From Acidobacteriota bacterium (lineage in GTDB: Bacteria; Acidobacteriota; JAAYUB01), in the NCBI GenBank assembly GCA_012517875.1, contig JAAYUB010000175.1, positions 1 through 56,873 on the forward strand: a stretch of 56,873 bases of DNA, written 5' to 3'. Numbering within the stretch: position 1 is the stretch's first letter; every line of letters begins with the position of its first letter. Below, in pieces: positions 1-56,873 of this stretch. The notes beneath the pieces were generated by a model. It was not told the DNA's origin and made no database searches. It saw nothing but the letters and a program-made list of their open reading frames with translations. A program made the position numbers and the translations under genes.

Positions 1-910
1 AACATGCACCGCAGGCGATGGTGATGAAGAGGACAGGAAATAGATTGCCGATCTGGGGACTGGACCAACCGAGGTGGGCCGGCCAGGCGGACGGCAATCC
101 ACCGAAGAGCATCCCCATGACCCCGGCGGCCACCGAAGCATACAACAGGTAGGACGACAGGTAATCCCGCGGCTGGAGCAGAATCCAGACCGGCGTGGTG
201 GATGCGATGAAGCAGTACACCAGCAGGACGACGCCCCAAAATGCGGTGGGGTCCATACCGATCGAATGGGCCAGACGGCTGGCTTCCAATGGGAGTTTGT
301 GGCCGACCCATATCCCGGCGAAAACCGCAGGGACGAAGATCAGGGATGCCAGCCAGATCCGGAGTTTTAAACGATACAGGCACAGACCAAAACCGATAGC
401 CAACAGGATGTACAGCGCCGAGGCCGACGCGACGGGGCCACTCTCCACAAAGGTGGCCGCGGTCAGGTCGGCGAACACAACCAGCACGTACACCAGGCAC
501 AACCAGATGAAGATCAGCATGAGCCGATAGGCCAGGGGCGACATGTACTCCCGGGCGATCTCCGCCACGGAGCGGGCCTTGTGTCGCACCGAGGCCATGA
601 GCGCAGAAAAATCATGGACTCCGCCGATGAAGATGGAGCCGATCACCACCCACAAGAGGGCCGGCAGCCATCCGAAGGCGATCGCGGCGATGATGGGTCC
701 CACGATGGGGCCGGCGCCGGCGATCGATGAAAAATGATGTCCCAGCAGAACCGGGCTGGGTGCCGGCACGCGATCCACGCCATCGGAGTCGGTGTGAGCG
801 GGAGTGGGGCGCCGGTCATCCACGTCGAAACGGCGCTCCAGCCAGCGTCCGTAAAAACGGTAAGCCAGACCGAACAGCAACAGGCTGCCCAGAAAAATCA
901 GCGGTAGCAT
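1..910 (-). CDS. cstA: Carbon starvation protein CstA, N-terminal part (truncated by window edge)
   Basis: A polytopic inner-membrane protein of the CstA/BtsT family, peptide or pyruvate transporters induced on nutrient limitation. About 303 codons are visible before the gene runs off the left edge, so the C-terminal part is missing. The diagnostic family signature HHFSSIAGAGPIVGP is present at about residues 58-72, followed by hydrophobic segments with PALLWVVIGSIFIGGVHDF. The start ATG at 908-910 (complement) follows an AGGAG six bases upstream. Family assignment is firm; whether the substrate is peptide or pyruvate cannot be told from this fragment. Confidence 0.93.
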   Translation of the reverse strand, partial: MLPLIFLGSLLLFGLAYRFYGRWLERRFDVDDRRPTPAHTDSDGVDRVPAPSPVLLGHHFSSIAGAGPIVGPIIAAIAFGWLPALLWVVIGSIFIGGVHDFSALMASVRHKARSVAEIAREYMSPLAYRLMLIFIWLCLVYVLVVFADLTAATFVESGPVASASALYILLAIGFGLCLYRLKLRIWLASLIFVPAVFAGIWVGHKLPLEASRLAHSIGMDPTAFWGVVLLVYCFIASTTPVWILLQPRDYLSSYLLYASVAAGVMGMLFGGLPSAWPAHLGWSSPQIGNLFPVLFITIACGAC

Positions 911-1015
911 GATCACTCCTGTAGGATGCAGTCAAGCAGCGCCGGCTGAGTAACCGACATAACGGTGCAGTGTAGCACGGTGATCAAGCGGGAGTGTGCG
1001 GTGGATCACATCGGA

Positions 1016-1828
1016 TCAATACACCCGGAATTCAATGAAGATCGGGTAGTATTCGCCGTCGGACCCCAGGGCAATTTTATAAGTGCCACGGCCACCAACG
1101 CAGCGGATGCTCGCCCGGAACATGTCGTCCCGCCACTTGGGACGCAGGAACGATTTACCCATGTAGTACGATCCGTCGCCCTGGACGATCTTAGCGTTCG
1201 CGTCCGGGTACACGACGATCACCCGGAGTTTGTCCTTGGGCAGGTTGCCCATGGATTTGAATTCAAGTTCCACCCGCTGGCCGTAGCGGACGTCGGTCTT
1301 GACGGGAGACACGAGCTTGCCGAGGGGGAAGGCGAAATTCTGAGTGCCGAAATACTTGGTGGCGGCGGCATGGGCGATCCCGACACCGATATGGGTGAAA
1401 TCGGAACTGAGGATGTTCGCCCGGTGGCCGGGTGAATTCATCCAGGACTCCATGAGGTTAAACGCGATTTCGGACTCGGTGGTGCCGAATCCGGTGGCGA
1501 TATTCTCGGCAAAGCGGACGGCCAGGAGTTCCGGATAATACTTCAGGCGTCGCTGGTCGGGAGAGTGCGCCTCATGATCGGTGTGGGAAAAGAACCGAAA
1601 ATCCCGCATATTGCCGGAGTGCCGCCGGGCCAGGTCGGCCAGCCCGTCGTCGTAGCGGTAGGAGTCGAGACCGCGCTCCGCTCGCGCCCAATTCACCAAT
1701 CGAAAAACTTCCAGCTCGATCCGGGCAACGTCCAGATGAAGCATCATGTTGGGCGGGCGGCTGCCCAGGAGTGCGGGTACCGCGAAGAGGAGGACGCTGA
1801 CGATCTGGATGATGCTCCGTGGTTTCAT
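1016..1828 (-). CDS. Exported CAP/SCP-domain protein (YkwD-like)
   Basis: A 270-residue protein with an N-terminal hydrophobic signal (residues 5-22) and a CAP (cysteine-rich secretory/PR-1) domain at about 38-168. The CAP tetrad is recognisable: His70 (ARRHSGNM), Glu108 (AENIATG), Glu127 and His135 in SPGHRANIL. Bacterial CAP proteins of the YkwD group are exported or envelope-bound; their activity is generally unknown. A C-terminal part of about 100 residues (VELEFKSMG...) looks beta-rich and may be a second small domain. It stands alone between cstA and the membrane protein gene, all on the minus strand. Function beyond the fold is not assigned. Confidence 0.85.
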   Translation of the reverse strand: MKPRSIIQIVSVLLFAVPALLGSRPPNMMLHLDVARIELEVFRLVNWARAERGLDSYRYDDGLADLARRHSGNMRDFRFFSHTDHEAHSPDQRRLKYYPELLAVRFAENIATGFGTTESEIAFNLMESWMNSPGHRANILSSDFTHIGVGIAHAAATKYFGTQNFAFPLGKLVSPVKTDVRYGQRVELEFKSMGNLPKDKLRVIVVYPDANAKIVQGDGSYYMGKSFLRPKWRDDMFRASIRCVGGRGTYKIALGSDGEYYPIFIEFRVY

Positions 1829-1910
1829 GGTGACTGGTGATCCTTATACTTCCCGAACTGGAGCTATGTTTCCCGTCTGCTGTCCAAAACCTTGCCAACC
1901 CGGCTGCGAT

Positions 1911-4421
1911 TCAGGGCAGCTCGCGCTGGCCGGTGCGCGTCAGTCGGTCCTGCGCGATATCATACCGGTAGCTGAACTCGGTCCCGCAACAGGATCCGCT
2001 GAAGGAAAAAACGGCCGGACCTTCCCAGCCGATAAACCGGTGGATCCTGGACGGATCACCGGCACGGAGAGGGCGATCGTAGGCGCCCATGTCCCGCCAC
2101 GGTTTTCGCCAATCGATCCAGAGATGCCCGCTGCTGTGTACCCAGTCGGCGGCGCGGAAGATCTTGAATCCGTCCCATTGACTGGTCAGAATGACCGCGT
2201 ATCGGCCATCGGGTGACCACACCTGGAAAAACCAGCTGCCCAGCATGGTTTCATCCGTGGGTATCCGATCAAACTCGCCGGTGACCGTATGCAGGATATA
2301 GACTGAACTTGTGGCCACCGGCTGGGGCGGCACCAACAGGAGGCTGTCAGGCGGTTCATCGGTCGTGAACACCGCCGCCAGCGGATAGATCGGATTGGCG
2401 ATGACAGCCATCACCGTCTCCATGAAGCGGACGGTGAAAGTGGTGCCGTCTGCATGCCGGATCTGCAGCTCCGAGGCTCCCATCTTGCGCACGTCCAGCG
2501 GCGCTGTGGCCTCAGCCGGCGGACCCGCTGGCGGCCAGGTCAGCGACAGGCCACCAGCCAAGATGAGGGCGACGATTTGGAACAGCATCCACACTTTCAT
2601 GACACCGGCACCTGGTTCCATTCTATCCCGATACTCACTAGGATGCGGGGGGGGGAGTTCAGACTGATCAGATGCGGAGATGCGGCTTGGCGTTTGCTTC
2701 TTCCGATAGTGGGCGACGAGCGGATGGATACAGACGATGGCAAACCCGAGTGCGGCGAGCAGGCTCACCCACGCCGCGGCGAGGCGCAGCGGTGTGGCAC
2801 CGAAGCGGATTTCCAGGGTATGACGTCCGGCGGGGACGGCAACGAGGAGTTTTCCCGTACCTGATTCCGCGGTCACCGGGAGCGTCAAACCCTGTTCGTT
2901 GCGGGCGGACCAGCCGGAATAGTACCAGGTGCGCAGCGCGATGGCGCCGGATGTCGCCGCCTGGATGTCGATGCGCCGACGCTCGGATTCCCAGGCGATG
3001 ACTTTCCCGCTGATCTGTCCACGAGCCACGGTCACCAGGGCGTCGTCTGCGCGCTGCGGTGTGAGCTCGGAACCCCGGGGTGGATAATCGGCCGGCAGCC
3101 GCCGGAATGCAACAATCTGCTTGAGAATGAGGTGGGGGGGGGCAAACCCGTTCATCTGGATGCAAGATAGGCTGAGCATGCCCATCAGCAGGGTCAGAAC
3201 CAGACAGAAGCCGGCAAAGGCATACCGCACCCACCCGAAGCGGTTCTTGGACCGCCACACCACGGCCAATGCCAGCGCGGTGATGGCGCTGCCGGACACG
3301 GCGAGATGGTCCAGCAGCCGCCAGGGGAGTTGGAGAGTCGCCAAGGCGGGAATTCCCTCCCACAACCACCGCGAGGCGGGCGAGGCCAGGAACACCGCCT
3401 CGACGGTGATCATCGAAACGAGCTGGAGAAGGCCGTTGAACACCCCTTGCCCGGATTTGGAAGAGCCTCGATTCATCACCAGAATCAGCCCCATCCCCAC
3501 GACAGCCAGAGCCAGGGGAAACAGCGCCATGCGTTGGAACAGGTGCTGGAGCGCGGGATCCTCCCACGCGCCGGGTGTCATGAATATAAAGTTGCCCGCA
3601 TAGACGTTCTGGCCGGCTTGTGGCAGCGTCACGAGGTGTCGCTCAGCCAGGGCGGGCATCAGATAAACGGCTGAGATTGACATCGCCACCGCGGCACCGG
3701 CGGTCACTCGGATCAGAGTGTCCAGACGGCGGCTTCTCCCGGTTTCGAATACCAGCCAGACGGACACCAGCGCCAACGCCAGCACGGTGAACGGCAAGTT
3801 CAGGAGCAGCATGGCCGCCACGGAAATCGCCCAGCCGCGGACAGGCCGGCTCAGCCAGCCATCGCTGCGAGGTTGGCTCGCAATGCGCCGAAGTGAATCC
3901 AGGGCCCAGGGAAACACGCAACCGGCTGCGTAGGCGGGGAACAGCCCGGCGGCGTGGAGTTCGAAAACACGGAATGGCGCCACCAGGGTGAGTGCGACGC
4001 CGGCCGCCGCCCACGGTCCGGCCGGCTCCGACAGCAGCCGATACACTCCGGCAAACCCGATGATCGTCAGGAGTGCCAGGACCAGGTAAAAGCCGACCAG
4101 AATGTTGCCGCCGCACAACCATGAGGCAAGGCCGGCACAATAAAACAACCCGGGCGGGTAGAAGATCATGGTGGGGGCGCCGAAGCCCTCGTTGAAATCG
4201 GCCAGCCATCGTGGATACACGTTCCCCTCAGCCAGACTCGCCCGAAATTGATCGGCCATGGCCAGGTGGATATGCAGGTCGTGGGATAACGGAATGCCCT
4301 GCAGGAGGGGCGCCATCAGCAGAATCGCCGCCATCAGGGGCAAAGTGATATTCCATCTGATTGGCGATGTGAAAATCCGGAACATGTTAGCCACGGATCG
4401 CATGGTACACCAGGAACCCAT
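1911..4421 (-). CDS. PTPS-related polytopic membrane protein, apparently fused to a secreted protein
   Basis: An 836-residue ORF. Residues 1 to about 590 form a multi-pass membrane protein of the '6-pyruvoyl-tetrahydropterin synthase-related' type (PF10131-like, GT-C-like topology): first membrane segment near residue 20, then an acidic loop with SHDLHIHL and a YPPGLFY segment, many further membrane spans, and a short beta-rich part ending with a last span near 550-575. Residues from about 608 begin MKVWMLFQIVALILAGGLSL, a typical signal peptide, followed by some 200 soluble residues with WSPDGRYAVI like a beta-propeller blade. The junction is a nine-C tract on the coding strand; one extra C would end the first part at a TAG and leave a second gene from 2600 to 1911. 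The start at 4421 is preceded by GGAGG. Molecular function unknown; possibly glycosyl transfer. Confidence 0.7.
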   Translation of the reverse strand: MGSWCTMRSVANMFRIFTSPIRWNITLPLMAAILLMAPLLQGIPLSHDLHIHLAMADQFRASLAEGNVYPRWLADFNEGFGAPTMIFYPPGLFYCAGLASWLCGGNILVGFYLVLALLTIIGFAGVYRLLSEPAGPWAAAGVALTLVAPFRVFELHAAGLFPAYAAGCVFPWALDSLRRIASQPRSDGWLSRPVRGWAISVAAMLLLNLPFTVLALALVSVWLVFETGRSRRLDTLIRVTAGAAVAMSISAVYLMPALAERHLVTLPQAGQNVYAGNFIFMTPGAWEDPALQHLFQRMALFPLALAVVGMGLILVMNRGSSKSGQGVFNGLLQLVSMITVEAVFLASPASRWLWEGIPALATLQLPWRLLDHLAVSGSAITALALAVVWRSKNRFGWVRYAFAGFCLVLTLLMGMLSLSCIQMNGFAPPHLILKQIVAFRRLPADYPPRGSELTPQRADDALVTVARGQISGKVIAWESERRRIDIQAATSGAIALRTWYYSGWSARNEQGLTLPVTAESGTGKLLVAVPAGRHTLEIRFGATPLRLAAAWVSLLAALGFAIVCIHPLVAHYRKKQTPSRISASDQSELPPPHPSEYRDRMEPGAGVMKVWMLFQIVALILAGGLSLTWPPAGPPAEATAPLDVRKMGASELQIRHADGTTFTVRFMETVMAVIANPIYPLAAVFTTDEPPDSLLLVPPQPVATSSVYILHTVTGEFDRIPTDETMLGSWFFQVWSPDGRYAVILTSQWDGFKIFRAADWVHSSGHLWIDWRKPWRDMGAYDRPLRAGDPSRIHRFIGWEGPAVFSFSGSCCGTEFSYRYDIAQDRLTRTGQRELP
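2647..2655. repeat. Homopolymer G9/C9 at the domain junction
   Basis: Nine consecutive G on the plus strand, C on the coding strand of the membrane-protein gene. It sits exactly between the membrane part and a signal-peptide-like segment. With ten C the reading frame meets TAG at 2638-2640, followed 17 and 38 bases later by ATGs of the second part. Confidence 0.95.
3134..3142. repeat. Homopolymer G9/C9 inside the membrane-protein gene
   Basis: A second nine-base G run (C on the coding strand) in the same gene, encoding part of FAPPHLIL. The frame continues with sensible protein on both sides, so this run appears correctly counted. Confidence 0.95.
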
Positions 4422-4643
4422 GCGCCTCCAAGACCCGGTCGACGGCGCAGTGGACGCGGTGGAGTCTGCGGTCCAAGTGCTTTTCTTTCAATCGCACCGC
4501 ATGTACTATTATAACCCGCAGGTTGTGACGGGGTTGGCATTCACATGGTGCCTGGCGGCCTGGGGCTTCGCATCGGTTCGCATTTCAAATGAACCGGGGA
4601 GATGCGTTCCGGACATGATGCCGGGATCGCTGCCAAAAGAGTG

Positions 4644-5534
4644 ATGAACAATCAACAGCGCGCCTACATGTTCGCCGCTGCCACCGTCCTGATGTGGTCC
4701 ACGGTGGCGACCGTTTTCAAGCTGACCTTGCGCAGTCTCGGGGTTTACCCCATGCTCCTCGGGGCCGCCCTCACATCCACGGGTTTCCTTCTGGCCGCCA
4801 TGGCGTTTAAGGGACGCCTGGGCGAGCTGCGCCGGATCTCGAAGCGGGATTGGCTGCGCGCCGCTACCCTTGGCTTCCTGAATCCGTTCCTTTATTACGC
4901 GGTGGTGCTCAAAGCCTACGAACTGCTCCCTGCCCAGGAAGCCCAGCCGCTCAACCAGACCTGGACCATCACCATCGTCATTCTATCTGTACCGCTGTTG
5001 GGACAGCGCCTGCGCTGGTCCAGTCTTGGAGCGATTCTGGTCAGTTACCTGGGCGTCACGATCATCGCCACTCATGGAGAGTGGCGCCTGGTGCGGGTGT
5101 CTGAACCGTTCGGGGTCTTTCTGGCTCTGGCCAGCACCTTGGTCTGGGCCCTGTACTGGATCTACAATCTGAGGGATTCACGTGACGAGCTCATCAAGCT
5201 TGCCGCGAATTTCATCTGCGGCACCGGATACTGCCTGGCGGCCGTACTGCTGTTTCCCCAACCCTGGAATGGATCGTGGACCGGGTGGGCCGGCGCTATT
5301 TACCTGGGTCTGTTTGAGATGGGAGTGGCCTTCGTGTGCTGGATGAAGGCGCTGCAGTTGTCGGAAAACACGGCCCGCGTATCCAATCTGGTTCTCTTGT
5401 GCCCGTTCATCTCCCTGGTTCTGATTCACTATGTGGTGGGCGAACCCATTCTCGGATCCACCGTGGTGGGATTGGTATTCATCATGGCTGGTGTCTTGTG
5501 GCAGCGCAGCTTGGCCTCCGCCTTACCGGCGTGA
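4644..5534 (+). CDS. EamA/DMT-superfamily transporter
   Basis: A 296-residue integral membrane protein with about ten hydrophobic segments in two repeated halves, typical of EamA (drug/metabolite transporter) carriers of the inner membrane. The first half contains LPAQEAQPLNQTWTI, resembling the substrate-path segment of these proteins; the second ends with VLIHYVVGEPILGSTVVGLVFIMAGVLWQR, the usual last two helices. I chose ATG at 4644 because GAG lies just upstream and the next residues (MNNQQRAYM) lead directly into helix 1; the frame is open to an ATG at 4602 but that adds a hydrophilic stretch. Substrate unknown. Confidence 0.85.
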   Translation: MNNQQRAYMFAAATVLMWSTVATVFKLTLRSLGVYPMLLGAALTSTGFLLAAMAFKGRLGELRRISKRDWLRAATLGFLNPFLYYAVVLKAYELLPAQEAQPLNQTWTITIVILSVPLLGQRLRWSSLGAILVSYLGVTIIATHGEWRLVRVSEPFGVFLALASTLVWALYWIYNLRDSRDELIKLAANFICGTGYCLAAVLLFPQPWNGSWTGWAGAIYLGLFEMGVAFVCWMKALQLSENTARVSNLVLLCPFISLVLIHYVVGEPILGSTVVGLVFIMAGVLWQRSLASALPA

Positions 5535-5659
5535 CATCTCCGCCATGAAATAACCCTTGAGACTCGTGCAGGAGTAAAAGTAGTAAATCAAATCTCCGGT
5601 TAAACAACTGGCCGTCCGATCTCGTTTAATTAGGGTAGACATTTTGCGGGAGGTTGGCC

Positions 5660-6469
5660 ATGTACCGATGGGCACGTTGCATCATGCTGGGACTGGCGGT
5701 TTGCGTCGGGTGGGCGGCGGCCGGGGAACTGACCGCACCGAAACGCCTGACTTTTGTCATCCAGCAGGATGCGGATCCCGCCATGACCTCGTTAAATTTC
5801 AATAAGGGGTTCGCCGCACTACTCAAGCGGCTGCCTCCGGATTGCCAGGTGAGCATCTTCGGGTTTTTCGGTAACACGGTATACCCCGTGCGGCATGGAA
5901 AGGCCGGGGAACTGGACTGGCCTTCGAAGGGGCTGGAGTTCCTGGCCGCCAACCAGAATGCGGTGCCGTTCAAAGATCTGCTGGCTATACTCGCGCATTG
6001 GCGGATCCAGGATCAGCCGGTCTTTTTCATCAGCAATTGCCGCTGCCTGGCCATGTTCCAGAGCATGCAGCTCGAAGGCACCAATGTGGATAAACACGTG
6101 AACATCAAACCGTCCGTTGTCTCGGCGGTGGAGAAGCCGGTGATCATGGACCAACAGGATTTCGATCCCAAGCGGTACGAACCGCTGGCCAAATTAAACA
6201 GATACCTGAAGGAAAACAAGATCCGATTGTATGGTTTTTACGTGCGGAAAAACACAGAAAAGGATCTCTTCGCCGAAGACGACCGAACTGGTTCCTCGTT
6301 TTTCACCGGTGACATGCGCTACTTCCAAAACCGCCAAATCAACCGGGACCTGATGCTGGACAGTCTAGGCCTCACCGCCCTACACTGGCTTACCATCGAA
6401 TCGGGCGGAGCTCTGTTCTACGATTTCCCTTCATTTAACGGTGTATTCCAGTCACTGGATCAGAAATAA
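5660..6469 (+). CDS. Secreted protein with degenerate VWA-like fold
   Basis: A 269-residue protein with a signal peptide (residues 1-21, cleavage after AAAG). The order of segments imitates a von Willebrand A domain: LTFVIQQDADPAM (first strand and metal site), VSIFGFFGNT, PVFFISN, IRLYGFYVRK and LHWLTIESGGALFYD. The DxSxS metal site is replaced by QDADPAM, so it would not bind metal in the usual way. GGGAGG precedes ATG 5660 at good spacing; an in-frame TTG two codons earlier would sit on that site. Acidobacteriota carry many VWA-related secreted proteins; the fold assignment is inference from motif order only. Confidence 0.6.
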   Translation: MYRWARCIMLGLAVCVGWAAAGELTAPKRLTFVIQQDADPAMTSLNFNKGFAALLKRLPPDCQVSIFGFFGNTVYPVRHGKAGELDWPSKGLEFLAANQNAVPFKDLLAILAHWRIQDQPVFFISNCRCLAMFQSMQLEGTNVDKHVNIKPSVVSAVEKPVIMDQQDFDPKRYEPLAKLNRYLKENKIRLYGFYVRKNTEKDLFAEDDRTGSSFFTGDMRYFQNRQINRDLMLDSLGLTALHWLTIESGGALFYDFPSFNGVFQSLDQK

Positions 6470-6562
6470 TCTCAACTACCCAAGTGGGGAAAAGCAGGGT
6501 CATCAGTCTGGGGCTGAACCATATTCTTGTTTGTCCGGACAGTCGTCTGTTCCCCAAAAGTA

Positions 6563-6591
6563 ATCAGGCACTCCGGTATGGAGTGCCTGAT
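6563..6591 (-). terminator. Rho-independent terminator of the Cys-rich gene
   Basis: A perfect 12-bp inverted repeat ATCAGGCACTCC / GGAGTGCCTGAT with a 5-base loop. Read leftwards it is followed by TACTTTTG, a short T tract, 36 bases past the stop of the minus-strand Cys-rich gene. It lies between convergent genes and could also stop readthrough from the left, though no T tract follows on the plus strand. Confidence 0.65.
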
Positions 6592-6626
6592 CGAAGCCAT
6601 AGACAAGATTGGATTTCGGTTAAACA

Positions 6627-7073
6627 CTACTTCAGAGGTTCCGCCGGAGGCGCAGCCGGTTTAGCATCGTCGTGCGCGCACCGGCCAGCGCTAGTCCTGC
6701 AGCAGGCGGATTTGGCGGTAGCACGCATGGCATCGACCGTCTTGCCGCACGCCGCCTTGTCATGGGCGCATTTGGCGTTGGCCGTCATACCGCAGGCGGC
6801 TTTGGCATGTTCGCATTTGCCGTCGCCACTCTTACACTTCTCACACATGCAGTCGGCGCAATTGCAGGGGTTGCACTTGCACTCCACACACTTGCACTTG
6901 TCGCATTTGCAATCCGTGCATTTGCAATCGGGACATTCGCACTTGGCATCGGTCTTGACGACAGCGCTCGAGGGATTCACAACCGATGTGGCCGTCTCCT
7001 GGGCCAGCAGGCCTCCAGTCAGCCATGCGGCCACAGCGATGGTCAGACCGAGCACGATAAGTTTCTTGCGCAT
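6627..7073 (-). CDS. Exported metallothionein-like protein with CxCxx pentad array
   Basis: A 148-residue protein with a signal peptide (residues 1-24, AQ after the cleavage region). Cysteines at 45, 47, 50, 52, 55, 57, 60, 62, 65, 67, 70, 72, 75, 77 and 80 form seven uninterrupted CxCxx pentads plus a final Cys. A second unit KC(E/A)H(A/D)KAACG occurs at 86-95 and 101-110, with a weaker third copy ending CAHDDAK. In all 22 Cys and three His in these units: a likely soft-metal (Zn, Cu, Cd) binder outside the cytoplasm. AGGAGG lies eight bases before the ATG. It is divergent from a histidine kinase/NtrC-type pair and has a sigma-54-like promoter, the position occupied by zraP in enterobacteria. 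Not homologous to ZraP by eye; I know no named family for it. Confidence 0.85.
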   Translation of the reverse strand: MRKKLIVLGLTIAVAAWLTGGLLAQETATSVVNPSSAVVKTDAKCECPDCKCTDCKCDKCKCVECKCNPCNCADCMCEKCKSGDGKCEHAKAACGMTANAKCAHDKAACGKTVDAMRATAKSACCRTSAGRCAHDDAKPAAPPAEPLK

Positions 7074-7159
7074 TGAAATATCCTCCTATTGATTTGAAAT
7101 GAGCTGATGTTCTCTGAATCTAAATCTACTGGTATCGAGTTGCAGACATCTTACCTTAA

Positions 7160-7174
7160 GCATGCACGATGCCA
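7160..7174 (-). promoter_or_regulatory. Sigma-54 (-24/-12) promoter candidate for the Cys-rich gene
   Basis: On the minus strand TGGCAT-CGTGC-ATGC, preceded by T and followed by TT, against the consensus YTGGCAC-N5-TTGCW. The invariant GG and GC doublets have the required spacing. The predicted start near 7149 gives a leader of about 75 bases. The neighbouring regulator carries the GAFTGA loop needed to activate this holoenzyme. Confidence 0.6.
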
Positions 7175-7288
7175 AACACAACGAAACGACCAGTTCGCCA
7201 GGAAACATTAAAAGAACAAATAAAAACAATGACATACGAGAATCATCATCGATTTGCGTTTGCGAAAGTTCAATGAAATGTGTAGAAT

Positions 7289-7307
7289 ATTGTTCAAGTT
7301 GAGCAAT
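7289..7307. promoter_or_regulatory. Candidate activator site 1 (TCAA-N-TTGA core)
   Basis: ATTGTTCAA-G-TTGAGCAAT, an inverted repeat with nine-base arms and one mismatch. It lies about 140 bp upstream of the predicted sigma-54 start, the usual distance for an NtrC-family enhancer site, and shares its core with the palindrome at 7349-7359. Confidence 0.4.
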
Positions 7308-7348
7308 AATATTCAGAATCAGTTTGCTATCGTGATAGGCACGATCGT

Positions 7349-7359
7349 CTCAATTTGAG
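7349..7359. promoter_or_regulatory. Candidate activator site 2 (CTCAA-T-TTGAG)
   Basis: A perfect 11-base palindrome with the same TCAA-N-TTGA core as site 1, 56 bp away centre to centre. It lies immediately before the histidine kinase start, so it could also serve autoregulation. Confidence 0.35.
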
Positions 7360-7367
7360 GTGGCCAA

Positions 7368-8426
7368 ATGTCAGGCAAAGCAATCCGAATGATCATCGTG
7401 CTGGGCGTCCTGGCCACGACCGTTTCGATCCATTATCTGCTGCCGCATGCTGGCTTTTTTCATGCCATGCACCTGATTCACCGGCGGCTGTGCTACATTC
7501 CCGTGATTCTCGGCGCTCTCTGGTTCGGCCTGTGGGGTGGGGTGTTGACCGCGGCGGCCATTTCACTGGCTGTTCTCCCGCTGGTCTTCGGCATGCAATG
7601 CTCGCTCTGGGAAAACCCGGAAGTCGTTGAAATCGTGTTTTATTTCGGCATCGGCACGCTGATGGGATTCATCGTTTCCCAAGGGGAGCGGCAGCGCCGA
7701 CACAAGGAAGCGCTCGAAAAGGAACTGGTGACAGCGGAGCGTCTCGCCACCGCCGGTCGCACGGCGGCCGGAATAGCCCATGAGGTGCGGACTCCGCTCG
7801 GCTCGATTCAAGGCGCTGCGGAAATTCTGGCGGAGGATTATCCGGACGATCATCCCCGGCGACCGTTCTTCGACATCCTCAACCGTGAGATCCGTCGTCT
7901 GGCTCGCGTGATGGAGGACTTCCTGGACCTTCACCGTCCGCTCAACCTGGCGCCACTTTCCTCAGATCTCACGGAGGTGGTTCGCGAGACCATAGGCGTG
8001 CTAGCGGCACAAGCCAATGAGCGGAACGTCCGGCTGGAATATAAGGCCCCGGAACAGCTGAAAGCGCGGTTCGATCCGGACCGCCTCCGCCAGGCGCTGG
8101 TCAACCTGGTGCAGAACGCGGTCCAGACGTCTCCGGCAAACGGTCGGGTCTGCGTGGAAGTGAGCCAACAAACTGACGGAATCCGGTTCGTGATCGAGGA
8201 TGAGGGGGCTGGCATTCCTCCGGAAAACTTGGAGCGAATCTTTGAGCCGTTCTTCTCGCGCCGTCCGGACGGTACCGGACTCGGCCTGACGCTGGCTCGC
8301 CAAATCGCCGAATCGCACGGCGGCTCGCTCACGGCGGAGAACCGTCCAGGGCAGGGGGCCCGTTTCATCCTGATGCTGCCAGCCGAGCGGCAACTGTCGG
8401 AACAGCCGGGAGGGGGTTCAGCATGA
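7368..8426 (+). CDS. Membrane sensor histidine kinase (NtrB/ZraS-like transmitter)
   Basis: 352 residues. The N-terminal 105 residues hold three to four membrane helices with very short loops (IPVILGALWFGLWGGVLTA), so there is no sizeable periplasmic sensor and the stimulus is probably sensed in the membrane; this differs from ZraS. The transmitter follows: H-box AHEVRTPLGSIQG with His138, N-box QALVNLVQNAVQTS, G1 DEGAGIPP, F-box IFEPFFSRRPDGTGLGL. A GAGG precedes the ATG. The gene overlaps the regulator by an ATGA junction, so the two are a cognate pair. It would phosphorylate Asp52 of the downstream regulator. Confidence 0.92.
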   Translation: MSGKAIRMIIVLGVLATTVSIHYLLPHAGFFHAMHLIHRRLCYIPVILGALWFGLWGGVLTAAAISLAVLPLVFGMQCSLWENPEVVEIVFYFGIGTLMGFIVSQGERQRRHKEALEKELVTAERLATAGRTAAGIAHEVRTPLGSIQGAAEILAEDYPDDHPRRPFFDILNREIRRLARVMEDFLDLHRPLNLAPLSSDLTEVVRETIGVLAAQANERNVRLEYKAPEQLKARFDPDRLRQALVNLVQNAVQTSPANGRVCVEVSQQTDGIRFVIEDEGAGIPPENLERIFEPFFSRRPDGTGLGLTLARQIAESHGGSLTAENRPGQGARFILMLPAERQLSEQPGGGSA

Positions 8427-9763
8427 GACGTGTACTTCTGGTTGAAGACGATGCCAGCCTTCGGAGCGTGATGTCCTATCACCTGCGGAAGGCGGGCTAT
8501 GAGGTGACGGAGGCCCCTGACGGAGAGCGCGCGTTGAACGCAGCCGCCGAGCGGGCTTTCGACCTCATCCTGACCGACATTCGGATGCCTCAGATGGACG
8601 GTCTGGACCTGCTTCGGCAGCTTCGGACTCGCGATTTGGACGTGCCCGTCGTGATGCTGACGGCTTTCGGAACCATCCACGATGCGGTTGAAGCCATGCG
8701 CTCGGGTGCGTGTGACTACCTGACCAAACCTGTGGAAAAAGACCAGCTGCTTCATGCCGTGGATCGAGCCCTACGGCTGGGAGACCTGGAACGGGAGAAT
8801 CGCCGTTTGCGGGAGGAGTTGGCCGGGCAGAAACCCTTGGAAGCGATCATGGGAACCAGCCCGGCGCTGCAGGAAGTGATGACCCTCCTGCGGCGGGTCG
8901 GGCCCGCGGATGTCACGGCCCTGATCACAGGAGAAAGCGGGACGGGCAAGGAACTCGCCGCACGCGCGCTGCATGCGTTGTCGCCCCGGGCCCACGCCCC
9001 CTTCGTTGCGCTCAACTGCGCCGCCGTGCCGACGGATCTTCTGGAAAGCGAGCTGTTCGGTTATCGGAAGGGAGCCTTCACCGGGGCTTCGACGGATCAC
9101 CAGGGGAAATTCCAGCAGGCTGATGCGGGAACGCTTTTCCTTGACGAGATCAGCGACATGGACATCCGGCTGCAGGCCAAGATCCTGCGCGTGATTCAGG
9201 AGCGCGTGATCGACCCGTTGGGAGGCACCAGGCCGTCGCCGGTCGATGTACGCCTCATCGCCGCCACGAATCGTGACCTCCAGACGATGGTGGCGCAGGG
9301 AAAGTTCCGCGAGGACCTGTATTACCGGCTCAACGTCATCCGCATCCACCTGCCGCCCCTCAGGGAACGGGGCGAGGACGCTCTGCTTCTCCTGGCGCAT
9401 TATTATCGACATTTCGGGGGCGGCGAACTGACCCTGCATCCGGACGCGCGTCAGGTGCTGCGGACATACGGCTGGCCTGGCAATGTCCGCGAAGTGGTCA
9501 ACCTGGGTCAGCGTCTGGCAGTACTGCACCCGCATCAAGAGGTGCGACTGATCATGCTGCCTGACGAAATGGTCAGGGACGCAGCTGCCTCGCCGCCCGT
9601 CGAGTCCGAGGCCGGTCGAGGTTTGTGGGCCATGGAACGGGATGCCGTCTGCCAGGCGTTGGTGAGCCACCATTGGAACCAAGCGGCGGCCGCCCGTGCC
9701 CTGGGAATCCCTCGGCACATCCTGATCTACCGCATGAAGAAGTACAACATCACACGACCGTGA
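8423..9763 (+). CDS. NtrC-family sigma-54-dependent response regulator
   Basis: 446 residues in three domains. Receiver (1-115) with the acidic pair Asp9-Asp10, phospho-acceptor Asp52 (LTDIRMPQMDG), Thr80 and Lys102. AAA+ activator domain (about 140-375) with Walker A GESGTGKE at 170-177, the sigma-54 contact loop GAFTGA at 217-222 and Walker B GTLFLDE at 236-242. C-terminal Fis-type helix-turn-helix (NQAAAARALGIPRHILIYRMKKY). It therefore acts only at -24/-12 promoters; one such candidate lies upstream of the divergent Cys-rich gene. Closest recognisable relatives are ZraR/AtoC-type regulators. Translationally coupled to the kinase. Confidence 0.94.
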   Translation: MRRVLLVEDDASLRSVMSYHLRKAGYEVTEAPDGERALNAAAERAFDLILTDIRMPQMDGLDLLRQLRTRDLDVPVVMLTAFGTIHDAVEAMRSGACDYLTKPVEKDQLLHAVDRALRLGDLERENRRLREELAGQKPLEAIMGTSPALQEVMTLLRRVGPADVTALITGESGTGKELAARALHALSPRAHAPFVALNCAAVPTDLLESELFGYRKGAFTGASTDHQGKFQQADAGTLFLDEISDMDIRLQAKILRVIQERVIDPLGGTRPSPVDVRLIAATNRDLQTMVAQGKFREDLYYRLNVIRIHLPPLRERGEDALLLLAHYYRHFGGGELTLHPDARQVLRTYGWPGNVREVVNLGQRLAVLHPHQEVRLIMLPDEMVRDAAASPPVESEAGRGLWAMERDAVCQALVSHHWNQAAAARALGIPRHILIYRMKKYNITRP

Positions 9764-9778
9764 TCTGGATCAAAACGG

Positions 9779-10276
9779 TTATTTTCTGTTTGGAGCCGGA
9801 GTGTCCGGCGCGTGTTTGTCGGGAATCGGCGCGGGCTCCGGTTCCTGATGCTTGTCCCGGATCATCTGGATGTACTTGTCGGGATCGTCTTTCATTTTTT
9901 TCGAGCAGTAGTCGCCGCATGAATAGAGCCGATACCCATTCACATCCACATATTTACTCGTGCGATCAACTTTCATGCCGCATGGCGGACAGAACGACTG
10001 CGGGGGCGGGGTCTTGGCCAGGGTCACCCCTTGCTTTTTCAAAGTGTCGAGATACTGTTGAGGATTCTTCTTGAATTTATCGATGCAGGCCGAGCTGCAG
10101 AAGTAGATCCGGTAGCCGTCCCGGTCGATATGAAAATGCTTGCCGATGGCTTTGTTTGAGACGGGACATCGAGTTTGCGGCCGGGCGGACTCCGCATCCA
10201 GCCCCCCCATCAGCGCCACCAGGCCGGTCAGGTACAATGCACAACCCGCTGCGCGCGTGAACCGGATCGGTCGCAT
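9779..10276 (-). CDS. Exported protein with two YHS/TRASH-like metal-binding motifs
   Basis: 165 residues from the ATG at 10276, which has a strong AGGAGG; the open frame extends further upstream but lacks a site. A signal peptide (about 1-28) is followed by two similar units: CPVSNKAIG...GYRIYFCSSAC (Cys37, Cys60, Cys64) and CPPCGMKV...GYRLYSCGDYC (Cys96, Cys99, Cys120, Cys124), each with the aromatic-Cys-x3-Cys ending of YHS/TRASH domains that bind heavy metals. The tail is Pro/Lys-rich. Probably a periplasmic metal (Cu, Ag, Hg?) binder or sensor. It is convergent with the NtrC-type regulator and divergent from the DUF302 gene. Confidence 0.78.
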   Translation of the reverse strand: MRPIRFTRAAGCALYLTGLVALMGGLDAESARPQTRCPVSNKAIGKHFHIDRDGYRIYFCSSACIDKFKKNPQQYLDTLKKQGVTLAKTPPPQSFCPPCGMKVDRTSKYVDVNGYRLYSCGDYCSKKMKDDPDKYIQMIRDKHQEPEPAPIPDKHAPDTPAPNRK

Positions 10277-10321
10277 GGCTGCCTCCTGTGAACGATGTCG
10301 CTCGGCCCAATTCCTACCATG

Positions 10322-10350
10322 ATTATACGCGACCATCCAACCGCAGGCAA
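10322..10350 (-). promoter_or_regulatory. Promoter of the YHS-motif gene
   Basis: TTGCCT-N17-TATAAT on the minus strand (-35 at 10345-10350, -10 at 10322-10327). Start predicted near 10315, 39 bases before the chosen ATG, which supports that start over the upstream ones. Confidence 0.6.
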
Positions 10351-10432
10351 TTGGGTCGCTGTGTTCGGAATCCGGATGCACCCTCAGGTCATCTGTTCGA
10401 TATGAAATTTGATCTGTCATGGAGGTCGTGAC

Positions 10433-10819
10433 ATGCCCTATTACTTCAACAAGACCGTTCAGATGCCTTTCCCGGATGTCGTCGCCAAGGTCATGGACGG
10501 TCTAGCCGCCGAGGGCTTCGGCGTGCTTTCGGACATTGACGTCAAAGCAACCATGAAGCGCAAGCTGGATATCGAATTTCAAAACTATCGGATCCTGGGC
10601 GCCTGCAACCCGCCGTTCGCATACCGCGCACTCCAAATCGAGGACAAGATTGGCACCTTGATGCCCTGCAACGTCATCGTGCAGGAGCGAACGCCGGGGA
10701 CAGTGGAGGTCGCTGCCGTCAATCCGATGGTATCCATGCAGGCAGTGGACAAACCGGAGCTGCGCGAAGTGGCCGAAGAAGTCACTGCCCGTCTTCGGCG
10801 GGTGATTGACCGGCTCTGA
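10433..10819 (+). CDS. DUF302 protein
   Basis: 128 residues from ATG 10433, which has GGAGGT seven bases upstream; the open frame begins eight codons earlier. The sequence follows the DUF302 (COG3439) pattern: DVVAKVMDGLAAEGFGVLSDIDVKATM, then YRILGACNPPFAYRALQIEDKIGTLMPC and VAAVNPMVSM. No signal peptide. DUF302 proteins are small dimeric proteins of unknown function, often found beside sulfur, metal or redox genes. It is divergent from the YHS-motif protein and just upstream of the tetR efflux operon. Confidence 0.88.
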   Translation: MPYYFNKTVQMPFPDVVAKVMDGLAAEGFGVLSDIDVKATMKRKLDIEFQNYRILGACNPPFAYRALQIEDKIGTLMPCNVIVQERTPGTVEVAAVNPMVSMQAVDKPELREVAEEVTARLRRVIDRL

Positions 10820-10877
10820 TATCGCATTCTCCTCAAAAATTCCCTCATCCTTATTCTGGACATGAACAAATAAATTA

Positions 10878-10907
10878 TTGACAATGTGAATTACCATTCA
10901 CTATTAT
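10878..10907 (+). promoter_or_regulatory. Promoter of the tetR-efflux operon
   Basis: TTGACA (10878-10883), 18-base spacer, TATTAT (10902-10907). The perfect -35 and near-perfect -10 suggest a strong promoter held in check by the two palindromes lying on it. Confidence 0.75.
10886..10901. promoter_or_regulatory. TetR operator 1
   Basis: GTGAAT-TACC-ATTCAC, a perfect inverted repeat filling the spacer between -35 and -10. Shares GTGAA-N6-TTCAC with operator 2, 22 bp away centre to centre (two helical turns). Confidence 0.7.
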
Positions 10908-10925
10908 GTGAACATTCGTTCACAT
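10906..10925. promoter_or_regulatory. TetR operator 2
   Basis: ATGTGAAC-ATTC-GTTCACAT, a perfect 20-base palindrome covering the end of the -10 box, the start point and the ATG at 10924. Because that ATG lies in the operator and GGAG at 10926-10929 serves the next one, translation most likely begins at 10936. Confidence 0.75.
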
Positions 10926-10935
10926 GGAGCATTCA

Positions 10936-11532
10936 ATGACCCAGCGTATGGATTCCAAACAAAGAAAAGAGCAGCTCATGCATCATTCGCTGGAAATCAT
11001 CTCGCGGTCGGGTCTGCGGGGTCTTAGCATGGCGGGGTTGGCCCGGCTTGTCGGGCTGGTCCCGTCGGCGATCTATCGGCACTATCCGAACAAGCAGCTC
11101 CTGATTCTGGCAATTTTTGAGCATTTGAGAGAGCATGTGTTCGCCAATATCAAGGAGGCTTGTGCCAGTGTTCAAGATCCGCTAGAGCGTTTGCGGATCA
11201 TCCTGATGCAGAACATCACGCTGATCCGGCATTTTCAGGCCATTCCGCGCATTCTCCTTTCGGACAGCGTCTATAGCGGCTCTCAGGAATGCCGTCGGAT
11301 GGCGTACGACATGATCCGATCCGTTCAGGCCAGAATTGCCAAAATCATCGTTGAGGGTCAGGTCCACGGCCAGATCCGCTCAGAATTGAATCCACATGAT
11401 GTTGCCGTCCTGTTCTGGGGAATCATGCCCCCGACGGCTATTCTGTGGATTCTGAGCAACGAGCGGTTTGATGTGAACCGCCACGTGGAACAAGCCTGGG
11501 AGCTGTTCCGTCGGGCGATCGCTACCCGATGA
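10936..11532 (+). CDS. TetR-family repressor (CecR-like position)
   Basis: 198 residues from ATG 10936, served by GGAG six bases upstream. The N-terminal helix-turn-helix reads GLRGLSMAGLARLVGLVPSAIYRHYPNKQLL, the TetR signature; the rest is an all-helical ligand/dimer domain. It is the first gene of an operon with an HlyD-type adaptor, two ABC ATPases, two permeases and TolC, the same order as E. coli cecR(ybiH)-ybhGFSR, so it probably represses that pump and itself through the two palindromes at its promoter. Inducer unknown; for CecR, antibiotic sensitivity phenotypes are known. Confidence 0.92.
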   Translation: MTQRMDSKQRKEQLMHHSLEIISRSGLRGLSMAGLARLVGLVPSAIYRHYPNKQLLILAIFEHLREHVFANIKEACASVQDPLERLRIILMQNITLIRHFQAIPRILLSDSVYSGSQECRRMAYDMIRSVQARIAKIIVEGQVHGQIRSELNPHDVAVLFWGIMPPTAILWILSNERFDVNRHVEQAWELFRRAIATR

Positions 11533-11559
11533 GAGTCTAACGCCAGATAGGAGTCAGTT

Positions 11560-12708
11560 ATGTATCGCCATGCCGTCACCGTGGTTGCTCTATGCACCCT
11601 GGCTGTTTGGATCATTGTGCTCGGAGGTTGTAGCTCGGAACATTCCGGCACAGTCCGCTTTTCAGGCAATCTTGAGGTCACAGACGCGGATGTGGGTTTC
11701 AAGATCTCCGGCCGGGTTCTGGAGCGCGCCGTATCGGAGGGGGATCTCGTCACGGCCGGCCAGCCGGTCGCGCGCCTGGAAGACGCCGACATTCGACAGG
11801 AGGTGGCCATGCGGAAAGCAGAGCTGCAGGCCGCCAGAGCCTACCTGGATGAGCTGGAGGCCGGCTCCCGGCCTGAGGTCATCGCCCAGGCGGAAGCTGC
11901 AGTCCAACGCGCCGCCGCCTGGTTGAAGGAGTTGCAGACCGGCAGCCGTCCGCAGGAGATTGCCTCGGCCGAAGCGGCCGTGGCCAGCGCCGCCGCCGAC
12001 TTTGAACGGATTCGCCAGGACTTCGAGCGGCAGCGGGCGCTCTTTCAAAAAGACGTGATCTCCGAACGGGAATTTCAGACCTATCAATCGTCATACGACA
12101 TGGCCCAAGCCCGACTCCGCGAAGCGGAGGAGCGTCTGAGCCTGATTCGGGAGGGGCCGCGCACGGAGCAGGTGGAGCAGGCCCGTGCCGCACTAAGAGA
12201 AGCAGAGGCGCGCCAGCGGGAAATTCGCAACGGCCCCCGTGCGGAGACCATCGAGCAGGCGCAGGCCCGGCTGCAGCAGGCGCGCGAGGCGTTGCAGTTG
12301 TCCGAAACTCGCCTGAGCTACACCACGATTGTTTCGCCCCTGACCGGAGTTGTGCTGACGGACAACATCGAAGCCGGCGAGATTGTGGCGCCCGGCACAC
12401 CCGTGGTCACCGTGGGTGACCTGCACCATGTCTGGCTGCGAGGGTACGTCGCTGAGACCGATCTGGGCCGGATCAAGGTGGGGCAGGCGGTGCGCGTCAC
12501 TGCGGACACGCATCCGGACAAGGTATATCGGGGCCGGGTGACGTTTATCGCCTCCGAAGCCGAATTCACGCCGCGCAGTGTACAAACCACCAAGGAACGG
12601 GTGAAATTGGTGTACCGCATCAAGGTCGATATTCCGAATCCTGACCTGGAACTCAAGCCCGGCATGCCGGCGGACGGCGAAATCGACACCGCGGGGGCCG
12701 GCCAATGA
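11560..12708 (+). CDS. HlyD-family membrane-fusion adaptor lipoprotein (YbhG-like)
   Basis: 382 residues. Lipobox LGGC with Cys24 after a hydrophobic signal, so it is probably lipid-anchored. Biotinyl-lipoyl half-domain at about 35-65 (GFKISGRVLERAVSEGDLV), a long helical hairpin with four related repeats (ELEAGSRPEVIAQAEAAV, ELQTGSRPQEIASAEAAV, IREGPRTEQVEQARAAL, IRNGPRAETIEQAQARL), then the second half-domain SPLTGVVLTDNIEAGEIVAPG and a beta-barrel part. It would bridge the ABC-2 permeases and TolC. AGGAG precedes the ATG. It overlaps the next gene by an ATGA junction. Confidence 0.93.
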   Translation: MYRHAVTVVALCTLAVWIIVLGGCSSEHSGTVRFSGNLEVTDADVGFKISGRVLERAVSEGDLVTAGQPVARLEDADIRQEVAMRKAELQAARAYLDELEAGSRPEVIAQAEAAVQRAAAWLKELQTGSRPQEIASAEAAVASAAADFERIRQDFERQRALFQKDVISEREFQTYQSSYDMAQARLREAEERLSLIREGPRTEQVEQARAALREAEARQREIRNGPRAETIEQAQARLQQAREALQLSETRLSYTTIVSPLTGVVLTDNIEAGEIVAPGTPVVTVGDLHHVWLRGYVAETDLGRIKVGQAVRVTADTHPDKVYRGRVTFIASEAEFTPRSVQTTKERVKLVYRIKVDIPNPDLELKPGMPADGEIDTAGAGQ

Positions 12709-13658
12709 CCGAAACCGTGCGCGCCAGCGAGCTGACGCGTCGATTCAACGGTCGGACCGTGGTGAATCGCGTCAACCTGGTGGTGTCGGCCGGCGAAATC
12801 TATGGCCTGGTAGGTCCCGACGGAGCGGGTAAAACCACCACCCTGCGGATGCTGGCGGCGATCCTGAATCCCACATCGGGCGACGCCTGGACGGCCGGCC
12901 GCCACACTGTGCGCGAAGCCGAGGCGGTGAAAGAACGGATCGGCTACATGAGCCAGCGCTTCGGACTGTATCCGGATCTGACGGTCATGGAAAATTTGTT
13001 GTTCTATGCGGATATCTACGGTGTCCCCCGGCAGGGCCGCGAACAGACCGTTGACCGGCTGCTTGAATTCAGCAACCTGAACCCCTTTCGGGAGCGGCGC
13101 GCCGGGCGGCTCTCGGGCGGGATGAAACAGAAACTGGCCCTGGCCTGCGCGCTCGTACACACGCCCGAAGTTCTGCTGCTGGACGAACCTACCAACGGGG
13201 TCGATCCCGTGTCCCGACGCGAGTTGTGGCGCATCTTGTACCTGCTCATGCGGGAGGGCGTGGCTGTCATTGTCACGACGGCGTATCTGGATGAGGCGGA
13301 ACGGTGCAACCGGCTGGGGCTCCTGCATAAAGGCAGACTGGTGGCCAGCGGCTCGCCGCAGGAGATCAAACAGCTCATGCGCGGCCAGATCCTGGAAGTC
13401 CGCACGTCGGATGCGCGGCGCGCTGCCGAACGGCTGCGGCGGGATCGCCCGCAGGCGGTGACTCTGTTCGGCGACCGCCTGCATGTGGTGGCCGATGCCC
13501 GGGAGTCAACCGCAGCCTGGATCAGGCGAAATCTGAGCGCGGTTGGCATTGAGGTAATGGACATTCGATCCGTGGAGCCGGCGCTTGAGGATGTGTTCAT
13601 TTCGGTATTGTCCGATTCCGAGCGGGAGCAGGCGCACGATGGCGACCGAATCCAATGA
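12705..13658 (+). CDS. ABC transporter ATPase, first of pair (YbhF N-half-like)
   Basis: 317 residues. Walker A GPDGAGKT at 37-44, signature LSGGMKQK at about 136-143, Walker B LLLDEP at 157-162, then the C-terminal extension common in ABC-2 ATPases. In E. coli the two ATPase halves are one protein (YbhF); here they are two genes overlapping by 20 bases. With the second ATPase it would power drug or amphiphile export through the downstream permeases. The H-loop position reads VTTAYLDEAE, with Tyr-Leu where His-Tyr-Met is usual, so this half may be the less active partner of a heterodimer. Confidence 0.92.
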   Translation: MTETVRASELTRRFNGRTVVNRVNLVVSAGEIYGLVGPDGAGKTTTLRMLAAILNPTSGDAWTAGRHTVREAEAVKERIGYMSQRFGLYPDLTVMENLLFYADIYGVPRQGREQTVDRLLEFSNLNPFRERRAGRLSGGMKQKLALACALVHTPEVLLLDEPTNGVDPVSRRELWRILYLLMREGVAVIVTTAYLDEAERCNRLGLLHKGRLVASGSPQEIKQLMRGQILEVRTSDARRAAERLRRDRPQAVTLFGDRLHVVADARESTAAWIRRNLSAVGIEVMDIRSVEPALEDVFISVLSDSEREQAHDGDRIQ

Positions 13659-14610
13659 AGCAGCGGTGGTGGTTACCGATCTGGTGAAGCGGTTCGGCGC
13701 GTTCACCGCAGTGGACCGGGTCAGCTTTTCCGTGCGCCGGGGGGAGATTTTCGGTTTTCTGGGACCCAACGGCGCCGGTAAATCCACCACGATCCGAATG
13801 CTGTGCGGGCTGCTCCGGCCCACCGCCGGCAGCGGCTCCGTCGCCGGTTTCGACATCTGGACGGAATCTGAACAGATTAAATCGAATATCGGGTATATGA
13901 GTCAGAAATTCTCGCTGTACGAAGACCTGACTGTGGAGGAGAACATCGACTTCTACAGCGGGATCTACCGGCTGGCCGCCGACCGGAAGACCGACCGAAA
14001 AGAATGGGTGATCCGGATGGCGGGACTGGAGGAACACCGCCGGTCGAAGACAGCCACTCTCTCGGGTGGCTGGAAACAGCGCTTGGCACTAGGATGCGCG
14101 ATTCTGCACGAACCGCCCATCCTGTTCCTCGACGAACCCACCTCCGGCGTGGATCCAAACAGCCGCCGGCGATTCTGGGAGCTCATCTATGACATGGCTG
14201 GCGCCGGCGTGACGGTATTCGTCACAACTCATTACATGGACGAAGCCGAATACTGCGACCGGGTGGGATTGATCTACCGGGGCGAGCTGATAGCCAACGG
14301 CTCGCCCATGGTTTTGAAGACGAAACACATGCCGGAGGACGTTTTGGAAATCTGGTGCGATCGGCCGCAGGAAGCCATGGCGTTGGTGGAACGCCAGCCC
14401 GGAGTCAAGGAAGCGGCCCTCTTCGGGCGGGCGATGCACGCCGTGGTTCATGATCGCGAGCTCTCCGCGACCGCCATCGCCCAGGCATTGGATGGCGCCG
14501 GCTTCCACCTGGAGCGTTTGGAACCGGTCACACCGTCGCTGGAGGATGTGTTCGTGTCCCTCATCGAGGCGCGGGACCGGCGCGACAACGGAACGGAGGC
14601 GCCGGCATGA
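13639..14610 (+). CDS. ABC transporter ATPase, second of pair (YbhF C-half-like)
   Basis: 323 residues from ATG 13639; the open frame is longer but the upstream part lies inside the preceding gene. Walker A GPNGAGKS at about 42-49, signature LSGGWKQR, Walker B ILFLDEP, and an intact H-loop TTHYMDEAE, unlike the first ATPase. Together they form the nucleotide-binding pair of an ABC-2 exporter. The C-terminal regulatory extension ends LEDVFVSLIEARDR, as is usual for this subfamily. Overlaps the permease gene by four bases. Confidence 0.92.
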   Translation: MATESNEAAVVVTDLVKRFGAFTAVDRVSFSVRRGEIFGFLGPNGAGKSTTIRMLCGLLRPTAGSGSVAGFDIWTESEQIKSNIGYMSQKFSLYEDLTVEENIDFYSGIYRLAADRKTDRKEWVIRMAGLEEHRRSKTATLSGGWKQRLALGCAILHEPPILFLDEPTSGVDPNSRRRFWELIYDMAGAGVTVFVTTHYMDEAEYCDRVGLIYRGELIANGSPMVLKTKHMPEDVLEIWCDRPQEAMALVERQPGVKEAALFGRAMHAVVHDRELSATAIAQALDGAGFHLERLEPVTPSLEDVFVSLIEARDRRDNGTEAPA

Positions 14611-15740
14611 ACCTCCGCCGTCTCTGGGCGATGGCCCGGAAAGAGTTCATCCATATTTTCCGCGATTTTCGCAGTCTGGGAATGGCGATCGCACTTCCCA
14701 TGTTTATGCTGTTGCTGTTCGGGTACGCCCTGACTCTGGATCTAGATCGCGTGCCCTTTCTCGTCTGGGATCAGCACCCATCGCCTGCCAGCCGAAACCT
14801 GGTGAGCGCATTCACCGGCTCCCGCTACTTCAAGTTGACCGGCAGCATTCGCCACTATGAGGAAGCCGTGATCGCCATCGACGAGCGTCGGGCGCAGTTC
14901 GCGCTGGTCATTCCCACGGATTTCAGCGAGCGGCTCGAAGCCGGACGGACGGCGCCGATCCAGATTCTGCTGGACGGCAGCGATGCAAACACCGCCACCC
15001 TTGTTCTCGGGTACGCCGAAGCCGTCGTCCAAGCCGCATCCGGCCGGATTGCGGTGGAAGCCACGCCACGGAAGGGCATTTCGCTGCGTTTACCCCGGCT
15101 GGAGATGCGTCCCCGGATCTGGTTCAACGAAGATATGGAGTCCCGCAATTTCATCATCCCGGGTTTGATCGCAGTGATTCTGTCGATCCTTGCCGCCCTG
15201 TTGACCTCACTGACCGTGGCCCGGGAGTGGGAAACCGGCACGATGGAGCAACTCATTTCCACACCGGTGAAGCGGATCGAAATCATTCTCGGCAAGCTGA
15301 TCCCGTATTTCGTCATCGGCATGTTCGATGTGATGCTGGCGGTGGTGCTGGGCAAGTATCTGTTCCAAGTGCCTGTCCGGGGTCGGATCGAACTCATCTT
15401 CGGTTCGGCTGCACTCTTTCTGGCCGGCGCGCTCGGGGTGGGCGTGCTGATCAGCGTCATCACTCGAGCGCAACTACTCTCCAGCCAACTGGCCATGATC
15501 GTGACCTATCTGCCGGCACTCATGCTGTCGGGTTTCGTGTTCGCCATCCGCAACATGCCGGAACCCCTGCAGTGGATCACCTACGTGGTCCCCGCGCGGT
15601 ATTTCGTCAGTCTGCTGAAAGGGATCTTCCTGAAAGGACTTCGGGTTGAGAATCTGTTCGTTGAACTGAGCCTGCTGGCAGTGTTCGCCTTGGCGATGCT
15701 GACGCTGAGCACGATCTGCTTGCGAAAAAGGTTGGACTAG
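14607..15740 (+). CDS. ABC-2 type permease (YbhS/YbhR-like), first
   Basis: 377 residues: an N-terminal membrane helix at about 25-42, a large extracytoplasmic domain of about 130 residues, then five helices in the C-terminal half, with the ABC-2 hallmark segment REWETGTMEQLISTPV after the second helix. It is about 40 percent alike by eye to the next gene, so the two probably form a heterodimeric pore. Part of the tetR-controlled efflux operon; acts in the inner membrane. Confidence 0.92.
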   Translation: MNLRRLWAMARKEFIHIFRDFRSLGMAIALPMFMLLLFGYALTLDLDRVPFLVWDQHPSPASRNLVSAFTGSRYFKLTGSIRHYEEAVIAIDERRAQFALVIPTDFSERLEAGRTAPIQILLDGSDANTATLVLGYAEAVVQAASGRIAVEATPRKGISLRLPRLEMRPRIWFNEDMESRNFIIPGLIAVILSILAALLTSLTVAREWETGTMEQLISTPVKRIEIILGKLIPYFVIGMFDVMLAVVLGKYLFQVPVRGRIELIFGSAALFLAGALGVGVLISVITRAQLLSSQLAMIVTYLPALMLSGFVFAIRNMPEPLQWITYVVPARYFVSLLKGIFLKGLRVENLFVELSLLAVFALAMLTLSTICLRKRLD

Positions 15741-15742
15741 CC

Positions 15743-16873
15743 GTGCTGGAACGAATTCGCCACATGCTCATCAAGGAGTTCATCCAGGTGCTGCGCGACC
15801 CGCGCATGCGCGGCGTGATCTTCCTGGCACCGATCTTCCAGCTGCTGGTTCTGAGCTACGCCATCACGACGGACATCCGGAACATTTCGCTGGCTGTGTT
15901 TGACCAGGACCGGACGGTCGCCAGCCGGCAACTGGTGCAACGGTTTTCGGGATCCGGGTACTTCGTCGTGGAACGCCAGCTTGTGAGCGAGAATGAAATT
16001 CGGGACATGCTGGACGGATCCGACGTTCAGATCGTCCTGCGGATCGGCCAGGGCTACGGCGGAGATATCGGCGCCGGCCGACCCGCAACCGTCCAGGTGA
16101 TTCTGGATGGAACCGACTCCAATACCGCCAGCGTGATCCTGCAGTACGCCGGACGTTTGATCGCCGACCACTCCCGCCAGATCCAACTCGAAGCCTTCCG
16201 CCGCCAGGCCGGATCGGTCTTGCCAGCCGGCCATATCGATCTGCGACCGCGCGCCTGGTTCAATCCGAACCTGGAGAGCCGCATTTACTACGTACCGGGT
16301 TTCATCGCCATCATCGTCACCCTGGTCACCCTGATGCTGACCAGCATGGCGGTGGTGCGGGAGAAGGAGATCGGCACCATGGAACAGCTCCTGGTGTCGC
16401 CCATCACGCCGTGGGAGTTCATTCTGGGCAAGTCGGTGCCGTTCGCCATCATCGCGTTTGCCGACGTCATCCTGGCAACCACCGTCGGCGTTCTCTGGTT
16501 CGATGTGCCGGTGCGGGGCAGCCTGATCCTGCTATTCCTGGCCACCGGCATCTACCTGCTGAGCACGCTCGGCATCGGGCTGCTCATCTCCACCATCAGC
16601 CGGACGCAGCAGCAGGCCATGATGACGACGTTTTTCTTTTTCATGCCGGCCATCATGCTGTCCGGGTTCATGTTTCCCATCGCCAACATGCCCGAAATCA
16701 TCCAGTGGATCACATACGCCAATCCACTGCGCTATTTTCTGGTCATCATTCGTGAGCTTTTCCTGAAAGGTATCGGATTCAACGTGTTGTGGCCCCAGCT
16801 GGTGGCGCTGCTGGTCATCGGCGTGACGACGCTCGGGTTCGCCACCCGACGGTTTAAAAAGACCATGGTCTGA
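15743..16873 (+). CDS. ABC-2 type permease (YbhS/YbhR-like), second
   Basis: 376 residues with a GTG start two bases after the previous stop. Same architecture as its neighbour: helix 1, an extracytoplasmic domain with LDGTDSNTASVIL, and a C-terminal five-helix bundle containing REKEIGTMEQLLVSPI. Ends 62 bases before the TolC start. With the first permease and the two ATPases it completes a YbhFSR-type exporter. Confidence 0.92.
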   Translation: MLERIRHMLIKEFIQVLRDPRMRGVIFLAPIFQLLVLSYAITTDIRNISLAVFDQDRTVASRQLVQRFSGSGYFVVERQLVSENEIRDMLDGSDVQIVLRIGQGYGGDIGAGRPATVQVILDGTDSNTASVILQYAGRLIADHSRQIQLEAFRRQAGSVLPAGHIDLRPRAWFNPNLESRIYYVPGFIAIIVTLVTLMLTSMAVVREKEIGTMEQLLVSPITPWEFILGKSVPFAIIAFADVILATTVGVLWFDVPVRGSLILLFLATGIYLLSTLGIGLLISTISRTQQQAMMTTFFFFMPAIMLSGFMFPIANMPEIIQWITYANPLRYFLVIIRELFLKGIGFNVLWPQLVALLVIGVTTLGFATRRFKKTMV

Positions 16874-16935
16874 CCGGAGGGACAACCGTGTGGGCCAGGA
16901 CTGCCAGTTTGTCGGCGACAGATGAGGAGGATGCG

Positions 16936-18282
16936 ATGGATCGTTTCCGCACGCTGCTTGTTGTGGGTTGCCTGATCGGAGTGCTTGCACCCGTTGGCTG
17001 GATTTGCGGCGAGACGGTGCCGGAGTCTGACCGGCTCACGCTGGCTGACTGCGTCCGGCTGGCGATCGCCCAGAATCCTCTTCGGGCGGCCAGCCGATCG
17101 GCGGTTGAGTCCGCCCGGCACGGGGTCGGGGAGGCCAGGGCGCCGTATTATCCAACTGCGGACTTCGGCACCGGTTTCAGCCGTTGGCAGCGTCACGCCT
17201 TTCTGCCCGCCGACCTGCAATCGTACATCCCGGTGGACGTGATCGGCCCCACCGATGACTGGTTCATGAGCGTCTACGCCCAGTACGTGGTGTTCGACAG
17301 CGGGGCCCGGCGGGCGGGCCTGCAAGCCGCCCGGGCGCTCGAGACGTCCGCGACGGCCGACGACGAGCAGACGCTCCGCAACCTAATCGCCCAGGTGGAA
17401 CAGGCGTTTTTCCAGTTGCTCGGTGTCCAGGCGGAACTCGACGCCGCCCGGAAAAGCCGGGATCGGGCCGGCGAGCATCTGCGGCTGGCCCAGGAGCGCA
17501 AGGCCTCGGGCAGCGTTCCGCTTCTCGATGTGCTTCGGGCGGAAGTGGAGGTGTCCAACGCCGACCTTTCGATCATCGAGGTCGAGAACAGCCGACGGAT
17601 TGTTCAAGGGAATCTGAACTCCCTCATGGGCCGGCCGGTGGAGCAGCAGCTTGAACCGGTGCCCACCACAGATCCCAGCCGCGATCCGGTGGAGATCCGG
17701 CTGGCCGATGCGATGGCTCAGGCGGTTGCGCGCCGGCCGGAGATCCGTTCGGCTGGCGCTCGAATCGTAGCCGCCCGGGCCGGGGTGACCCAGGCGAAAA
17801 GCGCCTACGGCCCCCGGGTAACCGGGGACGGGCAGTTCGGATGGCACGACGATGAGTTCGCGCCTTCCGACCAGGAATGGGTGTTCGGGCTCAGCATTCG
17901 ACTTCCGCTATTCACCGGCTTTGCCAACGAGCACCGGCTGGGGAAAGCCAAAGCCGAGGCCAGCCGGGCAGAAGCCCAGGCCGCCAGCCAGGAACTGTCT
18001 GTCCGCCGGGAAGTATGGACGGCCTACTCCATTCTGCAGAAGGCCCATGCTGCCGTGCTCACGTCGGATATACAAACTCGCCATGCGGGGGAAAGCCTGC
18101 GCTTGGCCCGGGAGCGGTACACCGTGGGCGCGAGCACCATCACAGATCTGATCGACGCGCAGACCGCACTCGCCAGGGCGGAAGCCGCCCAGGCGCGAAC
18201 GAGGTGGGAATACCAGGCCGCCCACTCGGAATTTCGTCGCGTCACTGCGACCACCGTCATTCCCCCCGATGCGATGCCCTGA
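16936..18282 (+). CDS. TolC-family outer membrane efflux protein
   Basis: 448 residues from ATG 16936, preceded by GAGGAGG; earlier in-frame codons lack a site. Signal peptide (about 1-25), then two outer-membrane-efflux repeats of about 200 residues: LTLADCVRLAIAQNPLRAASRSAVESA opens the first, and ADAMAQAVARRPEIRSAGARI the second. Helical segments alternate with short beta strands such as FGLSIRLPLF. It would form the trimeric exit duct for the HlyD/ABC pump encoded just upstream. E. coli ybhGFSR has no dedicated TolC gene, so this operon is self-contained. Confidence 0.92.
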   Translation: MDRFRTLLVVGCLIGVLAPVGWICGETVPESDRLTLADCVRLAIAQNPLRAASRSAVESARHGVGEARAPYYPTADFGTGFSRWQRHAFLPADLQSYIPVDVIGPTDDWFMSVYAQYVVFDSGARRAGLQAARALETSATADDEQTLRNLIAQVEQAFFQLLGVQAELDAARKSRDRAGEHLRLAQERKASGSVPLLDVLRAEVEVSNADLSIIEVENSRRIVQGNLNSLMGRPVEQQLEPVPTTDPSRDPVEIRLADAMAQAVARRPEIRSAGARIVAARAGVTQAKSAYGPRVTGDGQFGWHDDEFAPSDQEWVFGLSIRLPLFTGFANEHRLGKAKAEASRAEAQAASQELSVRREVWTAYSILQKAHAAVLTSDIQTRHAGESLRLARERYTVGASTITDLIDAQTALARAEAAQARTRWEYQAAHSEFRRVTATTVIPPDAMP

Positions 18283-18284
18283 CC

Positions 18285-19718
18285 TCAGGGTGTGACCGGA
18301 TTGCTTGAAAGCTGCTGCCGCAGGGCCTGGAACTCCGGGCGGCGCTTCAGACCGGTGAACACCGGATCGCTCAGCGCTGACGCATCGCGGAATCCATGCG
18401 TCACCGCCGCGGCCAGAAATCGGATCGCTCGATCCTCGTCCGCCAAACGGGCATAGGTTTTCCCCAGAGAGAACAGCAAGGCGGGCTCGTCCGGCATGCC
18501 GCAGCGGGCGATTTCCAGCAGGAGCGCGGTCCGGATGTACTCATGGTGTCGAGAATGCAGGATGGCTTCCTCGTAGGCTCGGCGCCAGACGAATTCATGC
18601 AGCCGAAGATACAGCCTCCGCTCATCGGCATCCCGACTGGTGTCCCGCCGTTTGCGCAAGCCTTCGATCTGCCGGCTCCAGTCTTTCACAGCGCCGTCAA
18701 TCGCACAGCTCTCCATGGGCGTGTTCCGAATCTTCACGAATTGCCGGTCCAGCTTGCGCAACCACTCATCTTCTTTGGTGCGCAAGCGCCGGTCCCGCTT
18801 CTTGGATTGACGGTAGGCGGACTCGCCGCGGAGACGATTCAGTTGAGCGGTGATGGCGCCGACGTCAATCAGCCCTTCGAAATCCTCCAGGAGCCCCTCA
18901 TAGATTCGTCCAACTTCGAGGAGGCTTCCGGAAATCCGGGCCCGTGTGGCTGATTCGGACCGACGCTGAAATTCAGCCTCCAGGAAAGCCGGATCCGGCG
19001 GTTCAAACCCGTCACGGATGGCCCGAAGTTGCAGCCAGGTCAGGACGTCGAGGAACACATCGGCCGGGGGCCACTCATGTCCCCCATCGAAGAAAAACAA
19101 TCGATGCGTCACCTGCGCTTCACGCAGGCGGTCCTCGGCGTCACGCATCTCCGGATAATTCATGTCTTCCAGTCCGACAATCCCCGCAAATAGAGCGGGC
19201 CGGCGGTCGCGGGGCGGATGCTTGGAATCGAAGGCGGCGCCACAGGCGATCACGCCGGCAAAATCCATCGAGACGACCGCCAATCCCGCAGCCAGCCTGG
19301 CCCCGCCCGAAAAGCCCAGAGTGTAAACCCTTCGGTTGTCGATGGACAAGCGGACATGGCTGTCCGCCCACATGGCGTCGGCCGCTTCCACCGACAGTTT
19401 CGGCTCGAAATTCCGCGATACATTGGAACCGATGACGATATAGCCGAACCGCTCGGCAGCCACCTGCAACCGCTGCACCGGCAGGGCGCCCCGGGCGCCC
19501 GGATCGAAGGCGTAGATGACCGGCCAGGTTCGAGCGGGAGTATACGCTGAAGGGAGGTAGATCGAGTAGGTCTGGTCAGGTGCCTGAATGCAGGCCACGG
19601 ATTCGATGACTTGACCCGCAGCCAGGGGAGGGCGATCGGCGGCGCGGGCTCCCGCTGGGAGCGCGACCAGCAGTCCGGCGGTGATTGCCAGGACAGCTCG
19701 GAATTCAGATGATTTCAT
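18285..19718 (-). CDS. Exported alpha/beta-hydrolase (esterase-like) with helical C-terminal extension
   Basis: 477 residues. Signal peptide (1-26, ARA-A). Residues 45-230 resemble a PHB-depolymerase/feruloyl-esterase-like alpha/beta hydrolase: strand VIYAFDPGARG, nucleophile elbow GFSGGAR with Ser137, likely acid Asp185 (VGLEDMNYPE) and His214 (DGGHEWPP). The remaining 245 residues are charged helices ending in a TPR-like segment (LFSLGKTYARLADEDRAIRFLAAAV). The stop lies three bases from the convergent tolC stop. Substrate unknown; the fold call is based on motif order. Confidence 0.75.
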   Translation of the reverse strand: MKSSEFRAVLAITAGLLVALPAGARAADRPPLAAGQVIESVACIQAPDQTYSIYLPSAYTPARTWPVIYAFDPGARGALPVQRLQVAAERFGYIVIGSNVSRNFEPKLSVEAADAMWADSHVRLSIDNRRVYTLGFSGGARLAAGLAVVSMDFAGVIACGAAFDSKHPPRDRRPALFAGIVGLEDMNYPEMRDAEDRLREAQVTHRLFFFDGGHEWPPADVFLDVLTWLQLRAIRDGFEPPDPAFLEAEFQRRSESATRARISGSLLEVGRIYEGLLEDFEGLIDVGAITAQLNRLRGESAYRQSKKRDRRLRTKEDEWLRKLDRQFVKIRNTPMESCAIDGAVKDWSRQIEGLRKRRDTSRDADERRLYLRLHEFVWRRAYEEAILHSRHHEYIRTALLLEIARCGMPDEPALLFSLGKTYARLADEDRAIRFLAAAVTHGFRDASALSDPVFTGLKRRPEFQALRQQLSSNPVTP

Positions 19719-19842
19719 GGCAAACCCCGATCATCGTCAGGCTTCCTTGGTCTCTGCTGCATTATTCGTTCGGGGCCGGAACGGGTTTCAGAAAGATCAG
19801 TCGCCGCGTCGGCGCCAGCTGACTTGGAGCGGACAGATGGGC

Positions 19843-19871
19843 TTGATAAAAAATTACTTTAAAATTACAAT
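19843..19871 (+). promoter_or_regulatory. Promoter of glnA
   Basis: TTGATA (19843-19848), 17-base spacer, TACAAT (19866-19871). Predicted start near 19878, giving a leader of about 95 bases. Confidence 0.65.
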
Positions 19872-19903
19872 CATCTTCCACTGTATCGGTGTATCTCAAC
19901 CGA

Positions 19904-19931
19904 ACAGGTTGCAGGCGGATTCGTAACCTGT
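19904..19931 (+). other. Hairpin in the glnA leader
   Basis: ACAGGTT and AACCTGT, perfect seven-base arms around a 14-base loop, inside the predicted untranslated leader. No T tract, so not a terminator. It could be a leader RNA structure or an operator; no known glutamine riboswitch motif was recognised. Confidence 0.35.
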
Positions 19932-19974
19932 GGTGGTGATCGCGGCAGAAAAATATGGCGAGAGGTGAGGCATC

Positions 19975-21351
19975 ATGGGTCGCACTTTTGAATCCATCCT
20001 GAATCTGATCAAGGAACAGCGTGTGGAGATGATCGATCTGAAGTCCATGGACCTGCGGGGCCGTCCGCATCACGTGACGCTGCCGGTGAAACACTTCACC
20101 CCAAACATGCTCAAGGAAGGAATCGGCTTTGACGGCTCCAGTTTCGGGTATTCCAAAGTCGAATCCAGTGACATGGTCCAGATCCCGGACCTTGATACCG
20201 CTTTCATCGATCCGTTCCGTGAAATCCCCACACTGAGTTTTTTCTCCCGAATTCACCTGACCGATTCTCAGCGCTCCCGATTTCCGCAGGATCCCCGGTG
20301 GATTGCCGAAAAAGCGGAGCACATGCTCATTGAGTGCGGTGTGGCTGACTGTTCGTATTGGGGACCGGAATATGAATTCTACATCTTCTCGAAGGTGGAG
20401 TATGACACCCGGGTTAGCGCCTCGTTCTACCACATTTACCCGGGTGAAGAATTCCACCACAACGCGTACCACGCCTGCAATCCGCAGGATATCTATGATG
20501 ATTTTCGCGATCTGGCCAGCCGCATGCTGATGCAGCTGGGCATCAACGTCAAGTACCACCACCACGAAGTGGGCGAGCGGGGACAGCAAGAGATCGAGAT
20601 GATGTTCGACAGCCTGCTCCGAAGCGCCGACCAGGCGATCATGACCAAATACGTCCTGTTCAACCTGGCCCACCAACACAATCTGCGGGTGACGTTCATG
20701 CCCAAACCCATGTTTCGTCAGGCCGGCAGCGGGTGGCATGTTCACCAGTTCCTGACCAAACAGGGGCAGAATGTCTTCTATGAGAAGGACCGCTATGCCA
20801 ATATGAGCGAGACAGGTCTGTTTTACATCGGCGGCCTGCTTCGGCACGCTCGGGCCCTGTGCGCCCTGACCAATCCCAGCACGAACTCATACAAGCGGCT
20901 GGTGCCCGGTTTTGAAGCACCCGTGGCCATCACCTATGGCAAGGCCAACCGCTCCAGCGCGGTTCGGATCCCGTCGTATGTGGCCGATCCTCAAATGGTC
21001 CGCTTGGAGTATCGGCCGCCCGACGCCACCGCCAATCCTTACTTCGCACTGAGCGCCATGCTGATGGCCGGCATCGACGGAATCGTCAACCGCATTGATC
21101 CGCGCCAGGAAGGATACGGACCGTTCGACACGAACATCTTCAGTGAAGCGATGAAAGACAAGGTTCGTTTCCTCCCGCGCAACTTGGACGACGCCATGGA
21201 AGCGCTGGAACAGGATCACGAGTTCCTGCTCCGCGGCGACGTGTTTCCCCAGGATCTGCTGCAACGCTGGATCCAGCTCAAGCGGGACGAGATCATGGAG
21301 ATTGCCACGATGCCGAACCCGTTCGAGTACAAGCTCTATTTCGACATTTAA
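19975..21351 (+). CDS. glnA: Glutamine synthetase type I
   Basis: 458 residues; makes glutamine from glutamate, ammonia and ATP. The family blocks are present: GFDGSSFGY at 51-59, EYEFYIF, YHHHEVGERGQQEIEM, and NPSTNSYKRLVPGFEAPV followed by RSSAVRIP. Two departures are visible. The region that carries the adenylylated Tyr in GlnE-regulated enzymes (NLYDLPP) reads KVRFLPRNLDDAMEAL, so this enzyme is probably of the non-adenylylated class. The conserved GSGMHVHQS reads GSGWHVHQF. A Shine-Dalgarno AGGTGAGG precedes the ATG. Stands alone on its own promoter. Confidence 0.95.
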   Translation: MGRTFESILNLIKEQRVEMIDLKSMDLRGRPHHVTLPVKHFTPNMLKEGIGFDGSSFGYSKVESSDMVQIPDLDTAFIDPFREIPTLSFFSRIHLTDSQRSRFPQDPRWIAEKAEHMLIECGVADCSYWGPEYEFYIFSKVEYDTRVSASFYHIYPGEEFHHNAYHACNPQDIYDDFRDLASRMLMQLGINVKYHHHEVGERGQQEIEMMFDSLLRSADQAIMTKYVLFNLAHQHNLRVTFMPKPMFRQAGSGWHVHQFLTKQGQNVFYEKDRYANMSETGLFYIGGLLRHARALCALTNPSTNSYKRLVPGFEAPVAITYGKANRSSAVRIPSYVADPQMVRLEYRPPDATANPYFALSAMLMAGIDGIVNRIDPRQEGYGPFDTNIFSEAMKDKVRFLPRNLDDAMEALEQDHEFLLRGDVFPQDLLQRWIQLKRDEIMEIATMPNPFEYKLYFDI

Positions 21352-21360
21352 GCGGAGGGG

Positions 21361-22185
21361 TCATCGCTCCAGTTTGATCTCGCGGGATTCGATCTCGCCC
21401 AGCCACCGCAGACGGTAGAGTTCACTCCGGCAGTGTCGCTGGGAATGGTTGAACGCACGGGATTCTTCCACCATTTGACGATCCAGGGTGACCGACACCA
21501 GGCTCGCCGCCTGAGTGGCGGACGCCAGCACGTCGCCGGCTGGGCTGACGACGCGCGAATACCCCCCGAAGGATTCCTTCAAATCCTTGCCACAACGGTT
21601 ACACCCGGCAACGATGATCTGGTTTTCCAGCGCCCGTGCCTCTAGAAGGGTACGCCAGGCCTTCGATCGACTGGACGGCCACTGCGCGGGTACGACCACC
21701 AACTGGCAACCCAGGGCTGCCTGGATACGGAACAGCTCCGGAAATCGCAGGTCGTAGCACAAAGCGAAGCCGATCCGCCATTTCACACCGCTGACGATCA
21801 GGTCCACGACCGACAATTTTTGACCGGCCGAAAAGAGCACGGGCTCTCCCATCGGTGGGAACAGATGGATCTTCTGGTAGAAGGGGATCATCTGCCCATC
21901 GTGCATGAGGACCAGCGAGTTGGCGCACGAGTCGCCGGATCGCAGGGCGACGGAGCCGATCAGGAGTGCGTGGGGGTGCGCTTTGGACAATCGGGCCAGT
22001 TCCTTGGCCCGGGTGGAACCGATGGTCATGGCGGCTCCGGGAAAATCCGAGTAGTTGGCATGAAACAGTTCGGGCAGGCATACCAAATCGTGATAGGGGG
22101 CCGCTTCATCGACGGCGGCAGTCAGATTCTGGATATGGCGGTCCCAATCGGATGAAACATCATGCTGAATGAGGGTCACTCTCAA
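21361..22185 (-). CDS. Carbon-nitrogen hydrolase (nitrilase superfamily, omega-amidase-like)
   Basis: 274 residues with the full catalytic triad: Glu39 (LPELFHANY), Lys105 (YQKIHLFP) and Cys143 (ALCYDLRFPELF). The motif surroundings match the omega-amidase/YafV-Nit2 branch, which deamidates alpha-ketoglutaramate or ketosuccinamate formed by transaminases, consistent with the glutamine synthetase convergent to it. The start codon is TTG at 22185: CCTCC on the plus strand (GGAGG) lies exactly seven bases upstream. Cytoplasmic. Exact substrate not certain. Confidence 0.9.
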   Translation of the reverse strand: MRVTLIQHDVSSDWDRHIQNLTAAVDEAAPYHDLVCLPELFHANYSDFPGAAMTIGSTRAKELARLSKAHPHALLIGSVALRSGDSCANSLVLMHDGQMIPFYQKIHLFPPMGEPVLFSAGQKLSVVDLIVSGVKWRIGFALCYDLRFPELFRIQAALGCQLVVVPAQWPSSRSKAWRTLLEARALENQIIVAGCNRCGKDLKESFGGYSRVVSPAGDVLASATQAASLVSVTLDRQMVEESRAFNHSQRHCRSELYRLRWLGEIESREIKLER

Positions 22186-22329
22186 GCCGCCACCTCCGGA
22201 TCCTACCGGTCATCGGGGTCGCATCTGCTCAGTTCATTGTAGCCGGAACCGGAGACCGAGACAAACAGTCATCTGTGATCCGGTAAATTTCCAACTGGAA
22301 TCCGCCGTCATGAAGTTCACCGAATCCCG

Positions 22330-22358
22330 TTGCGGACTGTGGGCTTATTGTTTAGAAT
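22330..22358 (+). promoter_or_regulatory. Promoter of the PrsW-like gene
   Basis: TTGCGG-N17-TAGAAT. The predicted start near 22365 lies 11 bases before ATG 22376, so the leader would be very short; an ATG at 22310 lies upstream of the promoter and is then unused. Confidence 0.4.
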
Positions 22359-22375
22359 GCCTGCCGGACTCAACC

Positions 22376-23365
22376 ATGAACCCTCTCTGGATTGTCTCCT
22401 TGTCTGCAATTGGTGCGCTGGTGCCGATGACGGTCTACACCCTGATCGTCTGGTGGCTGGACCGTCACGAGCGGGAACCTCTCCGCCTGGTGGCGCTGTC
22501 TCTGCTGTACGGGGCCGTACCCGCGGCCGGTATCAGTCTGGCGGTATCTGCGCTGGTGGAGCATCTGCTGGTGCCGACGGTCCTGCCTGATCTGTTCGAC
22601 CTGCTGGCGGTCACCCTGTTCGTACCGGTGATCGAAGAGACGGCCAAGGCCCTGCCGTTGTATCGCCTCCGACGCCATACCAATTTCAACAATGCCACCG
22701 ACGGGATTGTTTACGGCTCGGCGATAGGCTTCGGATTCGGGATGACCGAAAACATGATTTATTTCGTAGGCTCTTTCCTGGCTGGCGGGTACCAGCACTG
22801 GGTGTGGACCATGCTGTTGCGGACAGTGTTTTCTGCAACCGTCCACGCTTTCACCACCGGACTGGCCGGCTATTTCATCGGCCGGATCAAATTCTCACGG
22901 ACCGCAGCCGGTCCCATGCTTGGGCTGGGACTGGCGGTCGCGGTGCTGGGGCACGTATCTTGGAATACGATGATCACCCTCGTTGCCGGCGCTCGGTCCA
23001 TGAGCCAGTTTCAGGTGCTGCTCGTTATCTTTCCTGCCGTGTTCCTCGGGCTGTTCATCTTGATGCAGCATTCGTTGCACGAGGAGGCGCGGATCATCCG
23101 CCAGGAGCTGGCAGAGGAAGCGACAATCGGCGTTCTGTCCCCTCCGCTGCTGCGGCAAATCATCGCCGCTCACCGCCCGTGGGGCAGGGGACGGAGACAC
23201 GCCAGTATCACCCGGGAACTGCTGACCATCAGCACGCGACTGGCTTTTAAAAAACGGGAGCAGCGCTGCCGGCAAGAAACCTTCGGGATTGGCGCACTGG
23301 AGCACGAGATCGACGGGCTCCGGGATGGCTTGCGCCGGTTGTGTCTAAATGGTGATAATTTTTGA
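22376..23365 (+). CDS. PrsW-family intramembrane metalloprotease
   Basis: 329 residues from ATG 22376 with seven or eight membrane helices. The PrsW catalytic motifs are intact: EETAK at 87-91, GFGFGMTENMIYF (Glu125), HAFTTGLAGYFIG (His157) and GHVSWNTMI (His193). PrsW in Bacillus cleaves the anti-sigma factor RsiW; no anti-sigma gene is next to it here, so the substrate is unknown. A soluble tail of about 100 charged residues follows the last helix and is not part of the core family. The frame stays open upstream to 22169, but that stretch lacks hydrophobic or conserved sequence. Confidence 0.9.
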   Translation: MNPLWIVSLSAIGALVPMTVYTLIVWWLDRHEREPLRLVALSLLYGAVPAAGISLAVSALVEHLLVPTVLPDLFDLLAVTLFVPVIEETAKALPLYRLRRHTNFNNATDGIVYGSAIGFGFGMTENMIYFVGSFLAGGYQHWVWTMLLRTVFSATVHAFTTGLAGYFIGRIKFSRTAAGPMLGLGLAVAVLGHVSWNTMITLVAGARSMSQFQVLLVIFPAVFLGLFILMQHSLHEEARIIRQELAEEATIGVLSPPLLRQIIAAHRPWGRGRRHASITRELLTISTRLAFKKREQRCRQETFGIGALEHEIDGLRDGLRRLCLNGDNF

Positions 23366-23389
23366 GTTTTTGTCGTATCTTTTGTATCA
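23361..23389 (+). promoter_or_regulatory. Promoter of the sugar-phosphate transferase gene
   Basis: TTGAGT-N17-TATCAT, overlapping the stop codon of the preceding gene. Start predicted near 23396, 39 bases before the ATG. Confidence 0.5.
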
Positions 23390-23434
23390 TTACCATCTGG
23401 ACCTGATGGTCGGGATGGGGCGGGGCGCGCCGGC

Positions 23435-24871
23435 ATGATTCAAAAACGGGAACAATTTCGAGCCGATGTGCTGCTCGTATTTGACGTGCTGGCGGTGATC
23501 ACCGCCTTGCCGCTTGGGTACCAGCTGCGCATGTCCCTGTACTCGATGATGGACACTCTGCTCCATGATGTGGTGAATCCCGTTCTGGAGTCGCTCCCGT
23601 ATTATTCATGGTTCTTCGTGGTCGGCATCCCGGTGATCATCGTCTTTTCGCTATCGAGCACCCGGTTGCGGCCTGTGTACAAATGGCGCAACCTGGGCCG
23701 GCAGGTTCTGTTTCTCCTGGAGCCGGTTGCGCTGATCGCATTCATTCTGGGTTTCGCCTCGTTTCTGTTCAAGCTGGAAGTCAGCCGCACGCTGATATTG
23801 AGTTATCTGTTCGTGCTGTATGGCCTCATGCTGTTGGCGCGGGCAGGCTTCCTCGTCTTCCTCAGTCTGAGAGGCAACCGGAACGGCCAGCGCCATGTGG
23901 TGGTCGTGGGCAACACGCCCCGCATTTTTGAGATCGGCAAAAAGATCGAACATTACGCGGAGTTCGGCTACTTGATCGAAGGCTACCTAACCGATTTGGT
24001 GCCTCCCGGCAATCCGCACCCGGTCACCGTGTTGGGACGGCCCGAAGAGTTCCAGACGGTCATAGAGAGCCGGGTCATCGATGAGGTCGTGTTCATCGGT
24101 TCCGGGAATGAAGACCTGAAACTGTTCGAGCGTATCTCGATGCAGTGCGAAGAGCAGGGCATCCCCACTCGCCTGCCACTGGATTTTTTCCCCCACGCCA
24201 TCTCGCAGCCTTCCCTGGATTTCATTGAGGATCAGGCTTTCTTGACCTTCTCGCCTGTTCCCCATCAGATCCCCGCCCTGATGGCAAAGCGGTGCCTTGA
24301 TTTCATCGGCGCCATCGTGGGCCTCATCATCTGCGCCCCATTGTTCCTCGCGGTACCGATTCTCATCAAGCTCACCAGCCGCGGCCCCGTGATTTATAGG
24401 CAAATTCGGTGCGGTTTATACGGGCGCAAGTTTGTGCTGTACAAGTTCCGATCCATGATCGACGGTGCGGAGGACGTTCTCTGGGAAATCCGGCATCTGA
24501 ATGAGATGAACGGACCGGTTTTCAAAATGCGCAACGATCCGCGCATCACACCGCTTGGGCGAATCCTTCGCAAGACCAGCATCGACGAGATCCCGCAATT
24601 CTTAAACGTGTTGAAGGGGGAATTGAGCCTGGTGGGACCGCGCGCGCCGCTACCCGATGAAGTTCGGGAATACAACCGCTGGCAGAGGCGGCGGTTGTCG
24701 GTCAAACCCGGTCTGACCTGTCTCTGGCAGATCTCCGGGCGCAATGAGATCGATTTCGATGAATGGATGAAACTGGACCTTCAGTATATCGACAACTGGA
24801 GCCTCTGGCTGGACCTGAAGATCATTCTGTTGACGTTTCCCACCGTCCTATTTTGCCGCGGGGCCCGCTAG
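23435..24871 (+). CDS. Polyprenyl-phosphate sugar-1-phosphate transferase (WbaP/EPS initiating enzyme)
   Basis: 478 residues with the classic layout: four N-terminal membrane helices, a nucleotide-fold region (HVVVVGNTPRIFEIGKKI to DEVVFIGSG), a fifth helix, and the C-terminal transferase domain. The last begins KRCLDFIGAIVGL and contains RGPVIYRQIRCG, YKFRSM, KTSIDEIPQFLNVLKGELSLVGPR and PGLTCLWQISGR. Such enzymes load the first sugar phosphate onto undecaprenyl phosphate to start O-antigen or exopolysaccharide. It is 18 kb from the glycosyltransferase cluster. Sugar specificity not readable. Confidence 0.93.
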   Translation: MIQKREQFRADVLLVFDVLAVITALPLGYQLRMSLYSMMDTLLHDVVNPVLESLPYYSWFFVVGIPVIIVFSLSSTRLRPVYKWRNLGRQVLFLLEPVALIAFILGFASFLFKLEVSRTLILSYLFVLYGLMLLARAGFLVFLSLRGNRNGQRHVVVVGNTPRIFEIGKKIEHYAEFGYLIEGYLTDLVPPGNPHPVTVLGRPEEFQTVIESRVIDEVVFIGSGNEDLKLFERISMQCEEQGIPTRLPLDFFPHAISQPSLDFIEDQAFLTFSPVPHQIPALMAKRCLDFIGAIVGLIICAPLFLAVPILIKLTSRGPVIYRQIRCGLYGRKFVLYKFRSMIDGAEDVLWEIRHLNEMNGPVFKMRNDPRITPLGRILRKTSIDEIPQFLNVLKGELSLVGPRAPLPDEVREYNRWQRRRLSVKPGLTCLWQISGRNEIDFDEWMKLDLQYIDNWSLWLDLKIILLTFPTVLFCRGAR

Positions 24872-24920
24872 AACATCCCAATTTGAGCCATTCGGTTGCG
24901 GCATACGATTGTCGGGTTCA

Positions 24921-26432
24921 TCACGTCACCGGCGGCTTTAGCGGCAGGAAGAACGTGAAGACCGTGCGTTGCCCCGGTGAGCTCTCCGCCCGGATATGCC
25001 CGCCCATTGTTTGCACGGCCAGATGGCAGAATGCCAGGCCCAAGCCGGTGTCGGATTTTTGACCGAGCTCCTGACCTTCCACCACTGAGTATTTTTCAAA
25101 AATGCGATCGATGAACTCCGGCGGAATGCCCTCGCCGTTGTCGCTGAGACGGAACTGCACACCCTCGGGCTCGAACCAGTCCGTCAACTCAAGCACGATT
25201 TCGCCGTCGCCATCCCGGGTATGCTTAAAGGCGTTGCTGATCAGGTTTTCAAGGATCCGCTCGAGCAGCAGTCGATCGCACCGGAGCACCGGATGCTTCG
25301 TGTTCACCCGCACGGCAAACTGTTTACGTTGCCGTTTCGCCAACTGGAGCCATGGCTGGCTGCGGTCTTCGATCATCGGCAAGAGCGGCACGTCCGAATT
25401 TTTCAGCTCGAGCCGACCTTCCTCCATCCGATTGATATCCAAAAGATTGGAAATGATGGTCTCCAGGCGGCGACAACCGCGCAAGACCAAGGCAGCGAGT
25501 TCTTCCTGTTCCTCATTGAGCGATCCCACTTTCTGCTCCTGGAGCATCTGTAACGATCCGATCATGAAGGACAAAGGGGCTTTCATATCGTGGATCAGCA
25601 TGTGGAAGAGGTCGTCTTTCTGCTTCTCCAAAAGAGTCGATCGTGCGTGCTGCACCTCGAGGTTCAAGTTGGCCTCGCTCAATTCGCCGGACAAACGGGT
25701 CATCCGAAGCAGGAGATGCACGATGAGGACGACCGCTCCTCCCATGAGCAGCAGCGCAAAGAGGAGCTGCATCCAGGCGCGCTGGCGATTGCTTTCCATC
25801 AGGCCGGCGGCCGGAATCCGCACGCTGATGGCGCCACCCAGATCGCCGATCACCATGCCCTCCCGACGGTATCCGGTGATGTCCGTGGAGCCCGCTGGCC
25901 CTCCGTGACAGGTCAGACAACTGGATCGGATATCGAGTCGCTTGACGTAAAGATAGGTGCGTTCGGACGCCAAAGGGCTGAACCGTTCGCGCATTCCGAG
26001 ATTGCGCGCCATCTCCTCCAGGATCGGCCGCTCGATCGCGTCCGGCAGGTTGGAGGGGACACGAGGATGCAGACTGATCAATCTGAGTCGGTGGTCGGTG
26101 GATTGGTTGAAGAGCGCCGAAACCTCACGACTGAATTTTTCCGGATTGAGCCCCTTGAACTCGATGTGCCCGTCAGGTGACCGGTTGATGAGCTCCTGGT
26201 TGCGGGCCATGAATTCCTGCATGGCTTCCACCAGGCCGGCGATCGCCCGGGCCTGCTGATACACCAGCGCCTCTTCTTCTTTGTGGCGGGAATACAGGTT
26301 ATAAAAGAAATTGACTGCCACGATCAGCGCGACAATGATCAGAACGTATATCGCCAAGCGCCGCATCCGGCCTATGGAAGGAGACAAGTGTCTCTGAGGC
26401 CGGTGATTGTTTTTAGATAGAAAAAGCGTCAT
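24921..26432 (-). CDS. Orphan histidine kinase with periplasmic DUF3365 haem-motif sensor
   Basis: 503 residues. Helix 1 at about 26-43, a periplasmic domain at 50-215 of the DUF3365 (Tll0287-like) type carrying CLTCH at 172-176, a c-type haem attachment motif, helix 2 at 219-241, then the transmitter with H-box FHMLIHDMKAPLSF (His280), N-box ILENLISNAFKHTRDGD, G1 DNGEGIPPEF and G2 GLGLAF. Likely a redox or gas sensor. No response regulator gene lies beside it. The promoter at 26445-26473 would put the start point only a few bases before this ATG, so an internal ATG at 26366 (MRRLAIYV) is an alternative start. Divergent from a VWA protein gene. Confidence 0.88.
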   Translation of the reverse strand: MTLFLSKNNHRPQRHLSPSIGRMRRLAIYVLIIVALIVAVNFFYNLYSRHKEEEALVYQQARAIAGLVEAMQEFMARNQELINRSPDGHIEFKGLNPEKFSREVSALFNQSTDHRLRLISLHPRVPSNLPDAIERPILEEMARNLGMRERFSPLASERTYLYVKRLDIRSSCLTCHGGPAGSTDITGYRREGMVIGDLGGAISVRIPAAGLMESNRQRAWMQLLFALLLMGGAVVLIVHLLLRMTRLSGELSEANLNLEVQHARSTLLEKQKDDLFHMLIHDMKAPLSFMIGSLQMLQEQKVGSLNEEQEELAALVLRGCRRLETIISNLLDINRMEEGRLELKNSDVPLLPMIEDRSQPWLQLAKRQRKQFAVRVNTKHPVLRCDRLLLERILENLISNAFKHTRDGDGEIVLELTDWFEPEGVQFRLSDNGEGIPPEFIDRIFEKYSVVEGQELGQKSDTGLGLAFCHLAVQTMGGHIRAESSPGQRTVFTFFLPLKPPVT

Positions 26433-26444
26433 AGTTTGAACCGT

Positions 26445-26473
26445 TATTTATATAAAAATGAAGTATATATCAA
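26445..26473 (-). promoter_or_regulatory. Promoter of the haem-motif histidine kinase
   Basis: TTGATA-N17-TAAATA on the minus strand (-35 at 26468-26473, -10 at 26445-26450). Start predicted near 26438. Confidence 0.5.
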
Positions 26474-26501
26474 ATGGCTCTCTGCGCAAGCCAAAATCTG
26501 C

Positions 26502-26531
26502 TTGAATCCGGGGTTTGAACATGGGTATGAT
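26502..26531 (+). promoter_or_regulatory. Promoter candidate of the VWA gene
   Basis: TTGAAT-N18-TATGAT. The start would lie near 26538, just at the GGAG that serves ATG 26547, which leaves a short leader; hence moderate support only. Confidence 0.35.
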
Positions 26532-26546
26532 TCATTTGGAGTAAGC

Positions 26547-27545
26547 ATGACGGGAACACTCCCCAATCGTTTCGTTCGCCACATCAACATCGCATTGATC
26601 CTGTTGGGATTGTTGGGCACCGCCATTCGCCCGCAGGAGCCGGTCGGAAGCCGGCCGGTGTTGAAGGCGGAGTCCGTCCGGGTGGTGGTTCCGGTCACGG
26701 TGACCGCCACGGATGGCGAGATGATCACCGGGCTGCGGAAAGAGAATTTCCGGTTGTATGTCCGCAATGCGGAGATCATCCAGTTCCAATTTCTCCACAA
26801 CACCGATCTGCCGATGGTCATCGGATACGTATTCGACCACAGCTCCCGAACGATCATGAACCGGTTCAGCTGGAACAAGCAGGTGGTTCAGTCCCTCATC
26901 CATCAATTCGGTTTCGAGGATGTATTCTTTCTCGGCACCTACGGCACGCAATATGCCGAGGTGCAGAAGCCAACCTCCGACCGTTTGGAGATTCTGACCA
27001 CCCTGTCCAACCTGCACCCTTACATGTTCTCCAGCCGGGAATCGTTCTGGTCGTTCTTCAAAAAGGACATCCGGGATTACTCCAAGCGCACGGGGGCTCC
27101 GGTCAACAAGACGGCGATCGCCCTGGATCACACGCTCAATACGCTCGCGGGTTACGATCTGCCCAAAAAGGCGCTGATTCTGGTTTCCGATGGCGACGAG
27201 AACCTGTCCGACATTACATTGAACCACGTGCAACGCTACGGCGTGCCCGTCTACGCGCTTTATTTTTCGGGTTCGGGCATGGGCGGGCAGAGCCTGTTCA
27301 AACGGGGCCAGATCCTGCGGACAGTGAGCCAAGAAACCGGCGGTTGCATCTTCGACAACCTGGAAGACGCTGATCCTCACGAAATCGGCCGACGCCTCTC
27401 GCTGGTCATCCGCAATCAGTACCTGATCAGTTTTGAGCCGTCTGATCGATTGAGCCGGACCAAGACCCATCCCATCCGGATCGTTCTGGATCAAGCCGGC
27501 GCGAACGTCGTCTATCGCAAATCGTTCCGTTTTGTGAAAGAATAG
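26547..27545 (+). CDS. Exported VWA-domain protein (VWFA-related Acidobacterial type)
   Basis: 332 residues from ATG 26547 (GGAG five bases upstream); the longer frame adds non-signal sequence. Signal peptide about 1-30, then a beta-sandwich-like segment VVPVTVTATDGEMITGLRKENFRLY, typical of the Acidobacterial VWFA-related family (TIGR03436-like), and the VWA domain: VIGYVFDHSSRTI, KALILVSDGDENLSD, YGVPVYALYFSG, VSQETGGCIFDN. The metal site DHSSR keeps Asp and the first Ser but not the last Ser of DxSxS. Likely secreted or surface-bound; function unknown. It heads a run with the YdcH-like gene, psd and pssA. Confidence 0.85.
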   Translation: MTGTLPNRFVRHINIALILLGLLGTAIRPQEPVGSRPVLKAESVRVVVPVTVTATDGEMITGLRKENFRLYVRNAEIIQFQFLHNTDLPMVIGYVFDHSSRTIMNRFSWNKQVVQSLIHQFGFEDVFFLGTYGTQYAEVQKPTSDRLEILTTLSNLHPYMFSSRESFWSFFKKDIRDYSKRTGAPVNKTAIALDHTLNTLAGYDLPKKALILVSDGDENLSDITLNHVQRYGVPVYALYFSGSGMGGQSLFKRGQILRTVSQETGGCIFDNLEDADPHEIGRRLSLVIRNQYLISFEPSDRLSRTKTHPIRIVLDQAGANVVYRKSFRFVKE

Positions 27546-27571
27546 CAGTCAGCCCATCCCAGGAGGCCACC

Positions 27572-27802
27572 ATGCGGTTCGAGGAAATCAAAGAAATTTT
27601 ACTTCGGCAAGACGAGGAGTTCCAGCGCCTTGCCGATGAGCACAAACGGTACGATGACGCATTGCGTGATCTCTCCGGACGCAAATATCTCACGCCCCAT
27701 GACCAACTGCGCGAAGTGGAATTGAAGAAGAAAAAACTCCAGCTCAAGGATCGCATGCTGGAAATTGCGGCGGAGTACCGCAAGCACAACTTGCAGCAGT
27801 GA
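27572..27802 (+). CDS. YdcH/DUF465 small coiled-coil protein
   Basis: 76 residues, no signal peptide. The sequence EEFQRLADEHKRYDDALRDLSG, then a turn (KYLTPHDQ), then LREVELKKKKLQLKDRMLEIAAEYR is the helical hairpin of DUF465 (YdcH family). AGGAGG stands just before the ATG. Family function is unknown. Probably co-transcribed with psd downstream (15-base gap). Confidence 0.88.
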   Translation: MRFEEIKEILLRQDEEFQRLADEHKRYDDALRDLSGRKYLTPHDQLREVELKKKKLQLKDRMLEIAAEYRKHNLQQ

Positions 27803-27817
27803 ACGAGGACCATTCAA

Positions 27818-28444
27818 ATGATCAACCGCGACGGATTCCCATTCATCATCGCCGCTGCCGTCGTGGCGATCCTGCCAGCCTGGCTGATCCATCCATATAC
27901 GGGGATTCCGGGTCTGGCCGCCTGCCTGTTCTGCATCAATTTCTTTCGCGACCCAGAGCGGGAAATTCCCCCTGGAGATGTTGCCGTCTCTCCGGCGGAC
28001 GGCAAGGTCGTGGCTGTTCGGCGACTCGATAACGCCGATCCGCCATATGCCTGGTTCATATCCATCTTCATGAATGTCTTCAACGTCCATGTGAACCGCG
28101 CCCCGGTGAGCGGTCGCATCGAAGCCTACCGTTATGCCAGCGGCAAGTTTCTGCCGGCGAATCGTGAAGCGGCAACCATCGAAAATGAACACAACGAAGT
28201 CGTCCTCGTGGACGGCACCCGCCGGGTGCGGATGTCCCAAGTCGCCGGATTGATCGCCCGGCGCATCGTGTTTTGGAAACAGACGGGTGATACGATCATC
28301 AAAGGGGAGCGGATCGGCTTGATCCGGTTCGGGTCCCGGGTGGATGTCTGGCTGCCGGCGGCAGCTGCCATCAAAGTCGGGCTTGGCCAGAAGGTCACCG
28401 CTGGTCAGACCATACTCGCGGAGTTCACCGATGGATGTGATTGA
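27818..28444 (+). CDS. psd: Phosphatidylserine decarboxylase proenzyme (short type)
   Basis: 208 residues, the short PSD-A type. Converts phosphatidylserine to phosphatidylethanolamine at the inner membrane. An N-terminal membrane hairpin (about 8-40) precedes NFFRDPEREIPPGDVAVSPADGKVV, then FMNVFNVHVNRAPVSG with the catalytic His, and the self-cleavage site RFGSRVDVWLP, where Ser173 after Gly172 becomes the pyruvoyl group. It overlaps pssA by 14 bases, so the last two steps of PE synthesis are coupled. Confidence 0.95.
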   Translation: MINRDGFPFIIAAAVVAILPAWLIHPYTGIPGLAACLFCINFFRDPEREIPPGDVAVSPADGKVVAVRRLDNADPPYAWFISIFMNVFNVHVNRAPVSGRIEAYRYASGKFLPANREAATIENEHNEVVLVDGTRRVRMSQVAGLIARRIVFWKQTGDTIIKGERIGLIRFGSRVDVWLPAAAAIKVGLGQKVTAGQTILAEFTDGCD

Positions 28445-29225
28445 GACCGACCGTCCCAAACCTCCACCCAAGCGGGGTGTCTATATCCTTCCGTCAGCGC
28501 TGACCACGGCCAACATCTTCTTTGGTTTTTACGCCATCACTTCCGCACTGGCCGGAGAGTTCGATAACGCAGCCAAGGGCATCGGCATCGCCATCGTTCT
28601 CGACGGACTAGATGGTCGCATCGCACGTCTGACCGGCACTACCAGCAAATTCGGCGTTCAGCTCGATTCGCTCGCCGACGCCATCTCGTTCGGCATCGCC
28701 CCGGCGGTGGTGCTGTGGCAATGGCATCTCAGCGCATACGGCTACTGGGGCTGGATAGCCTGCTTCACGTACCTGATTGGCGGGGTGATGCGGCTCGCCC
28801 GGTTCAACACCCAGAATCCAGAATTGAAGCACTTTCTCGGTCTCCCGATTCCGGCTGCGGCGGGCTGTATCGCCGCGCTGGTCCATTTCGTTCAGAAGTA
28901 TGGCCACTGGTCGTTCTTTCAATCACATGCATTTTTCTTCGGACTGATCGGGCTGACGCTGATCCTGGGAATCATGATGATCAGCACCGCCCGATACGGT
29001 AGCTTCAAGAATTTCGGTTTTCGCGGGCGGATCGCCTCGCGGAACATCCTCCTGATGGCCTTGTTGCTGGCCGGCATCTGGTTCTTCTCCCATGAAGTGC
29101 TGCTGGCGTTCGCCTTGGTTTACTTCCTGTCCGGTATCTTCGGCACCATCCGTCGCCAGATTCAGCAGCACGGCGGCTTGCCTGCAGGCAAGGACGACTC
29201 GAAGATCCCCGGCATTCCCGACTGA
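28431..29225 (+). CDS. pssA: CDP-diacylglycerol-serine O-phosphatidyltransferase
   Basis: 264 residues from ATG 28431. Makes phosphatidylserine from CDP-diacylglycerol and serine, feeding the overlapping psd. The CDP-alcohol phosphotransferase motif is complete: Asp58-Gly59, Asp61-Gly62, Ala65-Arg66, Gly75, Asp79 and Asp83. Seven or eight membrane helices follow. A start at 28344 in the same frame would lie entirely inside psd, hence the shorter choice. Confidence 0.94.
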   Translation: MDVIETDRPKPPPKRGVYILPSALTTANIFFGFYAITSALAGEFDNAAKGIGIAIVLDGLDGRIARLTGTTSKFGVQLDSLADAISFGIAPAVVLWQWHLSAYGYWGWIACFTYLIGGVMRLARFNTQNPELKHFLGLPIPAAAGCIAALVHFVQKYGHWSFFQSHAFFFGLIGLTLILGIMMISTARYGSFKNFGFRGRIASRNILLMALLLAGIWFFSHEVLLAFALVYFLSGIFGTIRRQIQQHGGLPAGKDDSKIPGIPD

Positions 29226-29339
29226 CCGCCGGGTCCGGACGCGGCACGCCACCCGGTCCATCGACCCAAAGGGCTGGGATCTCACGGCGCAACAACGATC
29301 ATGATTGGACCGAATCTGACTGGGCCTGCCCAGAATGGT

Positions 29340-30365
29340 TCAGGTTTTATTGAGGATATCCTCGCCGGGTGGCACCGGGATTTCACGTTTCAACAAGGAG
29401 TAGCAGATCCCGCCCGGCATGGCGGACAGGACGATAATCAGGAAACTGATCCATGACAGCGCAAAACTCTGCTCCGGATTGACCCCGACAAGCGCCAGCA
29501 GCACAACGAAGGAGTTCTCGCGCAGGCCGATGCCATTGATGCTGATGGGCAGCATGACCAGGATGGTCATCAGGGATACAACGGCGCAAAACACGATCAG
29601 GCTCACCTGAATGCCGAGGGCTCGGGCGACCAGCCAGTTCATGATCACCACCAGCCCGATATTGACTAACGATAACAGGACCGGCAACGCCAGCGACCGG
29701 GGGCGGTCGCGGAATGCGCCCAGCGCGTCGCGCAGGGTGATGATTCGCCCGGCCGCCTGACCGAGCCCCAGCCGCTCCAGCAGCCGGATCGCAAGACCAT
29801 AAACATACTGGATGCAGATGACGACATTGGCTAGCAGGAAGCATATCATGAATCCGATCGGGATCCAGATGATGTCCATACGATCCAAGCCCAACCAGCC
29901 GATCGGACGGAAATCATTGAATGTCAATGTGATCGGGTGCAACCAGGCGCCAATGATCCCGTAGGTGAGAAGGGCAAAAAAGCCGGTGGCTCGTTCCAGG
30001 TAAACCGACGCCAGCCCGTACGCAGCGGATTTGCCGCTGTCTCTCCGGACATAGTACACCTTGACCACGTCCCCGCCGATCACGGTGGGGAAAAACAATG
30101 AGAAAAACATGCCGATCAGATAAAACTGCACCAGTCGGCTTAGGCCGAGCCGGATCCCGAGGTGTAGCAGAATGAGCCGCCAGCGGATCGTGCATATGAA
30201 TTGGCCGCTCATCAGCAACACGAACGCCAGTGCCAGGAGCAGCCAATCGGACTGCTGGACGTACTGCCAGGACCGCTTGAGATCGATGTCCTTGCTCAAG
30301 ACCAAGTACAGAATCAGGAAGGCGGTGATAAGCACCTTGCCAGCCAGGAGCAGGGTCCGTTTCAT
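29340..30365 (-). CDS. Flippase-like integral membrane protein (LPG-synthase TM/UPF0104 family)
   Basis: 341 residues with about eight membrane helices. Motifs SGQFICTIRWRLILLHLGI, FFPTVIGGDVVKVYYVRR and the Ser/Gly/Leu-rich LPISINGIGLRENSFVVLL are those of the lysylphosphatidylglycerol-synthase transmembrane region/AglD-like family, often tied to lipid or lipid-linked sugar movement. No catalytic aminoacyl-transfer domain is attached. It starts 28 bases after the lptFG stop on the same strand, suggesting an envelope-lipid role. Substrate not assigned. Confidence 0.88.
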   Translation of the reverse strand: MKRTLLLAGKVLITAFLILYLVLSKDIDLKRSWQYVQQSDWLLLALAFVLLMSGQFICTIRWRLILLHLGIRLGLSRLVQFYLIGMFFSLFFPTVIGGDVVKVYYVRRDSGKSAAYGLASVYLERATGFFALLTYGIIGAWLHPITLTFNDFRPIGWLGLDRMDIIWIPIGFMICFLLANVVICIQYVYGLAIRLLERLGLGQAAGRIITLRDALGAFRDRPRSLALPVLLSLVNIGLVVIMNWLVARALGIQVSLIVFCAVVSLMTILVMLPISINGIGLRENSFVVLLALVGVNPEQSFALSWISFLIIVLSAMPGGICYSLLKREIPVPPGEDILNKT

Positions 30366-30393
30366 GGAGTGGCCTCAGTGGCGGCGGGAGCTG

Positions 30394-32736
30394 TCATGTG
30401 CGCACGCTCAGGAACATGTAAATCCCTGCAAAACCGAAGAACAGGTTCGGTGCCCAGGCCGCGAGCAGTGGCGGCAGTTTGCCATAGGCGCCCATTGCGG
30501 TGAACACGTTGAACAGCGCCCAGTAGGCGATGCCGATGATGATACTGATAGCCACTCCGTACAAAGCGCCCCGCTTACCCATCTTGAAAGAGAAGGGGAT
30601 TCCGATCAGAAGCATGATGAGATTGATCACCGGGTAGGAAACCTTGGCGTAAAGATCGACTTCAAGGCCCAGTGTGTTGAAACCGCCCTGCTTCAGTTTG
30701 TCGATGTATCGCGAAAGCTCGACGAACGACATCTTGTTCGATTTTTTGGCTTCTGTTTTGAAATAGGATGGCTGTTCCGCGAAATCCCGGGCCAGGGAAT
30801 CGAACACTCTGAAGTATGGTCGATCAGGATGGAAATTGCGTTCCCATCCGTTTATCAGGATCCACTTTCGGATTCGTCCGCTCCAGAGCGCCCGGGGTGC
30901 AAAATATCGGTAGTTCAGGCGCGCCTGATTCAGGTTCAAATTATAGACCGACAGATCGGCGAAGAGGTCGGCTTCGGGGTCAAAGTATCGGTAATTAAAA
31001 ATTTTACCGTCACTGCCCATGATCCAGGTGATGTCCGGACGGTATGTCTGAGGCGTGCGCCCCTTCATCATGTTATAGATCAAGTCCTGGCGCTGGTTGG
31101 TATACGGCATGATGTATTCTTGGAGGCCGAAAATTCCCACCGCGAGGATGAACGCAAGAATGATCACCGGTTGGGCAATCCGGTACAGGCTGACGCCGCA
31201 CGATTTGAATGCCGTGATCTGAAATGTCTTCTCCATGATGCCGAAGCTGATGAGCAGCGCCAGCAGCAGGCAGATGGGCATGCTCAGCACGATGATCATC
31301 GGTGAGATGAAGAGGAAATACTCGACGACCGTTTTCCACGGCACGTGATGGGTGATGATCTCGTCGAAGTTCTCGAATAATGTGAAAATTATAAACAAAA
31401 ACAAGAAACTTGCGATAATTAAAATCATTATCTTCAAGTATTCTCTAAGTATATATACATCCAATACACGAGTAAATCTGAAAGGTCGTTCTGATGATGC
31501 TAACTGGTCCAGCTTGGTTTTTTTCTTGAATTTGTCAGCTTTATCTGTCCAATATTGTTTATACTTTTCGATTTTAAAAATGAGCCTAGATGCGGCTGGC
31601 CGATTAGCCAGAAGCGAAAAGGGGTGGTGATCCAACCTGGCCGCCAGCAGCATGGAGATGCCCACGGCAGCGAACAAAACGTTGGCGATCCAGACTCCAT
31701 AACGTACGGGCACCAAACCGGAATAAAATCCGATCTTCCACGAGTAGAGAAATGTCAGGTAGTAAAGAACCACTACCAGAATTGAGATGAGAAACCCGTA
31801 CATCCGGCCGCTCCGTCGAGTCTGCATGCCGAGCAGCAGGCCAATCAGGCCAAAAACCAGACACGCGAAGGGGATTGAAAACCTTCGGTAATACTCGATC
31901 TCGATGCTTGTTTGGGGATCACTCCCTTCGGGAAATTGTCCGCTGTGTATCTCCGCACTGAGTTCAGCCATGCTTTTTTCGATATTTCGTTTTGGTATCT
32001 CGTCAGGCGGTGTGACGTTGAGTTCGCTTAACGGTATGTCCATCGAGCCGAAATACGTCAGGGAGTCAGCAACGGGCTTATCCTTTTTAAATGAATATAT
32101 TACACCATTTTCTAGGTGTAGCTGCAGGTATCTGGCTTGCCGCTGGAAGAACACGCGTCCCGTGCGCGCAAGATAGATGCGTTGTGCGCTGACATCACGT
32201 TGGTCGGCCAAAAATATGCCTTTCCAGGTGTTTGTGGCTCGGTCTGTGTCTTCCACGTAGAACACAAAATTCTTGAATTTTTCATTGAAGGTTCTGGGCA
32301 GGATCTCTGTTGTAATCTGGGAAATGGCAACTTCGTACTGGATATTCCGCAAATGTGCGTTGAGGGTTGGAGCACCGATATTCGCCAGAAAGAAGGTGAT
32401 ACCGGTTCCGGTGATGGCGATCAGCAAAACGGGCGACAATAAATGACGCATCGAAACGCCGCCTGATTTAAGGGCGATAATCTCATTGTCAGTCGAAAGG
32501 CGGCTGAATCCGGAAACAATGCCCACTAGAATTGAGATTGGCAGAATCACATAGAGAACATTGGCGCAGATTGTGATGATCACGGTGAAAAAAGCGGACA
32601 AGGATGAACCCGAAGTGATCAACAGCTCGGCGAATCGTTGAAACTCCTTCGTGAATGCCATGAACGTCATGACAACAGCGGCGATTAATGTGGTGGGGAG
32701 GAGTTCCTTGTATATTAGTTTGGCGATGATTTTCAT
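30394..32736 (-). CDS. Fused LptF-LptG LPS-export permease
   Basis: 780 residues made of two complete YjgP/YjgQ modules. Module 1 (1 to about 370) starts IAKLIYKELLPTTLIAAVVMTFM, has NEIIALKSGGVSMRHLL, a periplasmic beta domain and three C-terminal helices. A charged linker (about 385-425, KYKQYWTDKADKFKKKTKL) leads to module 2, which starts LDVYILREYLKIMILIIASF and repeats the plan, including QITAFKSCGVSLYRI. Normally LptF and LptG are separate proteins that form the LPS-extracting pore with LptB. The linker DNA (about 31380-31600) is clearly AT-rich against its surroundings. LptE is 20 kb away; lptB is not in the window. Confidence 0.9.
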   Translation of the reverse strand: MKIIAKLIYKELLPTTLIAAVVMTFMAFTKEFQRFAELLITSGSSLSAFFTVIITICANVLYVILPISILVGIVSGFSRLSTDNEIIALKSGGVSMRHLLSPVLLIAITGTGITFFLANIGAPTLNAHLRNIQYEVAISQITTEILPRTFNEKFKNFVFYVEDTDRATNTWKGIFLADQRDVSAQRIYLARTGRVFFQRQARYLQLHLENGVIYSFKKDKPVADSLTYFGSMDIPLSELNVTPPDEIPKRNIEKSMAELSAEIHSGQFPEGSDPQTSIEIEYYRRFSIPFACLVFGLIGLLLGMQTRRSGRMYGFLISILVVVLYYLTFLYSWKIGFYSGLVPVRYGVWIANVLFAAVGISMLLAARLDHHPFSLLANRPAASRLIFKIEKYKQYWTDKADKFKKKTKLDQLASSERPFRFTRVLDVYILREYLKIMILIIASFLFLFIIFTLFENFDEIITHHVPWKTVVEYFLFISPMIIVLSMPICLLLALLISFGIMEKTFQITAFKSCGVSLYRIAQPVIILAFILAVGIFGLQEYIMPYTNQRQDLIYNMMKGRTPQTYRPDITWIMGSDGKIFNYRYFDPEADLFADLSVYNLNLNQARLNYRYFAPRALWSGRIRKWILINGWERNFHPDRPYFRVFDSLARDFAEQPSYFKTEAKKSNKMSFVELSRYIDKLKQGGFNTLGLEVDLYAKVSYPVINLIMLLIGIPFSFKMGKRGALYGVAISIIIGIAYWALFNVFTAMGAYGKLPPLLAAWAPNLFFGFAGIYMFLSVRT

Positions 32737-32766
32737 GGCGGCGACACCAAACGCTCAAGTCATCCC

Positions 32767-32795
32767 ATTGTACCAGAAAAGAATATGGCTTCCAA
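32767..32795 (-). promoter_or_regulatory. Promoter of lptFG
   Basis: TTGGAA-N17-TACAAT on the minus strand (-35 at 32790-32795, -10 at 32767-32772). Start predicted near 32760, 24 bases before the ATG. Confidence 0.6.
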
Positions 32796-32923
32796 CGCCT
32801 ACCGCGAGTGCCCACAAAGAGTCCGATAAGATATATTATGTAAACTATTCAATTGATCCTGGTCTGTTGCCCGTGGCAGACTGAATGAACGTTCCGCTGC
32901 GACTGCTGTGATGGCGAAAAATA

Positions 32924-32944
32924 ATCCCCGCATGCAGCGGGGAT
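32924..32944 (-). terminator. Rho-independent terminator of the FecR/DUF6600 gene
   Basis: ATCCCCGC-ATGCA-GCGGGGAT, an eight-base perfect stem. Read leftwards it is followed by TATTTTTCG, and it lies 38 bases past the stop of the minus-strand gene. Confidence 0.8.
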
Positions 32945-32981
32945 TTTCATCCACAAGATTCTAGTCCTGTTTTCCAGGGCT

Positions 32982-35270
32982 TTAACGCCGCCGTCCGCTT
33001 GAAGAACTGCTGATCGTGGAACGGGGACCGCTTGAGGCGTTCGTGTTCGACGATCGGGCAGCGGCGCTGCTGGCGGCACTCATCGATCGCGATGGGATCG
33101 AGCTCGAACTGATGCTGTTCCGCGAAGGTGCGGAAACCGAGGGCGCGCTCGACCTGGAAAAGCTGCTGCCACTGCTGATTCTGGAAGATGAGGAGCTGAA
33201 AACGCCCGAAGCCGATCGCGTGACAGCGGGTGCGTTGTTGGCCGCGGAGGGTGTCGACCTAAGATTTGATCCAATCGAGGAGCTGGTGAATCCCCTGCCC
33301 CGGTTCATCATGCTCCCATAAGCAGGGGAGTTATCTGAAGAAGTGGTGGATCTGTTGAATGAGTTGTTGGAGCCGGTCGGCACACTGGAACCGGAGGATG
33401 CATAAGCTGATCGCACATCGGAGCCGGCAGTCGAAAACACACGTGAGTAGGAATCACTTGGGGATGGAGTCTTCTTCTCACGAGTCGGTGTGGAGCGTGT
33501 CGGTGCCGCCGGCGGCGGCGACGACGAACGGCTGGAAGACCCGCTCAAGCTGGAGCGATCGATTGAACGCGAAGTGGATCCACTGGAACTGGAGGTGCCG
33601 GACCGGCTGCCGGAGGAACTTCGGTCAATACTGGAACTACCCCGACCGGTGGTGGTGCCACGAATCGATCCCGAAGAGCCTGAGGAACCGGCAGAGTCCG
33701 TTGATCCGCTGCGGCGATAGCTGGATCCACTGCTGCTGTCGTCGGCCTGCCGCGAACGAGAACTGTCCTGAACGCTGTTCCGGCTGATATCGGGCCGGCC
33801 ACGGTTGATGCTACCTGAATCCGTCCCGTATACCGTCGAGCGACCCACGGATGAACCGGAACCGGTTTCACCGGCAATCGCCTCCCGGCTCCGGCTGGCA
33901 GGCAATGTCGAGGATCCGGCGTCGCGTGATATGCGGGTGCCGGCATCAACGTCGCCACCAGCGCGGCTGCGGGAGTAGCTGGCATCTGCGGAACGCACCG
34001 GGTCCACCTTGGGCGGACCGGCGACGACGCGATCTCGGCGGAAGAGTTCGCGGCTGATGGTCTCATCGGGACGGAAGCTGCTGCCGGCCTCCTGTCGCTG
34101 CACGCTGCGCCCCACCGCATTGCGGTTGTAGACGCCATCGCCCACCGGGCGGCCCCGTCGGAAATCCTCCTCACTGACATAGGTGACGGCTCCGTTGTGC
34201 CGGGTGTTTTCGGAACCGTAATAGTTGTTGACGACGACATTGTTGACGTAAACGTTGTGGTCGTGGCCGTGGCGCCAGTACCCATAGTAGTAATCGCCGG
34301 GGCCGCAAGGCACCCACCCCACATAGCCGTTCCAGAAGCCCCAATGAACGCGGCCGGGAGCCCACCAGGAGCAGCCCCACGATGAGCCAGGAACCCACAC
34401 CCAGCCGAACGGTCCGGTGAAGGCCCACGATCCGTAATGGTACGGCAGCCAGCCCCACGGATCGTACGAGATCCAGGTATATCCCCAAACGGGGGAATAC
34501 CGCCAGTAACCGGCCCGATAGGGTGCCCAGCCGGAGTAGTAGACGGTCGGGATCCAGCAGTGCCCGTAATCGGCCACGAACACCCAGCGGCCATACAGGT
34601 CCAGATCGGCCGCCCCCGCATACACCGTGCGCGGGATGTAGCGATAGGTTTCGCTGGCCGACGCATATCGGCTGTCCCGCCGATCGCTCCAATTGTCGAA
34701 GTCATCGAAACGGTTGCCCCCACCCATGACGAACTGATCGGAGAGGCCATACACAACGATTCGCTCGTTGCGCCCGAGCTTCTTTTCGATCTTGTCATTG
34801 ATGAAACGCGCCTTGCCGGACCGGACGATCAGTTCCACGGAACGGTCGTCCCGGGCATTGATTCGGTACAATCCCTCCGACCGCAACACAACATCACCGG
34901 CTGCAGTCAGAAAAACATAATCCGCCGCATCCGTGGTCCGGGCAATCACCTCACCCCGCACCAACTCGATGACGATCCGGTCTTTCTCAAGGTTCTGGAA
35001 CATGAACTCGCTGAACTGGTTCACCCGCAAGAACGACCCGTCATCGATCTCGATCTCGATCAGTCCGTTCTGGTCCAACACCAGCCGATCACCGATCTGG
35101 ATCGGCAGATTGACGTCCACGGTGGTCCACCCGGTACTGCCCCTCTCCTGAAGGCTCACGTCGCCATCAACATAGCTGATACGGGGGATGTAGTCGAACG
35201 AGTCGCCAGCCAGGCAAAAAGAAACCAGCATCACCAGCAGGACCGCGATGTGAAATTTTCTCTTTGCCAT
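32982..35270 (-). CDS. Exported FecR/DUF6600-type surface protein with Ser/Arg-rich tail
   Basis: 762 residues. Signal peptide (1-21). A FecR-like beta domain at about 30-170 ([40 protein letters not shown]). Then a Trp/Tyr/Gly-rich region at about 205-345 with repeated W-x-P-Y-Y-x-G-W units ([20 protein letters not shown]), the DUF6600 pattern. The last 380 residues are low-complexity Ser, Arg, Gly and Thr, probably disordered. No TonB or sigma partner is near, so this is not the classical iron-signalling FecR. Likely envelope or secreted; function unknown. Its GC- and Ser-rich tail opens many antisense frames that are not genes. Confidence 0.8.
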
Positions 35271-35328
35271 TTTGCACCACCTCTAAAAAAGTTTCCGATA
35301 ATATGGATACGTGGAGGGGGGCCGAAGT

Positions 35329-36360
35329 TCAAAAAGGCGGTGAATTTCTTGTCAGTCGGGTGCCCACCGCAACAGCCACACGATCGACCTCTTCCACCAG
35401 TCGGCGGAACAGGTCGGGCGTCAGCGACTGGTGGCCATCCGACAATGCGTCAGCCGGCGAGGGGTGCACTTCGATGAGCAGTCCGTCTGCTCCGGCTGCC
35501 ACAGCCGCCCGAGCCATCGGCAGAACCAGCTCGGACCGTCCGGTGCCGTGGCTGGGATCCACGATCACAGGCAGGTGGCTCTGTTCTTTCAGATAGGGGA
35601 TGGCGCTCAGGTCCAGTGTGTTGCGGGTGTGGCAACAAGAGGTTCGGATGCCCCGTTCGCATAAGATCACCCGGGAGTTGCCATGAGCCATCAGGTATTC
35701 GGCGGCCAGCAGGAATTCGTCCATTGTGGCGGCTAGGCCGCGTTTCAGCAGTACCGGAATGCCGGCACCGCCGGCCTCCTTCAGCAGAGAGAAGTTCTGC
35801 ATGTTGCGCGAACCGATTTGGATGATGTCGGCGGTGCCGATCAACTCCTTCAGGCAGCGCTCGCTAAGAGCTTCGGTCACGATGACAAATCGGTGTCGCG
35901 CCTTCAGCTCCCGAAGGATGTCCAGACCGGCGAATCCCAAACCCTGAAACGAATAGGGTGAAGTCCGCGGTTTGAACAGTCCGCCACGAAACAGCCGGAT
36001 CCCCTGCCCGTGCAGCAATTCGGCGATGGCCGCGACCTGTTCTCTGGACTCGACCGCGCAGGGGCCCGCGATGATCGCCACCGAACCATCGCCGATCCGC
36101 GCATCACCAACGTGAATGACGGTGTTCTTTCTCTGGAAGCAGCGGCTGGTCAACTGGAACACCGAACCGGTATCAATGGTCGATTCCACCAGAGGTGATC
36201 GGTCGAGAACGCCGACGGCCGCGGAGGAAAGCGGCGAAGTCACCACCAGTGACTGCTCGCCCCACTGCACCGGGTAGACTATCGCCCCGGTAGCGGTCAG
36301 TTCGTTTAAAAAAACTTCCAGTTGCTGGGGCCGGATCTTTTGTTTCAATACGGCAATCAT
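35329..36360 (-). CDS. aroF: 3-deoxy-7-phosphoheptulonate (DAHP) synthase, type I-beta
   Basis: 343 residues; first step of the shikimate pathway (PEP plus erythrose 4-phosphate). A small ferredoxin-like/ACT-like regulatory domain (1-70) precedes the barrel with [54 protein letters not shown] and VDPSHGTG. The N-terminal extension and motif spelling match the Thermotoga/Bacillus I-beta class, not E. coli AroG. Stands on its own promoter at 36392-36420. Confidence 0.94.
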
Positions 36361-36391
36361 TCAGCTCTCATCCTGTTCGCGAGCGGGCTCA

Positions 36392-36420
36392 ATTATAGGG
36401 TATCGCCGACGGGTTGACAA
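36392..36420 (-). promoter_or_regulatory. Promoter of the DAHP synthase gene
   Basis: TTGTCA-N17-TATAAT on the minus strand (-35 at 36415-36420, -10 at 36392-36397). Start predicted near 36385, 25 bases before the ATG. Confidence 0.7.
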
Positions 36421-36505
36421 CGGATATCAGACCTTGCATAAAGTGTTAGCAATTCGTTAAAACAATAGATAATAAAGAGGATAACTATCGCTTTAGCCAA
36501 ATTTC

Positions 36506-37330
36506 CTATGAGTTTTCCACATCTTCTGTTAGAAACTGAGGAATTCTTTTTTTCGCTTCAGGTTGCTGCATCAGCACAGTCAGCAGCGGTGTCAGGCTTC
36601 GGATTGCCCGACCACTGAGCTGTTCGATCCGGGCCATCAGCAGACGGGTGATTGCTTCATACTCCTCCGGAACCGGTTGTGCCGTCGGCAACCGGTCCGG
36701 AGCCGTGCCCAGAAATCTCTGGAAAGTTCGCTGCGCTTCCCGATAATCACCACCCATTCCGCCCGGTGACGCCGAAGTCGTACAAGTCCGGCAATGAAAT
36801 GCCAGGGTGATTGGATTCAAACCGAGCGCCACCCTGTTCGCGTTGAACGGGCGGCCACAGACTTCACATGCGGACGGATCCGCCAGCTCTCCTTCCAGCC
36901 GGGCGATCAAGAATAGAAAATACCAGAGCAGAATTTCACGAAAGCCGTGACGGCCGACGCACCGCACCATGGCGTCTAGGAGACGGAACACCCGTTCGCC
37001 GGTCATCGGATCAATCTCGAGGACCATCCCGACTTCGGTTATCAACGACAGAAAGTAATAATCATGAAGAGATCCACGAGCGATGTCGACCCCGAATTGC
37101 AACGTGGCTCCGGACAGGATGCCGAGTCGATCCCCCTGCCCCGGCTTGAACTGGACGGTGATGAGATTGAACGGAGAGACGATCCCCAGATGACGGCTGC
37201 GGATTTTTTTCAATCCCTTGGCCATGAGGCGCACCTTGCCATGGTGGCGGGTCAGTAGGACCACGATTGCATCCGCTTCCGCAAACGGGTAAATCCGCAG
37301 AACGAGCGCGTCGTCCTCGAGGGATTGCAT
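36506..37330 (-). CDS. recO: DNA repair protein RecO
   Basis: 274 residues. N-terminal OB-fold (1-80: DALVLRIYPFAEADAIVVLLTRHHGKVRLMAKGLKK), a helical domain, and the zinc-binding motif CEVC (155, 158) with CRTC (180, 183). RecO loads RecA with RecF/RecR at gaps. It begins three bases after the mgtE stop and is surely translated from the same message. Length is usual for the family. Confidence 0.92.
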   Translation of the reverse strand: MQSLEDDALVLRIYPFAEADAIVVLLTRHHGKVRLMAKGLKKIRSRHLGIVSPFNLITVQFKPGQGDRLGILSGATLQFGVDIARGSLHDYYFLSLITEVGMVLEIDPMTGERVFRLLDAMVRCVGRHGFREILLWYFLFLIARLEGELADPSACEVCGRPFNANRVALGLNPITLAFHCRTCTTSASPGGMGGDYREAQRTFQRFLGTAPDRLPTAQPVPEEYEAITRLLMARIEQLSGRAIRSLTPLLTVLMQQPEAKKRIPQFLTEDVENS

Positions 37331-37333
37331 GGA

Positions 37334-38713
37334 TCAGAGTCCGAAGGTGTTCAACATGAGCGTGCCCATCCCCAGAAAAATGGAGAAGCCGATGATGTCG
37401 TTCAGGGTGGCTACGAAAATGCCCGACGCCAGCGCCGGGTCAATCTTCATCCATTTGAATATCTGCGGGATCAGGCTTCCCCACACCGCCGCCAGAGAAA
37501 TGTTGAGCCACATGGCCAGAAACATGATGATGCCGATCTTGTAATGACCGGTCCACACGAACTCGAGTCCGGAGGCAATCAACCCGGCGATGATGCCCAG
37601 CAGAAAACCACTGACCACACCGACCCGGAGTTCCTTGAGGATGAATTTGGAACGGGTCTGCGCGTCGAGCTCCCCCATGGCCATGCCGCGCACTGCGACC
37701 GTCATCGTCTGCGTGCCGGCATTCCCTCCCATGCCTCCGATCATCGGCATGAACAGGGCCAGGATGACGTACTGGTCGAGGGCGCCCCGGAACAGGGAGA
37801 TTACCCAGGCCGTGAACAACCCGATACCGAGATAAATGGCCAGCCAGGGGACGCGTTTGCGAATGGACAGTCGTGCCGAAGTGTAGGCGTGGTCGTCGGT
37901 TTCGACGCCCGCCATGTAAAAAATATCCTCTGTAGCCTCTTCGCGGATGATGTCGATCACATCGTCCACGGTGACAATGCCGACCAGCCTGTTTTCATCA
38001 TCAACCACCGGAATGGCCAGCAGATTGTAGTTGGCCACCTGGCGGGCTACTTCTTCCTGATCGGTCTCGGTGTGCACGCTGATCACGTTGGTCCGCATGA
38101 TCTGTCGGAGCGTTACCTCGGGCGGATGGAACAGCAGCTGCTTCAGGGATAGCACCCCGAGCAGTTGGCCGGCGTCATTGACCACGTAGATATAGAAACA
38201 GGATACGGCTTCCCGTCTCTCTCGGAGTTTTTGAATGGCTTCACCCACCGTGACCTGCTGGTTCAGGCAGAAAACATCCGCGTTCATGATCCGGCCGGCG
38301 GTCTCGGCTTCATAACGCAGCAGACCGCGGACCGACGAAGATTCCTCAGCGGCCATCAGGGCGAGGATCTCACGGCCCTTGTCGTCCGGGAGGTCGGCGA
38401 CGAAAAGGGCTGCATCATCCGAATCCATCTGTTGGAGGATCTTAGCGGCCAATTCGACGGGCAGGATTGCCAACAACTGCCCACCTGGTTTGGTGTGCAG
38501 TTCGCTGATTGACTCGGCTGCCAGGGCCAGGTCGGTGTCCGCCAGGACCTGCACCAGCCGGAGGCGTTCCGCCTCCATCAGATGCGCGAGCACATAGGCG
38601 ATATCAGCCGCGTGAACTTTGCGGAGGATATTGGCCACATGCTTGTAATCGTCGCGCCGGATCAGTTTTTTCACCGAGTCCAGCAGCACGATCATCTTTC
38701 GGGTCTGTGTCAT
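37334..38713 (-). CDS. mgtE: Magnesium transporter MgtE
   Basis: 459 residues from ATG 38713. Cytoplasmic N domain with Mg-gating repeats (about 20-140), two CBS domains (about 140-265: MNADVFCLNQQVTVGEAIQKL and MRTNVISVHTETDQEEVARQVANY), then five membrane helices with the pore signature MPMIGGMGGNAGTQT. Imports Mg2+ (Co2+) and is shut by cytosolic Mg2+. An in-frame ATG at 38770 is excluded because it falls in the -35 box of the promoter. The leader is only about 22 bases, too short for an M-box riboswitch. Confidence 0.94.
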   Translation of the reverse strand: MTQTRKMIVLLDSVKKLIRRDDYKHVANILRKVHAADIAYVLAHLMEAERLRLVQVLADTDLALAAESISELHTKPGGQLLAILPVELAAKILQQMDSDDAALFVADLPDDKGREILALMAAEESSSVRGLLRYEAETAGRIMNADVFCLNQQVTVGEAIQKLRERREAVSCFYIYVVNDAGQLLGVLSLKQLLFHPPEVTLRQIMRTNVISVHTETDQEEVARQVANYNLLAIPVVDDENRLVGIVTVDDVIDIIREEATEDIFYMAGVETDDHAYTSARLSIRKRVPWLAIYLGIGLFTAWVISLFRGALDQYVILALFMPMIGGMGGNAGTQTMTVAVRGMAMGELDAQTRSKFILKELRVGVVSGFLLGIIAGLIASGLEFVWTGHYKIGIIMFLAMWLNISLAAVWGSLIPQIFKWMKIDPALASGIFVATLNDIIGFSIFLGMGTLMLNTFGL

Positions 38714-38741
38714 GATCGATTCTCGCGCCCGGATGCTCCAC

Positions 38742-38770
38742 ATTGTAACGACCTCGGCCGAATGCGGCAA
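38742..38770 (-). promoter_or_regulatory. Promoter of mgtE-recO
   Basis: TTGCCG-N17-TACAAT on the minus strand (-35 at 38765-38770, -10 at 38742-38747). Start predicted near 38735, 22 bases before ATG 38713. Confidence 0.6.
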
Positions 38771-38943
38771 GCAATTCGTGGCACCTGTCGCATCCGAATC
38801 GGTTCATCACGCCGCTGACGATCGAACCAAACGCGGTTCCGCAACGTAATATTCCAGGAAGATGAAAAACATTTGATCCTGGAAGCGAAATCAGTCATCT
38901 TAGTTTCGTATAATCCCGCCAAGGAGTTCAACCGGAGTGAAGC

Positions 38944-39195
38944 ATGGTCGGCAGCGATAAAAATATGAAGATCAAGGATGTTGTTTCCCGAATGATTGTT
39001 CGGGCCATCCAGGCGCTGCCCGAGAATGACCGGAACATTTTCATTCTGAAGCATTACAAGAACCTCAGCGCAGAAGAAATATCCACACAGCTCCGGATGC
39101 CGGTTTGGGAGATCGAGCGATCGCTGCACCGATCTTCCCAATGGTTGCTGTGCCAGATGCATCCCACCCGGCGCGAAATCACCTCCGAGAGCTGA
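38944..39195 (+). CDS. Stand-alone sigma-70 region 4-like small protein
   Basis: 83 residues. ALPENDRNIFILKHYKNLSAEEISTQLRMPVWEIERSLHRSSQWL aligns by eye with region 4 of ECF sigma factors (the LPERxRxVFLLRHFEGLSYEEIA type), including the helix-turn-helix; region 2 is absent, and nothing upstream in the 230-base gap encodes it. It could be a -35-reading regulator, a sigma decoy or a remnant. GGAGTGA precedes the ATG, and TATAAT at 38909-38914 is a plausible -10. It is followed by gmhB, which has its own promoter. Confidence 0.7.
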   Translation: MVGSDKNMKIKDVVSRMIVRAIQALPENDRNIFILKHYKNLSAEEISTQLRMPVWEIERSLHRSSQWLLCQMHPTRREITSES

Positions 39196-39252
39196 GCGCC
39201 GCCGGCCGCCGCCACTGCCATATCCAATCCTTACATTTCGCAGATTGGCGAG

Positions 39253-39281
39253 TTGCCCGTAAGTGCCTTTTTTGGTAAACT
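39253..39281 (+). promoter_or_regulatory. Promoter of the heptose operon
   Basis: TTGCCC-N17-TAAACT; start predicted near 39288. It lies upstream of GAGGA at 39292-39296 and favours the GTG start at 39302. Confidence 0.5.
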
Positions 39282-39301
39282 TGGCCACTTCGAGGACAAT
39301 C

Positions 39302-39874
39302 GTGGACATGCGGCGAGCTGTTTTTTTTGATCGGGACGGGACCATCTGTCGGGATCTTGTCTACCTCAGTGATCCCGATCGGCTGGAATTGTTACCCGGT
39401 GTGGCGGATGCACTGCGGCGGCTTCAAGCGGCGGAGTATCTGCTCATCATCGCCACCAACCAATCGGGAATCGCCCGGGGATATTTGTCCGAGGACACAC
39501 TGGCCCGAATCCACAACCGCCTGCATGACCTGCTTGGGAACCATGGCATCCGGATCACCGCCATCTATCATTGCCCCCACCTGCCGGATGGAGGCCTGCC
39601 CAAATACCGCCAGTCCTGTTCCTGCCGCAAGCCGGAGCCGGGCATGCTGTTGCAGGCGGCGCGAGAACACGGCATCGATCTGACACGCTCGTTCATGATA
39701 GGCGACAAGCTCAGCGATATCCAGGCGGGCCGGCGAGCCGGATGCCGCTCGCTCTGGTTGCAGCCGGAGCCTACGGTCGCCCCGTTGGATCACTCGATGC
39801 CTGACGGCCCCGATGCCGTCGTCGCCGACTTGACGGCGGCTGTCGACTGGATTCTCGGTACGGAGGCAACATGA
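39302..39874 (+). CDS. gmhB: D-glycero-beta-D-manno-heptose-1,7-bisphosphate 7-phosphatase
   Basis: 190 residues from GTG 39302 (GAGGA five bases upstream; an ATG two codons later is possible). HAD phosphatase of subfamily IIIA: FFDRDGT with Asp10 and Asp12, TNQSGIARG, the zinc loop CPH...CSC unique to GmhB, KPEPGML and IGDKLSDIQAG. Removes the 7-phosphate in ADP-heptose synthesis for LPS inner core. Overlaps the heptose kinase gene by four bases. Confidence 0.93.
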   Translation: MDMRRAVFFDRDGTICRDLVYLSDPDRLELLPGVADALRRLQAAEYLLIIATNQSGIARGYLSEDTLARIHNRLHDLLGNHGIRITAIYHCPHLPDGGLPKYRQSCSCRKPEPGMLLQAAREHGIDLTRSFMIGDKLSDIQAGRRAGCRSLWLQPEPTVAPLDHSMPDGPDAVVADLTAAVDWILGTEAT

Positions 39875-40902
39875 AACCCACGCTGAAAGATTACACTCAG
39901 GTCATCGAGAAATTCAGGGGCGCAACCATCCTGCACATCGGTGACCTTGTGCTGGACCAGTTCCTCTTCGGGGAAATTTCCCGGATTTCACGTGAAGCGC
40001 CCGTGCTGATCTTGAAATATCGCGAGACCATCAACATTCCGGGCGGCGGCGCCAACGCCGTCAACAACCTGCTGTCGCTCTCCAGCCACGTCTACCCCGT
40101 GGGCATGCTGGGCAACGACGAGGCGGGCGACTGGCTGTTCAATTTTTTCCGAAACATGGGTGTGGACGTATCCGGCATCTTCCGCGGTGACGGCTACTGC
40201 ACTCCGGTGAAAACCCGCGTGCTGGCCGGCGCATTTCATTCGTCCATGCAACAGATGCTGCGTATCGACCGGGAGGATCTCCATGGTCGCCCGGTCTGCT
40301 CCCGAGACGAACTCTTGGCCAAGGCGCTCAGCTTCCTCCCCAAAGTGGATGCGGTCGTTGTTTCCGATTACGGTTATGGAAGCGTAGAAAACCGCCTGAT
40401 CAACGAGCTCTCCCAGCACTGCCGGCAGATGGAGTTGCCGCTGGTCGTGGACAGTCGTTTTGCCCTGCGGCACTATCATCATGTCACCAGCCTGACGCCC
40501 AACATCTCGGAAGTCGAGCAAGCATACCAGATGAGCATCGGCGAGGATCTGAGCAAGATGGACTTCGTCGCCAACCGGATTCTTGCGGAGCAGGATCTGG
40601 ACGCCCTGCTGATCACACGCGGTCGCTTGGGCATGTCCCTGTACCGGCGTGACGAGAAACCCGTTCACATCTCGGTCTTCGGTTCCGACGAGGTGGCGGA
40701 TGTCACCGGCGCCGGTGACACGGTCATCTCGGTTTACACGCTGGCGCTCGCCTGCGGCGCTTCGTTCGAGGTGGCCGCCCGAATGTCGAACTACGCCGGC
40801 GGCCTGGTGGTCATGAAACGGGGCACGGCGACGGTCTCGGACAAGGAGCTGCTGAGCGCCATCCGTTCCGACTTCAGCGCCCGGAGATTGCCCGGTTCAT
40901 GA
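39871..40902 (+). CDS. hldA: Heptose-7-phosphate kinase (HldE domain I, separate gene)
   Basis: 343 residues, PfkB/ribokinase fold. [15 protein letters not shown] near residue 55, [10 protein letters not shown], and the anion-hole signature [17 protein letters not shown] near 285. Phosphorylates D-glycero-D-manno-heptose 7-phosphate at C1. In E. coli this is the N-terminal half of HldE; here it is a separate gene joined to the adenylyltransferase by an ATGA overlap. Confidence 0.93.
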
Positions 40903-41402
40903 ATCCCAAGCTCAAATCAGCGTCGGAGCTGGTCCCCATCCTGACTGCAGCGCGGCAGGACGGTCGGACGATTGTCATGGCCAACGGCTGTTTCGACCTG
41001 CTCCACGTCGGCCATGTGCGGTACCTGGAAGCCGCCCGTGCGCTGGGCGACCTGCTGGTGGTGGCGCTCAACAGCGACACCAGCATCCGTGACCTCAAGG
41101 GGCCTGGACAGCCGGTGATGTCCGAGATGGACCGCGCCGAGATCGTCGCCGCCCTGGCGGCGGTGGACTACGTCGTCATCTTCGCCGAGCCCGATGTCCG
41201 CCGCCTTCTGCTCACCCTGCGGCCGCACATTCAAGCCAAGGGCACGGACTACACGGAGGAAACAGTGCCCGAACGAGAGGTGGTGCTGGGGTACGGCGGA
41301 CAGATTCGCATCGCCGGCGATCCCAAGGATCACTCCACTCGGGATCTGCTCGCGCGAATCCGTGCGATGAGCCCGCCGGCCGCCGGAGGAGACGACGCGT
41401 GA
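40899..41402 (+). CDS. hldC: Heptose-1-phosphate adenylyltransferase (HldE domain II, separate gene)
   Basis: 167 residues. Cytidylyltransferase-like fold with [20 protein letters not shown] (HxGH at His-Val-Gly-His), [12 protein letters not shown] and [14 protein letters not shown]. Makes ADP-D-glycero-beta-D-manno-heptose; with the kinase and GmhB it completes three consecutive steps of the pathway in adjacent, overlapping genes. The isomerase gmhA and epimerase hldD are not in the window. Confidence 0.93.
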
Positions 41403-42445
41403 GTCTACAGAATGTTCTCGTCGTCAAGCTCGGCGCCATCGGTGACACCATTCACGCTGTCCCGGCCGTGACCGCACTCAAGGCGCTCGTGCCCGAATGC
41501 CAGATCACCTGGTGTGTGGAGCAACGCAGTGCGGCGATGGTCGAGTGCCTGTCACCGGTGAGTCGTGTCATTCGGCTCCATACGCACGGCTGGCGTCACG
41601 GCCGCCATCTGGCGGGCACCAAGAGCCCCTGGCGGTGCTTTCGAGACATCCGCGACACCCGCTACGACGTGGTCATCGATTTCCAAGGTCTGCTCAAATC
41701 CGCGGCAGTCGTCCGCCTGGCCCGGACGGGCCACCGGATCGGCTGGAGCAGAGAATCGTTGCGCGAACCGTCCGCCGCCCGTTTTTACGATGAACAGGTG
41801 GGCGCCGGTTCGGGACACGTGATCGACCGCTGCGCCCGGTTGGTGGCCTCACTCGGGGTCACCCTGCCTGTTCCCCGGATGTTTCCGTTCCGACTGCCGG
41901 CATCCGCTGACGCCCGTGCGGCAAAGGAACGTTCCGCGATGGATGGACGGCCCTTCATCATGATCAACCCGGGCGCCGGCTGGCCCACGAAGCAGTGGCC
42001 CGCCGAACACTACGCTCAGGTGGGTCGGCTGGTGCGGGAGCGCCTGGCTCGTGAAGTCGTCGTCACGTACGGTCCCCACGAGGAACACCTGGTTGAGCGC
42101 ATGCGCCGCGAGGACAGCCGGATTCGGCCGCTCCGGTTGACTCTGACCGAGTTGGCCGCCCTGGCGAGGCACACCGACTGTTTCCTGAGCGGCGACACCG
42201 GCCCGATGCACATCGCCTCGGCCAGCGGTGCGCCGGTCGTCGCCCTGTTTGGACCCACGGACCCCATCCGGAACGGCCCGTTTCATCGGGACGACATCAC
42301 GTTGCACCGCACCCTGCCCTGCTCCAACAGCTACAAGCGGCGGTGTGACGAGGCGATGCACCGCTGCATGGATTTCACCGTCGACGAAGTGTTCTCAGCC
42401 GTCGCCCGGCGGCTGCAGAGCGCGGAGGCCGCCGGTGAGCAATAA
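41399..42445 (+). CDS. LPS heptosyltransferase (GT9, WaaC-like)
   Basis: 348 residues, GTG start overlapping the previous stop. GT-B glycosyltransferase family 9: N-terminal [27 protein letters not shown], and the C-terminal donor site [13 protein letters not shown] and [25 protein letters not shown]. Transfers heptose from ADP-heptose to the LPS core, fitting the genes before it. Whether it adds the first or second heptose is not settled; the motif [10 protein letters not shown] leans to WaaC. Confidence 0.9.
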
Positions 42446-42992
42446 GAGTCGATTGCTGCAGAAACTGCGGGTTCCGATCGGTTTTATCTGCGCCGCGTTG
42501 TTCTTCCTGCTGAGCCGTCCGACCTGGTTGTGGCTGGCCACCGGCGCACCGCTCATCCTGGCCGGTCTGGCGATACGCGGCTGGGCCGCCGGGCATATCC
42601 GCAAAGGCCGGGCCCTGGCCACATCCGGACCATACGCCCGCACCCGGAATCCGCTCTATTTCGGATCCTTTCTGATGGGACTCGGATTCGCCCTGCAGAG
42701 CGGCTGGTGGCCGCTGGGGCTCGTGTTCGGCATCCTGTTCTTCCTCATTTACTGGCCGGTCATGCATCAGGAAGAACGGGAGATCGCCGCTGCTTACGGC
42801 CAGCCGTTCGAGGAGTACCGCCGGCGGGTACCGCTGTTCCTCCCCGCCTTCTCCGTCCGCATGAGCCTCACCGGCCAGCGGTTCAGCGTCGCTCAGTACC
42901 GCCGCAACCGCGAGTATCAGGCGACGATCGGCGTTATTCTCGTCGAGTTCATTCTGGTCTTGAAAATCCTCTTCCCCGTTCTTATGATCTGA
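42435..42992 (+). CDS. Isoprenylcysteine carboxyl methyltransferase-like membrane protein
   Basis: 185 residues from GTG 42435, which overlaps the heptosyltransferase end and has GGAGG upstream. Four or five membrane helices and the ICMT/PEMT-type motif GPYARTRNPLYFGSFLMGLG followed by HQEEREIAAAYGQPFEEYRRRVP. These proteins methylate small lipid or carboxyl substrates in membranes. Its position inside the heptose/LPS operon suggests a methylated envelope lipid, but the substrate is unknown. Confidence 0.85.
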   Translation: MSNKSRLLQKLRVPIGFICAALFFLLSRPTWLWLATGAPLILAGLAIRGWAAGHIRKGRALATSGPYARTRNPLYFGSFLMGLGFALQSGWWPLGLVFGILFFLIYWPVMHQEEREIAAAYGQPFEEYRRRVPLFLPAFSVRMSLTGQRFSVAQYRRNREYQATIGVILVEFILVLKILFPVLMI

Positions 42993-42995
42993 ACA

Positions 42996-44339
42996 ATGGA
43001 CCCGATCATCGAACTCAAAGGCGTCGGCAAGAAATACCGCATCTACCGGCATCCGCTGGATCGGGTCAAGGAGTTTCTGTGGCTGGGCCGGCGAAGCGCC
43101 CATGAGGAGCTGTGGGCGCTCCGGGACATCGATCTGGTCATCGAGCCCGGAGATTCCGTCGGCTTCGTCGGCAGCAATGGCGCCGGCAAAAGCACTCTGC
43201 TGAAGCTGATTTCAGGAATCTCGAGACCATCGGAAGGATCCCTGTCAGTCCGGGGCCGGATCTCCGCGTTGATGGAACTGGGAGCCGGATTCCACCATGA
43301 ATTCACCGGTCGCGAGAACATCTATATGAACTGCTCGATCCTGGGCATGACTCGGCACGAGATCGACGCACGCATCCAGTCCATCATCGAGTTTTCCGAG
43401 CTGGGCGAATTCATCGACCGACCCATCAAAATCTATTCCACGGGAATGTTCATGCGGCTGGGTTTCTCCGTGGCCATCAACACCGATCCGGACATTCTGC
43501 TGGTGGACGAGATCCTGGCCGTAGGCGACGAGTATTTCCAGAGCCGGTGCTACCGGAAGATCAACGAATTCCGCGAGCGCGGCAAGACAGTGATCTTCGT
43601 CTCGCATGCGATCAACACCTTGCGTGGACTCTGCCGGCGAACCGTCTGGCTGGACGGCGGACGGATCATGGCCCAGGGAAGCAGCATCGAGGTGACCAAC
43701 GCCTATCTCGATTTCCAGCGGGAACGGATCGGCCGGCAACTCCGCAAGGAACAGTCCGGGGGCCCTGCAGCGGTCACCGCAGCAACGGCCACAGATGATG
43801 CGCCGACTTCTCCGGACGGCCCCGTGCCGACCGACGAGACTCCGGGCGGATTGCCCAGCCGGATGGGCACCCGCGAAGCCGAGATCTACCGGGTGGAAAT
43901 TCTGGATGAACACGAGCAGCCCCGAACGGTGTTTGACCACGGTGAAACGCTCTTGGTCCGCCTGTTCTTTCGGAGCCATACACGTGTGGCCAACCCGAAC
44001 ATCGGCGTGTCGATCTGGCGCAACGATAACGTGCTCTGCTACGGTTCCTCATCTGCCAAGGACGGCACCAGCCTGCCGGAAATGCCCGCCGACGGACGGT
44101 TGGATTTTGTCATTCCGCAGTGCCCGCTGATGAACGGCGATTACCAGGTCTCGGTGGCGATTTTCTGTCCCGATGACATTCATCCATATGATTTTCATAA
44201 CCGACTCTATCCCTTCCAGGTCCGGTGCACGCGCCGGGATGAAGGCGTCGCGTATCTGCCCCATGTTTATCGCTACGTATTGGATGGCGGCGGCAAAGTC
44301 CTGGAGCGGCCGGCCGATCCCGCCTCGCCATCACGATGA
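42996..44339 (+). CDS. Wzt-like ABC ATPase for polysaccharide export with carbohydrate-binding tail
   Basis: 447 residues. Nucleotide-binding domain (1-250): Walker A GSNGAGKS at 59-66, MELGAGFHHEFTGRENIY, signature YSTGMFMRLGF, Walker B ILLVDEILAVGD. A Pro/Thr-rich linker (about 255-290) leads to a beta-rich C-terminal domain of about 150 residues (Wzt_C type: VEILDEHEQPRTVFDHGETLLVRLFF). In Wzt this tail recognises the finished O-polysaccharide. The permease partner Wzm is not adjacent nor in the window. Confidence 0.9.
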   Translation: MDPIIELKGVGKKYRIYRHPLDRVKEFLWLGRRSAHEELWALRDIDLVIEPGDSVGFVGSNGAGKSTLLKLISGISRPSEGSLSVRGRISALMELGAGFHHEFTGRENIYMNCSILGMTRHEIDARIQSIIEFSELGEFIDRPIKIYSTGMFMRLGFSVAINTDPDILLVDEILAVGDEYFQSRCYRKINEFRERGKTVIFVSHAINTLRGLCRRTVWLDGGRIMAQGSSIEVTNAYLDFQRERIGRQLRKEQSGGPAAVTAATATDDAPTSPDGPVPTDETPGGLPSRMGTREAEIYRVEILDEHEQPRTVFDHGETLLVRLFFRSHTRVANPNIGVSIWRNDNVLCYGSSSAKDGTSLPEMPADGRLDFVIPQCPLMNGDYQVSVAIFCPDDIHPYDFHNRLYPFQVRCTRRDEGVAYLPHVYRYVLDGGGKVLERPADPASPSR

Positions 44340-44367
44340 TCGCCGTCCGACCGGCGGCACAAAGCCG

Positions 44368-44396
44368 TTGATTTAGCAACTGAAAGAAACTACAAT
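44368..44396 (+). promoter_or_regulatory. Promoter of the glycosyltransferase run
   Basis: TTGATT-N17-TACAAT; start predicted near 44403. It separates the three glycosyltransferases from the heptose operon and favours ATG 44428 over 44416. Confidence 0.6.
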
Positions 44397-44427
44397 TTTT
44401 CAACGATTTGGAAGGATGGTTACCGGC

Positions 44428-46041
44428 ATGCCGCAACAGGTCCTGATCCACGTCCATGGCAATCTGCCGGATGCCGAGCGTCCCACTGTGGGCAACGGAT
44501 TGCGGGCCCGCCAGCTGGGATCGTCCCTGGCTGCGCAGGGGATCGCGGTGAGCTACCTCACCCACACTTCATTCTACCGGGACGCCCGACCTCCGGCTGC
44601 CATGTCCCTGTTCGACACGTCAACCGAATTTCTGAACATCATCAAGAGCCGCCGGCCGGATCTGCTGATCCTGATCCAGGGAGAAGGGCTGGAGATGATT
44701 CCCGAATCCGGTTGCGACACGCCGATCCTGGCGGACTGGATCGCCCCGCGCATGCTGGAATTCGCATTTCAGCGCCTGCCGCTGGAGCAGTGGCTGTTCC
44801 GCGTTCTGGCCGCGATGACCCGGGCTGACTATCACGCCTGCTGCACGGAACCGCAGCGGGCATACCTTTACGCCATGCTGCAGCTGGCGGGCGTGGCAAT
44901 GGATCAGGCGTCCGTCGCCGTCGTGCCGCTGGCCGCCGTCGGCCCGGCCGTCGTGCACACGCCGTCGACCGGGCCCGATCCGGTGTTCGTGGCCGGAGGC
45001 GTGCATTGGCCATGGGTCCGATCGACCCGCTTTCTCCGCATCCTGCTTGAGGAGATGGATGCGGCCGGGCGCGGGGTGCTGAAGCTGTTCGGCGGCCGCT
45101 ACCCGTTCGCGATCGACGCCGACCATTATCAGGACGCGGTGGAAACGCTCCCGCCCTCCCCGCGCTTGCGGTCCGGCGGACTGCTCCCCTACCCCGCTCT
45201 GCTGCAGGAATACGCCGCCGCGGACGTCGCAGTGGACCTCTTTGAAGAGAATCCGGAGCGACAGCTGGCGCTCTCGTTCCGGGAGATCGATTACCTCTGG
45301 TGCGGCTTGCCGATGGTGTGCGCACCGTTCACTTTCATGGCGCGCCACGTGAAGCAGTACGGGGCCGGCTGGGTGCCGCCGCACACCGACGATCCCGCGA
45401 TCCGTCAGGTTTTTCGGGAAATCCTGAGCCTTCCCCGACCGCTGCCGGCCGGCTATTCCGAAGCGGCCCGGCGACTGACCCGCGAAGTTTTCGATGACCA
45501 GGCGGCGATCCAGCCGATCCTGTCCATTCTCAACGGACCGCTTCGCAAAGCGCCGCCGGCCGCCTCCCTGCTCCGATCCTCACTCAGCTGGGCGGAACAG
45601 GCCCGGACTGAGATGGACCGGCTCCTTCGAGAGACGCGGGCGTTGCGTGACGAGCTGGCCGCCCGCGACCGCGACTTGAACGCACTGCGCGAGCTGGAGA
45701 AGGAAAAGGAGCGCCATCTGTCCGAGTCGGGCGCCACGATCGCCGAATTGCGCCGTTATATCGCCGACAAGGAAACCAACCTCCAGCAGAGCATGAACCT
45801 GATCGCCGAAAAAGACCAGGCGCTCGGCTACCAGCAGGCCACCATTGGCCGCCTGGAGGAGCATGTCAACCATCTTCAAGAGGATGCGAACCGTCTGCGA
45901 GCTCAACTGGATTCGGAAACAAGCCAACTCCAGTCAGAATGCGACCGGCTCCGGCGGCAAGTGACCGGGCTGGAGCAGGCGCTCCAGGACATGCGCTCCA
46001 AATTCATGTACCGCGTCTACCGGAAGATCACGGGAAAGTGA
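44428..46041 (+). CDS. Glycosyltransferase-like protein with long C-terminal coiled coil
   Basis: 537 residues from ATG 44428 (GGAAGG 12 bases upstream; the ATG at 44416 touches that site). Residues 1-380 have GT-B character: an N domain opening VLIHVHGNLPD, then GLRARQLGSSLAAQGI, and a C domain with GVHWPWVRSTRFLRILLEEM, LLPYPALLQEYAAADVAVDLFEEN and SFREIDYLWCGLPMVC. From about 385 to the end it is a heptad-rich coiled coil. Likely a polysaccharide glycosyltransferase whose coil scaffolds partners or oligomers. Donor sugar unknown. Confidence 0.78.
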   Translation: MPQQVLIHVHGNLPDAERPTVGNGLRARQLGSSLAAQGIAVSYLTHTSFYRDARPPAAMSLFDTSTEFLNIIKSRRPDLLILIQGEGLEMIPESGCDTPILADWIAPRMLEFAFQRLPLEQWLFRVLAAMTRADYHACCTEPQRAYLYAMLQLAGVAMDQASVAVVPLAAVGPAVVHTPSTGPDPVFVAGGVHWPWVRSTRFLRILLEEMDAAGRGVLKLFGGRYPFAIDADHYQDAVETLPPSPRLRSGGLLPYPALLQEYAAADVAVDLFEENPERQLALSFREIDYLWCGLPMVCAPFTFMARHVKQYGAGWVPPHTDDPAIRQVFREILSLPRPLPAGYSEAARRLTREVFDDQAAIQPILSILNGPLRKAPPAASLLRSSLSWAEQARTEMDRLLRETRALRDELAARDRDLNALRELEKEKERHLSESGATIAELRRYIADKETNLQQSMNLIAEKDQALGYQQATIGRLEEHVNHLQEDANRLRAQLDSETSQLQSECDRLRRQVTGLEQALQDMRSKFMYRVYRKITGK

Positions 46042-46050
46042 AGTCGGCTG

Positions 46051-47292
46051 ATGGCCATCGACTCGCTGCACATCTGCCTCATTTCGGAAGAATATCCACC
46101 GGACACCGGCTGGGGAGGCATCGGCACCTACACGTACAACCTGGCCCGGGGCTTCGCCGAGGCAGGCCATCGCGTGGAAGTCATCGCCGGAGCACTGGGC
46201 CCCGCCCAAACGGTGATTGACGCGGGCGTGAGCATCCACCGAATCGGGTTCGCCCCCCCCCGACAAGTCCTCAAGCGGATCGTCTACCGGGGATTTCAAC
46301 TCGCCACCCGCCATGCGCCTTACCTGCGCCGCAAGCTTGAATTTGCCCAGGCCGCCAACCACATGGTGCGGACGATTCATCGGCGCGACCGGGTGGATAT
46401 CTGTGAAGCCGCTGAATACGGCGCCAACGGATGCTTTGTCGCGCGAAACGGTGTGCCGTCGCTCGTGGTGAAAGTGCACACCCCGCTTCTGTTGAATTAC
46501 CGGCTCAACGAACTGCCCGTCAACCGGGAGACCCGGTGGTGCGACCGGTTGGAACGCTATCAGGCGCGCCGCGCCCGGGCGCTGACTGCACCCAGCCGCA
46601 AGATGGCGGAGCTGGCCGCGGACTGGCTCGGCCACGGTCGCGTGCCCACGGTGGTGCCCAATCCCATCGACACACGCTGTTTCACCCCCGACGGCCCCCG
46701 AGCCGACCATCCACCTTACCTCTTCTTCACCGGCCGGCTGGAACGGCGCAAGGGCGTCCATGTGCTGCTGCAGGCTTTCCGCGGCATCCATCAACGGCAT
46801 CCTGAGCTGCGTCTGGTATTGGCCGGTCATGACACACCCACCTTTCGTCTGAACGGGGCCAACCTCCATTTCAAGGAGTATGCCAACCGGACCGGACTGC
46901 TCGCCGGGCTGGACGACGCGGTGGAATTTCTCGGCCGGGTGGATCGGCTGGAGTTGCCGCCGTGGTATCGCGGCAGCCTCGCCTGCGTCTTCCCCTCGGC
47001 GGATTTCGAGAATTTTCCGTACACCTGCCTCGAAGCGATGGCGTGCGGCCGCCCGGCGGTGGTCACGGACGCGGGCGGCATGGCCGAGATGGTCGAGGAC
47101 GGCCGGAGCGGCCTGTGCGTTCCAGCCGGGTCACCTGAGGCGCTGGAGGCGGCCATTGAGCGCCTGGTGACCGAGCCGTCGTTGGCTCAGCAGCTGGGCG
47201 CGGGCGCGCGTCAGCGGGTGATCGAGGCGTACAACCTGGCTGCTGTCGCTCGGCGGACGCTGGCCGTTTATCGCGAGGTGCTGGACGCGTGA
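46051..47292 (+). CDS. Glycosyltransferase family 4
   Basis: 413 residues, GT-B fold. N-terminal EEYPPDTGWGGIGTYTYNLARGFAEAGHRVEV is the usual glycine loop; the C domain has FFTGRLERRKGVHVLLQAFRGI and the E-x7-E donor motif ENFPYTCLEAMACGRPAVVT. Retaining transfer of a hexose from a nucleotide sugar to a growing envelope polysaccharide is likely. A nine-C run at 46253-46261 sits in the N domain without disturbing the frame. Overlaps the next gene by a GTGA junction. Confidence 0.92.
   Translation: MAIDSLHICLISEEYPPDTGWGGIGTYTYNLARGFAEAGHRVEVIAGALGPAQTVIDAGVSIHRIGFAPPRQVLKRIVYRGFQLATRHAPYLRRKLEFAQAANHMVRTIHRRDRVDICEAAEYGANGCFVARNGVPSLVVKVHTPLLLNYRLNELPVNRETRWCDRLERYQARRARALTAPSRKMAELAADWLGHGRVPTVVPNPIDTRCFTPDGPRADHPPYLFFTGRLERRKGVHVLLQAFRGIHQRHPELRLVLAGHDTPTFRLNGANLHFKEYANRTGLLAGLDDAVEFLGRVDRLELPPWYRGSLACVFPSADFENFPYTCLEAMACGRPAVVTDAGGMAEMVEDGRSGLCVPAGSPEALEAAIERLVTEPSLAQQLGAGARQRVIEAYNLAAVARRTLAVYREVLDA
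46253..46261. repeat. Homopolymer C9 inside the GT4 gene
   Basis: Nine C on the coding strand encoding part of FAPPRQ. The domain continues normally on both sides, so the count appears right. Confidence 0.95.
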
Positions 47293-48236
47293 AACGCCTT
47301 GATGTCCCCATCTCGATTTTGGTATGCACCCGCAACCGTCCTGACGACCTGCGGCGATGCGTGACGTCCATCCTGGGCGGTCGGTTCAGTCGCTTCGAAT
47401 TGCTGGTGTTGGACCAGAGCGACGGTGAGGAGTCCGCGGCCTTTCTCGAATCCCTCGCCGATCCCCGCGTGCGGCTGATCCGAACCGAGACCCGCGGCCT
47501 GGCCCGGGCGCGCAACCTCGCCGTTCTCAACGCCGCCGCGCCGATCGTGGCGTTCACCGATGACGACTGCATCTGTGATCCCGGCTGGATCGAGGCGATT
47601 GTCGCCGAATTCGACCGACATCCCGAGATCGATGGTCTATTCGGCCGGGTGTTGCCGTGGGGCGACCGGTTCGCAGATGGATTGTTTTGCCATTGTCTCA
47701 TCGCCGACGAGGATGAACGGATCGTCGCCGAGCCGGTGCCGCCCCACCGCTATCTCGGCCACGGCAACAACATGGCGTTCCGGATCCGGCTGTTTCAAGC
47801 GATCGGCTTGTACAACCCGCAGATGGGTGCCGGCTCACGTGTGCGCAGCGGCGAGGACACGGACGTGACGTACCGTGCCCTGCGGGCCCGCCGGGGCATC
47901 AAGTACTCACCACGCCCCATGGTCCACCACAACAACTGGAATGATCTCGATGCGGCGGACCGTTTGGACTTGGGTTATGTGATGGGGTTCGTGATGGTGT
48001 TTGGTAAATTCTTCCTGTTGGGTGATCGCGTCGCCGGCCGTTGTCTTATAGAACGTCTCGGCGAACTGGTCCGTGACTTGGCTGAGAGTTTTAGTTATCG
48101 AGACTGGCGTAAATTTCGTAAAACAATCATAAAATTCGGTTATTATGCATGGGGGATTCCTTTGGCTGTATACTTCCGCTTTCGAGGCGACATGCCTTGG
48201 CCAGCCGACGGCGACGCCAGTCTGATCCGTCAATAA
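47289..48236 (+). CDS. Glycosyltransferase family 2
   Basis: 315 residues, GTG start. GT-A fold: VPISILVCTRNRPDDLRRCV, ETRGLARARNLAV, FTDDDCICDPGW (DxD metal site) and GHGNNMAFRI with SGEDTDVTYRALRA. The last 100 residues are a helical tail encoded by markedly more AT-rich DNA (about 47990-48170) than the rest, which may mark a recombination edge. Its stop overlaps the stop of the convergent protease gene by seven bases. Confidence 0.9.
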   Translation: MKRLDVPISILVCTRNRPDDLRRCVTSILGGRFSRFELLVLDQSDGEESAAFLESLADPRVRLIRTETRGLARARNLAVLNAAAPIVAFTDDDCICDPGWIEAIVAEFDRHPEIDGLFGRVLPWGDRFADGLFCHCLIADEDERIVAEPVPPHRYLGHGNNMAFRIRLFQAIGLYNPQMGAGSRVRSGEDTDVTYRALRARRGIKYSPRPMVHHNNWNDLDAADRLDLGYVMGFVMVFGKFFLLGDRVAGRCLIERLGELVRDLAESFSYRDWRKFRKTIIKFGYYAWGIPLAVYFRFRGDMPWPADGDASLIRQ

Positions 48237-49219
48237 TATTCGATGGTTATCGGTATTGGAATGAATGTCAGGACAAAGATCGTCAAGGCGAGGAGCGCCA
48301 CCAGTTTTCGATTGCGGTTAATTGGCTCTCCGTCGTTTACTGTCGGTGGATGCCTCAATTTCATGAAAAACAGAATCACGGCGAACACCAGGTAGCCGGG
48401 CACCGGCCATGAGAGAATCGATGTGCCCAGCAGTCCCGCGAAACAGGCGATGGATATGATCCGATGTCCGCGGGGGCCCAGCACCGCATACACAATGTGG
48501 CCGCCGTCGAGCTGGCCGATGGGGAGCAGGTTGATGCTGGTGGCGAGAAAACCGAAAAAGGCCGCCCATCCCAGCGGATGCAGGGCGATGGCTTCGACGC
48601 CGGCCGGAAAGAACAGCCGGAACAGCCACGCGGTGAGCAGCGAGTCCCCGAACACCAGGACCTCGCCCTCATAGGCATAGGCAGATGGTACGCTGAGCAT
48701 CAAACCCGCCACGAATATGGGTATGGCGGCCGCTATCCCGCACAGCGGCCCCATCACCCCCACGTCAAAGAGCTGCCGGCGGTTCATGAAGGGCGTCCGG
48801 ATCTTGATGAACGCCCCCATGGTGCCGAAATTCTGCCCCAGGAGCGGAAATGAGGGGAACGGAATGGGAAAAGGCGGCGTTGAGCGGATGCCGTACCTCC
48901 AGCAGGCCATAAAGTGGCCCAACTCGTGGCAGATCAGGATGAACAGCAGTGCGGCGGCGTAGGGCAGACCGCGCAGTACGATCCAGGGCTTGGTCAACAG
49001 TTCGGTGATGACGTCCAGATCCCAGCCGGCGGCCATCCGGTACTGCAGGTCCCAGCCATAGCCGGCCAGGGTGGCGGTGATAAACGTCGCCACCAGCAGA
49101 AGGCCGGCGATAATCAGGTTCTTCTTTTCGGTTTGAAAAAATACCCGGGTTGTCAGTGGTGGCCGGTTGTTCCACGTCTCCGTCGCACCCGGCCAGGGAT
49201 CCAAAGATGGTTCAGCCAA
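48230..49219 (-). CDS. Site-2 protease family (M50) membrane metalloprotease
   Basis: 329 residues with six or seven membrane helices. HELGH at 98-102 supplies the zinc histidines and glutamate, and NLLPIGQLDGGH the third ligand Asp. No PDZ domain, so unlike RseP; closer to the cyanobacterial/plant EGY-type short form. Start is a TTG 10 bases after the HU stop with only weak pairing upstream, so the N-terminus is uncertain. It is probably co-transcribed with HU. Substrate unknown. Confidence 0.88.
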   Translation of the reverse strand: MAEPSLDPWPGATETWNNRPPLTTRVFFQTEKKNLIIAGLLLVATFITATLAGYGWDLQYRMAAGWDLDVITELLTKPWIVLRGLPYAAALLFILICHELGHFMACWRYGIRSTPPFPIPFPSFPLLGQNFGTMGAFIKIRTPFMNRRQLFDVGVMGPLCGIAAAIPIFVAGLMLSVPSAYAYEGEVLVFGDSLLTAWLFRLFFPAGVEAIALHPLGWAAFFGFLATSINLLPIGQLDGGHIVYAVLGPRGHRIISIACFAGLLGTSILSWPVPGYLVFAVILFFMKLRHPPTVNDGEPINRNRKLVALLALTIFVLTFIPIPITIEYY

Positions 49220-49229
49220 TCAGCGTCCG

Positions 49230-49505
49230 TCAGTCGATGAGCTCGGATTCCAGGTTCTTGCCGGGCTTGAAGCGCACGGTCTTGCCTACCGGAATCTGCT
49301 TCACTTCACCGGTTTTGGGATTGCGGCCGATGCCCGTTTTGCGGTTCTTGACCATCAGCACGCCGAATCCGCGCAACTCGATCCGCTCTCCGTCCTTCAA
49401 GGCTTCCTTCATGACATCGAAGAAACCGACCACCACCTCCGCTGCTTTGACCTTGGTGATTCCCAGCCGGTCGGCTACTCTCTGGACAATATCTTGCTTG
49501 ATCAC
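49230..49505 (-). CDS. HU/IHF-family DNA-bending protein
   Basis: 91 residues, GTG start with GGGAGG seven bases upstream. Typical HU fold: IVQRVADRLGITKVKAAEVVVGFFDVMKEAL, then GERIELRGFGVLMVKNRKTGIGRNPKTGEV with the DNA-intercalating Pro of the arm (RNPKTGE), and VRFKPGKNL. Binds and bends DNA non-specifically. A perfect palindrome TTGATATATCAA (49540-49551) stands 35 bases before the start in an AT-rich stretch and could be part of its control. Confidence 0.93.
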   Translation of the reverse strand: MIKQDIVQRVADRLGITKVKAAEVVVGFFDVMKEALKDGERIELRGFGVLMVKNRKTGIGRNPKTGEVKQIPVGKTVRFKPGKNLESELID

Positions 49506-49602
49506 GCGAAAACCTCCCGGGACTTAATTTTCCGAGTGCTTGATATATCAATTACACAATGCACCGAAAAAAATCAACTGAAAAATGAGAAATCTTTTCG
49601 CC

Positions 49603-49631
49603 TTGAATTATTTACAGCCGGGTGCTACACT
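49603..49631 (+). promoter_or_regulatory. Promoter of the leuS operon
   Basis: TTGAAT-N17-TACACT; start predicted near 49638, with GGAG at 49657-49660 and ATG at 49670. Confidence 0.65.
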
Positions 49632-49669
49632 CGCGTCCTTTATTCGGCCTCATTGCGCGGAGTTGAATC

Positions 49670-52141
49670 ATGGCGGAGATATACCCATTTCGAGACATTG
49701 AAAAGATCTGGCAGTCACGCTGGGATGAGCATCAGGTCTTCCGCTCCACCGAAGGCGGCGACCGACCCAAGTACTACGTCCTGGAGATGCTTCCCTACCC
49801 CTCCGGCCGGCTGCACATGGGGCATGTCCGCAACTACAGCATCGGTGACGCGCTCAGCCGCTTCAAGCGGATGAACGGATTCAACGTTCTGCATCCGATT
49901 GGCTGGGACTCTTTCGGCCTGCCAGCGGAAAACGCCGCCATCAAACACGGCATCCATCCCGAAAAGTGGACGCTCGACAACATCGCCTTCATGAAGACGC
50001 AAATGAAACGGCTGGGGTTCAGCTACGACTGGGCGCGTGAGACCACCACCTGCCTGCCCGAGTACTACCGCTGGAATCAGTGGTTTTTCCTCGAGATGTA
50101 CAAGCGGGGGTTGGTGTACAGAAAGCACGGCCTGGTCAATTGGTGCAATGTCTGCCAGACCGTTTTGGCCAACGAGCAGGTTGTCAACGGCGGCTGCTGG
50201 CGTGACGGCAGCGCCATCACCCAGAAGAAGTTGGCCCAGTGGTGCATCCGGATCACCGATTACGCCGAAGAGTTGCTGGATGAGATCGACCGCCTCGACG
50301 GGTGGCCGGAGCGCGTCCGAACCATGCAGCGGAACTGGATCGGCCGTTCCGTCGGCGCCAAGGTATGCTTCGCTGTGGACGGTTTCGCGGAGCGCATTGA
50401 AATCTTCACCACCCGGATCGACACGATCTACGGTGCCAACGCGATCATCCTGTCGCCCGAGCACCCGATGGTGGAGGCCCTGATCGAGACTCACCCCGAA
50501 CAGGCCCGTCTGCGCGAGGCCATCGACACAATCATCCGCCGGATCCGGACCGACCGTTCGTTCGTCGACACCGAAAAGGAAGGCATCTGCCTCGACCGTT
50601 ACGCGGTGAATCCGTTCAACGGCGAGCGTCTGCCCATCTGGATCGCCAACTTCATCCTGATGGAGTACGGCACCGGCGCCATCATGGCGGTACCCGCCCA
50701 TGACGGCCGCGACCGCGAATTCTCGCTCAAGTACGATCTGCCCATCCGCCCCGTCGTGGCGCCGGTCGACGGCTGTTGCGCCGAGGGTGAGCTGTACGAT
50801 GCGTACGGCGTCCTGATCAACTCGGGCGAGTACTCCGGCCTGACGTCGGAAGCCGCGATGGACCGGATGTCCCGGCGGGCGGAAGCCGAGGGCTTCGGCT
50901 GCGCCACCGTGACTTTCCGGATGCGCGACTGGGGCATCTCCCGTCAGCGCTATTGGGGTACGCCCATTCCCATCGTCCATTGCGAGGCGTGCGGCCTGGT
51001 GCCGGTGCCAGAGCAGGAACTACCCGTGCTCCTGCCGCCCATGGAACGAATCGATTACCATGGCGGCTCGCCGCTGGAAAACATCACCGAATTCGTCCAC
51101 ACCCGGTGCCCGAAGTGTGGCGGCCCGGCGCGGCGGGACACCGACACCATGGACACGTTCATCGATTCGTCCTGGTACTACCTCCGATACACCGATGCGC
51201 AGATCGCGTCCGCGGCCATCGATCCGGCCAAGGTCGCCTACTGGTTCCCCGTGGACATTTACATCGGCGGCATCGAGCACGCGGTGGGCCACCTCACCTA
51301 CACCCGGTTCTGGTGGAAGATGATGCGCGACCTGGGCATGGTGAAAGGCTCCGAGCCGGTGACGCGCCTGCTCACCCAGGGAATGGTGATCAAGGACGGC
51401 GCCAAGATGAGCAAGTCACTTGGCAACATCGTGGATCCGGACTATCTCATCGAGCGCTTCGGCGCCGACACCAGCCGCCTGTTCATCCTCTTTGCGTCCC
51501 CGCCGGAGAAGGATCTCGACTGGAGCGACCAGGGCATCGAGGGGTGCTTCCGGTTTCTGAACCGCGTGTACCGGATCGTCACCAAACACGCCCACTGGCT
51601 CGCCGCGCCCGCCCCGCTGCCGGCGGAACCGACGGAGCGTCAGCTGCTCCTGCTGCGCAAAACCCACCAGACCATCGCCAAGGTCACATCCGACATCGAG
51701 GAGCGCCTGCAGTTCAACACCGCCATCGCCGCCTGCATGGAGCTGACGAACGAGCTGTACGCGGCGGATAACGCCGGGTTGGACGCCCCCGGCGACCGGG
51801 CGGTCTTCCGACACGCGGTCGAGGCGCTGATTCTGATGTTCTCCCCGTTCGTGCCTCATCTGGCCGAGGAGCTGTGGGCCCAGACCGGCCACGGCACCTA
51901 TGTTCTGGACAGCGCCTGGCCGCAGGCGGACCCCCGCTACCTGGTCGCCGAGTGCGTGGAAATTCCCATCATGGTGAACGGCAAGCTCCGCGCCCGAGTC
52001 CAGATCCCCGTTGACGCGGACGAGGCCTCAGTGAAAGAGTTGGTATTCGGCGTGCCACGCATCCAGCAGCTGCTGGCCGAAGGCACCCTGAAGAAACACT
52101 TGTACGTCAAGAACAAGGTGTTTAACATAATCCTGAAATGA
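49670..52141 (+). CDS. leuS: Leucyl-tRNA synthetase
   Basis: 823 residues, class I synthetase of bacterial type. HIGH-type motif PYPSGRLHMGH ending at 52; an editing (CP1) domain inserted at about 220-410; KMSKS in GAKMSKSLGN near 580; C-terminal tRNA-binding region ending KKHLYVKNKVFNIILK. Charges tRNA-Leu and hydrolyses misacylated products. First gene of the common leuS-lptE-holA order; its stop overlaps lptE by four bases. Confidence 0.97.
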   Translation: MAEIYPFRDIEKIWQSRWDEHQVFRSTEGGDRPKYYVLEMLPYPSGRLHMGHVRNYSIGDALSRFKRMNGFNVLHPIGWDSFGLPAENAAIKHGIHPEKWTLDNIAFMKTQMKRLGFSYDWARETTTCLPEYYRWNQWFFLEMYKRGLVYRKHGLVNWCNVCQTVLANEQVVNGGCWRDGSAITQKKLAQWCIRITDYAEELLDEIDRLDGWPERVRTMQRNWIGRSVGAKVCFAVDGFAERIEIFTTRIDTIYGANAIILSPEHPMVEALIETHPEQARLREAIDTIIRRIRTDRSFVDTEKEGICLDRYAVNPFNGERLPIWIANFILMEYGTGAIMAVPAHDGRDREFSLKYDLPIRPVVAPVDGCCAEGELYDAYGVLINSGEYSGLTSEAAMDRMSRRAEAEGFGCATVTFRMRDWGISRQRYWGTPIPIVHCEACGLVPVPEQELPVLLPPMERIDYHGGSPLENITEFVHTRCPKCGGPARRDTDTMDTFIDSSWYYLRYTDAQIASAAIDPAKVAYWFPVDIYIGGIEHAVGHLTYTRFWWKMMRDLGMVKGSEPVTRLLTQGMVIKDGAKMSKSLGNIVDPDYLIERFGADTSRLFILFASPPEKDLDWSDQGIEGCFRFLNRVYRIVTKHAHWLAAPAPLPAEPTERQLLLLRKTHQTIAKVTSDIEERLQFNTAIAACMELTNELYAADNAGLDAPGDRAVFRHAVEALILMFSPFVPHLAEELWAQTGHGTYVLDSAWPQADPRYLVAECVEIPIMVNGKLRARVQIPVDADEASVKELVFGVPRIQQLLAEGTLKKHLYVKNKVFNIILK

Positions 52142-52650
52142 TCCGCACGATCGCCATCTTCGTCCTTGGTGTGGCCCTGGCTGCCTGCGGCTACAAGATG
52201 TCCGGACGCTACAACGGCCTGCCGGAGCACATCCGCACGATCGCCGTGCCCACCTTCACCAATCAGACGCTGCGCAGCGGCCTGGAGCAGACGCTGACGA
52301 GCGCGGTCAAGAAAGAATTCCTCCAGCGCGGCAGCTATCGGATCGTCTCCGATCCCGCGGCCGCCGATGCCGTGCTCGGTGTGAAAATCCTCAACTATGC
52401 AATCACTCCCATCGGAGTCAAGGGGCAGAACGTCGGCACCGTGTTTCTCCTGATGATCGAACTGGACATCCAGTTCACCGACCGCCGCGACGACAAGGTG
52501 TTGTTCAGGGACGGTCGATTCGTCATCCGCGAGGAGTACGCGCTTTCCGATCGCGCGGTCGATTTTTACATCGAGGACGCTCCGGCCGTGGAACGCGCGG
52601 CGCGCACCTTCGCCGCCGGCCTGGTGGCCACGCTCCTCGAGTCGTTCTGA
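52138..52650 (+). CDS. lptE: LPS-assembly lipoprotein LptE
   Basis: 170 residues. Signal peptide with lipobox LAAC, lipidated Cys17, then GYKMSGRYNGLPEHIRTIAVPTFTNQTLRSGLE, the conserved opening of LptE. It sits in the outer membrane as the plug of the LptD barrel that places LPS on the surface. Position between leuS and holA is the one seen in many Gram-negative bacteria. lptD is not in the window. Confidence 0.93.
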   Translation: MIRTIAIFVLGVALAACGYKMSGRYNGLPEHIRTIAVPTFTNQTLRSGLEQTLTSAVKKEFLQRGSYRIVSDPAAADAVLGVKILNYAITPIGVKGQNVGTVFLLMIELDIQFTDRRDDKVLFRDGRFVIREEYALSDRAVDFYIEDAPAVERAARTFAAGLVATLLESF

Positions 52651-52656
52651 GCATCC

Positions 52657-53718
52657 ATGGACGGAGGCTATTACCACTATTGGGATTTTGAGAACCGGCT
52701 CAAGAACAAGTCCCTGGGCCGGTTGCTCGCCTTCTTCGGCGACGAGACCTTCCTGCGACGCCGCGCGCTGGCCATGCTGCGGGATCACTACTTCCCGCCG
52801 GAGAGCGAGGCGGGGCTCAACGATCTGGCCGTCGATCTCACCGAGGGCAGCCTGCAGGATTTTCTCAACCAGGCCCGCACGCTGCCGATGCTGTCACCCG
52901 TCAAGCTGTTGATCCTGAAAAATGCCAACCGGCTGCCGGCGGGCGAACTCCACCGACTGAGCGACTATTTCCAGCACCCGGCGGCTAAGACCGTGGCGGT
53001 GTTCGAATTCGCGCCCGATTTCAACCCGAAGCGGCCCCGTGACCACACCGCCGCGGAGAAAAACCTGCTCAAGCTGGTTGAGGCCCACACCACCTGTTTT
53101 TTCTTCCAGCACCTGCGCCTGGAGGCCCTGGTGAGTTTCCTGCAGCGCTATGCCGACTCGGAACGGTACGGACTTGACCGGCCCACCATCCAGTATCTAG
53201 CCGAACGGCTCGGCGGCGACATGGAACTCATCGTCAGTGAGATGGAGAAGCTGTACCTCCATGCCGGTGCGGGGGGAGTCGTCGAGCGGGCCGACATCGA
53301 GCGTCTGAGCATCCGGAATCCCATGGCCACCATCTTCGACATGCTGGACGACCTGGCCTGCCGGCAGGTGAAATCCGCCCATGCGCGTCTCACCACCCTG
53401 CTGGACGGCGGCGAGCACCCGCTGGGCATCCTCATCATGCTCAACCGGTTCTTCCAGCAGGTGGCCGTTTACAAGAGCCTCCGCAACAAGGGGGCGACCG
53501 AGAAGGAGATCCTGACGCACATGCGGTTGCAGGCCTTCCAGCTGAAGAACATCGAACGGGCGCATTGCAACTACACGGCCGAGGAGGCGTGGCACTGTCT
53601 CAGTCTGATCGGCCAGGCGGAAGAGGATTTCAAGAGCATCCGGGTGAGTCCCCGCGACCACATGGAGTTCCTGCTGCTCCGGCTGTGCGCCCGCGACGAC
53701 ATAGCGAGCCGGTCGTGA
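52657..53718 (+). CDS. holA: DNA polymerase III delta subunit
   Basis: 353 residues. Clamp-loader wrench subunit: GRLLAFFGDETFLRRRALAMLRDHYF at the N-terminus, LRLEALVSFLQRYADSERYGLDRPTIQYLAERLGGDMELIVSEMEKL, and the C-terminal collar helices with HPLGILIMLNRFFQQVAVY. Opens the beta ring during replication. It is six bases from lptE. No internal oddity; length is usual. Confidence 0.93.
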   Translation: MDGGYYHYWDFENRLKNKSLGRLLAFFGDETFLRRRALAMLRDHYFPPESEAGLNDLAVDLTEGSLQDFLNQARTLPMLSPVKLLILKNANRLPAGELHRLSDYFQHPAAKTVAVFEFAPDFNPKRPRDHTAAEKNLLKLVEAHTTCFFFQHLRLEALVSFLQRYADSERYGLDRPTIQYLAERLGGDMELIVSEMEKLYLHAGAGGVVERADIERLSIRNPMATIFDMLDDLACRQVKSAHARLTTLLDGGEHPLGILIMLNRFFQQVAVYKSLRNKGATEKEILTHMRLQAFQLKNIERAHCNYTAEEAWHCLSLIGQAEEDFKSIRVSPRDHMEFLLLRLCARDDIASRS

Positions 53719-53783
53719 CGCGCCACCGGTCGGCCGCACCACCGCTGCAAGTCGCGATCCGGTAATGATTCCGCCGAGATCTG

Positions 53784-53812
53784 TTTCACCCCGTGTCGTT
53801 CTCTGCTATAAT
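53784..53812 (+). promoter_or_regulatory. Promoter of the RlmI-like gene
   Basis: TTTCAC-N17-TATAAT with an extended -10 (TGC before TATAAT). Start near 53819. The frame is open from 53793, but that codon lies in the promoter, so ATG 53835 is used. Confidence 0.7.
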
Positions 53813-53834
53813 CGGTTCACGAACGGATAACACA

Positions 53835-55013
53835 ATGCATCCGAAGATCTACCTCAAACCGGGCAAGGACAAACCCGTATTGGCCCATCATCACTGGGTA
53901 TTCTCCGGCGCCATCATGAAGAAGGATCCGGAGGTTGTCTCCGGCGGTGTGGTGGACGTTTACTCCTCCGACCACAAATATCTCGGAACCGGGTATTTCA
54001 ACGAGCTGACCTCCATCGCTGTCCGGATGCTCACCTTCGAGCCCACCCAGATCGACGGCAACTTTCTCTGGAACAAGATTTACCGGGCCTGGCAGATGCG
54101 GCAGAAGCTGTTCGCCGACGGCGGCACCAACTGTTATCGGGTCCTCTTCTCCGAAGGCGACTTCCTGCCCGGACTGATCATCGACCGCTACGACAACTGC
54201 CTCGTCATCCAGATCCAGACCCTGGGCATTGACCGATTCCGGGAACAGATTCTGGAAATCCTCGAGGTCATGATGAAACCGGCGGCCATCTATGAGAAAA
54301 GCGAGGGTGCCGCCCGGCAGGAGGAAGGTCTCGAGAGCGTCTCCAAGCTCCATTACGGCACGCTGCCGGAACGGGGTGTGATCGTCGGCGAAAACGGCAT
54401 TCGCTATCTGGTGGACATCCCCGGCGGCCAGAAAACCGGCTTCTTTCTCGACCAGCGGGACAACCGGCTGTTGATCCGCCAGATCAGCCGGGGCCGGTTG
54501 ATGCTGAACTGCTTCGGCTACACCGGGGGCTTCGCCGTCAATGCCGCTTCCGGTGGCGCCACGCGGACGGTGAGTGTCGAATCGTCAGCAGCCGCCCTGG
54601 AACTGACCCGGGAGAATTTCCGGCTCAACCAGCTCGATCCGGACGCCCATGGCTTCAGCCAGCAGGATGTGTTCCAGTTCCTGCGGGAAGACGACACCCG
54701 GTATGACCTGATCGTCCTGGATCCCCCGGCCTTCGCCAAGCGGCAATCCTCCCTCTCGGCCGCCTACCGGGGCTACAAGGACATCAACCTGAATGCCATG
54801 AAGCGCCTCAAGAGCGGCGGATACCTGCTGAGCTGCTCCTGCTCGTACTATATCGATCAGTCGTCGTTCCAGAAGATTCTCTTCATGGCCGCAGTGGATG
54901 CCGGCCGCGAGGTGCAGATTCTCGGCAAACTGCCCCAGCCGCCCGACCATCCCATCAACATCTTCCACCCGGAGAGCGAGTATCTCAAGGCGGTCCTATG
55001 CCGGGTTTACTAG
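53835..55013 (+). CDS. Class I SAM-dependent RNA methyltransferase (RlmI-like)
   Basis: 392 residues. N-terminal PUA domain (about 1-75: HHHWVFSGAIMKKDPEVVSGGVVDVYSSDHKYLGTGYFN), an EEHEA-like middle part, and a Rossmann methyltransferase domain with GQKTGFFLDQRDNR, LNCFGYTGGFAVNAA, and catalytic DPPAFAKRQSS. E. coli RlmI methylates 23S rRNA C1962. Its end overlaps the HD-hydrolase start by 16 bases. Confidence 0.92.
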   Translation: MHPKIYLKPGKDKPVLAHHHWVFSGAIMKKDPEVVSGGVVDVYSSDHKYLGTGYFNELTSIAVRMLTFEPTQIDGNFLWNKIYRAWQMRQKLFADGGTNCYRVLFSEGDFLPGLIIDRYDNCLVIQIQTLGIDRFREQILEILEVMMKPAAIYEKSEGAARQEEGLESVSKLHYGTLPERGVIVGENGIRYLVDIPGGQKTGFFLDQRDNRLLIRQISRGRLMLNCFGYTGGFAVNAASGGATRTVSVESSAAALELTRENFRLNQLDPDAHGFSQQDVFQFLREDDTRYDLIVLDPPAFAKRQSSLSAAYRGYKDINLNAMKRLKSGGYLLSCSCSYYIDQSSFQKILFMAAVDAGREVQILGKLPQPPDHPINIFHPESEYLKAVLCRVY

Positions 55014-55648
55014 TCGACCTGGAAGCTGTCCGCCGGGAAGCCCGCACCTTTTTCCACAACGCCCGCGGCTCCCATGACTGGGAGCATTCCGAGCGGGTGT
55101 TCCGCCTGGCCTGGCGGATCGCCATGCGCGAGGGGGCCGATCCCAACGTCGTGCTACCGGCGGCCCTGCTCCACGACATCGGCCGGGACACCGAATTCCA
55201 CGCGGAAGGCCGGGTCTGTCACGCGGCGGTGGGCGCCGCGCTGGCCCGCGACGTGTTGAAGCGAATCGGTCTGGAGCCCGTGCTTTCGGAACGAATCTGC
55301 CACTGCATCGCGAGCCATCGCTACCGGGGCGAGGTGCGCCCCCAGACCATCGAGGCCGAAGTGCTCTTCGACGCTGACAAATTGGATTCCATCGGCGCCG
55401 TGGGTATCGGCCGGGCCTTCCTCTTCGCCGGCGAAGTGGGGGCGCGGCTGCACGATCCCGCGGTGGATCCCGAGAAAAGCCAGCCCTACACCCCGGACGA
55501 TACCGCCTACCGGGAGTATCTGGTCAAGCTGCGCCACATCAAGGACCGGATGCTCACGGAGACCGGACGGGAGATCGCCGAAGACCGCCACCGCTACATG
55601 ACGGAGTTTTTCGACCGGCTCAACAAGGAAGTCCAGGGGATTCTCTAG
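54998..55648 (+). CDS. HD-domain phosphohydrolase
   Basis: 216 residues. HD metal site: HDWEHSERVFRLA (first His), LLHDIGRDT (His-Asp) and FDADKLDSIGAVGIGR (last Asp), as in the YedJ/uncharacterised HD group. Cleaves a phosphate ester of an unknown nucleotide or other substrate. Translationally coupled to the rRNA methyltransferase and followed by hypA after 58 bases. Confidence 0.9.
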   Translation: MPGLLVDLEAVRREARTFFHNARGSHDWEHSERVFRLAWRIAMREGADPNVVLPAALLHDIGRDTEFHAEGRVCHAAVGAALARDVLKRIGLEPVLSERICHCIASHRYRGEVRPQTIEAEVLFDADKLDSIGAVGIGRAFLFAGEVGARLHDPAVDPEKSQPYTPDDTAYREYLVKLRHIKDRMLTETGREIAEDRHRYMTEFFDRLNKEVQGIL

Positions 55649-55706
55649 GACCACCTTGACTTTCCCCGCACCGGATGCTAAAAGGCCGATTGGTAGGACC
55701 GCTCGG

Positions 55707-56057
55707 ATGCATGAAGTATCGCTCGCCCAGGACATCCTGGCCATCATCATGGCATCCCTGAAAAACCGGACGTTCGAAAAGGTCGTCGCCGTAAACCTGA
55801 AGATTGGACCGGTGTCAGGGGTGGATCCCGAAGCCCTCCGCTTCGCCCTGGCGGTGGTGACCGAGAACACACCACTGGCGGGCGCCGACTTCCGCATCGA
55901 GACGCCGCCCCTGCGACTGGAGTGCCGGGACTGCCGGCAGCAGTTCGCGGTCGCCGATTTCGCTTTTTCCTGCCCCGCTTGCGGCTCGAACCGCATCCAA
56001 CTGCTCGCGGGCGATGAGATGGAAGTGGTTAATCTGGAAGTCCTGGAGCAAGCGTGA
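55707..56057 (+). CDS. hypA: Hydrogenase nickel-insertion protein HypA
   Basis: 116 residues from ATG 55707, chosen because mature HypA must begin Met-His-Glu, its nickel site (MHEVSLAQDIL); the open frame is longer. Zinc site CRDC...CPAC in ECRDCRQQFAVADFAFSCPACGS. Delivers nickel to [NiFe] hydrogenase with HypB. GTG of hypB overlaps the stop. Confidence 0.95.
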   Translation: MHEVSLAQDILAIIMASLKNRTFEKVVAVNLKIGPVSGVDPEALRFALAVVTENTPLAGADFRIETPPLRLECRDCRQQFAVADFAFSCPACGSNRIQLLAGDEMEVVNLEVLEQA

Positions 56058-56725
56058 AGGAAATTGTCCCCATCCAGCAGAAGGTCGTGGCCCGGAATGA
56101 CGACCTGGCGGCGCGCCTGGCCGGGTTGTTCGCCGATCGCCGGATCTACGTGTTCAACCTGCTGTCGTCGCCGGGCAGCGGGAAAACCAGCCTGCTGGAG
56201 CGCCTGCTGCCCCGCCTGTCGGCGCAGCTGCGCTGCGGCGTAATCGAGGGTGATGTCCAGACCGAAAACGACGCCCGCCGAATCGCCCGCGTGGGTGCGC
56301 CCGTCCGGCAGATCATCACCTGCGGTGCGTGCCACCTGGATGCCCAGATGATTCTCGACCATATCGACGGTCTGCCGTTGGACAACCTGGACGTCATCTT
56401 CATCGAGAACGTGGGCAATTTGGTTTGCCCGTCGTCCTACTGGCTGGGAGAGGACTCCCGCCTGGTCATCCTGAGCACCACCGAGGGGGACGACAAGCCA
56501 GCCAAGTACCCTGCCGTCTTCCGCAAGGCCGATCTGTTGGTCATCAACAAGATCGATCTGCTTCCCCACACGGACTTTGATCCGGACCAGGCTGTCCGTT
56601 ATGCGCGCGGTCTGAATCCCGACCTGGTCGTGTTCCCGGTTTCGTGCCGGACCGGCGACGGCTTGGACGTCCTGGCCGCATGGATCGTGGACAAGGTTTT
56701 GAAAAAAAAGGATTCGTCGTCGTGA
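56054..56725 (+). CDS. hypB: Hydrogenase maturation GTPase HypB
   Basis: 223 residues, GTG start. P-loop [15 protein letters not shown], nickel/zinc motif [32 protein letters not shown] and [11 protein letters not shown] for guanine. Hydrolyses GTP to drive nickel insertion with HypA. The His-rich nickel-storage N-terminus of some HypB proteins is absent. Overlaps hypF by four bases. Confidence 0.95.
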
Positions 56726-56873
56726 GCCGCCCTTCCTCTCGCCGCATCGTCCGCATCCAGGGAATCGTTCAGGGCGTGGGATTCCGCCCTTTCATCCACC
56801 GGCTGGCCATCGAGCTGGGATTATCCGGTTCCGTATGCAACGATGCCGGCGGCGTCCTGGTGGATGTCGAAGG
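56722..56873 (+). CDS. hypF: HypF, N-terminal fragment (truncated by window edge)
   Basis: About 50 codons are visible from GTG 56722. [21 protein letters not shown] is the acylphosphatase-like domain that opens HypF; the rest (zinc, YrdC and carbamoyl-transferase domains) lies beyond the window. HypF makes the CN ligands of [NiFe] hydrogenase with HypE. The four-base overlap with hypB shows one operon. Confidence 0.9.

Follow-up and report, generated by a model that had tools for sequence, protein, structure and literature searches.

Thiol-rich metal binders and the locus described here

Metallothioneins are called rare in bacteria, and SmtA and MymT are not presented as exported CxCxx proteins in the review section that deals with them (PMC7558416, section 4.3). 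MymT, which is needed for copper resistance, is predicted there to bind up to six Cu(I), and the legend of Figure 1 of the same review groups metallothioneins with the cytosolic copper binders. Csp1 is described in it as an exported, many-Cys bacterial Cu(I) store, which carries a Tat signal and is a pre-folded four-helix bundle (PMC7558416). A further group, the metallothioneins of Tetrahymena subfamily 7b, is made of CKCXXCKC repeats, with essentially no CC and with Lys beside most Cys (PMC1808422, PMC4862169); their fold induction is lower with Cd than with Cu (PMC1808422).

The gene considered here lies in a 56,873-nucleotide stretch of an Acidobacteriota genome, called the window throughout, and encodes a small protein of exported type (Table 1). 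Like SmtA and MymT it would be a small Cys-rich metal binder, whereas these two are described neither as exported nor as CxCxx in the cited section of PMC7558416. With Csp1, as portrayed in that review, it shares the exported type and the many Cys, but its signal is Sec-type by eye, its Cys lie in CxCxx repeats and it has no family match. The traits diagnostic of the Tetrahymena 7b proteins, i.e., CKCXXCKC, no CC and Lys beside most Cys, are all found in it, at the level of pattern only: those proteins are eukaryotic, homology is not claimed, and the window protein has, in addition, a signal peptide, a Cys/His tail repeat and a sigma54-type bacterial promoter. A literature search over titles and abstract openings, with most subscription journals outside its coverage, returned no metallothionein of exported CxCxx type that is controlled by a two-component system with a sigma54 activator.

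Table 1. Features of the Cys-rich gene and of the divergent two-component system, in window coordinates
Feature	Position	Strand	Basis or remark
Gene of the exported-type Cys-rich protein	6627-7073	-	ATG start, 148 aa; mature part of 123 residues with 22 Cys
Sec-type signal peptide, residues 1-25, without lipobox Cys	6999-7073	-	by eye
[CxCxx]7C block, residues 45-80, 15 Cys	6834-6941	-	sequence, shuffle test, G002 ortholog
Tail, 15-residue repeat KCxHxKAACGxTxxA, two good and two degenerate copies	6660-6818	-	units by eye, G002 comparison
Ribosome-binding site AGGAGG	7082-7087	-	sequence; kept in G002
sigma54 -24/-12-like box TGGCATCGTGCATGC	7160-7174	-	top score in the window, kept in G002
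Inverted-repeat activator-like site (UAS) GAATATTATT-N13-AATATTCTAC	7282-7314	-	conserved in G002; footprint at close kinase loci
Membrane histidine kinase, HisKA and HATPase_c, short His-containing N-terminal membrane region	7368-8426	+	divergent to the Cys-rich gene
NtrC-type response regulator: receiver, Sigma54_activat, HTH_8	8423-9763	+	domain matches
Protein with two YHS/TRASH-like domains	9779-10276	-	Pfam YHS 1.5e-11; kept in G002; possible partner

A pentad block followed by a longer tail repeat

The protein starts with a predicted signal peptide, MRKKLIVLGLTIAVAAWLTGGLLA|QE, whose cleavage site was placed by eye from the sequence; by eye, too, the N-terminus lacks a twin-Arg motif. 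A short linker leads to the pentad block, which a first-pass annotation of this DNA had read as a pure repeat, (CxCxx)7, and which is just that: 15 Cys in 36 residues follow a strict 2,3 alternation through the pentads CECPD, CKCTD, CKCDK, CKCVE, CKCNP, CNCAD and CMCEK, up to a closing Cys. The longest perfect CxCxx run in the 123-residue mature part spans 37 positions, as against 20 for the best of 100,000 residue shuffles. Fourteen of the 15 pentad Cys are in CxC, CC is absent, and Lys stands between the two Cys in four of the seven pentads (six of seven in G002, a genome of the same genus). In other words, this is a small protein with many Cys in CxC/CxxC, as is typical of the metallothionein class.

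After the closing Cys comes the tail, in which the same annotation had seen a second repeat, KCxHxKAACG. KCEHAKAACG and KCAHDKAACG are indeed present, but the repeat is better described by the 15-residue unit of Table 1, the copies in the window being KCEHAKAACGMTANA, KCAHDKAACGKTVDA, a third without the first Cys that G002 has, and a fourth that is cut off; judged by eye, the copies are more regular in G002. The interval originally given for both repeats, 6700-6960, takes in the pentads and the first tail units, but the full gene extends over 6627-7073.

No model of Pfam or NCBIfam, those for metallothioneins included, matches the protein at E<=1, and the same holds for the curated ZraP model. 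The PDB gave a single weak hit, an McbG-like protein at E 0.51, and a plasmid search yielded nothing usable. The AlphaFold model, built on an alignment of two sequences, has a mean pLDDT of 41.6 and is uninformative on the fold, both as regards a four-helix bundle like that of Csp1 and as regards the single structural unit per pentad suggested in the first-pass annotation.

Age of the pentad array

Among 60 genomes searched, the own one included, genes for the Cys-rich protein are found only in the own genome (G000) and in G002; neither G001, of the same genus, nor G003, of the same family, has one. A whole-genome pattern scan of the phylum likewise returned the pentads in two of 396 genomes, both of this genus. 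The pattern used bars non-Cys codons starting with T, so that this count and those of the other pattern scans are lower bounds.

The G002 ortholog is 78% identical to the window protein, with an overall dN/dS of 0.17 that falls to 0.08 in the pentads and 0.03 in the signal peptide, where a single residue is changed, and rises to 0.24 in the tail, which is variable between the two species and has a 14-residue gap in the window. Recent growth of the repeat, as proposed from its regularity in the first-pass annotation, is contradicted by this comparison. Both species have seven pentads; the two letters after the second Cys agree in order, pentad by pentad (PD, TD, DK, VE, NP in one and HP in the other, AD, EK), and all 15 Cys are kept. 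Moreover, adjacent pentads resemble each other no better than pentads in shuffled order do (0.463 against a mean of 0.449, the observed value being reached in 45% of shuffles). On these grounds, recent tandem growth is rejected for the two species available. Since the number, the letters and the Cys are shared and dN/dS is low, the array predates the split between the window species and G002 and has been held by selection, in a test limited to two sequences. The annotation had named a constant repeat number together with a metal-free disulfide fold as what would speak against its proposal; the former half, constancy, is what these two species show.

A divergent two-component system of the sigma54 type

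On the opposite strand, the gene faces a membrane kinase and an NtrC-type regulator. The best named models for the kinase are ZraS and AtoS, at 210 bits each and far under their cut-offs (479 bits for ZraS), and the regulator reaches 360 bits against a ZraR cut-off of 760. The HY, H and HRRxCY motifs of the kinase membrane region are common to its close clade. The layout is reminiscent of E. coli zraP-zraSR, with an exported metal binder divergent to a kinase and sigma54-regulator pair, but the window protein is without a family match.

The sigma54-like box of the Cys-rich gene ranks first of 113,714 window positions and is the only one at or above 0.865 on our own score. It departs from TGGCACN5TTGC at two positions; with two mismatches allowed, 46 matches occur in the window as against 62 by chance; as there is no window-wide excess, the weight rests on conservation. 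The strict inverted-repeat pattern has a single match in the 4.02-Mb genome, at 7282-7314. The rpoN gene is found in both G000 and G002, so the components expected of a sigma54 two-component regulon, namely kinase, NtrC-type regulator, -24/-12-like box, UAS-like site and rpoN, are all present by sequence.

Beyond the regulator lies the YHS protein, whose start was set where the G002 protein starts (the longest ORF is 9779-10420); no sigma54-like match with two mismatches or fewer occurs just upstream of this gene. A YHS domain has been reported as a probable copper sensor (PMC4626032).

Most close kinase relatives face copper-efflux-type genes

At E<=1e-55 the kinase has matches in 24 of the 396 genomes of the phylum, 22 of them besides the window and G002. 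The eight closest relatives outside the genus (48-56% identity) come from four genera of one family (f4), and because of this shared family these loci are not independent. At six of the eight (G022, G108, G135, G007, G035, and G126) the divergent neighbour is a cusC-like gene, with the contigs of G022 and G135 stopping short of any cusA or cusB. G099 has a copper ATPase in this position and a cusC-like gene after it; at G059 less than 0.5 kb of contig is left, and no divergent neighbour can be read. Among the 14 more distant kinase loci, nine carry cus-like genes or heavy-metal ATPase genes within the stretch that was fetched; at five (G241, G172, G202, G103, and G387) it contains no copper genes. 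As a control, such genes were counted within 1.5 kb on either side: they occur at 10 of 22 ortholog loci versus none of 24 loci of other kinases.

The type of these efflux genes can be read in part from models. The RND pump of G007 scores 1062 bits against TIGR00914 (cut-off 701), and 1008 bits against E. coli CusA as compared with 479 against ZneA. In the alignment it keeps the methionines at CusA positions 573, 623, and 672, and is thus of the CusA type by score as well as by these three residues. The ATPases of G099, G144, G321, and G028 pass the copper-ATPase model TIGR01511. Further away, a 38% relative on plasmid pPRO1 of Pelobacter propionicus, where kinase and regulator are likewise related, lies directly upstream of a TolC-adaptor-CusA/CzcA operon; there, unlike in the window, the operon is downstream and not divergent, and no sigma54 box above 0.8 precedes TolC, i.e., there is no strong box.

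A regulatory footprint is shared as well. A UAS-like repeat, TGnAnAnTATT...ATATTCTACA, together with a divergent-strand box whose score is 0.87-0.92, is found at nine of the ten loci made up of the window, G002 and the eight close relatives, only G059 being negative for both elements; by chance, such a box is met in 96 of 1638 (5.9%) one-strand 423-bp stretches of f4 loci. Five loci (the window, G002, G007, G035, and G126) have an unambiguous box, which scores at least 0.88 and precedes the longest ORF start. The boxes of G022 and G108 score only 0.87, and those of G135 and G099 lie at or inside the longest divergent ORF, so that a later in-frame start, present in both, is needed. At G007 and G035 the equivalents of the -24/-12-like box stand before cusC: a related kinase and regulator go with UAS and sigma54 elements that are similar and likewise divergent, but the output there is an RND efflux operon. 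In contrast to the close loci, eight more distant ones that were scanned have no UAS, and a box in one only (G344); the shared regulatory site therefore belongs to the close clade.

On the kinase strand, too, boxes score 0.85 or more at eight of the ten close loci, in G002 and G099 because the box is palindromic. This makes a box alone unspecific, or sigma54 may drive the kinase operon as well. In G007, G035, G135, and G059 (L159, L160, L193, and L195), the kinase strand has a sigma54-like box scoring 0.88-0.91 some 33 bases ahead of the kinase start, which makes self-regulation of the operon possible in these four.

As would be expected of a copper- or silver-responsive regulon, close relatives of the regulator are thus found next to copper efflux genes in seven of eight cases by position (the eighth being unreadable), and the promoter elements recur at nine of ten loci by footprint, five of them unambiguous. 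Given these shared neighbours and the footprint, the Cys-rich gene occupies the slot that copper-efflux-type genes hold in the close clade.

Copper pumps in the own genus

No ATPase of the TIGR01511 type was found in G000, G001, or G002, which form one genus, and one was found in their family relative G003; the same model has matches in all 14 control genomes, 13 of them over the cut-off. G000 and G002 each have a single RND match over the TIGR00914 cut-off, and it is without the three CusA methionines, in a check confined to the strongest RND match of each genome (there are weaker matches too, and a second strong one in G001). As these genomes are incomplete (about 96% for G000 and 90% for G002), the absence of a copper ATPase and of CusA is unproven. 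With no copper ATPase and no CusA-type strongest pump found, the Cys-rich protein could be a main copper defence.

Pentad proteins elsewhere

A contig pattern scan returned at least 116 pentad loci, in 117 ORF frames, of which three were taken to be truly coding (L119, L094, and L098). These have 15-base identities of 0.56-0.71, the next value being 0.79, and the others were classed, by reading, as 15-base DNA tandem repeats seen in arbitrary frames. In the phylum of L119 the pattern occurs in three of 296 genomes, one of which (G679) was judged a tandem repeat, and in the phylum of G692 in one of 395, the centre genome itself, again a tandem repeat.

The L119 protein, from Ignavibacteria Ch128a, has a signal-like N-terminus and is fused to two YHS/TRASH domains, the same domain pair as in the YHS protein of the window. 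In G445, a 52-aa pentad peptide ending in CTCVVCTCGTCTCHNCTCNPCSCGSKSC has an AraC-type regulator as one neighbour and a multicopper oxidase as the other (L170, 4555-4713, - strand); counted from the first ATG, it has no signal by eye and is perhaps a small copper metallothionein. Both are analogues of the window protein, with no claim of homology.

The L119 pentad protein is one of two Cys-rich proteins with signal-like starts, encoded at 488-1742 and 1914-4388, directly before cytochrome bd genes (cydB by eye). The two coding loci from rumen Bacteroidales (L098, 5101-5532; L094, 1666-2161) have CECDPCECGQCKC-type pentads and long Ala/Lys/Glu tails, and the L098 N-terminus resembles PG1828 lipoproteins (32.6 bits, cut-off 50).

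Possible functions of the Cys-rich protein

The function that we consider probable is that of an exported, metallothionein-like periplasmic chelator of Cu(I), Ag(I) or both. The kinase would sense these ions by way of the short membrane region that contains His, and would phosphorylate the sigma54 activator, which would then bind the inverted repeat and fire the -24/-12 promoter. The 148-aa protein would be made and exported, its CKCxx repeats presumably wrapping the metal as thiolate clusters, and its Cys/His/Lys tail could bind further metal or serve for docking. The metallothionein-like character suggested in the first-pass annotation fits the independent evidence of context and is supported by it, with copper or silver as the likeliest metal.

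This assignment of the metal can be questioned, as thiolate clusters bind several metals. The effector differs from those of the relatives, so the kinase here could sense another metal, and a zinc or other signal is possible because ZraS and AtoS are the best named kinase models. It is nonetheless unlikely that the protein is an exported thiol chelator for a different soft metal (Zn, Cd, Pb, Hg, or As) under a kinase whose specificity changed along with its target. ZraS among the two best models would suit such a chelator, as would the finding that the only strong metal RND pump in G000 is not CusA-type, but efflux genes of the Cu/Ag type are the divergent neighbours at all seven close loci that can be read, the window shares UAS and promoter with these loci, and CKCxxCKC is the pattern of the Tetrahymena copper metallothioneins. 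Rather improbable, too, is a role as an accessory of the kinase in the manner of ZraP for ZraSR, buffering metal near the sensor and feeding back on it with little bulk detoxification. Predicted export, the zraP-like divergent layout and the fact that the one strict UAS match of the genome falls between the Cys-rich gene and the kinase agree with it; however, neither Pfam nor NCBIfam has a family that the protein matches at E<=1, and in the relatives this slot is held by efflux genes and by no accessory.

The oxidising conditions of a periplasm may turn thiols into disulfides, which counts against a chelator, and export to an oxidising compartment would equally suit a metal-free, disulfide-rich structural or redox protein of the cell surface, on which the AlphaFold model is silent. 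Such a protein would hardly be expected to be built of pure CxCxx, with Lys beside the Cys and CC absent, or to sit in a copper-type regulatory slot, and the pentad protein of L119 is fused to YHS domains; we regard this reading as very unlikely. Finally, all but three of the at least 116 pattern loci having been read as 15-base DNA repeats, the open reading frame might be suspected of being a chance product or a DNA tandem repeat and no conserved gene. The comparison with G002 refutes this and leaves it next to no credence: DNA periodicity is lower here (0.63 at lag 15), dN/dS is 0.08-0.17, and the ribosome-binding site, signal peptide and promoter are all kept.

Taking the protein as a Cu(I)/Ag(I) chelator, we tentatively suggest an exchange of effectors, in which a copper-responsive sigma54 circuit may have kept its sensor, activator site and promoter while its output passed from CusCBA/CopA efflux to an exported chelator resembling a copper metallothionein. 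This would have happened in a probably diderm lineage apparently without CopA and a CusA-type pump, where copper would be met by chelation outside the cytoplasm and not by export. If true, this would clearly exemplify a resistance circuit whose output has moved from efflux to chelation. The pentads would also be a candidate for a simple, regular and natural thiol repeat for the capture of Cu(I)/Ag(I).

Other genes of the window

The first 19 kb of the window are syntenic in G002. Convergent to the Cys-rich gene, positions 5654-6469 (+ strand) encode a 271-aa protein without Pfam or NCBIfam match, which is 92% identical in G002. On the other side, 10409-18282 holds DUF302 and TetR genes and then what appears by eye to be an exporter operon (HlyD, two ABC ATPases, two permeases and a TolC-like protein), syntenic in G002 as well. 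Further along, a VWA protein (26436-27542) passes the acidobacterial model TIGR03436.
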